From Eunapius fragilis (lineage: Eukaryota > Porifera > Demospongiae > Spongillida > Spongillidae): a stretch of DNA of 64,000 nucleotides. Under the pieces are notes generated by a model. It was not told where the DNA came from. It ran no database searches and saw nothing but the letters and a program-made list of their open reading frames with translations. Position numbers and translations under genes: made by a program. Location: positions 3,295,278 to 3,359,277 of the forward strand of contig OY811971.1 of assembly GCA_963681505.1 (NCBI GenBank), in the 5' to 3' direction. Shown piece by piece: positions 1 through 64,000 of the stretch (position 1 is its first letter; each line of letters begins with the position of its first letter).

Positions 1-238
1 TCATGCCCAGACGGAAACAAGAGACTGTAATTGATTTCAGCCTGGGGACTAGCAGGTCTGGGTACATGACTATCGTCCCTTATATAGTAGCATGCGAAGA
101 ATTCCACACAGTTTAGATGAGAAGTTATGAGTGGACAGACTTCCTTACAAGATGTAAATGGCCTTAGTTGTATATATTTTTTACTTCCCTTTTTTTAAAC
201 ATGTTACTACAACTTGAAGATTTTCAAAACGAAGCTAC

Positions 239-1126
239 ATGTACTACTGGGTAGTCCACTACTACTGGGTAGTCCACTACTACTGGGTAGTCCACTACTA
301 CTGGTTAGTCCACTACTACTGGGTAGTCCACTACTACTGGGTAGTCCACTACTACTGGGTAGTCCACTACTACTGGGTAGTCCACTACTACTGGGTAGTC
401 CACTACTACTGGTTAGTCCACTACTACTGGTTAGTCCACTACTACTGGGTAGTCCACTACTACTGGGTAGTCCACTACTACTGGTTAGTCCACTACTACT
501 GGGTAGTCCACTACTACTGGGTAGTCCACTACTACTGGGTAGTCCACTACTACTGGGTAGTCCACTACTACTGGGTAGTCCACTACTACTGGTTAGTCCA
601 CTACTACTGGGTAGTCCACTACTACTGGTTAGTCCACTACTACTGGGTAGTCCACTACTACTGGGTAGTCCACTACTACTGGGTAGTCCACTACTACTGG
701 GTAGTCCACCACTACTGGGTAGTCCACTACTACTGGGTAGTCCACCACTACTGGGGTAGTCCACTACTTCTGGGTAGTCCACTACTACTGGGTAGTCCAC
801 TACTACTGGGTAGTCCACTACTACTGGGTAGTCCACTACTACTGGTTAGTCCACTACTACTGGGTAGTCCACTACTACTGGGTAGTCCACTACTACTGGG
901 TAGTCCACTACTACTGGGTAGTCCACTACTACTGGTTAGTCCACCACTACTGGGTAGTCCACTACTACTGGTTAGTCCACCACTACTGGGTAGTCCACTA
1001 CTACTGGGTAGTCCACTATTACTGGGTAGTCCACTACTACTGGGTAGTCCACTACTACTGGGTAGTCCACTACTACTGGGTAGTCCACTACTACTGGGTA
1101 GTCCACTACTACTGGATAGTCCACTA
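239..1126. repeat. 18-bp tandem satellite, left copy
   Basis: About 50 head-to-tail copies of an 18-base unit (CTACTACTGGGTAGTCCA and one-base variants with GGTTAG, GGATAG or CCACCA). Because 18 is divisible by 3 and the unit lacks stops in several frames, long open frames appear on both strands (SPLLLG, HYYWVV and DYPVVV type repeats); these are artefacts. The same satellite, shorter, lies in the paralogous position at 29946-30548, so it was present before the CADPS segment was duplicated. Confidence 0.95.
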
Positions 1127-1685
1127 CTTGGGTTTACTGCTTTATCATGCTAGTGTCGAATAACGTCCATATTGACTTGGCTTTGGACCCCACAATATTG
1201 GGCCTGCCCACGACCAATATTTGGGTCTGGAGTCGAGACGTAAGGTAGTTTAGTTCTTGTTCGTCATTAGGATGATAGAATTTGATCGAACCCTATCCAT
1301 GCAAACCTGGTGAGCAAGTTTATGTTATTTATCAATGCAGAAACATGGAAAAGAAGTGTCCCATTTCCGGTAGCGGTTCAAACTCTGCTGCCGGCCTAAA
1401 CGAACACTGGTTCTGAGCAGAAAGTGGATACAAGGCTAGAAATAGCTCCAAACATCGTATAGAGAGTTGTACTCTAGCAAAATCACTATTGTTGTTGCAA
1501 TAAAAACCCTTCCGACTAATTTTACAATAAAATGAGTTCGAAAAAATCGGCGCAAAAAGGTATTCAATTTTTAATATGTCCATTGTCAGCATCAGTTTCT
1601 ACTAAGAAAACAGATCAGATGACCAACATGTGCTGTTAAGATATTCGTTTCTTAAAAATTGTACATGCACAACACCACAACATAC
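1127..1685. other. Non-coding stretch in the duplicated CADPS segment
   Basis: Matches 30549-31096 of the intact gene, where it is intron. An 86-residue minus-strand open frame at 1332-1592 is also open in the other copy, but it has no recognisable domain and lies inside the intron; I see no gene here. Confidence 0.5.
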
Positions 1686-2262
1686 TGAGAAGGAAGCCAG
1701 TCCTCCGCATCCAGTGCTGACGTGAGGTCATCCATCAGCGAGCGTCCAAGACATGTGATGTACTCATCCACCAGAGGCCCAAAGGTGTCCAGTAGATTTC
1801 TGTGAAATTTGCACAGCTTCAGAGTAGCTAGAGTATGGCGGAAGGAATGGTGGTGTGTGAGGTGTGAGGAGGTGGTGATGTTAGACGGTGAGGAGGTGTT
1901 GGTGTGGTGAGGTGAGGTGGTGAGGAGGTGGTGGTGTGTTAGGTAGTGAGGAAGTGTGGTAGGTGGTGAAGGGGATAAGTAAGATTTCAAATTATGTTGT
2001 GCACAGTAGAGGATTGGGAAGGTAATCAGATGTGAGGGCTGTGGTCATACAGGGTGTGGTTAGATAAGATGGGTGTGGCCAGCTTACGTTGTGAACAGAA
2101 GTACTGGTTAATGACGTGCAATAACTGGATCTTGGATATGACATCATCGCATATCTTGAGGGATTCCTGGAGGTCTATCATCAAGAAAGACCAGAAGGCC
2201 TCAATGTGATCACCCAGGACTGAGGGACACTCCACAAACTCCTGCCATGTGATATGAGGGTA

Positions 2263-2925
2263 AATGGTAGTGTTAGTCATGTGACATGAGGGTAAATGGT
2301 AGTGTTATTCATGTGACATGGGGGTAAAGGGTTGTGTTGGTCATGTGACATGAGGGTAAAGGGTTGTGTTGGTCATGTGACATGGGGTCAAGGGTGTGTT
2401 GGTCATGTGACATAAGGGTAAAGGGTTGTGTTGGTCATGTGACATGAAGGTAAAGGGTTGTGTTGGTCATGTGACATGGGGTCAAGGGTGTGTTGGTCAT
2501 GTGACATAAGGGTAAAGGTTGTGTTGGTCATGTGACATGAAGGTAAAGGGTTGTGTTGGTCATGTGACATGGGTCAAGGGTGTGTTGGTCATGTGACATA
2601 AGGGTAAAGGGTTGTGTTGGTTATGTGACATGGGGTCAAAGGTTGTGTTGGTCATGTGACATGGGGTCAAGGGTTGTGTTGGTCATGTGACATGGGGTCA
2701 AGGGTTGTGTTGGTCATGTGACATGGGGTCAAGGGTTGTGTTGGTCATGTGACATGGGGTCAAGGGTTGTGTTGGTCATGTGACATGAAGGTAAAGGGTT
2801 GTGTTGGTCATGTGACATGAAGGTAAAGGGTTGTGTTGGTCATGTGACATAAAGGTAAAGAGTTGTGTTGGTCATGTGACATGGGGTCAAGGGTGTGTTG
2901 GTCATGTGCATGATGAAACATGGGG
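2263..2925. repeat. ~30-bp minisatellite next to a splice acceptor (left copy)
   Basis: Tandem units built on GGTCATGTGACATG followed by AGGGTAAAGGGTTGTGTT, about 22 imperfect copies. The unit resembles the sequence just upstream of the acceptor of the exon ending at 2241 (TTTACCCTCATATCACATGGCAG read on the minus strand, split here only for description), so the array seems to have grown out of the acceptor-proximal intron. The intact CADPS copy has a shorter array at 31665-31990. Confidence 0.85.
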
Positions 2926-3134
2926 GGTACATGAGGGTAGAGTGTTGTGTTGATCAGGTGACATGAGGGTAATTCTGGATATCATTTCCTGGATCCAGCA
3001 ATGTACAGGTATGTGTGTGTATGCCAGTGTGTAGTAACTAATATCGATACCATGGAGGAAGGCTTCTTAATGAAATTATTAAATTCATGCCCACGATATC
3101 ACAATGTGTAGAAATCTACCAGCTATGTTGGCTA

Positions 3135-3329
3135 CAGTACCAGCTCGGTCATAGAGAAATTTCGCAGCTAAGCCATAGAGAAAATAAAGCATATACATTG
3201 GGACTAAGCCAACTATTAGTTTTCATAGCGGTTGCTATGAACACTGGTGGTTTCTTTAGTTACCAATGTATACACTTTATTTTCTCTATGATCGAGCTGC
3301 GAATTTTCTCTATGACCGAGCCGGTACTG
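3135..3329. mobile_element. Tc1/mariner-like MITE (left copy)
   Basis: A 195-base element with inverted ends CAGTACCRGCTCGGTCATAG and its complement, flanked by TA on each side (3133-3134 and 3330-3331). Extra internal matches to the terminal CATAGAGAAA motif suggest subterminal repeats. No coding capacity. The orthologous insertion is at 32911-33081, so it predates the segmental duplication. The TA target and CAGT start fit the Tc1/mariner/pogo group; the family assignment is inference. Confidence 0.7.
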
Positions 3330-4434
3330 TATAAAAATGAATCTTGTGCAGCTTATGTGCAGCTTAACAATTACAAGTTAATAGGGGGTACTTTAAAATA
3401 TTTATTCAATTCAACCATCATTTTGTACCGCTTCTACATGTATTGATACCTCTAAATATACAATATCTCGTCTTCTGCTTTTACACTGTTTGAATACATT
3501 TTAGCCTCATTACTGGTGCCACCTTTAGACTGTGTAAACAAACAGCTGTGTCGCTAAATAAATTGCTCAGAACCATATAGTTAGCTTAGTACTACAATGT
3601 AGATAGAGGACCGCATGGCTGGTGACCTGACAGGTAGGGTGGAAACATGTTAGGAAACTAGTGAGGTATGGCCTGCGAACCAGGAAGTGGGAGGGGCCAC
3701 ACTTACATCAATGTAGTAGTCGTGGAGCTCATACATGTAGTCAATGCACCTCTGTATCAGGTCCAACATCAGCGTGGGGGAGAGGGGTACGTAATCCTCA
3801 GAACTGACTGGGGACGAAGACAGGGGTAGTGCCCAGTCCCAAGTTACCAAGCTGCTATTATTGCATGCTTACCTTCCTTTGGGTGCTGGGATACAAAGAG
3901 TTTGAACACCTCTTGGTAGTTCACCAATGCTGCCCTCTCCAGACAGTCCACTAGTACAGCATTTCTCACCATGCCCTTCTCACTCAGACCAGGCTGCATA
4001 CTGCTGACCTGTGTGTGTGTGTGTGTGTGTGCATGTGTGTATGTGTGTGTGTGTGCGTGTGTGCGTGTGTGTGTACATATAATAGGGTGTGGTGGTCCAT
4101 GAATGCGGACATGATGCTTATGTAAAGTGACTAGTGGAATGGTGAACAGTAAAATTCCACTCATTCACACAACACATCACATAGCACATGCACACACAAA
4201 ACCTTTTTTGGGTATTCAAAAAATTGACCCAGATCGCGAACAGCATTAAGAGAACGTGAACTGCCCGTACTTGCAGGACATCTGGACAAACGTACAAATT
4301 AATTACTACTTTACTAATTACTCTAACGAGGAGTTAAAAAAAAAAAACAAATTCTTACGTAGGCTCCACGAGAAACACAGTTTTTAGAGAACTAACATAC
4401 AAGTTCAGAAATTCAAGCTACCTCACCTCCCATG

Positions 4435-4554
4435 TAGTCTCGTACCCAGATCCAGACTAATTATGTAAGCATTATCGCATAATAATGTATAAAGCATTAT
4501 ACATCATTATGCGATAATGATTACATAATTAGTCTGGGTCTGGGTACGAGACTA
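4435..4554. mobile_element. Hairpin MITE beginning TAGTCTCGTACCCAGA (left copy)
   Basis: A 120-base almost perfect inverted repeat: TAGTCTCGTACCCAGA at one end and its complement TCTGGGTACGAGACTA (with one short variation) at the other, with an AT-rich palindromic middle. It could fold into a single long hairpin. Related ends are seen at 4597-4662, 34160-34279, 34321-34387 and 41619-41660. Confidence 0.7.
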
Positions 4555-4596
4555 CCTCCTGCAAAATTTTTCTGTTGCCATTCAGAGGGGAAATGC

Positions 4597-4662
4597 TAGT
4601 CTCGTACCCAGACGTATAAATGACGTTGTATAGGTTTTTTTATACGTCTGGGTACGAGACTA
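4597..4662. mobile_element. Short hairpin relative of the TAGTCTCGTACCC element (left copy)
   Basis: A 66-base inverted repeat with the same TAGTCTCGTACCCAGAC ends and a small loop, 43 bases after the previous element. Further truncated CTCGTACCCAGCCCCAC direct repeats occur at about 4819-4882, with a C-run. Confidence 0.65.
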
Positions 4663-5374
4663 GGGGAATGCTGCATCTATTTTGGGAACTTTGCCTCCAA
4701 CACCCTCGCCTTCTGGTGATGCGTAGTTTAAAACTGTGGCTTTATTGGCGTGTTGGTGATGTTACGGTTTTTACTTTCATTTCATGCAGGAAGAGAATAC
4801 ACAAATACGAGTAGTTCACCCTCGTACCCAGCCCCACCCTCGTATCCGCCCCCCCCCCCCCCCACCCTCGTACCCAGCCCCACTGTTGTTCTCCAAGTTA
4901 TCGTTCATTTTCGCATACTAGTAACTCATGATGAAATGATGACATTCATTCCAAAAGATGTGCAATAATTTTATCTTCCCCAGTCAGCAGTATGCATGGC
5001 TTCGAACTGATACCTTTTATTTGTGTTGTGCCAGCATGACAACTCATACTTGGTTGTTACTATGCCTACTAGCACAATATTTAAACGCTTGGAGTAACCG
5101 TTGTGAAGTTGTTTTCAAAATGAATTAGTGTCTATTAAGGAATAAAGAGTCGACTTCAAGTATTGAAAGGTTACTACTCATGATAAAGAAAAGCCCGCAT
5201 GTTCATTACGAAGAGAACAACAAAAAGAAGCAAGCCACTGGGCCCAAAGAGCGAGAAACACAACAAGTTTTGAACAGGCTACATTATCAACTACTTCATC
5301 TACCTTCCATTTTTCAACACTTATCGGTATTTTGTTAAATGTACATTAATAAAAATAATAGAGGGAACAAGTAA

Positions 5375-5614
5375 AGAAAAAACATCCTATGAGAAAGTTG
5401 ATAGGGTGTATAAAAATTAGAGGCAAAGGTTGCGTAAAAAGGACAGGAACAAGCTACTGTAGGTTTTTGAAGGAGACAATACTTATCACGTGCAAATGTA
5501 ATAGAACCTGCTTTTGACTTCCGCCAAAACCTTGCTCCCTTCCTTTTTACACCACCTATGCCTCCAATTATTGCAATATCCCAACAACTTTCTCATTGGA
5601 GAATGTTTTTCTTT
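5375..5614. repeat. Diverged inverted repeat in intron (left copy)
   Basis: Arms of roughly 80 bases (from AAAACATCCTATGAGAAAG to GGAACAAG, and the complement from CTTGCTCCC to CTTTC) enclose about 75 bases. The arms differ at many sites, so this is an old foldback element or a chance-preserved hairpin. The same structure occurs at 35080-35320. Confidence 0.5.
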
Positions 5615-5903
5615 ATTTGTGCATATGTGTACAAGTCGAGGAAATGGTAAAACATATTAAGAAAGTGGTCAGCTATCCAGTACATGCAGTTATCTCTTGA
5701 ACGTTCTATTGGTAAGTCATTTTTGAAAACACAACTGCAAGCATTAATGTACATCTATTTGACACATTGCAGTTCCACACAGCCCTATTCAATGTAAGGC
5801 AACTACTGAATGAATTAAAAAGTAAATTAACCAATCCTTTATATGAATGGGTTACATAGATTTAGCTACAAATGCTTGGACATGTTCTTATGTAACACAC
5901 CAC

Positions 5904-5940
<37 letters not shown>

Positions 5941-6339
5941 CTTACAATACTCAGTAGCTTCATGTTCATCTTGAGGTCATCCTTGGGCTGCCCAAAAGGG
6001 AAGCAGGTCCTGAACCCTTCTATCTTGCTGGCAGCTAACTCAGCTATCTGGTGGCTTAGCTTCACGAGTGCATCCCTCTCCTCCTCGGTGACAAACACAG
6101 AGTGATCGTTGGGTCTGGGGACGGTACATCACGACATCAACAAACATTCACACCCCATTGTGCAGATTCACACACACACACACACACACACACATGAGTA
6201 CATTACATCACACATTCATTCCTATGCACTCAGATACATATGCACACATAAATATACATCACACACACACAACAAAGGTACATACACGCTCACACATACT
6301 TGCATCAAATATCACACACAAACCTATATGTACACATGT

Positions 6340-6577
6340 ATACACATACATACATACATACATGCATACATACATACATACATACATACATACACACACA
6401 CATACATACATACATACATACATACATACATACATACATACATACATACATACATACATACATACATACATACATACATACATACATACATACATACATA
6501 CATACATACATACATACATACATACATACATACATACATACATACATACATACATACATACATACATACATACATAC
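6340..6577. repeat. (CATA)n microsatellite, expanded
   Basis: About 55 copies of the tetramer, with a short CACACA interruption. The orthologous site in the intact gene (36060-36129) has only about 17 copies, so the array has changed length since the duplication. YIHT/YVCM open frames here are artefacts. Confidence 0.95.
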
Positions 6578-9102
6578 ACTCGTGCGTACATGAACACACA
6601 TACCTACATGCACACACATACGTACATGAACACACACCTACATGCACATGCACACATTTTGAACTCACTTCTTCCCCGCTACGTGCATCTGCACAAAGCA
6701 GAAGCTTGAGTGCAACATCAGAGGCCAAATGGACACACCAGTTTCCTCAACCTTCAGCCATTGCTGCATACATATGATGTGGCGGGTGCAGTCCCTCACA
6801 CAGTACCTGTTGCAGTACTCATCCGTCACAAACAGCTGACCGGGAGAGAAGAGACCCTGTGTGTGTGTGCATGTGTGCATGTGTGTGTGTGTGATTGTGT
6901 GTGTGTGTGTGTGCATACAGATTCCTGTAAATATCAAATGCCCTTATAGTGTGGTTAAAGTTGTTCTACGTCATATCCACCATAGGCTTTAAAAATAAAC
7001 AACACTTTTTGTCAATCCTTGTTCAGGTGCTTTTGGCTTACTTAGCACCTCCAGGTGTCACATATTTAAAAGCCCTATGTCATTATGACATCATAGCAAT
7101 ACCATGTATATACACACATGCACACACATAAATATGCATACACACACACACTCTCTCTCTCTCTCTCTTACCCTGTTGAAGGACTCGTCTTTCAGCTGCA
7201 CCTCCAGTGTCCTGGCAAACATCTTTGCAAACAGCTTGTTATGGTCCAGCTCTGTTACGTCAATGGACACGATGTCCTTGATGGCAGCGTGCTTGTCCAG
7301 TTCCCGTGACTCCCCCCCGAGGAGCTCTAGCTTACTGGTACTCTTCTGCCCTGATGCCCTGGTCATCCATTGCATCCAGCCTTCTCTCTCTTGCTTGTCC
7401 CTACACCCCAGACGGACGGTCCCTCTGTTAGAACTGAGTTGGAACAGATATCTGGAGTCTTGCCCTTGAGGGATGTCCTCTGGGGAGTGTGTGAGTGGAT
7501 GTGTGCAGATGTGTGATGTGTGCAGATGTGTGCAGATGTGCCAATGCGTGTGCAGATATGTGTGGTGTGTGTGCGTGTGCAGATATGTATTGTGTGTGAG
7601 CATTGATAATGTATTGCTTGCTACACGAATATATACATGTAAATGTAAATGGTATATGTATATGCATTCACTGACAGTAAATCCATACATGTACACGTGC
7701 GTGTGCATGCTTGTCTGTGTGTGTGCACATGATGATGTATCCTGATAACAGTTGGCGGGTCTAAAAATAACATGTTCCAGCTGCACCCTCAGTACACACA
7801 CATACACATTATATCATTGAAATCAAACACACACACACACACACACAAGTACACATCACACATGCACGCTCACAAACACAAACACACACACACACAAACA
7901 CACACACACAGTGACACACACACGCACACACGCACACACACACACACACTATCTTTCCTCATTGCTCAGATACTCAACGCTGTATCCATCCAGGGGTAAC
8001 TGCTTTTGAGGTACAGTCACCATTGGCTTGTAGGAACAGAGGAGGAACCTGTACTGTGAAGTGAGCTGCATGAACACAAAGTATCTTCTCTTCCATTGCT
8101 TGAACATCAGGTCTCCCATACAGAAGAGGTAACTAAGGAAGGGGAGGGGAAGGAGAAGTGGGGAAGAGAAAGACAAGGGGATGGGTAAGGTTGTGTTAAC
8201 TACATGATACAGGAAGTAACCACACACATACACGCACATGCAAACACACTAGGGGTTTCACGGAAGGGTCCTTTGGCAATTATTTCACAAAGCATCCCTT
8301 CACACAGCCCGCTTTGGAATCAAAGTTTTTTTAAAATCAACCCCTTACCTATATCCCAGATGAAAACCTTACTCATCACATCACAACACACACATATTCA
8401 ATATGTCCTTGTCATGTCTACCACACAGGGATGAAGCAGCAGATGTGAGGTTGCCCATAATAGTGGAGTTTCCCTTCTGTAATCAAGTCTCCCCAGCCGT
8501 ACAAACAGAGTGTGAGCTTCCAGATAATGCTCACCCACACTTCTTCACGTTGGCCGGCTTTTCACAGAACAGAGATATCTTCAACTTGGCTATGACAGCT
8601 CCCTTCTCCTCCAGATCAATCCACTCAGTGGCATCAGAAGATGACATTGACGATACAGTGTGAACTTTCTACACACATGTGTGTGTGCAAGTGTATAAAC
8701 GTAAATACACATAAAACATACCGCACCCATACAACATATCAACCAGTCGTGCACATACAGACACAAAATGCACAGATGGTTATGGACACACTACATGTAC
8801 ATTCATAAGGTGGTCACATGACGATCACATGACCATCACACGAGACACCATGCTCACATTCACAGTAGCAATCACTTTGCTCTCTCGAAGGAACCCTTTG
8901 GACTCCATGTGAAGATCATATTGGATTTGTGGAAGAGGTGAGTTGGTGGTTAAGTCAGCTACCTGGTCAAACCTGTTGGGTGTGCACACATGTTCTAAAA
9001 AGGTCCCAATGGTGTGCATCTATTAGAAACATACTGGGCAGACTTGGACTGCAGGTTAACTTGTTCACGATGTGTGGTCAGCGACTCATTTGCATTCGAA
9101 AG

Positions 9103-12065
9103 CTAAATTAGGATCATGTAAATATATCATAAAATACACACCCATCTTTCCGTTCTCCTCCTTTCCTTCCCCATCTTCTTCTCCTCCCTTTCCCTTCTCC
9201 TCCCCTCCCTCCTCCCTACCCTCCCCCTCCCCTCTCTCCTTGCACTCCTCTCACTACCCTGTACCCTGAAGAACGTCCTGGTCATATCTATCACACAGGG
9301 ATGACGCAGCAGATGTGAGGTATCCCATAATAGTGGAGTTTCCCTTCTGCAATAAAGTCTCTGCCCCCAGCCTTACAAAAGGGTGTGCTTCCAGATAATG
9401 CTCACTCACACTTCTTCACATTGGACAGAACTGAGATATCTTCAACTTGGCTATGACAGCTCCCTTCTTCTCCAGGTCAACCCACCCATTGGTATCAGAA
9501 GACGATATTGATGATACATTTTGAACTTTCTGCGTACATGCGCACATGTGTGCATGTGTGTTTATGTGTGTATGTGTATAAACATAAATACACATAATTT
9601 CTAAGTTATAGAGGACCTTAATCATTTTGAAAACTGGAGTTATGGAGGTCAACGATCCAGATTAGTTCCAGGAAAAGAGGTATTCATAGCCGCTTGACAA
9701 GTGTGTCTACTACAAAGAGAAGAAAACCATAAATGCAATAGAAATGTTTATGGAAAATGACGTGTTTTCGTGTAGAGAAACCCTATATCAGTCGTTACGT
9801 ACTATTTCAAAACTCCCTTGCATAAACATTTCAACAAATGGTTAACATTTATCACACAACCAAACTATTTATATTGTCTGTGCAGCCTTCAATAGCTCCA
9901 AAGTTACCGTAGATATAATAAAATGTTACATACATGTAAGCTTACCTCTCTGGGTCACAACCAATCATCTCATAACCTAGAAGCAAGTTGGTGGGTAAGG
10001 TAGCAACCTGGTCATGCATTCATGCTCTGAAAGAGGTCCCTATGGTGTACATCTAACATACCGGGCAGACTTGGACTGCAGGTTAACTAGTTCATGTTTG
10101 TGATCTGCATTCATAAGCTTTATGACACGATAGATAAGGATCGTGTAAATACATAATAAAAGACACACCCATCCTTCCATTCTCTTCCCCTCCTTCCCTC
10201 CCTCCTCTACCCCTCTCTCTTCCTTTCTCCTCCCCTCCCTCCCTCTTCTCCTCCCTCCCTCCCTCCCTTACCTCCCTTCCCTCTTTCCTTGCACACATCT
10301 CACTATCCTGTACCCTGAAGATGAGGAGGAACCTGTACTGTGAAGTGGGATGCATTAACATCAAGAATCTTCTCTTCCATTGAGAACATTGGGTCTCCTA
10401 AAAGTAGAGGTAACTTACGAAGGGGAGGGGAAGGAGGAGGGGAGAAGGAGGGGAGAAGGAGAGGAGACAAGGAGGCGAGGGAGTAGAGGGGAGGAAGAGG
10501 AGAGGGGAGGAGGAGTGGGAAGGAGAGGGGGAGAGAAGTGGGGGAGAGAGGAGGAATAGAAAGGAATAGATAAGGTTGTGTAAGTACGTGATAAAGGAAA
10601 GGATCACGCATATATACACACATACACAACCATATGCATAAACAATTACGCACACAAACACACACACACATACTCACACACTCACACACGTGTGCACAAC
10701 ACTAGGGGTTTCATTAAGGGTCATTTGACCCTTCATACAGCCAGCTTTAGATTAAAGCTTTTATCAAACCCTCTCATACACATCACATCACAACACACAC
10801 ATATTAACAAGCCACATTTCATCTTATTACACTGATGTAGTAGATTTGAATTTCACATGATAGGGAGTTTCCCTTCTGTAATCAAGTCACCCATCCATTC
10901 AAAAGGCAAGGGTTTTCTGTGCATCGATGAAATTATACTCATATTTCTAGATAGTCATACACATACACACACAAATATGCACAGATGGTTATGGCCAGCA
11001 AAAATCACACTACATTCATGACGTAGTCACATGATGATCACATGACCATCACACGAGGCACCATGCTCACACTCATGAATCACCATGGCAATCACTTTGC
11101 TCTCTCTTCTGGGGGTATTCATACATGTTCTAAAAGAGGTCCCAATTGTGTGCATCTATTAAAAACATACCGGGCATACTGTACTTGGACTGCAGGTTAA
11201 CTTGTTCATGATGACTCATTTGTATTCACAAGCTAAATTATATGACAAATATCAGGATGATCAAAAAATACATGTACACCCCCTCCTTACTCCCCTCTTC
11301 CATTTCTCTCCCTTCTGCTCTCTCCCTCCTCCTCCCCTCTCCCCCTCTCCCTCTCCCCCCTTTCCTCTTTCCTCCTTCCCTCTCCCTCCTCCTTCCAGCT
11401 CCCTCGGGATCAAAACCAGAAAAGCATATGCATTGCCACGCAGAGCAGCTATATGATGAACCCATATTGACACACTGCAGTGAGATATGCATGACGAGTT
11501 ACTGACTGTGTATACTTAACTTTACGTGTTTTAAAACTCCATTGCATAAAGATTACGACAAATGGCATATGGTAGATCGAGCGTACTCTTGTACGGATCT
11601 AGCATGCAATACTGACATGCACTTTCTACCAATTGGACTCCATATATCCAAACCTACAAACCATGGGTGAAGGTGGAAAATGATCCAAGTCAAGAGCAAT
11701 TAACCTGATCGATGTGAAGATAATAAAATGCTACATATACGAAAGCATATCTATTTGGGTCACGGCCAATCATTTAATAACCTAGAGGCAAGTTGATGAT
11801 TAAGTCTACCTGGTCATGCAATCATGTTCTAAAAGAGGTTTCTATGGTGTGCATCTTAACATACCGGGCAGACTAGAACTTTTTCATGTGTGATTTGCAT
11901 TCATAAGCTCAATGACATGACAGGTTAGGATTGTGTAAATACATAATAAAAGGCATACCCATCCTTCCATTCTCCTCCCCTACCATTTCCTCTTCTCCTC
12001 TCCCACTTCTCCTCCCCTTGCTCCTCCTCCCTCCATCCCTCCCTTCCCTCCTTGCACCCCTCTCA
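9103..12065 (-). other. Mosaic of repeated C2/PH exon fragments
   Basis: Left of here the duplicate is collinear with the intact gene, but at about 9270 the sequence jumps from the C2-exon end (CTGTACCCTGAAGA) back to the region just upstream of the PH linker exon. The block then repeats with decay: linker-exon copy 9420-9520, C2-side copy 9940-10310, a chimeric join into the PH exon at 10315-10410, a further cycle at 10700-11400, and a fourth C2-side copy from 11740. Each cycle ends in a CT-rich run (9150-9250, 10160-10290, 11281-11400, 11960-12060). None is an intact exon. Confidence 0.7.
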
Positions 12066-12190
12066 CTACCCTGTACCCTGAAGACATAGAACAGAGGCTT
12101 GATGTCAGTCTGGATGGTGTCCACCTTCACCTCATGGATGGTCAGGTGGACCTTGAAGCTTAACTTCAGGTCAGGACTGTTTGAAGTCAT

Positions 12191-13128
12191 GTGAGACGTA
12201 TAGGGTTAAATAATTTAACAGGAATTGGTGGTTTGGGGAGGGGGGGGGGGTTATATATAGTAGAAGCATCATACTTAACACGAGCAGGCCATTGTAACTC
12301 CATGATGGTCAAAGCCGCTCAACATTTGTGGTCTAATACTAGGAGAAGAAAACCATATTGAAATGTTATGGAAATGTTTATAGAAAATGACGTCTTTTCG
12401 TGTAGGGAATTAAACCCTATATCAGTCGGTATACCGAACGCTAAGAGTTTCTAAACTCCTTCGCATAGACATCTCAACGGCATACTGTAGATCATGATTA
12501 CGCATACGATGGCACAGATCGAGCATGCAATACCATACTTTCTTGCAATCGGACTGAATGTTCCTTCCATATATCCAAACCGACAAAACAGTGGGTGAAG
12601 GGGCAAACGACCCAAATCAAGAGCAATTTACTTGGAGCGTATGACACCGCCACAAATTGCATTGGTACTCCCTCCCCCTCCCCACAAATGAATTTCCATT
12701 TCTCAGGACCAACAAATCAAAGATGTTGTTAGCGGCCATCGGTCTCTCGATCGTTACAAATTTATAACGTTGCATTCGATATGATCTTTTTGGGTCACAT
12801 AGAATTAATCATTGATGGACAGATGAATGTCTGTGCTTAGGAAATACCTAGGTATATCTTGAAAATTGTTATATGTCCCTTTCATACATGTATGCATGCT
12901 TTGTATGATAGTTTCTTCATGTGCTTGCACGCGACGTTGCAGGTTATCAATGCATCCCAGGGCTATGTCAGCTCCATTTTCCTGTGGCACTGACGCCATT
13001 AAATAATATGTCACCTGAAAAAACAACATTTCGGTGGCACTCACTGCTAATAAAAGTTCAATGGCAGGAAATAGATTATAAATATCTCCACGAAACGAAC
13101 AGATATCATCTATTCTATATTGAAAACA
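12191..13128. other. Intergenic, no gene recognised
   Basis: Contains a G-run near 12238-12250 followed by TTATATATA, and sequences around 12290-12520 that resemble 9660-9930 and 11480-11740 (shared decayed repeat). The 160-residue minus-strand open frame at 12805-13287 overlaps the start of the beta-helix gene and shows no family resemblance. The promoter of the plus-strand gene must lie here but no confident TATA box can be assigned. Confidence 0.5.
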
Positions 13129-16100
13129 ATGATTGCGTTGTATATCATTGTACTTATTGTAGGGAGCTATGTAGATGCCATGTCTGATCAGGTCGTTACT
13201 ATTCAACCTGGCTTTGCTCTTCAGGACTACCTGTGCAACGGAACGCTCCTGTCTAATATCACTGTTGTGTTGGACGGTGGAGAGCATCGTTTATCTTCAG
13301 AACGGTCGTGCAATATTTCCAATGAAGGTGGCAGTATTACGATAACAGGATCATCAACCCAAAGACTGATAACAATACGTTGCGAAAGGAAAGGGAGAGC
13401 GTTTGTGTTTGTTTCAGTACGAAGGTTGAGAATGGAGAGAATCACATTCATAAATTGTGGCATACAACTTATATCAATCGAGATTACTTTTATCTTGAAC
13501 TGCACGTTTCGAAATAGTTCAAACGGAGCGATATCGTCAAGATCAAGTAACAACACATTCATCGCCAGTTGTGCATTTAGCGATACTCGTGGTGGTGCTT
13601 TGACATTACATGGATCGACGGGCAATGTTAGTATCACGAACTGCACATTTCTGAATAACAGAGCTGATGGTGATGGTGGTGCTGTTAGCCTGTCTGGATC
13701 ATTTGACAATGCTCATATCACAGACTGCACATTTCAGGACAACAGGGCTGGTAGTAATAATCTTGGTGGTGCTGTTAGCCTGTCTGAATCAACCGGCAAC
13801 GCTCATATCAGTGGCTGCACATTTCAGGACAACAGAGCTGGTCTAGGTGGTGGTGCTGTTAGCCTGTCTGGATCATATGACTATGCTAATATCTCAGGCT
13901 GCACATTTCAGAATAACTGGGCTGGTGCTGTTAGCCTGTCTGGATCATTACACAATGCTCATATCTCAGACTGCACATTTCAGAATAACAGTGCTAATAG
14001 ACAAGGTGGTGCTGTTAGCCTGTATGGATCATTTGACAATGCTCGTATCACTGGCTGCACATTTCAGGACAACAGGGCTAGTAGTGGTGGTGGTGGTGCT
14101 GTTAGCCTGCAGTATGAAGCAACAGGCAATGTTTATATCACATGCTGCACATTTCAGAATAACAGTGCTGATCGTAATGGTGGTGCTATTAACCTCGACG
14201 GATTATTTGACAATGCTCAAATCACAGGCGGCACATTTCACAAAAACAGTGCTGGTGGTGGTGGTGGAGCCATGTATTTTAATGGACGAATTGGCAATGT
14301 TAGCATCACAAACTCAACATTTTATGTCAACAATGGTCAGAGAGGAGGAGCTATAAGCATTGACAATCAAAAAATAATCCAGGAAGTGTATTCCAATGTA
14401 TCCATCAGTATGTCATCATTTACAAACAACACATCAGAAGCAGGAGCAGCAATCTATGCCTATCAAGATGATATCTATGCTTCCAGCCATTCACAAACAA
14501 AAATGGCCCACCTTATTCTACAGGATGTGATTGTTAAAGATAATAATTGCCCTTCTGATAAATGTGCAGGAGCCATTTACTTTAGAGGAGTGATAATGGA
14601 GATCATTGGAAGCACATCCACAGGGAGTCATTTCGTGTCTAATTCTCCCCGAGGTGCAGTTCAAGGAGAAAATGGATTATTGCTGCTACGGGGTTACATC
14701 ACATTTGCTAATAACACAGGAGTAAATGGAGGGGCCATTAGTCTGTCTAACAATGTTCCAGTGTACTTTTATGAAAATTGTGACGTGACATTTTTTCAAA
14801 ATGTAGCAAATGGATATGGTGGTGCTATTTACAACCATGGAAAGTTCAATGCCCCTAATCTCTATACGGATGTGGATATAAAAAATTCGTGTATTGTACG
14901 CTTCCGTGCAAATGATTATGAAGGTTGCAGAAACAACTTCAGGATAACCTTCGTTAATAACCATGCACAGCAAGGTGGCCATGCTGTATATGCCACACCT
15001 ATAAATGGCAATTGTTATGATTGCTTTTATTCCAAGATACATATGTCTATTATTCATCTGGTGAACAGATTCAACATTACTCCATTACCAGGAGACATCA
15101 AGGATGTCCAAGTACTCTCCTTCCCAGACCATGTGTACAATTGTGGCTGCAGTGATCCTAATTTATGCAATGGTACAAGTCCACAACTTACCACATATCC
15201 AGGTAGGACTTTGAGAATTAAGGTTACCTCACTTGATAATGCAAACCAGCTATCACCTAGTGTAGTCTACACACAAGTTAATAGAAATGGTATCACCTCT
15301 CAAGACATTATGCTTGGACCTCGACAGCAGGTTCAATGGATTGGATCAGTATGTGGCACAATGGAATACAACATTTATGGACCAGAAATGGCTTCACTAC
15401 AATTGCTTCTGTACAATGACCCTAGTGGTTCCTCAACAGTCATTGATGTGAGGCTGTTACCATGTGGACCATGGTTCACACTGACACCTGATATGGAGTG
15501 CAACTGTTCTCAATTATTCACAACATTTGGAGTGGTCTGTGATCCATCACAGCGTATTGTGACTAGAAATAAAACTAACTGGATTGGTGTATACAAAAAC
15601 ACTCTTCCAGCACTGGCTCGAACATGTCCTTTGGACTACTGCAATAGTAACACAACAAAGCTGTCTCCAGAAATGCTTATGGACCTGTGCAATGGAGAAC
15701 GTGCAGGCATTATTTGTGGTCACTGCCCAGGAAACCTTAGTGTGGTCTTTGGTTCTTCCAAGTGCCAGGAGTGCTCAGATATGTGGCTGACCACACTTGT
15801 AATGTTTGCAGTGTTGGGTGTCTTCCTGGTAGCAGCACTGTTCTTCCTCAACCTCACCATCACACAGGGCACACTCTATGGGCTCATCTTCTATGCCAAC
15901 ATTATCCAAGTCAATACTTCTATATTCTTCAAGCAGTCCATTCTAAATCGATTGCATGCCATTGTGTCACTAGTGAACCTTGACCTTGGGCTCCCTATGT
16001 GTTTTTACAAGGGAATGGATGATGCTGACAAGGCTGGCCTTCAGTTTGTGTTCCCAGCCTACCTCCTCATCATCACCATGGCAACCATTGTGGTATGCCA

Positions 16101-17076
16101 CTACTGTCTTCAACGATCTACAACAAGCTCCACAGGGTTTTCTATTTATAGGGTTTCCTACATCATTGGAGAAAGAGCAGTTGGTGTTCTATCTACTCTC
16201 ATCTACTTGTCGTATTTCAAATTGTTGAGAACAATCATTGATATTCTAACGTATTCCACAGTTCACCTGCCCAGTGGTGTCATAAAGGTCTGGTTCTATG
16301 ATGGAAATGTGGAATACCTACATGGAAAGCATACCGCTTTGTTTGTGGTTGCTATAGCAACATGTATCCTGTTCCTCCTTCCATACACCATTGCTCTCAC
16401 TTTCATTCCAATCATTGAGCAGTACAGCGAACACAACAGACTGTTGAACTATCTCAACAAGAAGACCAACCAGATCAAACCAATGAATGATGCCCACTAT
16501 GCTCCCTATAAGGGGGAGTGGCGATGGTGGCTGGGAGCAAGGCTTTGGCTTCTAGTTGTCATGAACAGTTTAAATCCAGTGTATAGTTCGGACAAACCAT
16601 CTCTGCTTCTCACAATCCAGGCTACTATGGTGATCTTGTTCACTATAGCACAGGCAAGTATAAAGCCATTTGGACAGTCATATAAAACGATGCATCAAAG
16701 CAACAGACATATCAAATTCTACAATCAGTTGTATAATAGCCTTGACATGTTTTACCTCCTCAACTACACTGCGCTGGCTATGATAATGTCATACATTATA
16801 GACCAAGGTTTAGACCATCAACAAGTTGCTGCAGTAACTGTTAGTGTTTTGGTGGGTCTGTATGTAGTGATGTTGATGGTCACTGTCATGTACCATCTCA
16901 TTGTGGCCATTCTCAAGGCATGCATGATATATGACATAACCAGAGAGAAGTTTATTGCATTATTTGAAACTAACAAACCAATGGTTCCTACCAATATGGA
17001 GCTGGATGAACTCACCGACAGTACTACAGTCAGTACCACTACCGTGGCAGTCAGGGAACCTCTGTGTGAAGATTAA
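13129..17076 (+). CDS. Intronless beta-helix ectodomain / multi-TM membrane protein
   Basis: A 1315-residue protein starting at the first ATG of the frame. It opens with a signal peptide (MIALYIIVLIVGSYVDA). Residues ~130-430 are parallel beta-helix type repeats of ~22-26 residues, built on NxxITxCTFQxNxA-GGAVSLSGS, followed by more degenerate repeats to ~640. A Cys-rich segment (CGHCPGN...CQECSD, ~860-884) leads into about 7-9 hydrophobic helices from residue 885 to ~1265, then a short cytosolic tail rich in Thr. The repeats resemble Pmp-like or pectate-lyase-type right-handed helices known to bind glycans or self-associate; a cell-surface receptor or adhesion role is inference. No introns, unlike all neighbours, suggesting a retro-derived or rapidly amplified family member. 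Many N-x-S/T sites fit an extracellular position. Polyadenylation signal follows at 17140. A broken 3' copy lies at 23125-23680. Confidence 0.85.
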   Translation: MIALYIIVLIVGSYVDAMSDQVVTIQPGFALQDYLCNGTLLSNITVVLDGGEHRLSSERSCNISNEGGSITITGSSTQRLITIRCERKGRAFVFVSVRRLRMERITFINCGIQLISIEITFILNCTFRNSSNGAISSRSSNNTFIASCAFSDTRGGALTLHGSTGNVSITNCTFLNNRADGDGGAVSLSGSFDNAHITDCTFQDNRAGSNNLGGAVSLSESTGNAHISGCTFQDNRAGLGGGAVSLSGSYDYANISGCTFQNNWAGAVSLSGSLHNAHISDCTFQNNSANRQGGAVSLYGSFDNARITGCTFQDNRASSGGGGAVSLQYEATGNVYITCCTFQNNSADRNGGAINLDGLFDNAQITGGTFHKNSAGGGGGAMYFNGRIGNVSITNSTFYVNNGQRGGAISIDNQKIIQEVYSNVSISMSSFTNNTSEAGAAIYAYQDDIYASSHSQTKMAHLILQDVIVKDNNCPSDKCAGAIYFRGVIMEIIGSTSTGSHFVSNSPRGAVQGENGLLLLRGYITFANNTGVNGGAISLSNNVPVYFYENCDVTFFQNVANGYGGAIYNHGKFNAPNLYTDVDIKNSCIVRFRANDYEGCRNNFRITFVNNHAQQGGHAVYATPINGNCYDCFYSKIHMSIIHLVNRFNITPLPGDIKDVQVLSFPDHVYNCGCSDPNLCNGTSPQLTTYPGRTLRIKVTSLDNANQLSPSVVYTQVNRNGITSQDIMLGPRQQVQWIGSVCGTMEYNIYGPEMASLQLLLYNDPSGSSTVIDVRLLPCGPWFTLTPDMECNCSQLFTTFGVVCDPSQRIVTRNKTNWIGVYKNTLPALARTCPLDYCNSNTTKLSPEMLMDLCNGERAGIICGHCPGNLSVVFGSSKCQECSDMWLTTLVMFAVLGVFLVAALFFLNLTITQGTLYGLIFYANIIQVNTSIFFKQSILNRLHAIVSLVNLDLGLPMCFYKGMDDADKAGLQFVFPAYLLIITMATIVVCHYCLQRSTTSSTGFSIYRVSYIIGERAVGVLSTLIYLSYFKLLRTIIDILTYSTVHLPSGVIKVWFYDGNVEYLHGKHTALFVVAIATCILFLLPYTIALTFIPIIEQYSEHNRLLNYLNKKTNQIKPMNDAHYAPYKGEWRWWLGARLWLLVVMNSLNPVYSSDKPSLLLTIQATMVILFTIAQASIKPFGQSYKTMHQSNRHIKFYNQLYNSLDMFYLLNYTALAMIMSYIIDQGLDHQQVAAVTVSVLVGLYVVMLMVTVMYHLIVAILKACMIYDITREKFIALFETNKPMVPTNMELDELTDSTTVSTTTVAVREPLCED

Positions 17077-17139
17077 ATGTCGCAGTCAACTATGGTCTAT
17101 CACTATTTGAAAATTAATATAAGAAATTTAGCATAGAGA

Positions 17140-17145
17140 AATAAA
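17140..17145 (+). promoter_or_regulatory. Polyadenylation signal AATAAA of the beta-helix gene
   Basis: AATAAA 64 bases after the stop codon. The signal and flanking 3' UTR are conserved in the broken copy at 23505-23515, which is why I take it to be the used signal. Confidence 0.6.
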
Positions 17146-18700
17146 ACATTGTCTAGAACTGATGTTAGTCATTTTGCAAGAATTTGCTTAGGGATTTGGT
17201 TATAACAACGTAACAGCTCACAATGGTTACATGATTATAAGGCATACTGTAGTTGCATTAATATAATAGTTGGCTGATTGACTCTGCTCTTATCAAGAGA
17301 TACTCAACTCCGTTGTCATCTCTGGGCATTTGGTAAGTGGTCACAATGATGCCTCTCACATTACTAGTATCTGTAATAACATCTATGTATATACATTGCA
17401 TTTTATTGTCTCCACATTTTCAAACTAAAAACGCTCGTTCGTCTGTGTTTACCCTGGACCTCTAGAGCTGGTTCAGAAGATGATGTCGTTTGACAGAATT
17501 GCCTCAAACTGGTATAAGGATGCACGGCTGACTGGTACTCTGTATGCTAGCTTGTACATGCAAAGTTTTGAAGCTTGTTTGCTTCCTTTCTTTCTTTGTC
17601 AATTCAGATGTGTAATTGGAATCTCGTCGTTAGCAGATGTCTGCGTAAGTAAAACCCTGATCCATTCCTCGGTCACCATGCAGTGACCTCCTGGCATGGA
17701 GAGGAGGGAGCTGTGGTCATACCTACTCATAGGATTGTTTTAATCAATTTTTGAATCATGATTTTCACAGTAAAACTTTTACTGCCATATTAATTGCAAA
17801 TCTGATTTAGAACTGTGCATGACCACACACAATGCAAACCATTACACACAAAAGTTCATCCACTTGCTGCACGAGCATGCATTATAGTGAGTGACTGAGG
17901 CTACCAATTGCAATGAGGTCAGTCAATACAATAGATTTTAGAGGTATTCCCACGAATGGCTAAACGAGTGGCTACTTGTGAGAAGGCAATTAAAGCTTCT
18001 GGACCCCCATGCACCATAACATTTCCAACTTAGTTCAGCACATTTAGAGTCATTTTGAGTGTGCTTTCTGAGCTCAGCTGCTCTTGCCGCAGCACTGAGT
18101 ACATGCCCGCTTCCGTAATGATCTCGGGGATGCAACAGTGACATCGAAGGCTGCTGAGATGCCGTTGTCCCAATTGCTAATCAGTAATTGATTTGACGCC
18201 GATTGTGTTCTACGTAACAAGCATGGCCAGGCAAAGCACGTTACGTATATCTATTGGGAGCTGCTGTAGAGTGCCAGAGTGGCTCGCGTGCTGGAATGGC
18301 TTAATGAAGCGCGCCTCATTGTAACGCGTCTAAAATTGTATTCACGCATTGATATGAACGTATACAGGGCGCGCGCACAGGGAAAAAATGCGGTGAATCA
18401 AGCCTTGATTTAGAAATTGATTTGTTCTCGTGAATCACGCAGTAAATCAATGATTGATTTCATAGTTAAATTCTATTTGACAATCACGCAGAAATCACGT
18501 AGAATATTTATGAATTTATTCTTTACGAATCAATTGTAATATACATTGTAAAATGCACACAAAAAATCACTAAGTGATTTTGCACACGATTTTAGTATAG
18601 TGAATCCCGTGTAGAATCAAACGCACGATTTCATAAGTGATATCTCAAATCATTATTATATGATCACAAGGCTAAACATTAGAATGAGACAAAGAGAAAG
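17146..18700. other. Intergenic, AT-rich, no gene recognised
   Basis: The first ~170 bases match 23515-23680 (duplicated 3' flank). The 18380-18660 part is strikingly AT-rich with scattered repeats of TGATT and AATCACG motifs in both orientations, but no clear terminal repeat or ORF with domain character. Confidence 0.5.
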
Positions 18701-18709
18701 ATGGCGTCA

Positions 18710-18973
18710 GTCGGCATCAGAGCTAACGTTGCTTGAAGGACGAGCAGGTTCTGGTGAGTGGTGAGGAATCTCATGGCTTATCCCTCCAACTCCACAAGAC
18801 ACTCTTGCCCTTTTAATGCTCAGCAGCCGTTTCTTTTGGTACACTGTCTGGATCCATTCTTCTTGCGTGGCCTTCACTTGATTCATCCAAGCCGGCGCCG
18901 AAAGAGCTTGAGGTCTGTGGTAGCGGTAGTGGCACTGTTGGTACTGAAGCACGGACCTTTTTAATGGACTCAT
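18710..18973 (-). CDS. Weak open frame, hypothetical
   Basis: An 88-codon ATG frame with balanced composition (many Gln, Arg, His) and no recognised domain. A second frame on the same strand is also open, which lowers its value. It may be an exon fragment or chance. No splice partners were found. Confidence 0.15.
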
Positions 18974-18984
18974 GCAACATCAAC

Positions 18985-19245
18985 ATCCTCTAGGTAGCTG
19001 GCACAAAATGGCTTACCTCTGGGTAGCTGCATGACACTATAGCTTACCTCAGGGTAGCTGACACACAATTATAGCTTACCTCTGTGTAACTGACATACAA
19101 TGGCTTGTCTCTGGCTTGCTGACACACAATGGTTTACCTCTGGGTAAATGACACACAATGGCTTACCTCTGGGTAGCTGACACACAATGGCTTACCTCCA
19201 GGTAGCTGATACAAAATGGCTTACCTCTAGCAGACAAAAATGGCC
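18985..19245. repeat. ~30-bp minisatellite
   Basis: About eight imperfect tandem copies of GGTAGCTGACACACAATGGC-TTACCTCT. The unit contains TTACCTCTGG, i.e. AGGTAA on the other strand, but no neighbouring exon was identified. Confidence 0.85.
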
Positions 19246-19261
19246 TACCTTTACCCAAGCA

Positions 19262-19421
19262 AAAAGTTCTTGGCCAAGACACTTGGGCAAGATGTTCTAG
19301 ATCTTGCCCATGAGGCCACGATCTTGTTGGGAGGACATGATCTTGCCCACGAGCCCAAGATCTTGGCAAATTTTGTACAAGGCTCGTGCAAGATCTTCTC
19401 TAAGTGTCTTGGCCAGCAAGT
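19262..19421. repeat. Foldback repeat with CTTGGCCAAGACACTT arms
   Basis: Outer arms (GTTCTTGGCCAAGACACTTG and the complement of AAGTGTCTTGGCCAGCAAG) flank inner repeats of GATCTTGCCCA. About 160 bases in all. Probably a small non-autonomous element; no clear target duplication seen. Confidence 0.5.
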
Positions 19422-21053
19422 TGAACCGTTTGCTGGGTTTTGGTTGCTGACAGATCGGTTTAGCTCTGGGTATAACAGACATGTAATCATGCACCACACG
19501 CGCGCGCGCACACCCATACACACTTACACCTACACTCACAAACACAGATACATGCGACTTACAAGGTGCGGTTGCAAAATTTGATCAGCCACGTTTGGTG
19601 TGCATCATTAGAAATAAAATTGCAGCGATATGCTTGCCAGCAATACAATTCAGTCCAATATATATGAAATGCCGTTTGCGAATATGATCCTTCTTTTATT
19701 GGGTACTTAAATTTGCTACCCCATGCAGCGCCCATGGATCATGGAACAATGCCAAATTAAATTAAATATCTTTGACTGACTAATTTATAATAGTCTGTTC
19801 CGTGCCGGCCGACCTGGGGTAAAATGTATGTTGGACATGTTTGGAGCTCGAAACGTATGGGTGGATTCGCTCAAACCTCGGCTCGTAAATCTATAGTTAT
19901 AACCGTTAAACAAGGCCGTCACCGCCGGTCCGGTTGCACGGTTTTAACCGGACCACTTTTTCTCCCTGCTGTCTCGGTCTCGGACCCATTTTATTATACA
20001 TCATTAGTTCTTGCACGTCCGTTATATGTTCATCGTTACGATCTACCATGCGTCAGCCCTGACTTCACATGCTACTACATGTAGCGACCAATGTCTGATC
20101 TGTTACAGGACCCGCGGCCATCAGCATCCTAAACGCCTTGCTTTTCTGAAGCGATTGGAAAGAAAAAACCTGTTTTTTGTTAAGCAAAGAGCAAGTGGTT
20201 CGATACTTAGCCAAAAACATGCAGGATGTGATGTTCTGCCACACTGCCTTTAAGATATAGGCAGAATTAAGTCCATTTGTAACTATTAGAGCATAGCTTT
20301 ATAATAGATCGTGACTGGGATCAACTATCATAGCGTTATGCTTGAAACAAATCGCTACTATAGAGACGTCAGCTGCATATGCAAATTAATTACGATGTCT
20401 CCAAACGTATCTTCAAATGAGCACAGCAAAAGTTAATGTTCGTGGAATGACAATGGATATAAATACTACAATATTTTACTACAACACTTAACGAGGACAT
20501 AATGACGATACTCTGTAGACAAGGGCTGCATGCAGTCAAATCGCTATATTAGAGCAGTAAACTTATAACAGTCGAAGAGGCACTATATATTGTGTACAGA
20601 AGCGGCATGCACAGTGTTTGGTTCACAGTGTACGCGTTTGTCCAATAATTATACTAGATGACACACCCCTATTATGAAACCATTTATATTTTTATCTTGA
20701 ACTTCAATGCAAATGACCCGCCGCGTCAGAGAAACATGAAATCAACTTGGTGTCGCCCTGTTAAGTTCGTGACCTGAAACTTGGGCTGTAGCAAGCGTTG
20801 CTATTAGTGTGCCGAAACCTTTTTCTTCGCCGCGCCGAGTGGTTTCTTCGATTTGATGTCTGCAGCGAGTTTTCATTTCTCAAAAAGCGTTGGCTCCTGG
20901 GCGGGGCTTACAGCTCCCGCACCCGCCCCATTATGACACACATCGTAAATGCCGTCGCTCCAAATAGAATTTGAATTGAAGCGCACAGGTACAGAGTGAT
21001 GCGCGACAGGGACATGCAATTAAACCATATTAGAACATAAAATCACATGAGAG
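19422..21053. other. Intergenic, no gene recognised
   Basis: No ORF above 90 codons has domain character and no RNA gene could be recognised. A short (AC)n stretch with CGCGCGC lies at 19498-19550. Confidence 0.5.
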
Positions 21054-21881
21054 GCCAGCGGCGGCGGAAGGTACATAAGATTGGGGGGGGGGGCTCTAAA
21101 AGCGACGATAATTAAATTCATTAATACTTTTACACTGACTCAAAATCTGTTACACAGCTACATCTAAATGATGTGTGCATGCGTATGCGCACAGTTACGA
21201 GCCAAAATAATGCGATCGCGCTTCATTAACAGCTATAAATTTTTTTGCGACGTCTTGTCTATTGATACGAATCTGTTAAGACCTTTTCAATACTGCAATC
21301 TGTTTAGGCTTATAAACCTCATGCACTCTTATTGTTACAGCACGTACCTCGACAGTCGCAAGCTGCCAAATCATTAGCTGCAAGGACGATTGCATGGTGC
21401 ATGCTGCAGCTCCTCCGGACAGTTAGAAGTATAGGCGGAAGTTATTCGAGTCCGCTGAACAGTTGGGTAGCAACTCAAAATCAATACTAGGACTAGGTTG
21501 AGGTATGTTCTCTGCAGAACAATTAGCTGTTGGCAACGTGGGATCTATCGCACGTTGAGGTAGGTCAAATGGTCTTTGGTTTGCTCATTTCCAACTCGAT
21601 GACCTGAATTCAATGAGCCCAAATGAACCTGCCTTCGCTTCAATATGTCAAGCACGTGATAGAACAGCTGCAGGACAGTACGCACGTTCGTCTGTACATG
21701 TACTAAATACGATAGCCGGGTGCCAGTGCCGCATTGCAGTAAGTTAACACAATACGTATATTAATTTATTTTCAGGACCTTTTGTTATAGGAGGGGCTCA
21801 GCCACTCCAATGCTATTTTTGGGGGGGCTCGAGAACCCCCAGCCCCCCCCCCCCCCCCCCTCCCCCTTCCGCCGTCACTGG
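21054..21881. mobile_element. Possible DNA element with CCAGYGRCGGCGGAAG ends
   Basis: The ends form a 16-base imperfect inverted repeat (CCAGCGGCGGCGGAAG at the left, complement of CTTCCGCCGTCACTGG at the right), each followed inward by a G-run (C-run at the right). Length 828 bases, no transposase frame. No unambiguous target-site duplication, so the call is tentative. Confidence 0.35.
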
Positions 21882-22013
21882 AGACGACTATATGGTCACG
21901 TAGTATACACATAAATATTTTAATCAGGATGTGCATGTTCTTTCTACTAGTGTTATTCATGCACGAGGCCGACTGCCCTCATCTCAGATATGTGTGGGCA
22001 CTTCCCTCCTTTA

Positions 22014-22016
<3 letters not shown>

Positions 22017-22098
<82 letters not shown>
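22017..22098. repeat. (GT)n microsatellite
   Basis: About 40 GT units with one TTT interruption. CVCV frames over it are artefacts. Confidence 0.95.
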
Positions 22099-22099
<1 letters not shown>

Positions 22100-22850
22100 T
22101 GCGAGCAACGTACCGCGACGAAGTGTATGGACCATTGGTACTGGTTTTCCCACCACACCACACACACACCCCCCCCCCTTCTCATCAAATTGGTTTTAAA
22201 ATATTTAAAACGCTACTCCAGCAGAGGGTCGAGTGGAAGTGTATGTTCCCAGGTGGTCATGTTCCTAGCTTAGTGGGCTAAGGCCTATATTTTGTACAGC
22301 ACCCCTAGACAATTTACTCAGGTCGCTCCATGTGTTGGGTACATATAATTACCACATCGCATGAACACAGAAGCAGATGAAGAAACAATACAAGTGCATG
22401 GTTATATGGAAGGCTAACTCACTGGTCTTTGTGGTTTCATAAGAACTGGCTATTTAATTAGGAGTGGTGACACTTGGAAGAATTGTTGTTAGTTGTACAT
22501 GGGTTTTAGTGTAAACTTTGCAAGAGAAAGAGGTCAGATAAATGGTTGAAGGATAGCACATCAAAAAGGCCAGTTCATGTTAAAATACATACTACTCTGT
22601 GTAATACATGTACCAACCCTTCCTTTACTGTCCACATTTGATACACAAAAATACAAACTCATGTCAACACCATACAAATACAAATACCACACTACAACTT
22701 TACATCACCAATGACATGAAGTATGACCACACAAAGCTTTCCATTAGAATTGTTGTTCTCCTTGGGAGGGCGACTGGCACAGTCCATGAGGTATGCCACA
22801 TTGCTCGGTATGATGGGTCCAGTCCCTGGTTCATACCAGGTGGTCATGTA
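22099..22850. other. Intergenic, no gene recognised
   Basis: Unique-looking sequence with a short C-run near 22170. A phrase GGTGGTCATG occurs at 22251 and again at 22840, perhaps a duplication junction. No coding signal. Confidence 0.4.
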
Positions 22851-23050
22851 GGTAAAGTTCTAATGACATAGGCGTATCATTAGCAAGGTGGGAAGATCTA
22901 CATCCGTTCCTATCCGTCGACAGGAAATGGCATTGTCCAGCAAGAAGAGATACAAAAGATGCTGAAGAACAAGGTTATTCGTCCAAGAACGAGTCCTTGG
23001 TCTTCACCTATCATTATGGTTTGAAAAAAGATGGATGCTGGCAGTTTTAG
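22851..23050 (+). mobile_element. Ty3/gypsy-type retrotransposon fossil (RT fragment 1)
   Basis: Conceptual translation gives the start of a Ty3/gypsy reverse transcriptase (IQKMLKNKVIRPRTSPWSSP). Only a short piece of the RT region remains; no LTRs were found and it is broken. A sister fragment with the same left junction lies at 24117-24420. Confidence 0.7.
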
Positions 23051-23124
23051 AATATTGAATTTCGTTACACATAAAGATAAAGACATATTGAGAAAAACTG
23101 TTCAGCAGGAACTGAGTGCAGAAG

Positions 23125-23680
23125 ATGCTGAAGCAACAACAAGCTGCTGCAGCGACTGTTGGTATTTTGGTGGGTCTGTATGTAGTGATGCTGATGGTCA
23201 CTGTCTTGTACCATCTCATTGTGGCCATTCTCAAGGCATGCATGATGTACGACATAACCAGAGAGAAGTTTAACACATTATTTGAAAAGAGTAAACCAAT
23301 GGTTCCTATCAATCTGGAGCAGCTGGATGAACCCACCAACTGTACTACTGTCAGTACCACAACTGTGACAGTCAGGGAACCACTGTGCGAAGATTAAATG
23401 TCACAGTCAACTACACTATTTGAAGACTAAAATACATACCGTATAGAAAATTAGCATAGTCTGGTCTACCACTTTTTGAAGATTAAAATACAAAACTTAG
23501 CATTGTGAAATAAAACATTGTCTAGAACTGATTTAGTCATTTCACAAGAATTTGCTGAGGCATTTGGGCATAAAAACTTTACAGTTCACAATTGTTACAT
23601 GAGTATTAGGCATATTGTCGTGGCATTGTGTAAATATAATAATTGGCTGATTGACACTGCTGCTTACCAAAAGATACTGA
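23125..23680 (+). pseudogene. Broken copy of the 3' end of the beta-helix/multi-TM gene
   Basis: The open frame at 23116-23397 encodes the last membrane helix and tail (GLYVVMLMVTVLYHLIVAIL ... REPLCED), closely matching the end of the gene at 13129-17076, and the similarity runs on through the 3' UTR and polyadenylation signal to about 23680. Everything upstream (signal, beta helix, other helices) is missing. Either a truncated segmental duplicate or the remnant of a second family member displaced by retroelement insertions. Confidence 0.8.
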
Positions 23681-24116
23681 TATTAAGTGCTACGGAGGGC
23701 CTTCACACACTGGATTGGAGGCTATTGCTGCATCGCAGGTGAGCTGAGAGACGAGGTGCAGAGGGCACAAGGGACACTGCCACGAAGTTGGCTAGTGGCA
23801 TACAACTTGACAGTGGTGTGGATGGTCATAGAGAGGGTGTGTTGTTCAGATAAGGATCTGGAGGGCAGTTTAGGCACATGTTCCCCTCCTCCCCATCACT
23901 GTTGTCTCCTCCCCATTGCTTGCCCACCTCCCCATCACTGTCCCCTCCTCCCCATTGCTTGCCCCCGGCCATCATTGTCTCCATCGTCTCCATCACTAAC
24001 CCCACCTAACGATGGGGGCAATGCATGTGTGGATATACAGGAAAGAGGGGGCACTGATGGGAAGGATATCCTGTCAGATTTTTTTCTGGCACTGTATATA
24101 CAATGTATATATCGTA
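23681..24116. other. Intergenic, no gene recognised
   Basis: Contains a short tandem repeat of CCCCTCCTCCCCATCACTG type units at 23880-23965. The 152-residue plus-strand frame over it is low-complexity and not supported as a gene. Confidence 0.4.
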
Positions 24117-24420
24117 AAGTTCTAATGACATACGCGTACCATTAGCGAGGTGGGAAGATCTACATCCGTTTCTATCCGTCGACAGCCAATGGCATAACTG
24201 TCCATGCAGCAAGAAGTACAAAGTTATTTCTCCAAGTAGGAGTCCTTGGTCTTCACCTATCATTATGGTTTGAAAAAAGACGGAAGCTGGCGGTTCTACG
24301 TACAATGATGCACATGCTTTTCCACGTAATGACGAAACCTAGCTTGGAAACTTAGGCTGGATCTACGATCTTAATTCTCCTCATTGGATCTCGCATCGGG
24401 TTATTGGCAAGTGCAGTTAG
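24117..24420 (+). mobile_element. Ty3/gypsy-type retrotransposon fossil (RT fragment 2)
   Basis: Shares its first ~170 bases with the fragment at 22851-23050, then continues further into the RT domain (DAHAFPRND-like motif corresponding to the DAYPLPRID block). Broken, with no LTRs visible. Two pieces with the same left edge on either side of the beta-helix gene copy suggest that they moved together as a block. Confidence 0.6.
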
Positions 24421-25111
24421 AGCACAGGTTTATCTCTCCTACTCCACACCCACCGCACTCGCGAGCTTCTAGGCTTACTAGAACGGTGGTACTCGTCTTT
24501 CAGATAGTTCAGTACTCGCTTGGAGTCAAGACGTTTGCAAAAATGGATTTTCATTAGGAGACATAGGTCATTTGATGGATGATTAATATACATCATGGCT
24601 CGGTGAATGGAATCTCTTCTAAAATAAAGAATGGAGCGAAACAACCGGAAAAATAGCACTCACTTTGATCATCATATAGATTAAGTAAAATTCAATCAGT
24701 TAGTTAGACGACGGAAAGACGCTCCTTCATTCATGCAGTGTTACGCACGCGTTCTTAATCCTGAGGGTTACCGAACGTTGGCACGGACAAGTGTAAAAGG
24801 TTCATAATGTGTAAAATAGGATAAAATACACACTGGATGTGGCAACAATAAGTGCTGAAATGGGTCGTTTCAACTTTGGCTCGGAAAATATGTGCGCTTG
24901 AAATTGATGCTAGTTTTATTTTTAATGCACAAGCCTGGTTTTGTCATAATACGTCCCATAGAGCGATGTGACATTTTCTCAGACACTGTCCCAATTACAG
25001 CAATACACCCCTTAAAAACCTAAACAAAGCGTCAACAAACTCTGAAAGAAAAAAAGGTACCGCACACAGACATAAGGAAATGGAGGGCATTAAAAAAACA
25101 ATCTTGAGTTG
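24421..25111. other. 3' flank of CADPS, no gene recognised
   Basis: Lies downstream of the CADPS stop. A TTTATT at about 24914 reads AATAAA on the minus strand and could serve as its polyadenylation signal, roughly 195 bases past the stop codon. Nothing else seen. Confidence 0.4.
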
Positions 25112-28100
25112 TCACACACTGTTAGTGTCACTCTCAACTGGATGACAGAAGCTAAGATGTGACTTTTCCATCCTAACTCTGTCCTGCGTAGCATTGAAGG
25201 CATCTGAGTTGAGCTGAGCCTCAGTAAGTGAAGTGCCCTTCTCAAAGCTTGCATGGATGGCCTTTAAAAGCAAATACATTTTAATAAGCCTGGCACTCCT
25301 GACTTTGCTAGCTTCTGGTCCACTGATCTTACCTCCACTAGTTGGAAAATGGACTCCATTTGAGTACTTTGAAGTGTAAAGGGAGGTCTGGTAGAGAGCC
25401 ATGACTGGATGTGCTGAAACTGGCAGTCGTACCAGTCCTACATTGGTTAGTGATCATGTTAAGATCCCATAGCCAATAACTACATGCCATTTGTACCATC
25501 ATCACCACCATGGCTATGTTAATGTAGCACAATACCCTCTGTACCCACAGTTACTATATCTTTAGACCATCAAATTCCTCACATGTACATACCACTAATA
25601 TGCTTTGGAAGTTATCTTGGATTAGGTTCTCCAAGAACACATGAAGTGTCTGGTTGAGGAAGAGCTTGTAGTCCAGCCATGTTAATCTCCCTGGCACCTT
25701 TGAAAAGAAGAGAAGTAGCCATAGTAACGCATGTACCAACTACCCTCCCATCTCACCTCACAACCCTAACCATCACTACACAACCATTATTGTCAGCACC
25801 ACAAATATCACCATCACTACCACCTCCACACAACTCTCACCTTCAACTTGAGTTTTGCAAACAAGGACTCTGTTGGATCGTGGAGAGAAAGTTGTGCAAG
25901 GAACGTGACCAGAGGAGCAGAAACCTACAGAGCAGAAGGAATCATGTGATCAAAGCACACATCACATGTGCCATATATGTAGACTATGCTATTACACACC
26001 ACACCACATGGTGTACACATGACTACATGCTCAGAACATGGTGTACACATGACCATATGCACAGAGCATGGTGTACACATGACCACATGCACAGAACATG
26101 GTGTACACATGACCACATGCACAAAATATGGTGTACACATCACCACATGCACAGAACATGGTATACACATGGGGTCATTCCGTGTCCTGACACAAATGAA
26201 TCGGCATGTACCCCTCAGATTTGTGTGCAATTTATCATATTTGCTTGACCTAATATGGATGTTACTTTAACGCATTAATTTTTAAAATCTCACGAGTGGT
26301 TTAGGAATTAACACCGTCATGAATAATTAATTGTTTTCCACTTTGAAGACTCATAACTCCCTACTCACAGAACGTGTATGGCTATTGTTGGCATCAAATT
26401 GAAGCTCTCTTAGTGTACAATCCAACTATAATATGTTTCTGTGGGAGAGGCGAAAGGGTTAAAGAATAAACGTTTATACAGCACGGTTTTCAATATTTAG
26501 GTCACTTGCAGGGTGATACTTACGAATTTTGTTTTTGTATATGAAAACTGTTCATTGTCCTTACATTTTTTAAAAATAAAAAGTTTGAGTATCAGCTAGT
26601 TCTGGGAACTGCAGAGGGTTAAAGGGCAAGACGCCATTTTTAATTTCTTGATAGTTGATTTTATCACTAATGAGAAGTAAGTGTTTGTTTAGATACGTCT
26701 GAAGGGTATTACATAATACTGTCGTCAACTATCACAACAGTAAGAAAGGGTGTTGGTAATTAAAAAAAATGATTTTTAGTACATCGAATTGCGCATTTAT
26801 TGGAAACCGTGAAGCCTTTTAATGGGATCGTTGCTTAGGTAAGCGTGCTCGTTATAACTGTCATAAGTGGTTACAGCTCAAAAGGAACAACGAGGTTTAA
26901 CTGAACCGACGGTGGGACCTATTCAACCGACTCAAGAAGCGGTGGTCCCTCAACCTGTTCATACGCCGGATGACGGCGCACCGGGGATCCCACCACGGCA
27001 CCACTACCCCCGGTGCTACTAATTGAACTACCCGCGGCTCCACTACCCCCGATGCCATTAGCTGAACAACCCGCGGTACCACTACCACTTGCCGAGCCTC
27101 CTGAGCAACTACCAGAGGTCCCAGCTGCCGTAGCTGACGTACCAGTAGCACCCCCTGCCGCCCTTCCACATACAGCGCGTCGATATGTCCCTCGACGCGC
27201 TGTATGTGGAAGGGCGGCAGGGGGTGCTACTGGTACGTCAGCTACGGCAGCTGGGACCTCTGGTAGTTACTCAGGAGGCTCGGCAAGTGGTAGTGGTACC
27301 GCGGGTTGTTCAACTAATGGCACCGGGGGTAGTGGTGCCGCGGTGGGATCCCCGGTGCGCCGTCATCCGGCGTATGAACAGGTTGAGGGACCACCGCTTC
27401 TTGAGTCGGTTGAATAGGTCCCACCGCCGGTTCAGTTTAACCTCGTTGTTCCTTTTGAGCTGCAACCACTTACACACCCAGGAAAGTTCAAATTTGTATC
27501 ATAACACATAATTGTATCATAGCAAAAAACATATTTGAAACATCGATCTTAGCAAGCAGATATGTATCAAATATGTTTTGCTAGTATGTTACAAATATAC
27601 AGATCTGATACAATTATGTATACGCTTGCGGAGATGAATGTTTCAAATATGTATTACATATTTGATACAAAATTAACTTTCCTGGTGGTGTATGACAGTT
27701 ATAACGAGCACACTTACCTAAGCAACGATCCCATTAGAAGGCTTAACGGTTTCCAATAAATGCGCAATTCGATGTACTAAAAATCATTTTTTTAAATTAC
27801 CAACCCTACACCCTTTCTTACTGTTGTGATAGTTGACGACAGTATTATGTAATACCCTTCAGACGTATCTAAACAAACACTTACTTCTCATTAGTGATAA
27901 AATCAACTATCAAGAAATTAAAAATGGCGTCTTGCCCTTTAGCCCTCTGCAGTTCCCAGAACTAGCTGATACTCAAACTTTTTATTTTTAAAAAATGTAA
28001 GGACAATGAACAGTTTTCATATACAAAAACAAAATTCGTAAGTATCACCCTGCAAGTGACCTAAATATTGAAAACCGTGCTGTATAAACGTTTATTCTTT

Positions 28101-31100
28101 AACCCTTTCGCCTCTCCCACAGAAACATATTATAGTTGGATTGTACACTAAGAGAGCTTCAATTTGATGCCAACAATAGCCATACACGTTCTGTGAGTAG
28201 GGAATTATGAGTCTTCAAAGTGGAAAACAATTAATTATTCATGATGGTGTTAATTCCTAAACCACTCGTGAGATTTTAAAAATTAATGCGTTAAAGTAAC
28301 ATCCATATTAGGGCAAGCAAATATGATAAATTGCACACAAATCTGAGGGGTACATGCCGATTCATTTGTGTCAGGACACGGAATGACCCCATGACCACAT
28401 GCACAGAGCATGGTGTACACATGACCACATGCACAGAGCATGATGTACACATGACCACATGCACAGGAACATGGTGACCTCATGCAGTGGTGTGGTTACC
28501 TTTTCAATAACAAATGTTTTAGCTGACAGAAGTATTTCTGAGAGCTCTGATAGAGCATCAGGCTGGTCAGTAGTCATTTCTAGAGGCATTTGCGACATTG
28601 AGTATCGTGAGAGAACCTAGACATGGGAGTGGCCAATAAGTAGCAGAAGTTAAACATTTCTTGGTCAAGGACTTAGTTTAGTAACAAAAGGTGTAAAGAA
28701 TTGCAATGTAAACATGAAGATGTTTTTCCCATGTATGTACTATTGTTCAATGAGAGCGGTCATGTGATTACAATCACTGATCACATGACCACAAGCATCA
28801 ATCACGTGATCAGTGGAACAATGCTTCACACAGTGATGGGCACTACCTGTGCTTGAAGATGGACAAGTGTGTTCAGCATACAGGTGACTTCAACAGGTAA
28901 CACCGTGTTTGCTGTTACGGTTACGCTGGACAGATAGGCAGTCAGATGCTTGTGTGTACTGCATCGAGAGAGGGTTAATGGTCAAACCTAGCCTGACACA
29001 AACCTTCCTCCTATCACCCCTCTCCTTCCTATTCTGTCCTCTTGCCTACTCCCTCTCTCCCCCTTCCCTTATCCCTCCCTCCCCCACTCACTGCTTGGCC
29101 ATGCTCAGGTGTTGCTCGCAGTACACACCAAACACCCTTTCCTGCAGGCGAAGAGAGAAGCCTTCATCTGGCCAAGCAAGTTTTGCCACAAATGAGTCAA
29201 GAGAGGACAGTGAGGTTGTGTACCCATCTACAGAGCTGCAGCATCCATTCCTGGTGGGCAAACCAATATTCAGTGAGTAAACAACGTAAACTGCACTACA
29301 AAGCAGTAATTCTGAGTGTGTTGCTACAAACACCTCGTATGGGTTGAGTAGCAATATGGATGCTTGGAACAGACCGTTAAATAATAAACCCAACGTGTTT
29401 TTATAAATATGGATTTCAAATCTCTAACTGTAAATCTGAAATGTCCTCTACAAAATCTATACACTGAGAATTGGTGGACGTTAATCTTCAATAAGCTAAA
29501 TACCTCCAGGGAAGGAATGTGAGCTCCTATATTTTATTTAACACTGGGTCCGGAATACTTTTTTTGTCGACCCCAACTTTGGGAAAACTAGTCGGAAAAC
29601 AGCAATAGCTGGTAAAAGTATATACTTAGAAAGTTCATCCTTGCCTAGACGTTTGGCGGTGCCTACCTCGTATCTATAGTAGATCCTAAGCTATACTCAT
29701 TCTAAATTTATCGATGTCAAAGTGTTGACCGGGACGCTTGTTTCCAAGGACAGTTAGCCCAAGTTTGAATACGTATTCTGAGTTCTTTTTGAACGAATAT
29801 GAAGCCACATCATTAGCTAAGATGAGAAGTTATGATGCAGTGGACAGACTTCCTAACAAGATGTAAATGGCCTTAGTTGTATATATATTTTACTTCCCTT
29901 TTTTTAAACATGTTACTACGACTTGAAGATTTTCAAAACGAAGCTACATGTACTACTGGGTAGTCCACCACTACTGGGTAGTCCACCACTACTGGGTAGT
30001 CCACTACTACTGGGTAGTCCACCACTACTGGGTAGTCCACTACTACTGGGTAGTCCACCACTACTGGGTAGTCCACTACTACTGGGTAGTCCACTACTAC
30101 TGGGTAGTCCACCACTACTGGGTAGTCCACCACTACTGGGTAGTCCACCACTACTGGGTAGTCCACTACTACAGGGTAGTCCACTACTACTGGGTAGTCC
30201 ACTACTACTGGGTAGTCCACTACTACTGGATAGTCCACTACTACTGGATAGTCCACTACTACTGGATAGTCCACCACTACTGGGTAGTCCACTACTACTG
30301 GGTAGTCCACTACTACTGGGTAGTCCACCACTACTGGGTAGTCCACCACTACTGGGTAGTCCACCACTACTGGGTAGTCCACTACTACAGGGTAGTCCAC
30401 TACTACAGGGTAGTCCACTACTACTGGGTAGTCCACTACTACTGGGTAGTCCACTACTACTGGATAGTCCACTACTACTGGATAGTCCACTACTACTGGA
30501 TAGTCCACTACTACTGGGTAGTCCACTACTACTGGATAGTCCACTACTTGGGTTTACTGCTTTATCATGCTAGTGTCGAATAACGTCCATATTGACTTGG
30601 CTCTGGACCCCACAATATTGGGCCTGCCCACGACCAATATTTGGGTCTGGAGTCGAGACGTAAGGTAGTTTAGTTCTTGTTCGTCATTAGGATGATAGAA
30701 TTTGATCGAACCCTATCCATGCAAACCTGGTGAGAAGTTTATGTTATTTATCAATGCAGAAACGTGGAAAAGAAGTGTCCCATTTCCGGTAGCGGTTCAA
30801 ACTCTGCTGCCGGCCTAAAAGAACACTGGTTCTGAGCGGAAAGTGGATACAAGGCTAGAAATAGCTCCAAACATCGTATAGAGAGTTGTACTCTAGCAAA
30901 ATCACTATTGTTGTTGCAATAAAAACCCTTCCGACTAATTTTACAATAAAATGAGTTCGAAAAAATCGGCGCAAAAAGGTATTCAATTTTTAATATGTTC
31001 ATTGTCAGCATCAGTTTCTACTAGATCAGATGACCAACATGTGCTGTTAAGATATTCGTTTCTTAAAAATTGTACATGCACAACACCACAACATACTGAG

Positions 31101-34100
31101 AAGGAAGCCAGTCCTCCGCATCCAGTGCTGCTGTGAGGTCATCCATCAGCGAGCGTCCAAGACATGTGATGTACTCATCCACCAGAGGCCCAAAGATGTC
31201 CAGTAGATTTCTGTGAAATTTGCACAGCTTCAGAGTAGCTAGAGTATGGTGGAGGGGATGGTGGTGTGTGAGGTGTGTGGAGGTGGTGGTGTTAGACGGT
31301 GAGGAGGTGTTGGTGTGGTGAGGTGAGGTGGTGAGGAGGTGGTGGTGTGTTAGGTAGTGAGGAAGTGTGGTAGGTGGTGAGGGGATAAGTAAGATTTCAA
31401 ATTATGTTGTGCACAGTAGAGGATTGGGAAGGTGATCAGATGTGAGGGGTGTAGTCATACAGGGTGTGGTTGGATAAGATGGGTGTGGCCAGCTTACGTT
31501 GTGAACAGAAGTACTGGTTAATGACGTGCAATAACTGGATCTTGGATATGACATCATCGCATATCTTGAGGGATTCCTGGAGGTCTATCATCAAGAAAGA
31601 CCAGAAGGCCTCAATGTGATCACCCAGGACTGAGGGACACTCCACAAACTCCTGCCATGTGATATGAAGGTAAATGGTAGTGTTAGTCATGTGACGTGGG
31701 GGTAAAGGGTTGTGTTGGTCATGTGACATGAGGGTAAAGGGTTGTGTTGGTCATGTGACATGGGGGTCAAGGGGTGTGTTGGTCATGGTTGTTTGGTCAT
31801 GTGACATGAAGGTAAAGGATTGTGTTGGTCATGTGACATGGGGTCAAGGGTGTGTTGGTCATGTGACATAAGGGTAAAGGGTTGTGTTGGTCATGTGACG
31901 TGAAGGTAAAGGTTGTGTTGGTCATGTGACATAAAGGTAAAGGGTTGTATTGTTCATGTGACATGGGGTCAAGGGTGTGTTGGTCATGTGCATGATGAAA
32001 CATGGGGGGCACATGAGGGTAAAGTGTTGTGTTGATCAGGTGACATGAGGGTAATTCTGGATGTCATTTCCTGGATCCAGCAATGTACAGGTATGTGTGT
32101 ATGCTAGTGTGTAGTAACTAAAGTCCTAGACAGCATCGATGAAGTATACGTTTATGTAGCATGTATTTTAATTATATTCATAGCAAATCAATCCCTACAA
32201 TTCGGTAAAATATGTCAGCTATGTATGGTAAGAAAACGAAACTTATATAGCGTAACGTGAAGTCAAAAAATTCAAGTTTATTGGGGGTACTAAAAAAAAA
32301 TTATTCAGTTTGACAATATTTCAGTACCGCGTCCAAAATTAAAAATCATACTTTGATTCTACATGTGATGATATCTAAAAATACCGACAATCTCATTTTT
32401 TGCTTAAAAACTGTCCATAAGATTTTCAAGACAAGTTTTTAAACGTTTTTGCCTCATTACTGGAGCCATATTCATCACCCACTAACCATGTGTAAGCAAA
32501 ACAACGTAACTGTGAACCCATTGTTTACTTAACAGCTGTAATTGGTAAGAGCGTTGCTCAACAATCTCATCGATAAGCCCTTTCCTTTGTTCCTAACTGT
32601 GGCGTTTTTATATAAACGGTCAAGTGTTTTCAATGAATATAATTAGCTGCTAATTGTGAAATAATGTTTATAGTTATAATTCAACTCACTGAATTGTTTG
32701 TTAAAACTGGGCTAGTGAAACCAATATAAGGAACGTTCTTATCGGACCCCAAGGTACCTTTAAAATTAAAAAAATGGCACATTATTGTTACTTCCTTGAT
32801 GCTGTCCTGGACTATAATATCGATACCATGGAGGAAGGCTTCTTAATGAAATTATTAAATTCATGCCCACAATACCACAATGTGTAGAAATCTACCAGCT
32901 ATGTTGGCTACAGTACCGGCTCGGTCATAGAGAAATTTCGCAGCTCAATCATAGAGGAAATAAAGCGTATACATTGGGACTAAGCCAACTATTAGTTTTC
33001 ATAGCGGTTGCTGTGAACACCGATGGTTTCTTTAGTTACCAATGTATACGCTTTATTTTCTCTATGACCGAGCCGGTACTGTATAAAAATGAACCTTGTG
33101 CAGCTTAACAATTACAGGTTAATAGGGGGTACTTCAAAAATATTTATTCAATTCAACCATCATTTTGTACCGCTTCTACATGTATTGATACCTCTAAATA
33201 TACAATATCTCGTCTTCTGCTTTTACACTGTTTGAATACATTTTAGCCTCATTACTGGTGCCACCTTTAGACTGTGTAAACAAACAGCTGTGTCGCTAAA
33301 TAAATTGTTCAGAACTACAATGTAGATAGAGGACCGCAGGGCTGGGGACCAGATAGGTAGGGTGGAAACATGTTAGGGAACTAGTGAGGCATGGGCTGGA
33401 AACCAGGAAGTGGGAGGGGCCACCCACACTCACATCAATGTAGTAGTCGTGGAGCTCATACATGTAGTCAATGCACCTCTGTATCAGGTCCAACATCAGC
33501 GTGGGAGAGAGGGGTACGTAATCCTCAGAACTGACTGGGGGCGAAGACAGAGGTAGTGCCCAGTCCCAAGTTACCAAGCTGCTATTTTTGCATGCTTACC
33601 TTCCTCTGGGTGCTGGGATGCAAAGAGTTTGAACACCTCTTGGTAGTTCACCAATGCTGCCCTCTCCAGACAGTCCACTAGTACAGCATTTCTCACCATG
33701 CCCTTCTCACTCAGACCAGGCTGCATACTGCTGACCTGTGTGTGTGTGTGTGTGCATGTGTGTGTGTGTGTGTGTGTGCGTGTGTGCATGTGTGTGTACA
33801 TATAATAGGGTGTGGTGGTCCATGAATGCGGACATGATGCTTATGTAAAGTGACTTGTGGAATGGTGAACAGTAAAATTCCACTCATTCACACAACACAT
33901 CACATAGCACATGCACACACAAAACCTTTTTTGGGTATTCAAAAAATTGACCCAGATCGCGAACAGCATTAAGAGAACGTGAACCGCCCATACTTGCAGG
34001 ACATCTGGACAAACGTACAAATTAATTACTACTTTACTAATTACTCTAACGAGGAGTTAAAAAAAAAAAAAACAAATTCTTACGTAGGCTTCACGAGAAA

Positions 34101-35871
34101 CACAGTTTTTAGAGAACTAACATACAAGTTCAGAAATTCAAGCTACCTCACCTCCCATGTAGTCTCGTACCCAGATCCAGACTAATTATGTAAGCATTAT
34201 CGCATAATAATGTATAAAGCATTATACATCATTATGCGATAATGATTACATAATTAGTCTGGGTCTGGGTACGAGACTACCTCCTGCAAAATTTTTCTGT
34301 TGCCATTCAGAGGGGAAATGCTAGTCTCGTACCCAGACGTATAAATGACGTTGTATAGGTTTTTTTATACGTCTGGGTACAAGACTAGGGGAATGCTGCA
34401 TCTATTTTGGGAACTTTGCCTCCAACACCCTCGCCTTTGGGTGATGCGTAGTTTAAAACTGTGGCTTTATTGGCGTGTTCATGATGTTACGGTTTTTACT
34501 TTCATTTCATGTAGGAAGAGAATACACAAATACGAGTAGTTCACCCTCGTACCCAGCCCCACCCTCGTACCCAGCCCCACTGTTGTTCTCCATGTTATCG
34601 TTCATTTTCGCATACTAGTAACTCATAATGAAATGATCACATTCATTCCAAAAGATGTGTAATAATTTTATCTTCCCCAGTCAGCAGTGTGCATGGCTTC
34701 GAACTGATACCTTTTATTTGTGTTGTGCCAGCATGACAACTTATTCTTGGTTGTTACTATGCCTACTAGCACAATATTTAAACGCTTGGAGTAACCGTTG
34801 TGAAGTTGTTTTCAAAATGAATTAGCGTAAATTAAGGAATAAAGAGTCGACTTCAAGTATTGAAAGGTTACTACTCCAGATAAAGAAAAGCCCGCACGTT
34901 CATTACGAAGAGAACAACAAAAAGAAGCGAGCCACTGGACCCAAAGAGCGAGAAACACAACAAGTTTTGAAAAGGCTACGTTATCAATTACTTCATCTAC
35001 CTTCCATTTGTCAACACTTATCGGTATTTTGTTAAATGTACATTGATAAAAATAATAGAGGGAACAAGTAAAGAAAAAACATCCTATGAGAAAGTTGATA
35101 GGGTGTATAGAAATTAGAGGCAAAGGTTGTGTAAAAAGGACGGGAACAAGCTTCTGTAGGTTTTTGAAGGAGACAATACTTATCACGTGCAAATGTAATA
35201 GAACCAAAAAAGGAATGCTTTTGTTTTCCCCGAAAACATTGTTCCCTTCCTTTTTACACCACCTATGCCTCCAATTATTGCAATATCCCAACAACTTTCT
35301 CATTGGAAAATGTTTTTCTTTACTGGTGCATATGTGTACAAGTCGAGGAAATGGTTAAACATTTTAAGAAAGTGGTCAGCTATCCAGTACATGCAGTTAT
35401 CTCTTGAACGTTCTATTGGTAAGTCATTTTTGAAAACACAACTGCATGCAAGCATTAATGTACATCTATTTGACACATTGCAGTTCCACACAGCCCTATT
35501 CAATGTAAGGCAACTACTGAATGAATTAAAAAGTAAATTAACCAATCCTTTATATGAATGGGTTACATAGATTTAGCTACAAATGCTTGGACATGTTCTT
35601 ATGTAACACACCACCCTCACACACACACTCACACACACACACCTACTTACAATACTCAGCAGCTTCATGTTCATCTTGAGGTCATCCTTGGGCTGCCCAA
35701 ATGGGAAGCAGGTCCTGAACCCTTCTATCTTGCTGGCAGCTAACTCAGCTATCTGGTGGCTTAGCTTCACGAGTGCATCCCTCTCCTCCTCGGTGACAAA
35801 CACAGAGCGATCGTTGGGTCTGGGGACAGTACATCACGACATCAACAAACATTCACACCCCCATTGTGCAG

Positions 35872-35908
<37 letters not shown>

Positions 35909-38900
35909 CATGAGTACATTACATCACACATACATTCCTATGCACTCAGATACATATGCACACATAAATAAACATCACACACACACAACAAACGTACATA
36001 CACGCTCACACATACTTGCATCAAATATCACACACAAACCTATATGTACACATGTACGCACATACATACATACATACATACATACATACATACATACATA
36101 CATACATACATACATACATACATACATACACTCGTGCGTACATGAACACACATACATACATGCACACACATACGTACATGAACACACACCTACATGCACA
36201 CGCACACATTTTGAACTCACTTCTTCCCCGCTACGTGCATCTGTACAAAGCAGAAGCTTGAGTACAACATCAGAGGCCAAATGGACACACCCGTTTCCTC
36301 AACCTTCAGCCATTGCTGCATACATATGATGTGGCGGGTGCAGTCCCTCACACAGTACCTGTTGCAGTACTCATCCGTCACAAACAGCTGACCGGGAGAG
36401 AAGAGACCCTGTGTGTGTGTGTGCATGTGTGCATGTGTGTGTGTGTGATTGTGTGTGTGATTGTGTGTGTGTGTGTGCATACAGATTCCTGTAAATATCA
36501 AATACCCTTACAGTGTGGCTAAAGTTGTTCTACGTCATATCCACCATAGGCTTTAAAAATAAACAACACTTATTGTCAATCCTTGTTCAGGTGCTTTTGG
36601 CTCACTTAGCACCTCCAGGTGTCACATATTTAAAAGCCCTATGTCATTATGACTATATAGCAATACCCCTACACAGATGTATATACACACATGCACACAC
36701 ACAAATATGCATACACACACACACTCTCTCTCTCTTACCCTGTTGAAGGACTCGTCTTTCAGCTGCACCTCCAGTGTCCTGGCAAACATCTTTGCAAACA
36801 GCTTGTTATGGTCCAGCTCTGTTACGTCAATGGACACGATGTCTTTGATGGCGGCGTGCTTGTCCAGTTCCCGTGTCTCTGCCCCGAGGAGTTCTAGCTT
36901 ACTGGTACTCTTCTGCCCTGATGCCCTGATCATCCATTGCATCCAGCCTTCTCTCTCTTGCTTGTCCCTACACCCCAGACGGACGGTCCCTCTGTTAGAA
37001 CTGAGTTGGAACAGATATCCGGAGTCTTGCCCTTGAGGGATGTCCTCTGGGGAGTTTGTGAGTGGAAGTGTGCAGATGTGTGATGTGTGCAGATGTGTGC
37101 AGATGTGCCAATGCGTGTGCAGATATGTGTGGTGTGTGGGTGTGTGTAGAGTGCCATTGTGTGTGTGTGAGCATTGATAATGTATTGCTTGCTACACGAA
37201 TATATACATGTAAATGGTATATGTATATGCATTCACTGACAGTAAATCCATACATGTACACGTGTGTGTGTGTGCTTGTGTGTGTGTGTGTGTGCAAATG
37301 ATGATGTATCCTCCTGTGATAACAGTTTGCGGGTCTAAAAATAACATGTTCCAGCTGCATCCTCAGTACACACACATACACATTACATCATTGAAATCAA
37401 ACACACACACACACACACACAAGTACTCATCACACATGCACGCTCACACACATAAATACACAACAAACACAAACACACACACACAGTGACACACACACAC
37501 ACTAACTTTCCTCGTTGCTCAGATACTCAACGCTGTATCCATCCAGGGGTAACTGCTTTTGAGGTACAGTCACCATTGGCTTGTAGGAACAGAGGAGGAA
37601 CCTGTACTGTGAAGTGAGCTGCATGAACACAAAGTATCTTCTCTTCCATTGCTTGAACATCAGGTCTCCCTTACAGTAGAGGTAACTAAGGAAGGGGAGG
37701 GGAAGGAGAAGTGGGGAAGAGAAGGACAAGGGGATGGGTAAGGTTGTGTTAACTACATGATACAGGAAGTAACCACACATATACACGCACATACATACAC
37801 ACTAGGGGTTTCACGGAAGGGTCCCTTGGCAATTCTTTCACAAAGCATCCCTTCACACGGCCCGCTTTGGAATCAAAGTTTTTTTTTTAATCAACCCCTT
37901 ACCTATTTCCCAGATGAAACCCTTACACATCACACCACAACACACACATATTCAACACGTCCTTGTCATGTCTACCACACAGGGATGAAGCAGCAGATGT
38001 GAGGTTGCCCATAATAGTGGAGTTTCCCTTCTGTAATCAAGTCTCCCCAGCCATAAAAAAGGGTGTGAGCTTCCAGATAATGCTCACCCACACTTCTTCA
38101 CGTTGGCCGGCTTTTCACAGAACAGCGATATCTTCAACTTGGCTACGACAGCTCCCTTCTCCTCCAGGTCAATCCACTCAGTGGTATCAGAAGATGACAT
38201 TGAAGATACAGTGTGAACTTTCTGCACACATGTGTGTGTGCATGTGTATAAACGTAAATACACATAAAACATACCGCACCCATACAACATATCAACCAGT
38301 CGTGCACATACAGACACAAAATGCACAGATGGTTATGGACACACTACATGTACATTCATAAGGTGGTCACATGACGATCACATGACCATCACACGAGGCA
38401 CCATGCTCACACTCACAGTAGCAATCACTTTGCTCTCTCGAAGGAACCCTTTGGACTCCATGTGAAGATCAAATTGGATTTGTGGAAGAGGTGAGTTGGT
38501 GATTAAGTCAGCTACCTGGTCAAACCTGTTGGGTGTGCACACATGTTCTAAAGAGGTCCCAATGGTGTGCATCTATTAGAAACATACCGGGCAGACTTGG
38601 ACTGCAGGTTGACTTGTTCATGGTGTGTGGTCAGCGACTCATTTGCATTCGCAAGCTAAATTAGGATCATGTAAATATATCACAAAATACACACCCATCT
38701 TTCCATTCTCCTCCCTTCCTTCCCCACCTTCTTCTCCTCCCCCTCCCTTCTCCTTTCCTCCCTCCTCCCATCCCTCTTCTCCCCTCTCTCCTTGCACTCC
38801 TCTCACTACCCTGTACCCTGAAGACGCAGAACAGGGGCTTGATGTCAGTCTGGATGGTCTCCACCTTCACCTCATGGATGGTCAGGTGGACCTTGAAGCT

Positions 38901-39348
38901 TAGCTTGAGGTCCTGTTTGACCAACAGGGGTTCCTGGCTGCAAGGGGGGGAGGCAGCCTTTAAGGTCTGGCCACACCCACACATTCCAATACACAACATA
39001 TGAAAGAGTCAGTTGCAGCGGTTACCATAACAACATACATGGACAGAAGTGTTCACATCAGGGTGAGGTGATGTTCATGAGGGTGAGGTGTGCATGAGGG
39101 TGAGAAGGTGTGTATATGGTTGGTAAAACGCTTCTTCTAGTTACTACAACAGCTACATGTAAGTACTAAAGTCAATTCTACTGAACCGAAGTCAACACAC
39201 TTCTGTGTGTGCATGTGGAATGGAGTGGTCATCATGAGTGTGTGTGTGTGTGTGTGTGTGTGGGTGTGTGCAATGAGTGGTCATGATGTCTGTACGTATG
39301 TGGGTAATATTGAGTGTGCGTGTGTGTGCATTTGTGTGTGTGTGTGCA

Positions 39349-39403
<55 letters not shown>

Positions 39404-39818
39404 TTAACAAGCTTAATTGTATCATCATGGTAAACCACACCTACATGTACCCTCCTCCCGAAGACAGTCAGCCTAACCACAGACCTTACCTCTCCACAGT
39501 GGCTTGTGGAGTAGGCTTAGCAAAAGCCCTGGAGTCCAGATTCGCAGTAAGGTAGTTGAGATACTTGGACTGCGCATCACGGTACATCTCCTGTATCTGA
39601 CGGCTACCCCGTGCTTGATAGACCGTCTAAGTTTGTGTGTGGGGAGGGAGGGAGGGGATGTAAGTGGGAATGTAATGAGAGAGAGAGAGAGTTTTGAAAT
39701 TGTACTCACATGCACTCAGAAACCAAGCATACACTTGACTCTCACATACACACTATCAATGGGTGATGACAGTCAGATGTGCAACCGCACACAAAGCCCA
39801 AACACCCCTCCCATCCAT

Positions 39819-39893
<75 letters not shown>

Positions 39894-40985
39894 AATACAC
39901 ACATAAACACACACGGCACACACTTGTAAATCACACCTTTACATCCTTCACACACAGGCACACATCACACAGAGGCACACACACACCTTGTCAAGCATAT
40001 CCTTCCTTCTCTGCAGCTCCTTTCTCACCACTGCCTCCTGCTCATCATGGCTTCCCAACTGGAAACAAAACATAACGTCCCATCCACCTCCCCCCCCCCC
40101 CCCCCCCCCCCCCTTCCCTACAACCCTCCGCCTCACCTGACATATACGATACAGAAGGTTGTGTTTGGTCGTGGATATGTTCAGTATCTTCTGGAAGGTC
40201 GTGTACAGCCTCTCCTGGTCGGCAACACTCAGCGTACCCCCGGCTACGAGGGGTGTCTGTAGGACGTATTCATTGTACGGCAGCTGAGAGCCTGTCTCCA
40301 CCAACTTGGCGAAACCGCTCGCCGTATAGGCGGTGTCTTCCTTCGCTAGGCCCCGCTGCACCGCGCGTGCCCTGAGGTACGTCTCGAAGACGTTCTCCAG
40401 TTCCCTGCACGACATGGCCCCCCTAGCGCACAGGGACTTCACGCTCTGGTTGTCGAGGACGTGGGCCACGTACCAGCGGACGGCTTCCTGGAAGCTGCCG
40501 CTCTGAGCGTGCTTGAGCTCCCAGGTGTTGAGCTCTGCCTCGGCTCTCATCTCGCCGCCTTCGGCGCACGCGACCAGAACCGCGCGCAGTTTCTCGAAGG
40601 AAACGGAGTTGAGCTTCGGCTTGGGGGGCGCCGTCTCTAACTGGTACTTGGCGTTGAAGGGGAAGGCGATGCAGCGCGCGCAGAGGAGATAGAGCATCCG
40701 GTCGTCGTCGTCCACGTCCGCTACGGCGACGTCGAAGGACTCCGCCGAGTGTATGGAGGCGAGGGACTTGTTCGACCCGCGAAACTCCGCCAACTTGACT
40801 CGGGCGAACTCGCTGTTGACCTGCCGGGGGCGATCTGTCTTTGGGTCGGGCGAAGCGACGGGGAAAGTGCAGAGGGAAGGAGGCGACTGGGAGACGTTGG
40901 GGGGTGGGGACCCCGCGTCCGACAGATAACCAGAGCCGCTCAAGTCAAACTCTTCTTCATTTTCCGACTCCGTGTCTTGAATCAT
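25112..40985 (-). CDS. CADPS: Calcium-dependent secretion activator (CADPS/CAPS, UNC-31 family)
   Basis: CAPS proteins prime dense-core vesicles for Ca-triggered fusion by binding PIP2 and SNAREs. Exons (high to low): 40985-40137, 40058-39987, 39626-39490, 38937-38817, 38655-38588, 38525-38417, 38221-38088, 37685-37507, 37046-36739, 36408-36221, 35819-35651, 33735-33600, 33534-33434, 31651-31498, 31238-31097, 29250-29092, 28958-28847, 28616-28500, 25924-25841, 25697-25593, 25413-25333, 25261-25112. All junctions use GT/AG and phases agree, giving 1224 residues (human about 1350). Order: acidic N-terminus, CAPS block with CIAFPFNAK (~90), C2 (~355-465), PH with FKQWKRRYFVF (~500-610), GLFSPGQLFVTDEYC and CFPFG motifs, MUN region (~700-1180). 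Divergent from the RRM gene at 41742. The middle exons are copied at 114-12190; this copy looks intact. Exon edges are hand-placed; identity is strong. Confidence 0.93.
26020..26167. repeat. ~30-bp minisatellite in CADPS intron 18 (part 1)
   Basis: Five copies of a unit like GAACATGGTGTACACATGAC-CACATGCACA. The array continues at 28394-28475 beyond the palindromic element, so it was one array into which the element inserted. Confidence 0.9.
26172..28389. mobile_element. 2.2-kb near-perfect palindrome (long-TIR foldback element)
   Basis: Starts GGGTCATTCCGTGTCC and ends with its complement; CATG flanks both sides (26168-26171, 28390-28393) as a likely 4-base target duplication. The left arm (about 1012 bases) and right arm pair almost base for base, meeting at a loop of about 8 bases at 27184-27191. 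Outer ~740 bases of each arm are AT-rich, the inner ~250 are GC-rich; the left inner part has an extra ~39-base tandem copy. Arm differences are few. The open frames at 26897-27511 are mirror images of the GC-rich core without domains. It lies in CADPS intron 18. Superfamily not recognised; likely a non-autonomous DNA element. Confidence 0.85.
27473..27690. mobile_element. 218-bp MITE nested in the right arm of the palindrome
   Basis: Ends CACACCCAGGAAAGTT and complement of AACTTTCCTGGTGGTG, flanked by TA (27471-27472 and 27691-27692). The left arm of the palindrome has the uninterrupted empty site (complement of CACTTATGACAG), which proves insertion. Internal sequence is AT-rich with several TGTATCA/TGATACA inverted motifs. 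TA target suggests Tc1/mariner. Confidence 0.85.
28394..28475. repeat. ~30-bp minisatellite in CADPS intron 18 (part 2)
   Basis: About three copies of the same unit as 26020-26167. It begins about 25 bases inside the intron from the exon-18 donor at 28499. Confidence 0.85.
29400..29945. other. CADPS intron 15, no internal gene
   Basis: Unique sequence up to about 29815, where similarity to base 114 onward begins. This is the 3' limit of the duplicated segment. Confidence 0.5.
29946..30548. repeat. 18-bp tandem satellite, right copy
   Basis: About 33 copies of the same unit as at 239-1126, here with more CCACCA and GGATAG variants, in CADPS intron 15. The difference in copy number and variant order shows independent turnover since duplication. 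Confidence 0.95.
31665..31990. repeat. ~30-bp minisatellite upstream of CADPS exon 14 (right copy)
   Basis: About 10 units of the type GGTCATGTGACATG...GGTAAAGGGTTGTGTT, starting 14 bases from the exon 14 acceptor at 31651. Fewer copies than in the left duplicate. Confidence 0.85.
32121..32814. mobile_element. 694-bp non-autonomous DNA element, present only in the intact CADPS copy
   Basis: Ends AAGTCCTAGACAGCATC and complement of GATGCTGTCCTGGACTA; TA flanks both sides (32119-32120, 32815-32816). The left duplicate has the empty site at about 3041-3046 (AACTAATATCG), so insertion came after the duplication, or was lost precisely. No transposase frame. Confidence 0.8.
32911..33081. mobile_element. 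Tc1/mariner-like MITE (right copy)
   Basis: Same element as 3135-3329, 171 bases here because one internal repeat near the right end is shorter. Ends CAGTACCGGCTCGGTCATAG and complement, TA flanks. Confidence 0.75.
34160..34279. mobile_element. Hairpin MITE beginning TAGTCTCGTACCCAGA (right copy)
   Basis: Identical by eye to 4435-4554. Located in CADPS intron 11. Confidence 0.7.
34321..34388. mobile_element. Short hairpin relative (right copy)
   Basis: Counterpart of 4597-4662; one base differs in the right arm (ACAAGACTAG instead of ACGAGACTAG). Confidence 0.65.
35080..35320. repeat. Diverged inverted repeat in CADPS intron 11 (right copy)
   Basis: Counterpart of 5375-5614. A 163-residue minus-strand frame that crosses it is open by chance; the left copy does not keep it. 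Confidence 0.5.
36060..36129. repeat. (CATA)n microsatellite, short allele
   Basis: About 17 tetramers, compared with about 55 at 6340-6577. Confidence 0.95.
39358..39402. repeat. (GT)n microsatellite in CADPS intron 3
   Basis: Uninterrupted GT run. Another GT run lies at 39237-39262. Confidence 0.9.
39821..39889. repeat. (CA)n microsatellite in CADPS intron 2
   Basis: About 34 CA units on the plus strand; on the CADPS strand this is a GT run, and the exon 2 donor at 39986 also begins GTGTGTGTG. Confidence 0.9.
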
Positions 40986-41741
40986 TTTATTTTATTTTTT
41001 TACGGCGGCTTTGGCCCTGACATTGACCAACGTTTATGTGTTGTTATTTTGTTCCGGCGGATATTTCATTTGTGAGAAAATTTAATCCTCCCACGCGTTC
41101 ATTGTTGACCATAACATACAGTGCGTCGTTTTATGCTTTATATCCACTGAGGTAATGCCCTGACATTTTATTGCTCTGGGAGAGCTGAGCTGAACATGTA
41201 ATACTCAACTGACAATCGGGACTAAGAAATATGGACAGGGACCAGAGCGCGCTCGAGCACGATATAACATTAAGTTAAGTATGCGAGAACACTGTCCAAT
41301 GACGCAATAGTACCAACAACAAATGCGTAGAATGACAAACTATGCGTATGCTATTCGCTTTTGTGATCGAGGAATTTAGGAGGGAAGAGGGGGGGGGGGG
41401 GGGGGGGGGGGGAACAATAATGTGTGTGGTTCACCTAAAGGGTGTGGGTGCGGCCGTGCGGGAGGGGGATAATTTGCTGTGATACTAGCAGCTTGGTGCT
41501 TGTTGAAACATCCTATTTACGCTAATACTATTTCAGAATCCTATTAATAACACCATTCTATGACATAGATTGCCTAAACAATCTATAACACCGGAGATAA
41601 TATTATTATCGCCCAACTGGTCTCGTACCCAGACCCAGATCTGGGCCTGGGTACGCGACAGAACCACCATTTACGAATTTAAATGACACAAAAATAAATG
41701 GTGCGCTATATTTAGATTTATACTGGTATAACCCTGGGCGC
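40986..41741. promoter_or_regulatory. Divergent intergenic region between CADPS and the RRM gene
   Basis: 756 bases separate the two start codons, which face away from each other, so the region should carry both promoters. It contains a G-run at 41391-41412 and a hairpin at 41619-41660. No TATA box or named element was recognised with confidence. Confidence 0.5.
41619..41660. repeat. Truncated GTCTCGTACCCAGA hairpin
   Basis: A 42-base inverted repeat (GGTCTCGTACCCAGACCC and near-complement) related to the MITE ends at 4435 and 34160, lying about 80 bases before the RRM start codon. Confidence 0.6.
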
Positions 41742-44374
41742 ATGCCAAACACGGTCGTGTTTAGAGCGGATGTAAACGCCGCGGCTTACGATAAGAGCTC
41801 CTTCTGGAGGGAACCGAGCAGAGTAAGGTGAATAGAGACTATTCAAATTGTTTTTTTTTTCGTACGTAGGCCTACATGTAGCAATCGATCGAGATAATGC
41901 ACCGTAAAATTCCATCTTGTCTCGCCCACCTGACACATTTCTTTAAAACAGGGAATATTTCCTAAAATATGGCATAGTGAAGCTGCTGTATCACAATGAC
42001 GATCTCAGGGGGTCCACACACCGCTGCATAGCGGTGATCCGCTTTGGTGACTGCAACGTGGCGAACCAAGTGAAGCAAAGGTCTGGTTGGTTTGACGTCC
42101 GGGGCGGGCTGGTGAACAGCGCGGGGTTTTTATTTATACATCGCACGCGATGTGATTCACACAGCATGGTGTATAATTTCAATTACTACTAATTTGCGGG
42201 GGGGGGGGGCATTGTTGCCCTGTGTTAAGTGTGCCACCAGCCTGCATAATGCAACACTTTTCATTAGCGAAGGTGGTATAGGAGTGTGGGGTCTCACGTA
42301 TTAAATGCACTTTTTTTTACACACGCAACGATTGCCCCCCCTCCTCCTTTCCTCCTCCTCCTCCTCCTCCTCCTCCTCCTCCTCCTCCCTCCCCCCCACC
42401 ATCCTCCAGATACAATGGACGTCCTCTCTTTGGGACACGGGTCACCACGACATGGCTGAACATGGAACAGATGAAGAAGCTGGGTATGATCCCTTCAGAG
42501 GAGGAGCCAGACGTCCACACCACCAGGGAAGGGTCCTCAGAGCAGTTGTACAGGACCCCCAGGGACTACCGCCACACACCGGCGAGGCACCCGGGGGGCG
42601 GCGGGGGCTACCTCTCCCCTCCGGAGGACGGGTCCCCTTGCGGGAAGGGCCCGAATTTCGGCAACTTGTCGTCCGCTGCTGAAGCATCCAGTCCCACCAC
42701 ACAGCCCGCCTCGTGGGACGATTGGAATGATGGCGGTGTGGGGGGTGTGGGGGGGGACGTCCCCGAGGGGGCACACTTCTCCCTACCTCACTTTTCCTCC
42801 CAACCCGGTGGGAGGAGCTCCAGGGGTTTCCCCCGCGGCGGAGGGGGGAGGGGCTCCAGGGGGACCCGAGGTGGGCGTAGTCGCGGAAGAGGAGGTGGGC
42901 GTGGAGGGGGGAGGTGTCCACCCAACCTCCCCAGGAAGCGCGAACTTGGGGACAAGGTCCAGGAGCGGACTGACGAGTCCCCAGCCAAATCACGCAGCAA
43001 GAAGCGACTATTTGAGCCCAGCTACACGTCACCCACGCAATCCAAACGGCCCAGGAAGTCGTCGTTCTCCAATACGCCGTCTAAAGAACTGCCCGCCTCC
43101 TCCTCCTCCTCCCCAGACAGTTTGAGGACCATCTTTGACAGACTGGGGCCCACGGCCGCACCTCCTCCCCATCCTCCCGCTATGGCCACCAGAGAGGGCA
43201 GCGGCACCTTTGTCGGGGACGCTAGAACTGGGGACAAGGCGTTCGCGGAGCCGCACTCCGATCTGAGAACCCCGTCGCCAGAGAAAGTGGGCGGCGGCTT
43301 TGCGGCTAAGAGGGGGAGGGGCCTTGTTTCCAAGGACCTGGCAGCGAGGACAGGCAGGGGCGATAGCGCCTCTTCCACCAAGCTTGATCGCTCGCTGGGT
43401 TACTCGGCCGCCGATAACTGGTCCCCCGTGCAGTCAAACGACGAAGACAGGTCTCCGATCCAGTCCAACTGGTCTCCGCACCGAGTGGTCAAAGCCGAAT
43501 ACTCGCCCAAAGATGGAAGCACTCCGAGCATGGCGGGCTATTTAAACAGGTCCCCAGACCATCCGACTAAACTGTGCGCGGAACAAGCGGCGGACGTTCC
43601 AAGCAGGTCCCCAGACCACCAGAGCAGAGTAGAAGACCGGTTTGACATTTCCAACAGAAAGGTGGTCCAGTCCCCTGACTGTTTGGGCACACGTAACTGG
43701 TCCCCAGACCATCCGGCCGGCTTGGAAAGGTTGACCAAGTATGCAGAGGTGGCCACTGAAGGAACCAGAGAGAAGGGTAGAAGTCAAGGGGAGCATCCAC
43801 AGGAGATCAACGTCGATCAGAATATTGGTAGCCGCGGCGATGCCTGGTTAGGAGTGCGTGCACCGTCGCCTGGTAACAGCGGTGGTGTGGCCACGAGTGG
43901 GTCCGGTACCAGACCAGGGCGCACCGGTGGAGATCAGCATTGTGCACTGAAGGCATCCATTGTTAAGGTGTGTGTGTGTGTGTGTGTCAGTGTGTGTGGA
44001 TAAAGAGAAGGTGGATGAACTAAACTCCTTTACTTATACAGGAGTTTGATATCCAGGCATCGCTGCTGGCCAAGAGTTGTAAGCTTCTCCTAAGGTAGGT
44101 GGAAGGGAGTGTTTCCCACCCCCTCCCCCCGTCAGTAGCCTTTACTGGAACTACTTCATGTACGACCATCTCTTCCCTCCCCTTCCTTTCCTAACTAGTG
44201 TACGACCATCTCTTCCCTCCCCTTCCTCTCCTAACTAGTGTGTGACCATCTCTTCCCTCTCCTAGTGACAATGCAGAGCAGTCCCTAGTGATAGTGGCCT
44301 CGTTGAAGAACACTCTCACAAAGCTGGCCGAGAAGCTGGCACACAAGTACAAGCAACACCCCACCACCCAATAA
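41742..44374 (+). CDS. RRM-domain, RG-rich protein (ortholog not recognised)
   Basis: Five exons with agreeing phases: 41742-41827, 41952-42080, 42410-43967, 44042-44094, 44266-44374; 644 residues. An RNA-recognition motif is spread over the first three exons (~1-90): NTVVFRAD as beta 1, VREYFLKYGIVKLL as helix and beta 2, RCIAVIRFGD as the RNP1-like strand, and NGRPLFGTRVTTTWL as the last strand. Canonical RNP1 aromatics are only partly kept (Ile-Val-Phe). Then come SWDDWNDGG, a Gly/Arg-rich RGG-like block (~220-280), and a long disordered Ser/Pro region with repeated SPDHP and NWSP motifs. The C-terminus (EFDIQASLLAKSCKLLL, then a basic amphipathic helix) is the most ordered-looking tail. 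Likely a nuclear RNA-binding or processing factor; this is inference. Exon 1 has an alternative donor four bases upstream in another phase. CADPS is divergent upstream. Confidence 0.75.
44130..44265. repeat. Tandem repeat containing copies of the last-exon splice acceptor
   Basis: About three 43-base units, each of the form CATCTCTTCCCTCCCCTTCC-TCTCCTAACTAGTG. The final unit ends in the real acceptor (CCTCTCCTAG|TGACAATG) of exon 5. Each earlier unit has its own pyrimidine tract and TAG followed by TG, i.e. a decoy acceptor. Confidence 0.75.
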
Positions 44375-44399
44375 CATCCCACCATTCAACACTCAGGTG

Positions 44400-45020
44400 T
44401 GTTAAGACTGGCTACACCCTAAATTTTAGGACAAAAATGGTAGATTACACCACATTTGAAATTTATATTTTTCTTGAAACTTAATGTATTATGTGAGTTT
44501 TTGTTGTCCGTATAATTATTCGATTGTTTTGTGATTTTTATCAATGCTCATTGTCATGACAACTAATTGCGTCTTTGCGCTGCGCGGTTTATTGCCGCTC
44601 ACCAATTTATACATATTTTTAAAAATCCGGGTGGTTAAAATGAGTAGGATTGATCGGAAACAAGTACTGTTACGAGTATCTATGTGGCACGGAACTGGAA
44701 ACGGCAGGCAAAACTTGTCTTAATCTACGCGACGGTAATTTGAACCAAAAAACTGCAGAATTAAGATAAAATAATGCAGTAATCAATTTTCATTACCTCA
44801 GAACTGATATCTCAAAGGTCTAACCCTTTTCTGCCTACTGATACGACATAATTTGAAGGTTGTATTACTATACCGATTAATAATAATGTGCAATATACAT
44901 AATTGAACCACCCGGGAAAATGTGTGAACATTATAACTTCATCCCGTGCGGCCGATTACTCCTGGTGACGTAATATGAATTACGTAATATACACTTCCAC
45001 CAATGAAATCAATGAGCGCC
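44400..45020. other. Intergenic, no gene recognised
   Basis: 3' flank of the RRM gene; AT-rich, no ORF of note. Confidence 0.5.
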
Positions 45021-45044
45021 AAAGGAACATACGGTCCAACCGCG

Positions 45045-45430
45045 GCACAACATATATATAAACACCTGTACCTATTCAATGTGCGCCCAACTATAATTTC
45101 CTTTTTGTTTGTGAGCCGACTGTCCGAATTTTAACAGCTTTTCTCAAAGGTAAGCTACGTCATATTCATTAGTGATCGTTCATAGCGCCTGAATTATACG
45201 CTAGCTTGATCCTGCACTTGCAACGTTGAACTCGTTTCGTAGACCAACTTATCAAAGTTTGAAAGGTAAGGTGCGTCATATTCATTGGTGACCGTTCATA
45301 ACCACTTAAATTATACGGCAGCTTGATTCTTCTTTTGAAACGTTGATCGTGGTTCGTAGACCGATACAGATAAAAAGGAACACTAAGACTTGTAAAAACT
45401 GTTCGGACGGTTGAAATTCCGAAAGGTAAT
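45045..45430 (+). promoter_or_regulatory. Candidate TATA promoter with three tandem 5' splice donors
   Basis: A TATA-like box (CATATATATAAACACC, 45049-45064) is followed by a block repeated about every 110-160 bases. The ends read CTCAAAG|GTAAGC (45150), TTGAAAG|GTAAGG (45266) and CCGAAAG|GTAATC (45425), and the first two are followed by CGTCATATTCATT. This looks like duplicated 5' untranslated exons or alternative donors for the gene downstream at 45669-47360. Promoter function is inference. Confidence 0.4.
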
Positions 45431-45639
45431 CTCTACCCCCGCCCCCCTCCGCCCCCCCCCCCCCCCCCCCTCCCCGCCCTTTTTTTTTAACGAGCGCATT
45501 TTTACAACCCCTCATGTTACTGCTTTTCTTTTTCAAACTGAAGTGCCTGTACCCTTTCTTTCTTGATAATACTCATGGCTGGGACGTGTACTGACATGCT
45601 TCATCCCCTGCAAGGGCGTATAGCTTGGACACGCTATTT

Positions 45640-45666
45640 TAAGGGGGGGGGGGGGGGGGGGGGGGG
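45640..45666. repeat. G-run
   Basis: About 25 consecutive G residues, just before a short GT run. A mirror C-run is at 45452-45470. Such runs recur (41391, 40090, 21850) and are sites where assembly length is unreliable. Confidence 0.8.
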
Positions 45667-45734
45667 TAGTGTGTGTGTTGTGTGTTGTGTGTGTGTGTGT
45701 GTTATATCCGGGACTTGACGGTAATCATCTCATG

Positions 45735-47360
45735 CAGATGGCAGAAGCAATCAATTGCTGCTATGCCAGAACAGCTGTTCGCACCATAGTGCAGAAACTG
45801 TATGAGGAGAAAGGAGGTGTGAAACAACTTACTGCACAACACATGCCACAGTTAATGAAAGATTACAATGCTTCGTTTTAATGCCATGCCTGCAATGCAA
45901 TTAACAACACAGAAACATTCAACTATCGAGAAACTGATGGTGTTATTTTACTCACATTGGGATGAGCAAAATCAAAAGGAAGAGTTTCTACACATATTTT
46001 CATTTGATGAATAAAAGGTCACTTTTCTAATCTAATTGATGCAACAGAACATTTGCTCTCTGGAAAGGTACTTACTGGGTTTAAGGAAGTAAAGGCGGCA
46101 ATTCTAGGCAAGGCCACACTGAGGTGTTCTGACTATCGCAAAGCTATGATTCTCTTCTACCTGAAACTTAAAGAAACAAATGCAGATCAAACAATTGCAG
46201 ATGTCTTTAAAACAGCAGTCCACCTCAGTCATATATTATACACATCTGACTACCATCGAACACCAAAAGCCATTCTGGCTTTGCACAACTTATCATTTAT
46301 CCATGGCATGTTGTGCATTGAACAATTCTCTACAACCAAAACTAACATATTTGGTAGATATTTCCACTCAATCACCACACATTCACCAATTCTATTCCGC
46401 ATTGTCAGCATGCGATCCATGAATACAGAAGACCAGGAGAGAATGTTTGGGCAGGCAAAAGCAATAACAAAAGCCACTTCATGCAACAGACCCAATGAGA
46501 TACTCACAAATATCATTCAACGTGTACAAATGGAGTCTGGATCCCACAAGATGGAAGTAACGGATAAAGGTGAGAGTGAAGTAAACAAATTGTCTAGAAC
46601 AATTGGACCCAGATGCAACACCATATACTCAGACAGTTTTATTAAAAAACATGCAGCGCAGTATCAGGCTCACCTGGAAAGAATTAGTGACTACCTACTG
46701 CCCGGAGAAGGAACATGGTGGAAACATTCGGCAGCAGGAGTGGAATTTCTAGATGGACATGGAGAAAAAAATGTAAGTGAAAAAGGTCCAACGCTGATGC
46801 ACTACAGAACAAAATCAATGCGCGATATTGAGATCCATCTACAACAGAAATGGGAAGATTGCATATTATCAGGGATAAAACTTCCAGCTGTTGACATTGA
46901 GCACTACATTCCTTATGAAACCAATCCAGATATGGACGCCATGTGGACTGAGGCAAACACACAAACATGTAGCTCAGTTCATATTGATGAGCTTCCAGAA
47001 ATGACAGCTACTATAGAAACTACGAATGTATTGACTGATAGTACTGCTAAAACACTGTCTGAGCACCATCACACATCACTAGTGCAAAAGCCACAATACC
47101 ACACATCACTAGTGCGGTCTCTTTACGAACACAACATTCTACAACCATCAGAAACACTTTCTAAATTTGACCTTGCACGTTACAGTTTAAAGAATATGCC
47201 CCCCTCAACTGAAAATGATGCACTGCAAACTGAATACACAAAACTACGATTACTTATTAAAAACAAAATTCAAAAAAGGCTAACAGAATTGGTAAATGAC
47301 ACACAGCTTCAAAACATTGCCAAGAAACTACTTCTGCATGAGTGGAAGATAGCATGCTGA
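45735..47360 (+). CDS. Transposase-like protein, probably part of a decayed DNA element
   Basis: The main open frame (46053-47360, no ATG at its start; a CAG acceptor lies at 46044-46046) encodes about 435 residues without introns. A block around TEDQERMFGQAKAITKATS, then RPNEILTNIIQRVQ, looks like the final acidic residue and helix of a DDE-type catalytic core, and the C-terminal part is Thr/Ser-rich. I recall similar unnamed proteins in many copies in sponge and cnidarian genomes but cannot assign a superfamily. An upstream coding-like stretch at 45735-45980 (AEAINCCYARTAVRTIVQ, then CHACNAINNTETF) is interrupted by a stop at 45879-45881. Terminal inverted repeats were not found. Alternatives: a domesticated host gene using the promoter at 45045, or a fragment. 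Confidence 0.5.
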
Positions 47361-47485
47361 AGTAACATTGTACGTACATTTCTCATTTGTAATCGTGTAC
47401 ACATGGCTACATATGAAATAATGTGTGCTATATTCTCTGTCCCAAAACATCCATTTTCATATCTACTTGTCCCGAGACTCACACC

Positions 47486-50400
47486 ATGTACACACTGGGC
47501 ACTCACACCATGTACACACTGGGCACTCACACATGTACACACAAGGCACTCACACCATGTACACACAAAGCACACACCATGTACACACAAAGCACTCACA
47601 CCATGTACACACAAGGCACTCACACCATGTACACACAAAGCACACACCATGTACACACAAAGCACACACACCATGTACACACAAAGCACTCACACCATGT
47701 ACACACAAGGCACTCACACCATGTACACACAAAGCACACACCATGTACACACAAAGCACACACCATGTACACACAAAGCACTCACACCATGTACACACAA
47801 AGCACACACCATGTACACACAAAGCACACACCATGTACACACAAAGCACACACCATGTACACACAAGGCACTCACACCATGTACACACAAAGCACACACC
47901 ATGTACACACAAGGCACTCACACCATGTACACACAAAGCACACACCATGTACACACAAAGCACACACACCATGTACACACAAAGCACTCACACCATGTAC
48001 ACACAAGGCACTCACACCATGTACACACAAAGCACACACCATGTACACACAAAGCACACACCATGTACACACAAAGCACTCACACCATGTACACACAAAG
48101 CACACACCATGTACACACAAAGCACACACCATGTACACACAAAGCACACACCATGTACACACAAGGCACTCACACCATGTACACACAAAGCACACACCAT
48201 GTACACACAAGGCACTCACACCATGTACACACAAAGCACACACCATGTACACACAAAGCACACACACCATGTACACACAAAGCACTCACACCATGTACAC
48301 ACAAGGCACTCACCATGTACACACAAAGCACACACCATGTACACACAAGGCACTCACACCATGTACACACAAAGCACACACCATGTACACACAAAGCACA
48401 CACACCATGTACACACAAAGCACTCACACCATGTACACACAAGGCACTCACACCATGTACACACAAAGCACACACCATGTACACACAAGGCACTCACACC
48501 ATGTACACACAAAGCACACACCATGTACACACAAAGCACTCACACCATGTACACACAAAGCACACACCATGTACACACAAAGCACTCACACCATGTACAC
48601 ACAAGGCACTCACACCATGTACACACAAAGCACACACCATGTACACACAAAGCACTCACACCATGTACACACAAAGCACTCACACCATGTACACACAAAG
48701 CACACACACCATGTACACACAAAGCACACACCATGTACACACAAAGCACACACACCATGTACACACAAAGCACTCACACCATGTACACACAAGGCACTCA
48801 CACCATGTACACACAAAGCACACACCATGTACACACAAAGCACACACCATGTACACACAAAGCACACACACCATGTACACACAAAGCACACACCATGTAC
48901 ACACAAGGCACTCACACCATGTACACACAAAGCACACACCATGTACACACAAGGCACTCACACCATGTACACACAAAGCACACACCATGTACACACAAAG
49001 CACACACACCATGTACACACAAAGCACTCACACCATGTACACACAAGGCACTCACCATGTACACACAAAGCACACACCATGTACACACAAGGCACTCACA
49101 CCATGTACACACAAAGCACACACCATGTACACACAAAGCACACACACCATGTACACACAAAGCACTCACACCATGTACACACAAGGCACTCACACCATGT
49201 ACACACAAAGCACACACCATGTACACACAAGGCACTCACACCATGTACACACAAGGCACTCACACCATGTACACACAAAGCACACACCATGTACACACAA
49301 AGCACACACCATGTACACACAAAGCACACACACCATGTACACACAAAGCACACACCATGTACACACAAGGCACTCACACCATGTACACACAAAGCACACA
49401 CCATGTACACACAAGGCACTCACACCATGTACACACAAAGCACACACCATGTACACACAAAGCACACACACCATGTACACACAAAGCACTCACACCATGT
49501 ACACACAAGGCACTCACCATGTACACACAAAGCACACACCATGTACACACAAGGCACTCACACCATGTACACACAAAGCACACACCATGTACACACAAAG
49601 CACACACACCATGTACACACAAAGCACTCACACCATGTACACACAAGGCACTCACACCATGTACACACAAAGCACACACCATGTACACACAAGGCACTCA
49701 CACCATGTACACACAAAGCACACACCATGTACACACAAAGCACACACACCATGTACACACAAAGCACTCACACCATGTACACACAAGGCACTCACCATGT
49801 ACACACAAAGCACACACCATGTACACACAAGGCACTCACACCATGTACACACAAAGCACACACCATGTACACACAAAGCACACACCATGTACACACAAGG
49901 CACTCACACCATGTACACACAAAGCACACACCATGTACACACAAAGCACACACCATGTACACACAAAGCACACACACCATGTACACACAAAGCACACACC
50001 ATGTACACACAAAGCACACACCATGTACACACAAAGCACTCACACCATGTACACACAAAGCACTCACACCATGTACACACAAAGCACACACACCATGTAC
50101 ACACAAAGCACACACCATGTACACACAAAGCACACACCATGTACACACAAAGCACTCACACCATGTACACACAAAGCACTCACACCATGTACACACAAAG
50201 CACACACACCATGTACACACAAAGCACACACCATGTACACACAAAGCACACACACCATGTACACACAAAGCACTCACACCATGTACACACAAGGCACTCA
50301 CACCATGTACACACAAAGCACACACCATGTACACACAAAGCACACACCATGTACACACAAAGCACTCACACCATGTACACACAAAGCACACACCATGTAC

Positions 50401-51377
50401 ACACAAAGCACACACCATGTACACACAAAGCACACACCATGTACACACAAGGCACTCACACCATGTACACACAAAGCACACACCATGTACACACAAGGCA
50501 CTCACACCATGTACACACAAAGCACACACCATGTACACACAAAGCACACACCATGTACACACAAAGCACACACCATGTACACACTGGGCACACACACCAT
50601 GTACACACAAAGCACACACACCATGTACACACAAAGCACACACCATGTACACACAAAGCACTCACACCATGTACACTCAAAGCACACACCATGTACACAC
50701 AAAGCACACACCATGTACACACAAAGCACACACCATGTACTAACAAGGCACTCACACCATGTACACACAAAGCACACACCATGTACACACAAGGCACTCA
50801 CACCATGTACACACAAAGCACACACCATGTACACACAAAGCACACACCATGTACACACTGGGCACACACACCATGTACACACAAAGCACACACACCATGT
50901 ACACACAAGGCACACACCATGTACACACAAAGCACACACCATGTACACACAAAGCACACACCATGTACACACAAAGCACTCACCATGTACACACAAAGCA
51001 CACACCATGTACACACAAGGCACTCACACCATGTACACACAAAGCACACACCATGTACACACAAGGCACTCACACCATGTACACACAAAGCACACACCAT
51101 GTACACACAAAGCACACACCATGTACACACTGGGCACACACACCATGTACACACAAAGCACACACACCATGTACACACAAGGCACACACCATGTACACAC
51201 AAAGCACACACCATGTACACACAAAGCACTCACACCATGTACACACAAGGCACACACCATGTACACACAAAGCACACACACCATGTACACACAAGGCACA
51301 CACCATGTACACACAAAGCACACACCATGTACACACAAAGCACTCACCATGTACACACAAAGCACTCACCATGTACA
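47486..51377. repeat. 3.9-kb minisatellite (22/24-bp units)
   Basis: About 170 units of CACCATGTACACACAAAGCA with CA, CTCA or CACA linkers and AAAG/AAGG variants, some with CTGGGCA. Runs of variant units recur in the same order, which shows higher-order block duplication. No stop occurs in several frames, so frames of 1100-1390 codons span it on the plus strand and shorter CVHGVSAL-type frames on the minus strand; composition (THTMYTQS) is pure repeat and not a protein gene. Confidence 0.95.
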
Positions 51378-52503
51378 TGTACGAGGGCACGTGTTGACAT
51401 CTTCCATAACGCGCGCACCCCTAATGGCATCGAAGCACATATTCGCAAGACAAAGTAAAACCGTACTCCATAAGAGTACAGACCAAGCTGTTGTGGCGGT
51501 AGAATCATCCACGGCACTAAATAGAATTATCAATTTTCAATGCTCGGATGTTTTCGATAAAGCACCCTTCCCCGAGAGAACAAAATGGTTCTCACATACT
51601 TAATATGCCTCTGATATACTTACTTTTCAATACTGTAACATCTGTTTCACCCTGCTCGCGTCACATCGTCCATGTATTACTTAGTAAAGCCAGTCCGTCT
51701 CTTTCGAATATTATGATACCTGCTCTTGGTGTGATTCCTACATCGGATCTCCGGTCGGAAGGCACTAGCGATCGAATAGCTGTTCTACCCATCTGACCGA
51801 TTTCAAACATTTGCATTATTCAAACGTTATCACGCGTTATCACGAGTCAGTCACACGATATCTAAATACGCATTTCATTCCGCGGTTTTCGTGGTTACGT
51901 TAATTATACGTTACGTAATTCTCCATATAATGCTATAGCAACGTTCGGCGTGCGCCGACATGTGTCCAAAACGTGTTGTGAACATAGTGACACGAAAGTA
52001 TAAGTGTAGCTAGTCTTAACATACCTGAGCAGCTCCATGGCAACCAACAGCTCCTCCATGGCCAACCACTTCATACTTCCTCCATATGAGCTTTTTTAAA
52101 AAAAAATTTGAACTTTTTTTTTTTTTTTTTAGGTTTTGTTTTGGAGTGAGGATGATTATGCACACTGCACTGTGCTTTCAGAGCATATCAGTATACCTCA
52201 ATCCTCACCTGCGACATCTCCACTTTCCCTCTTTAAATGTTTAAAAACATCAGTTTGAAAAAAAAACATTGGTAGGGGAGGCATAACCATTCGTGGTAGC
52301 ACCTCAAGTCCAAGTTATACAGTAGCAGAACAATATATGGCTGCTATTGCATGGCTTAGAGCTAACGTTCGATCAGTCCTTGGTCCACTCCTATCCCCAA
52401 ACACCCCAACAAGAAAATTGAACTGTACACGTGTGTGTGTAAACTTTACTGCATTTGAATCATTCTAATTTTAAAAATAAAAATAAACATTGGTTAGAAT
52501 GTG
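51378..52503. other. Intergenic, no gene recognised
   Basis: Between the minisatellite and the LOG gene. The plus-strand frame that leaves the minisatellite continues to 51603 without domain character; a minus-strand stretch at 51650-51795 (VGITPRAGIIIFERDGLALL) is open but unplaced. T-run at 52112-52130. Confidence 0.4.
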
Positions 52504-52919
52504 TTAGAAGGCTTCATTGATTTCTGGGTTTACTGCCTTTGGGAGGGTGCAGCGTCTGCTCAGCTCGTCTACTAGGGCAGCAGGGTCTGGGGACACCACC
52601 ATATCCTCGCTTGAGAATGTCACAAATCCTTCGGCTATTGCAACGTCCATCTGACAATAATTTTGAAAAGGGTGAAAAAATTTAACTTTAAAAGGCCCCA
52701 CTGGTGTACGGAGGAGAGAACCAGCCACTACATTAAGTTGAAGTTCAATGTTACATAACCTCTTACACTTGACACAGTTATGTATTCTCAATAGATTACA
52801 TAAGACATACACTCACAATGCAATGTAAACACAAAGAGTAAACACAAAGAGTAAACATTGAACTGGATAACCAGAATAAATCTAATTTGCCTGGTTCCCT
52901 CCTTGCCAAACCTAACTAA

Positions 52920-52974
<55 letters not shown>

Positions 52975-54371
52975 TATCCTATCATAACCACCTCACTGCA
53001 CATCACCTACCCATTTCAAGAAGTTGTCATAGTAACCGGCCACGTTCAGGAGGCCTACTGGCTTGTTGTGCAGCTGCAGTTTTTTCCAGGTAAGGATCTC
53101 TGTTAGCTCCTCCATGGTGCCCAGACCTCCAGGAAGTGCTATGAACGCATCAGACTTAGAGACACATAAAGCAATTATACACAGGCAATTCATGTTGTAT
53201 AAAATAAAATTAAAAAACATTGAAATATTAATGTTCAATCTCATCATCCTTATTTCAGTTAGTGTACTTAATACAGGACGCACTTTTTTGAACTATATTA
53301 AAGAAGAGTAACTAAGAGCAGCTTGTTTCATTTTCGATTGTACAAAGGTCATTCCTCTTTATCATATGTGAACAGCTAGTTTATACAACTTGTCCACCTA
53401 ATTTAGCAGTAGAAACGGTTTTTTTTTTACAATGACTTTTTAATTAAAGCTACTAAAAAATTATTTTACCAGAAAGCTGTCTGATTGAGCGTTAATTCAG
53501 TTCTTTTCATTGGGAAATCAGGCGTGTGGTTTAAACATTATCAGCAATTGAAGTTTTGTCATGCTTTGAAAGAAATTCATTCATTTTAGATCTTGTAGTC
53601 ATCTCTGTACCTCAGTAAGCATTGTAACATTGGTAGCAAGAAATATGCAATTCAGTGGTACTGCTTTGCCATTCTGATTCGAACTCGACGACTTCGATTT
53701 CCTTACAGATGACTGTGATAAAATTACTTTAGTCATGTGACCAATTCTACAGTACTTTCGATCTACCAAGCTGATGCTTTTTTTTTTTTCATTACCTCCC
53801 TTGTGTAAGGACCATGCTACTTAACTAAGGACAAATAGGAGATTAAACGTTAATTTTTACCAAGCATACATACATGGGTGGATCGTTACCATGGCCACTA
53901 TAACCTCCGCACCGCACTTACCCTATCAAACATCATCTTCTTTCTGGTGTGCATGTCCGGTACCGTAATCTCTTCACAGCCTGAGCTGTAGGCATCGTAC
54001 TCTATAGAGGTAACGATGATGTCAACGTTCGGGGGGGGCCATGGGGGTTATGGGGTCGGGGGGGGGGGGCGACTCAACTCAAGAAAAATTCTGGGATGAT
54101 TCCGGTGATTTTCCCGCCATTGGTGACAACACTGTCGCAGAGTTTTCCAAGCAAACCAAATCTACTTCCTCCGTATACCACGGCTATCTGTTTAGAGGCC
54201 AGGTAAGCACCAAGCTCTATATATAGAATAGGACAAGAAAGTAAACGGAAGGCGTGGGTAGATTACAAATTATCTTGGTGTCTCATCACCTGCTGCTTTG
54301 GCGGCAAATTCAGGGTTCTTTCCTACTTGAGCTCCACAATACACAGTTACTGTTTGCCTATTGTTTGCCAT
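52504..54371 (-). CDS. LOG-family nucleotide phosphoribohydrolase-like protein
   Basis: Five exons, phases agreeing: 54371-54290, 54216-54079, 54001-53922, 53154-53011, 52650-52504; 196 residues, the usual size of the family. Rossmann-like fold hallmarks are all present: [10 protein letters not shown] at residue 9, VVYGGS (~41), [11 protein letters not shown] (~62), then the signature pair [20 protein letters not shown] (~90-108) with GGLGTMEEL, which holds the catalytic Arg and Glu-Glu. Plant and bacterial LOGs release the free base from cytokinin riboside 5'-monophosphate; the animal substrate is unknown (TIGR00730 / lysine decarboxylase-like family by older naming). The GGSRFG variant replaces the more common GGGxxG. 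The exon 2 donor (GTTGAG) is weak. Introns and an animal-like setting argue against contamination. Confidence 0.9.
52922..52974. repeat. (CA)n microsatellite in LOG intron 4
   Basis: About 25 CA units with one TA interruption, 37 bases from the exon 4 donor. Confidence 0.9.
53155..53921. other. LOG intron 3
   Basis: 767 bases, AT-rich, no open frame or element recognised. Confidence 0.6.
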
Positions 54372-54690
54372 TTTTGCACTTGACAGGCTAAAATAATATA
54401 TCTCAGTCTGAACTACACCACGTGACTTCGGATTTAAAAGGACGTCATCCCTATACAGTATGACGAGAGCATGAATTATTGGCCGCGCGGAAAAACGTCA
54501 CGCTATGAATTGAAATAGCTGGCTAAGCAGCCATGTGAATGATATTTCTGACCACGAATTATTAACATTACTAACTAAATATAACAACCATTTTGATATC
54601 ATCAGAAATTTGATTTTTTTCTTAAATGCAGAACTCTTTACCAAATAATTGAACCTGTCATATCATACCCTAGTAGCATATCCTTTCACT

Positions 54691-55034
54691 TCACAGTTCC
54701 CCGTGTGACGATGGAAGCTGATTGGGGGACAAGTGCACTTCCACGGGTGGTGGAGGTGTAGAAGAGATACACTCCGCAGCTGAAGGGTCACATGACTGGG
54801 GTGGAGCAGTCGGGAGTGGCATGTCGGGTGATGGAGGGGGCAGGTCACGTGATGCACCTGGTGATGACGGCAGCTGGTCACCAGGTGTAGGTGGTTCACC
54901 AGCAGGGTGTCCACCGGTGGCTTGCTGTTCCTCCCCAGGGATATCAGCATTGGCTTGTTCCCCAGGGATACCAGGAGTGACCTGTTCCCCAGGGACAGCA
55001 GCATTGGCCTGTTCCACGTTATTTGATACAGGTT
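54691..55034 (-). CDS. Proline-rich open exon between CRELD and LOG
   Basis: A minus-strand frame of about 114 codons after a good acceptor (pyrimidine tract and CCCACAG at 55035-55041), ending in a stop at 54691. It holds internal repeats (PGEQVTPGIPGEQANADIPG) and a Pro-rich tail (STPPPPVEVHLSPNQLPSSH). It lies 300 bases after the CRELD stop and could be an alternative last exon of CRELD replacing the membrane tail, or 3' UTR. No upstream donor was identified. Confidence 0.3.
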
Positions 55035-55330
55035 CTGTGGGAGGAAGGGAGGGGGGTAAGGGAGGGGGAGGAGTAGGAGTACACATGTGAAGATCGTTCG
55101 GCTCCCAACTATTCGCACAATGTCCCCCCTCCTCTCCAAAGAGAAACGAACACCACGTCAATATTCTCCACGTTACATCGCAGCAATAGTGAAAAGAGGG
55201 TTGGCCATTTGGGAATTTGCCACATTAACAGAAAACTGTTTTTTTTAAACAAAAAAAAGTTGAAATTGAAAGTGCCAAAAGAAAGACCATATCACATGAT
55301 GAAAATAATAATAGGATTAAGATTAAGATG

Positions 55331-56592
55331 TCACCCATCACCAGCTGCTTTGAGGGCAACAGCCACTGCAAGGGTTAGCAGCACCATGGATACGAGGAGG
55401 TCCGGGCGGGCATACTTTAACACGCCCAGCAAAAGCACAAACGATCCGACAACATAGTACAACGAGTAACGGTGGTCCTCTCTAATTGTAGGGACATCCT
55501 CGCCGCTTTCTTCAAAATTACCTTTCTTCTTTTTAGACTTGCGTTTCTTCAGGGCACACCTGCCCTTCACCCTGACGTACCCCTCCCTGCAGTTGCACAC
55601 GTGACCACCCTCAAGGTTCCGGCACACCTCCGTATCTGGGTCACATGCTTCCAAGTCGCACTCATTCACATCTGCAATGTGTGGTGTGTGTGTGTGTGTG
55701 TGCATGTGTATGTGTGTATGTGTAAATATGTGTGTACGTGTATACATGTGTGTATATGTGCGCATGTGGGTGAGTGTAAGGTTAGGTGTGAAAGACGAGC
55801 ATTAGAGTTGAGTGGGTGGTCCTTCCCTCTCTCACTCTCCCCCCCCCTCCCCCCCTCTCTCTCTCTTTCACTCACCCACACAGGTCCCGTTCTCCTTCAC
55901 ATAGCCGGCTTTGCACTCAGCACACCCTTCAGGGCCTGGTCCTGAACACGCTAGCAAACAGGAGCTGTGACAACCTAAAAGATGTGTGCGCGTGTACATG
56001 TATGTGTGACATAATTACCTTCAACCCATCGCCCTCATAATACTTGCAACCACTCCATCATCTCTCCCTCCCTCAGTCCCCTCCCCCTCCTCCCTCACCA
56101 GCACACTTGTGGCTGCCTGGAGTGTTCCTGCAGTATGTTCCAACAGCACAGACCACCTCCCCCAATAGGCACTCATCCTTATCTGAAGAGATGGGACTTG
56201 TTACCAATAGCAACCAAACACCATGGTAATGGTGGTAGGGGGGGTCATGGGACCAAGGGGTAGTGTCGGGGCCAAGGAGTAGTGGGGACCAGGGGGTAGT
56301 GTGGGAAGCCAAGGGGTAGTGTGGGGGGCCAAGGGGTAGTGTGGGAGGCCAAGGGAGAGGACTAACCTTCACAGAAGCCATCTTGGGACATGGTGAAGCC
56401 CTGGGCACACGACTGACATTTTGAAGCACCAGGTCCAGAACATCCTCCTTGACAGGATCTGTCGCAGGCTGCAAAGGGTTAAAAGGTACATGAATTCATG
56501 CACGTATGTGTGTGTATTTATGTATGTATGAATGTATGTATGCATGCATTTGGAAGTGTACACACACGCACACACATACACACGCACGCACG

Positions 56593-56667
<75 letters not shown>

Positions 56668-58540
56668 ACAGTACCGTTACAACTATGGCTCCCGGGGATG
56701 TTCGCACAGTACGTCCCTTCTTTGCAGAGGTTAGGGGTGAGTGTGCATTCATCCTTATCTGAACATGTGTGTGCATGTCGTGATGTGGTGTGCATGGAGG
56801 TATGAGAGGAGACAATGTTACACACACACACTCCACCCCTTACCTACACACACTCCACTCACACTCCACCCCTTACCTTCACACACTCCACTCACACCAC
56901 CACCTTACCTACACACACTCCACTCACACCACCACCTTACCTACACACACTCCACTCACACTACCACCTTACCTACACACACTCCGGTATCATCCAGCAT
57001 GTAGCCATCGGCACACTCCCCACACTGGCTGCTGGCTCCGCCCCCACAGGTCTTGCAGGCCGCATTGCAGGCTGGGGAGGAGTTGGAGGAGGGAAGGCCT
57101 ATGACGCCTCACCTTACCAACACACAGGCTAATGTCTCCCCCACCTTACCAACACACAGGCTAATGTCTCCCCCCAACCTTACCAACACACAGGCTAATG
57201 TCTCCCCCCACCTTACCAACACACAGGCTAATGTCTCCCCCCACCTTACCAACACACAGGCTAATGTCTCCCCCAACCTTACCAACACACAGGCTAATGT
57301 CTCCCCCCCACCTTACCAACACACAGGCTAATGTCTCCCCCAACCTTACCAACACACAGGCTAATGTCTCCCCCCCACCTTACCAACACACAGGCTAATG
57401 TCTCCCCCAACCTTACCAACACACAGGGTCATGTCTCCCCCCCACATTACCAACACATAGGCTAATGTCTCCCCCCACCTTACCAACACACAGGCTAATG
57501 TCTCCCCCCACCTTACCAACACACAGGCTAATGTCTCCCCCCACCTTACCAACACACAGGCTAATGTCTCCCCCCACCTTACCAACACACAGGCTAATGT
57601 CTCCCCCAACCTTACCAACACACAGGCTAATGTCTCCCCCCACCTTACCAATACACAGGCTGCCCTCGCTGTAGTAGCCATCTGAACAGGCATCACACGA
57701 GTCTCCGTGGTAACCGGCATTACACGAACATGTTCCCAATCCGTTTTTCTCTTCCTCTCCCTATTTTAAGCACACTCTTTATGCATGCAGTTGAGGAAGG
57801 GGGGAGGCTCCTCACTCTACAGGTGCCGTGTCCACCACATGGCTTCTCTGCTCCACCGGGGCAAGCTAAAGGGAGGTGGGAGGGGGGGGGGGCAAGGGGG
57901 TAAGGGACGAGAGGGAGGGAGATGGTGGGATACTGAGTGTGCTTGTTGGTATGTGTGTTTGGGTACATCATGTATTCATCCACTTACGTTCACAACTTGG
58001 ACCAAAGTGACCAGGTGAACAGCACACTGGGAGGGAAGAGGGTAGGTGATAAGGATGGGGAGGAGGGTGAGTGGTAAGGATGGGGAGGAGGGTGGGTTGT
58101 AAGGACGGGGAGGAGGAGGGTGGTACAGGTGGGGAGGAGTGGCAATGATGGGGAGGGGGAAGGCGACACTAAGATGTCTGGCTCACCATCCAGATGCTTA
58201 AAGCACAGCCACTTCAACAGATCACTCTCACCCTTGTGTCTCCTGCAAGAAGAAATGTCACCACCACCACCCCCCACTCCACCAAGGGACCTCGTTGGAT
58301 TAGTACCCAATCCTCCTCTTCCCTCTTCTTCATCATGCAAGTAAATAAAAACAGTCTCGATTGCAAGGCAACGGGAAACAATAGAACGATTGAAACCTAT
58401 ATTTAGCACGTGTACATTATAAACGTGTTCTGACATTGTTCAGATATATCTCCTTAGCACCCGGACTTATTGAAACTGTGTCGTACATGATAGGCAAGTC
58501 ACAGGTGGGCATGGCACGAGAGACCTCTTCTGGCATAACA

Positions 58541-58584
<44 letters not shown>

Positions 58585-59707
58585 GTGTATGTATGTGTGT
58601 ATGCATGTGTGTGCATGTGTGTGTGTGCATGTGTGTTGGAGGTGTGTGTGTGCATGTGTGTTGGAGGTGTGTGTGTGTGTGCATGTGTGTATATGTACAT
58701 GTGTGTGTGCATGATGGCACATTGTGTGTGTGTATGTGTGGAGCCAGGCAAGATGGCCTGGGTCTGTTACACTGCCGGTTTACTGGTAACAGCCTAGAAA
58801 CATATACACAGTTGCAACATCACATCCCACATTACAACAATGGCATTCCAACGCGACATACACACACCTTTTGGTATTCACCCCCTGCATACAACCTTTG
58901 CGTACCCACAGTGTAAGGACTGGGAGACTTACAGTTTGAACCACCATCTCTCTATGTCGTCTTCGTACGTTGCAGCTAGGTCGTGGCAGTCGTGATCCGA
59001 AGTACTGCACACCTCATCCATGATTTCAACTAGACGGACCTCGCTTGAGGGATAAGCACAGGGTGAAGGGCTGACAGCATATGCTCTAATTATAAGCACA
59101 CATATGCAAAGTGGAGGGGGGTTGAAGATAAGCAGTGTGGTGAATAGGCCTTTGGGGAGGGAGGGAGGGGTGGGGGGGGGGGGGGGCAAAGGACAAAAAA
59201 ATGTTCATGCAAAGAGAAAAACTATGCGAGTGCCCGTTTCCAGGGTTACAGCAATCTGATCGTTCTCTACATGAAACGGGCCTGCTGGTGTGTTAACAGA
59301 TGTGGGCACCAATTAGGGCAACACATCATAAGGGAATGCAGGTTGAGTCCGCTCTCGACATTATCAAGTTGTCGTTTTTTTTTTTTCTTTCACCTGTTTG
59401 AATACGAGCCAAGCTTCTCCTCTTCCCAACTGGTGTCGCCCCCCGCGAAATTCGAGTTTGCAGTGGCTTTGAAGTTCTGTCGAAATGGCAATCCAGCTGT
59501 GTTTTAAAAAAACGACCATGGACTCCCAAAACGGGGTCCAGGAGCGCCCACCTTATCGAACGACTCCACAAAGCTTCTGCACACTTTGCACTGTTGCTTG
59601 GAACCACCGTGGCTACGACCGCCTAAACAGTGCTGCGATACGATTGCTAACGTCAGAAGTACCGTTACCCAGGTTCTTAAGCTTCCAGCCATGTCGGCCC
59701 TGGACAT
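55331..59707 (-). CDS. CRELD: CRELD: cysteine-rich with EGF-like domains, ER membrane type
   Basis: CRELD proteins are ER-resident folding/isomerase-like factors. Exons, all in phase: 59707-59552, 59476-59394, 59043-58933, 58242-58187, 58026-57988, 57865-57816, 57748-57649, 57071-56973, 56758-56675, 56468-56367, 56182-56099, 55974-55876, 55671-55331; 467 residues. A signal peptide (TWVTVLLTLAIVSQHCLG) precedes a CKVC motif with FVESF, then the family block NFAGGDTSWEEEKLGSY and SEVRLVEIMDEVC. Next come VCCSPGHFGPSC, a furin-like/EGF series (ACPGGAEKPCGGHGTC, CSCNAGYHGDSC), two Ca-binding EGF repeats (DKDEC...) alternating with CxxxCxxC modules, and DVNECD. The end carries a KKRKSKKKK cluster and two membrane helices, as in CRELD1. 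Exon 7's acceptor (GAAGAG) lacks a clean pyrimidine tract. Shares its promoter with HSP90B1. Confidence 0.92.
56581..56662. repeat. (CA)n microsatellite in CRELD intron 9
   Basis: About 40 CA units with some CG variants, close to the exon 9 donor at 56674. Confidence 0.9.
56826..56972. repeat. Minisatellite built from the CRELD exon 8 splice donor
   Basis: About four ~34-base units, on the gene strand GGAGTGTGTGTAG|GTAAGGTGGTGGTGTGAGT, directly after exon 8, whose own end reads GGAGTGTGTGTAG|GTAAGG. Each unit repeats the last ~13 exon bases and the donor. Confidence 0.85.
57110..57648. repeat. Minisatellite built from the CRELD exon 7 splice donor
   Basis: About 16 units of ~33 bases. On the gene strand each reads AGCCTGTGTGTTG|GTAAGGT followed by GGGGGGAGACATT; exon 7 itself ends GCCTGTGTATTG|GTAAGGT. 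So every unit carries a copy of the exon end and donor, and also a TTAG that could act as an acceptor 11 bases earlier. The array fills nearly all of intron 7. Confidence 0.9.
58543..58720. repeat. (GT)n and GTGTGCAT microsatellite cluster in CRELD intron 3
   Basis: Pure GT run, then GTAT and GTGTGCAT repeats and a duplicated TGTGTTGGAGG unit. Confidence 0.85.
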
Positions 59708-59822
59708 TTCTAACCACGTAGTATGGTAATTTAATTTGTTTAGGTTTCTCAGTATTAAATACAGTGGTGCGACGTGGTAAAGTGGTTTTTTTTTTTTGTT
59801 ATGGGTTTCCCGGGAGCACCGT

Positions 59823-59841
59823 CCAATCAGATTTAACCACG
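59823..59841 (+). promoter_or_regulatory. ER stress response element 1 (CCAAT-N9-CCACG)
   Basis: Exact match to the vertebrate ERSE consensus bound by NF-Y (CCAAT) and ATF6/XBP1 (CCACG), spacer of exactly nine bases (CAGATTTAA). Confidence 0.85.
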
Positions 59842-59862
59842 CCGCGCGTTCTGCAAAAGCAG

Positions 59863-59881
59863 CCAATCAATTTCTTCCACG
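59863..59881 (+). promoter_or_regulatory. ER stress response element 2 (CCAAT-N9-CCACG)
   Basis: Second exact match, spacer CAATTTCTT, same orientation, 40 bases (about four helical turns) after the first. Confidence 0.85.
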
Positions 59882-59971
59882 CGGTAACCAATTTGCCCAC
59901 CGGTGCGCGTATATTTCCGCCAAAACGCGACTCTTTCGTTACTGGTGTTCGATCGGCATATTGCGAGGACC

Positions 59972-62900
59972 ATGTACCGCAAGCTGGTGGTGATCGGTCT
60001 CCTTGGACTACTCCTCATAGCAGGTTAGTTAGTGCGGCTTCTTTATTTACGCTATGAGAGATCTTGTAACTATTCTGACTACCTGCGCTATCTGCATAAA
60101 TACCTCCCCCCTCCCATCCCTTCCCTCTCCTCTATCGCCATCCTCCCCCTCTTATCCAGGATGCCGCGCAGCTGCTGACGATGATGATGACGTAGAAGAT
60201 TCGGGAACGGTGGCGGAAGACCTCGGAGCTCACGCGGATGCCCTACGAACGGACGGGGAGAGTGTTGAGAGGTAAGAAGGGGACACCAAAATGGCCTCCC
60301 AGTCGCGTGATTCCACGACTGCAGCATTCGTCGAGACAGGAATTTTGTGGTTAAAAACGAGAGAGGGAGGGAGAGGGATAAAGAGGGAGGGAGGCGCTAC
60401 CGTACTAGTATTAGAAATGGTTCTCTCTGTGTGCGTTGCCAGGGAAGCACGTGCCATTAAGCTGGATGGGCTCAGCGTGGCCGAGCTGAAGGAACTGCAG
60501 GAGAAGGCTGAGAAGCACGCCTTTGCCGCCGAAGTGGACAGGATGATGAAACTGATAATCAACTCCCTATACAGGAACAAAGAGGTGGGGAGGTGGGGGA
60601 GGGGTGGGGGTGACAGGATGTATTCATTTTGGGGGGTGGGGAGGGAGAGGATGTTATTGCAGGGAGACCTTTGAATAATTTTGCCACTGAAGCACGTGGA
60701 TACGCGGAGAACTACGTGGATATGCGGTGATTTGCCAGAAATGTGATTGTGTGTGTGTGTGTGTGTGTGTGGGTATCTGCAGATTTTCCTGAGGGAGCTC
60801 ATCTCCAATGCCTCTGATGCTCTGGATAAGATACGTTTCCTGTCTCTGCTGGACAAAGCTGCACTTGGGGCCACAGAGGAACTGAGCATAAGGATAAAGT
60901 CTGACAAGGATGCCCGCATGTTGCACATCACTGATACTGGAATAGGTTAGGGAGAGAGGTGGTGAGGGTGGGGAGGGGAGTGGGAGGTTGTGAAGAGGAG
61001 CGGGAGAGGTGGGAGGTTAGGGAGACTGGGAAGGGATGGTTAGGGAGAGAGAGAGAGAAAGGTGGTGACTTTCCCCTTCCCTTCCTCGCAGGGATGACCA
61101 AGGTGGATTTGGAAAAGAATTTGGGTACTATTGCCAAGTCAGGCACAGTTGAGTTCTTTGAAAAGCTGCAAGAGAAAGACGGCCAGACTGCCTCATCAAA
61201 CGACCTCATCGGCCAGTTTGGTGTCGGGTTTTACTCCGCATTCCTCGGTACTGTTGATCTGAAACCAGTCTCTCTTGTGCATCTGTACTTACGGGCTGTT
61301 GCTTCCTCCTTTCCCTCCCTTTCTTCTCCTCTCATCCACCTCCCCTCTCCTCCCTCCCTCTTATCTCCCTCTCCCTCCCCATACCTCCTCCCCACCCTCT
61401 GTTTTTCCCTTTCTATCCCTTCCCTCTCTTCTCCCTCTCTTCTCCCTCCCTTTTCCTCCCCTCCCTCTCTTCTCCCTCTTCCCTCCACTCCCTATCCTCT
61501 CCCTCCCTTTCCCTTCCCTCCCTACCTTCTTCCTGCCTTTCCCTCCCCTCATCACCCCCTCTCCATTCCTCATCCACCTCTCCCCCTCCTCCCTCCCCCG
61601 TCCACTACCTCTCTCCCCTACACTATCCTCCAGTTGCTGACACCGTCATAGTCACCTCCAAACACAATGATGACAAGCAGTACATATGGACGTCCAACGC
61701 AGAGTCCTTCTCTGTAGCTGAAGACCCCCGCGGCCCCACCCTGAAGAGGGGCACCACCGTTACCTTGGTGATGAAGGAGGAGGCCCGCGAGTACCTGGAG
61801 CAGAACCAGTTGAAGCAGCTGGTCCAGAGGTACTCACAGTTCATCAACTTCCCCATCTACCTGTGGGAGAGCAAGGTGTGTAGGGAGGGGGAGGGAGGAG
61901 TGTTGCCATGGTGTGTAGGGAGGAGGGAGGAGTGTTGCCATGGTGTGTAGGGAGGGATGTGTGTTGCCGTGGTGTGTAGGGAGGGAGGAGTGTTGCCAGG
62001 TGTGTACAGAGGGGGAGGGAGGAGTGTTGCCATGGTGTGTAGGGAGGGAGGAATGTTGCCATGGTGTTTAGGGAGGGAGGAGTGTTTGCCATGGTGTGTA
62101 GGGAGAGAGGAGTGTTGCTGTGATATGTAGGGAGGGAGGGGGAGGAGTGTTACTGGTAGTGCTGGTGATTCATGGATGTTTGCCTTTCACACTTGTGCTA
62201 CACACACACACACACATACACACACACACACCCTGCTGTTCTCCTACCCACCCCTTACATGAATCACTTATTTGGTGGTGTCACTTCACTGACCTCTGAC
62301 ATCATCACCTCCATCCCATAACTTGCCACCTATAATGAAGACTGAGACAGTGGAGGAGCCGGTGGACAAGCCTGCAGACAAGGAGGAAGCAGACGACGAG
62401 GAGGCCTCTGTCACAGAGGAGGAGGAGGATAAGGACAAGCCAAAGACTAAGAAGGTATGACCTACCTGCCATGTTCATATTCTGCCCCGCCATGCCCCCC
62501 CTCCCCCCCCATGTTCACATCACCATGCCCCCCCCCCCTCCCCCATGTTCACATCACCATGCCCCCCCCCCCTCCCCCATGTTCACATCATGCCCCCCTT
62601 CCCACTTTACAGGTTGAGAAGACAACTTGGGACTGGGTACTAGTGAATGACACCAAGCCAATATGGCTGAGGAAGTAAGTGTGAAATAGAAGAGACATGC
62701 ACAACTTGAATTGCTCTTAACCCCTTAAGTCCTAAGGACATAGAAGACAAAGACTACGACGATTTCTACAAGTCCTTCACAAAGGTGTGTGTTGGTGAAC
62801 TGTCTTGTTCCCCTCCCTCCCTCTTCTCCATGCCTCTTTCCTCTTTCTCCTACCCCTCCTTCCCTATACCTTCCCTCTCTATTTATCTCCCCTCTTTCCT

Positions 62901-64000
62901 GCGTCCTTGCCTCCCTCTTCCCCATGCCTCCGTCACTGCACATGTGCCCCCCCCCACAGGATAGCCAAGCTCCTCTCACCAAGTCTCACTTCACAGCAGA
63001 GGGAGAAGTGTCCTTCAAGTCTATCCTCTTTGTCCCTGCTGTAAGGGTCACAGGTGTTGTATGCCTCACTAAAATCTCACACACACACACACACACACAC
63101 AGACTGCCCCATCAGATCTCTACACCAACTATGCAAAGCGTCTTGATCAGATCAAGGTCTACGTCAGAAGGGTCTTCATCACGGATGACTTTGAAGACCT
63201 GCTGCCCAGATACCTCAGCTTCCTTCGCGGGGTGGTGAGTAATGAGCTGTGTGCACGGGGCATTAAATAGGAGTGTGTGTGCATGTGTAGTGTGTGTGTG
63301 CATGCGGGCATTAAATAGGAGTGTGTGTGTGTGAATGTGTAGTGTGTGTGTGTGCATGGGGGCATTAAATAGGAGTGTGTGTGAATGTGTAGTGTGTGTG
63401 CATGGGGGCATTAAATAGGAGTGTGTGAATGTGTGTGGATGTGCATGGGGGCATTAAATAGGAGTGTGTGTGAATGTATTTGTGGATGTGCATGGGGGCA
63501 TTAAATAGGAGTGTGAATGTATGTGTGTGTGAATGTATGGGAATGTGTTGTGTGTGTGCATGGGGGGCATTAAATAGGAGGATATAGTGCACTTAAGGCA
63601 TTCAGTGCAATTAACGAACAATCTTTCTGCTGTCACTTGCTGTGAAAACAGTAATACATAATGTGTTGGTTTGGTCAAAGTCCTATTGCACTATGGGCAG
63701 ATAATTGAATATTCCTCACACACACACACACACACTTCTCCCTCCCCCCCTCAGGTTGATTCGGATGACCTCCCCCTGAACGTTTCTCGTGAGACCCTCC
63801 AACAGCACAAGCTGCTGAAGGTGATCAAGAAGAAGCTGGTACGTAAGGCCCTGGACATGTTCAAGAAGATGGAGGCTGACGTCTACAAGAAGTTCTGGGA
63901 GCAGTACGGGACCAGCATCAAGCTGGGACTGATAGAGGATGCTCCAAATAAGGCCCGCCTCTCTCAGCTGCTCAGGTTCCAGTCCAGCAACCACGCCAGC
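59972..64000 (+). CDS. HSP90B1: Endoplasmin / GRP94 (HSP90B1), 3'-truncated by the window
   Basis: ATP-driven ER chaperone of the HSP90 family. Exons: 59972-60023, 60160-60271, 60443-60584, 60783-60946, 61092-61247, 61634-61875, 62341-62454, 62613-62674, 62730-62784, 62960-63040, 63103-63234, 63755-64000 (continues). A signal peptide ([18 protein letters not shown]) opens it, then an acidic pre-N segment ([11 protein letters not shown]). The GHKL ATPase follows with [18 protein letters not shown] (catalytic Glu and Asn), DTGIGMTK and [15 protein letters not shown]. Next are the strand block [16 protein letters not shown], the Glu/Asp/Lys charged linker (exon 7) and the middle domain ([52 protein letters not shown]). 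The dimerisation domain and any C-terminal KDEL-type signal lie beyond the window. Start chosen at the ATG of the signal peptide. Confidence 0.97.
61290..61632. repeat. CT-rich low-complexity intron 5 of HSP90B1
   Basis: Over 300 bases of CCTCCCTCTC-type sequence forming one extended pyrimidine tract before the exon 6 acceptor. Frames across it are artefacts. Confidence 0.85.
61876..62150. repeat. Minisatellite built on the HSP90B1 exon 6 donor
   Basis: About nine ~30-base units GGTGTGTAGGGAGGGAGGAG-TGTTGCCAT. Exon 6 ends GCAAG|GTGTGTAGGGAGG, so the unit repeats the donor with its downstream flank. Confidence 0.8.
63255..63580. repeat. Minisatellite in HSP90B1 intron 11
   Basis: About seven units of GGGGGCATTAAATAGGAGTG with variable TGTGTGAATGTGTAG spacers. 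It starts about 20 bases past the exon 11 donor but does not copy it. Confidence 0.85.

Follow-up and report, generated by a model that had tools for sequence, protein, structure and literature searches.

In mammals, the ERSE has the form CCAAT-N9-CCACG, in which the CCACG half is bound by ATF6 or XBP1 and the CCAAT half by NF-Y, and in plants the pERSE has the form CCAAT-N10-CACG, at which bZIP28 acts with NF-Y (accessible part of PMC3645738). A head-to-head arrangement around such an element is described for mouse CRELD2 and ALG12, which are separated by fewer than 400 bp, with an ERSE in between, and whose mRNAs are both raised by ER stress (accessible part of PMC3091781). There, neither gene's responsiveness depended on how the ERSE was oriented or how far away it lay; the full region was hardly responsive and contained suppressor sites, and the response was weaker toward ALG12. 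In C. elegans, the choice of the last exon of crld-1 yields either a form with two TM segments or a KDEL form (accessible part of PMC6245729), and hsp-4 carries ERSE-II-like elements that are off consensus together with a CRE-like element (accessible part of PMC6448932).

Here, we describe a sponge locus that resembles the mouse pair, as far as the accessible mouse report permits comparison, in that a CRELD gene and a second gene of the ER pathway lie head to head around ERSEs. It differs in having GRP94 instead of ALG12 as the partner, in carrying two ERSEs where the mouse report speaks of one, and in that the sponge CRELD gene apparently encodes both membrane and soluble forms. Because the mouse pair is known, an ERSE-bearing bidirectional CRELD promoter is not new, and the great age of the ERSE design could be argued before from the ERSE-like element of plants and the joint action of bZIP28 and NF-Y. 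The new parts are, as far as our limited searches reach, the GRP94-CRELD pair and the set of exact ERSEs at four ER-protein promoters in a sponge. None of the titles listed by a search light on subscription papers concerns ERSEs in sponges, which is weak evidence of novelty.

GRP94 and CRELD are separated by 264 bp

In the window, by which we mean the whole stretch of 64,000 nucleotides of Eunapius fragilis DNA analysed, GRP94 (plus strand) and CRELD (minus strand) lie head to head with start codons only 264 bp apart (<1 kb). The distance is counted from an in-frame upstream ATG of CRELD at 59707; the next CRELD ATG is at 59692. Both genes were spliced by hand, and both models hold, confirming the head-to-head layout over 264 bases that had been proposed in the first-pass annotation. 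The features of the locus are as follows.

54691..55034, minus strand: alternative last exon of CRELD, joined from the exon 13 donor at 55522 to the exon starting at 55034 (predicted splicing)
55331..59692, minus strand: CRELD membrane form, 13 exons, 466 aa, with hydrophobic C-terminal stretches recognised by eye
59708..59971, no strand: putative bidirectional promoter and both 5' leaders, the 264 bp separating the CRELD and GRP94 start codons
59752..59762, minus strand: GTATTTAATAC, a weak candidate, possibly a TATA-like box of CRELD
59770..59777, plus strand: CGACGTGG, a weak candidate with one mismatch to the UPRE TGACGTGG (consensus from the accessible part of PMC3645738)
59823..59841, plus strand: ERSE 1, CCAATCAGATTTAACCACG, CCAATCA-N7-CCACG, sense to GRP94, CCAAT start 149 bp upstream of the GRP94 ATG
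59863..59881, plus strand: ERSE 2, CCAATCAATTTCTTCCACG, CCAATCA-N7-CCACG, sense to GRP94, CCAAT start 109 bp upstream of the GRP94 ATG
59888..59892, plus strand: third CCAAT, with no CCACG partner within 60 bases
59910..59916, plus strand: TATA-like TATATTT, 47 bp past the start of ERSE 2 (49 bp in BiP), likely the GRP94 core promoter
59972..64000, plus strand: GRP94 (endoplasmin), exons 1-12, exon 12 being cut by the window end

The GRP94 gene continues for 1,918 more bases beyond the window, and the spliced model comprises 17 coding exons and 803 aa with the C-terminus HQKEEL. The protein belongs to the HSP90 family (Pfam PF00183, E 6.6e-216), has a signal peptide by eye and a KDEL-like C-terminus, and is closest to endoplasmin, its best PDB match (Endoplasmin, 1054.9 bits vs 662.2 for HSP90-alpha). 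Its nearest proteins are one at 88% and Em0001g263a at 89%, the label of the latter being taken as Ephydatia muelleri. The CRELD model contains DUF3456 (WE) and EGF_CA domains, followed by hydrophobic C-terminal stretches (by eye, a putative TM pair) or an ER-retention signal in its two predicted forms. Among the 7,995 candidates that shared most words and were scored, the named relatives that rank best come from sponges, with Ephydatia muelleri first at 69% identity over 97%. In that species, GRP94 is labelled Em0001g263a (species assumed), whereas CRELD, located on a contig of 25.3 Mb, is labelled EMCRGX_G000378; the two labels follow different numbering schemes and are only suggestive as a hint on gene order.

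Several other features of the window were recorded. A 33-base tandem repeat (16.6 copies, 57110-57661) takes up the greater part of the CRELD intron that follows exon 7, and it extends about 13 bases into exon 7 itself. Directly downstream of CRELD lies a LOG-type gene (Lysine_decarbox, PF03641; ~52500-54375, minus strand; five exons, 189 aa), which is, to our knowledge, unusual in an animal. A satellite array of 3.9 kb with a unit of 22-24 bases occupies 47480-51377, and the stretches 115-9272 and 29820-38824 form a ~9-kb segmental duplication in the same orientation, with ~93-95% identity in its main pieces.

One CRELD gene with two predicted ends

Both alternative ends of CRELD, one with the hydrophobic stretches and one with SSHGEL, are encoded on the minus strand within 54691-55671. 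In the membrane form, exon 13 is predicted to be read through its splice donor into the hydrophobic stretches, while the predicted soluble form of 517 aa ends in SSHGEL. The Ephydatia muelleri relative has the C-terminus SSSHEEL, and the Geodia protein has an end that by eye is similar to the membrane form. A single sponge gene thus apparently encodes a CRELD1-like membrane form as well as a CRELD2-like form that is retained in the ER and, given these two ends, may cover both CRELD1 and CRELD2. The first-pass annotation had pointed to CRELD2 of vertebrates; the sponge gene is not simply CRELD2, since it can apparently give a membrane form as well as a soluble one. As in C. elegans crld-1 (going by the accessible part of that report), one CRELD gene would provide membrane and ER-retained forms by a choice of ends; unlike there, the predicted membrane form of the sponge arises by read-through of the exon 13 donor and not from a separate exon.

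Two exact ERSEs in the shared region

Exact matches to CCAAT-N9-CCACG occur in the 64-kb window at ERSE 1 and ERSE 2 only, as against 0.15 expected, and none of 100 shuffles contained two. Their starts at 59823 and 59863 are exactly 40 bases apart, with 21 bp in between, which bears out the two perfect elements of the first-pass annotation. With one mismatch allowed, the window contains four matches vs 4.3 expected and thus no excess, so it is the exact form that carries the signal. The two elements are 75% alike across 20 bases and are not joined by a longer repeat. A Poisson estimate for two general ERSEs within one 264-bp stretch is ~5e-8, or 0.002 over 40,000 promoters (an assumed number); this and the corresponding genome-wide figure serve as a guide only, since a uniform rate is assumed and calreticulin and the PDIA6-like gene were found via the element. 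BiP, for its part, was found gene first and not through the element.

Exact ERSEs mark a small set of ER-protein genes

We searched the host assembly (219 Mb, 24 contigs) for the general ERSE and for the NF-Y-type form present at GRP94. The general CCAAT-N9-CCACG has 267 sites vs 562 for its reversed control and, being rarer than that control, says little by count alone. The NF-Y-type CCAATCA-N7-CCACG has 15 sites vs nine for the reversed-pattern control, and five of the 15 lie 84-149 bp upstream of ATGs, all in sense orientation: two at GRP94 and one each at BiP, calreticulin and a PDIA6-like gene. The element is thus found in the proximal promoters of ER folding protein genes, at GRP94/CRELD as well as at BiP (128 bp upstream of the ATG; the protein has a signal peptide by eye and the C-terminal EDKDEL), at calreticulin (89 bp upstream of the start) and at the PDIA6-like gene (84 bp upstream, overlapping an ERSE-II, CGTGG-N-CCAAT). 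The first exons of the latter match thioredoxin and PDI chains, among which DNAJC10 and PDIA3 outscore the PDIA6 chains (rank 14). We presume PDIA6 to be the better name from the N-terminal flank and two thioredoxin domains; it is the least firm identity of the set.

The spacing at these genes is uniform. In the 264-300 bp upstream of the four genes, all five CCAATs that have a same-strand CCACG within 60 bases have it after a 9-bp spacer; the CCAAT of ERSE 1 also pairs with a second CCACG at 49 bp, and three further CCAATs in these stretches are without CCACG. Genome-wide, the CCAATCA form has seven sites with N10 and 25 with N8 (among which a few spacers recur many times), and none of these lies at GRP94, BiP, calreticulin or the PDIA6-like gene. 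Because N8 sites outnumber N9 sites, the argument rests on the location of the N9 sites and not on their number. CCAATGA (35 sites) and CCAATSG (58 sites) are largely repeats of a few spacers and are absent from the four ERSE genes; general forms beyond these three were covered among the matches listed, from the first contigs. By eye, a TATA-like sequence follows ~40-50 bp past the CCAAT start at four of the five sites, ERSE 1 being the exception. The sponge spacers are AT-rich and without GGC. Mammalian ERSEs feature GC-rich spacers that contain GGC, and mammalian GRP promoters carry several such GC-rich copies. The sponge promoters share the exact mammalian consensus and spacing, found here close to where GRP94, BiP, calreticulin and the PDIA6-like gene begin to be translated, and differ in the AT-rich spacer and in having one or two elements each. 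A GCGCG follows two to three bases after the CCACG half at BiP (L049), the PDIA6-like gene (L064) and GRP94 ERSE 1 (59842-59848) and is possibly a site for a further bound factor.

An HSP70 search returned 30 loci, of which only the four overlapping BiP loci carry it, while the other 26, labelled cytosolic and mitochondrial by eye, are without; one HSP70-family locus (L058) contains a weak CCAATCCTATATGCCACC. Among 25 thioredoxin-family matches, three further genes were read, and no CCAAT-N8..10-CCAC(G/A/C) was found upstream of the P4HB-like (C11, ~2.7 kb), PDIA3-like (C22, ~2.2 kb) or PDIA5-like gene (C20, ~0.75 kb), so the ERSE gene set is small. Two TGACGTG(G/A) matches near these three genes were discarded as lying inside coding frames by eye. 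As to the ten other CCAATCA-N7-CCACG sites, three were rejected as coding exons according to Pfam (Vps18-like, protein kinase, Sec23 trunk) and three (L066, L070, L073) as ORFs without Pfam match that by eye look like those of mobile elements; the remaining four (L063, L069, L074, L075) may include further ERSE genes.

These positions bear on two simpler accounts of the elements. That the two exact matches arose by chance is in keeping with a general element whose count falls below its reversed control, but the probability of two in 264 bp and the recurrence of this form at BiP, calreticulin and the PDIA6-like gene largely contradict it, and we consider it barely credible. The second account takes the region as a basal NF-Y promoter, with CCAAT boxes driving constitutive divergent transcription and CCACG halves that are incidental. 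There is at least one further bidirectional promoter in which NF-Y boxes act, as far as the accessible literature describes it, and the third CCAAT without CCACG would fit such a role. However, a basal promoter would not account for a spacer that is fixed at 9 bp in five sites of four ER-protein promoters, genes at which this form never has a spacer of 8 or 10 bp, and a uniform-chance estimate for four matches in 20 promoters of 300 bp is ~1e-15, a rough figure given that two of the genes were found by the element. We regard this account as improbable.

Candidate factors in the genome

The genome contains candidates for some of the factors that bind ERSEs in mammals. In a bZIP survey, in which nine of ten matches were read, one protein combines a basic region like that of ATF6 (KRQQRMMKNRESALVSRQKKKE) with a hydrophobic stretch downstream of the zipper; others resemble OASIS/CREB3 and XBP1, assignments that we presume from their motifs. 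The CBFD_NFYB_HMF family gave 22 matches, and the three short stretches read are NF-YB-like, NF-YC-like and DR1-like; exons of NF-YB and NF-YC are found in the genome. For NF-YA, a search run without a positive control gave no match to its Pfam family in the genome. An ATF6 family has been placed before animals (accessible part of PMC4736632).

Does the region control both genes?

We consider it likely that the 264 bp act as a promoter that responds to ER stress in both directions, from which GRP94 is raised strongly and CRELD probably less; the binding, the induction and the action on CRELD are what we infer from the elements. NF-Y would occupy both CCAATCA boxes, and ER stress would bring a released ATF6-type bZIP, or XBP1/OASIS-type relatives, onto the CCACG halves nine bases away. 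Together, NF-Y and the bZIP would then raise GRP94 strongly and, on the opposite strand, CRELD probably to a lesser degree, and the promoter would belong to a small sponge ERSE set with BiP, calreticulin and the PDIA6-like gene. For GRP94, ERSE-type control is well supported at the level of sequence, and a rise through both elements is expected by analogy with mammalian ATF6/XBP1 and NF-Y. Joint control of CRELD is plausible; its case is weaker because the ERSEs are antisense to CRELD, with ERSE 1 116-131 bp from the CRELD start codons.

The elements might instead serve GRP94 only, with CRELD a bystander whose start happens to be near in a compact genome. Both ERSEs have the sense orientation relative to GRP94 and start 109-149 bp before its ATG, much like the elements of the other three genes, and the ERSE/ERSE-II of the PDIA6-like gene (L064, C3:4255736) lies between that gene and a head-to-head methionyl-tRNA synthetase-like gene, so proximity alone means little. 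The head-to-head layout by itself is for the same reason insufficient for the compact UPR module suggested in the first-pass annotation, although its genes and elements stand. Against a GRP94-only role, mouse CRELD2 is an ERSE/ATF6 target, and in its bidirectional promoter neither the orientation nor the distance of the element mattered (accessible part of PMC3091781); the sponge CRELD gene is apparently able to make a CRELD2-like, ER-retained form. We judge control of GRP94 alone to be rather unlikely and favour the bidirectional, stress-responsive promoter.

The age of the ERSE code

Since the same rare switch stands at three more folding-helper genes, control by ERSEs seems to date back to the first animals. 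The proposal of the first-pass annotation that control of this kind reaches back to sponges gains support from the ERSEs of BiP, calreticulin and the PDIA6-like gene and from the ATF6-like bZIP gene. As a new idea, however, ancient ATF6/NF-Y control is preceded by the plant CCAAT-N10-CACG with bZIP28 and NF-Y (accessible part of PMC3645738), and the annotation had missed the ERSE-bearing head-to-head promoter that mouse CRELD2 shares with ALG12 (accessible part of PMC3091781). As far as that plant source goes, the pERSE has the same two half-sites, an equal CCAAT-CACG distance and the NF-Y partner; it uses a plant bZIP, unlike the sponge case, and the likeness is one of design and not of established common descent. 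A further-reaching reading is that an ATF6/NF-Y site with a 9-bp spacer, in sense and promoter-proximal, has been kept at BiP, GRP94, calreticulin, PDIA6 and CRELD since the sponge-vertebrate ancestor, together with a GRP94-CRELD two-way module kept in sponges; we offer it tentatively and lean somewhat against it.

Regulatory sequences are seldom recognisable across sponges and vertebrates. With an exact composite element of fixed spacing standing in a sponge at the ER-chaperone genes where one would look for it, the age of the UPR's ATF6/NF-Y arm can be put to a direct test, and the region between GRP94 and CRELD is a single natural fragment for asking whether an ERSE drives both directions.
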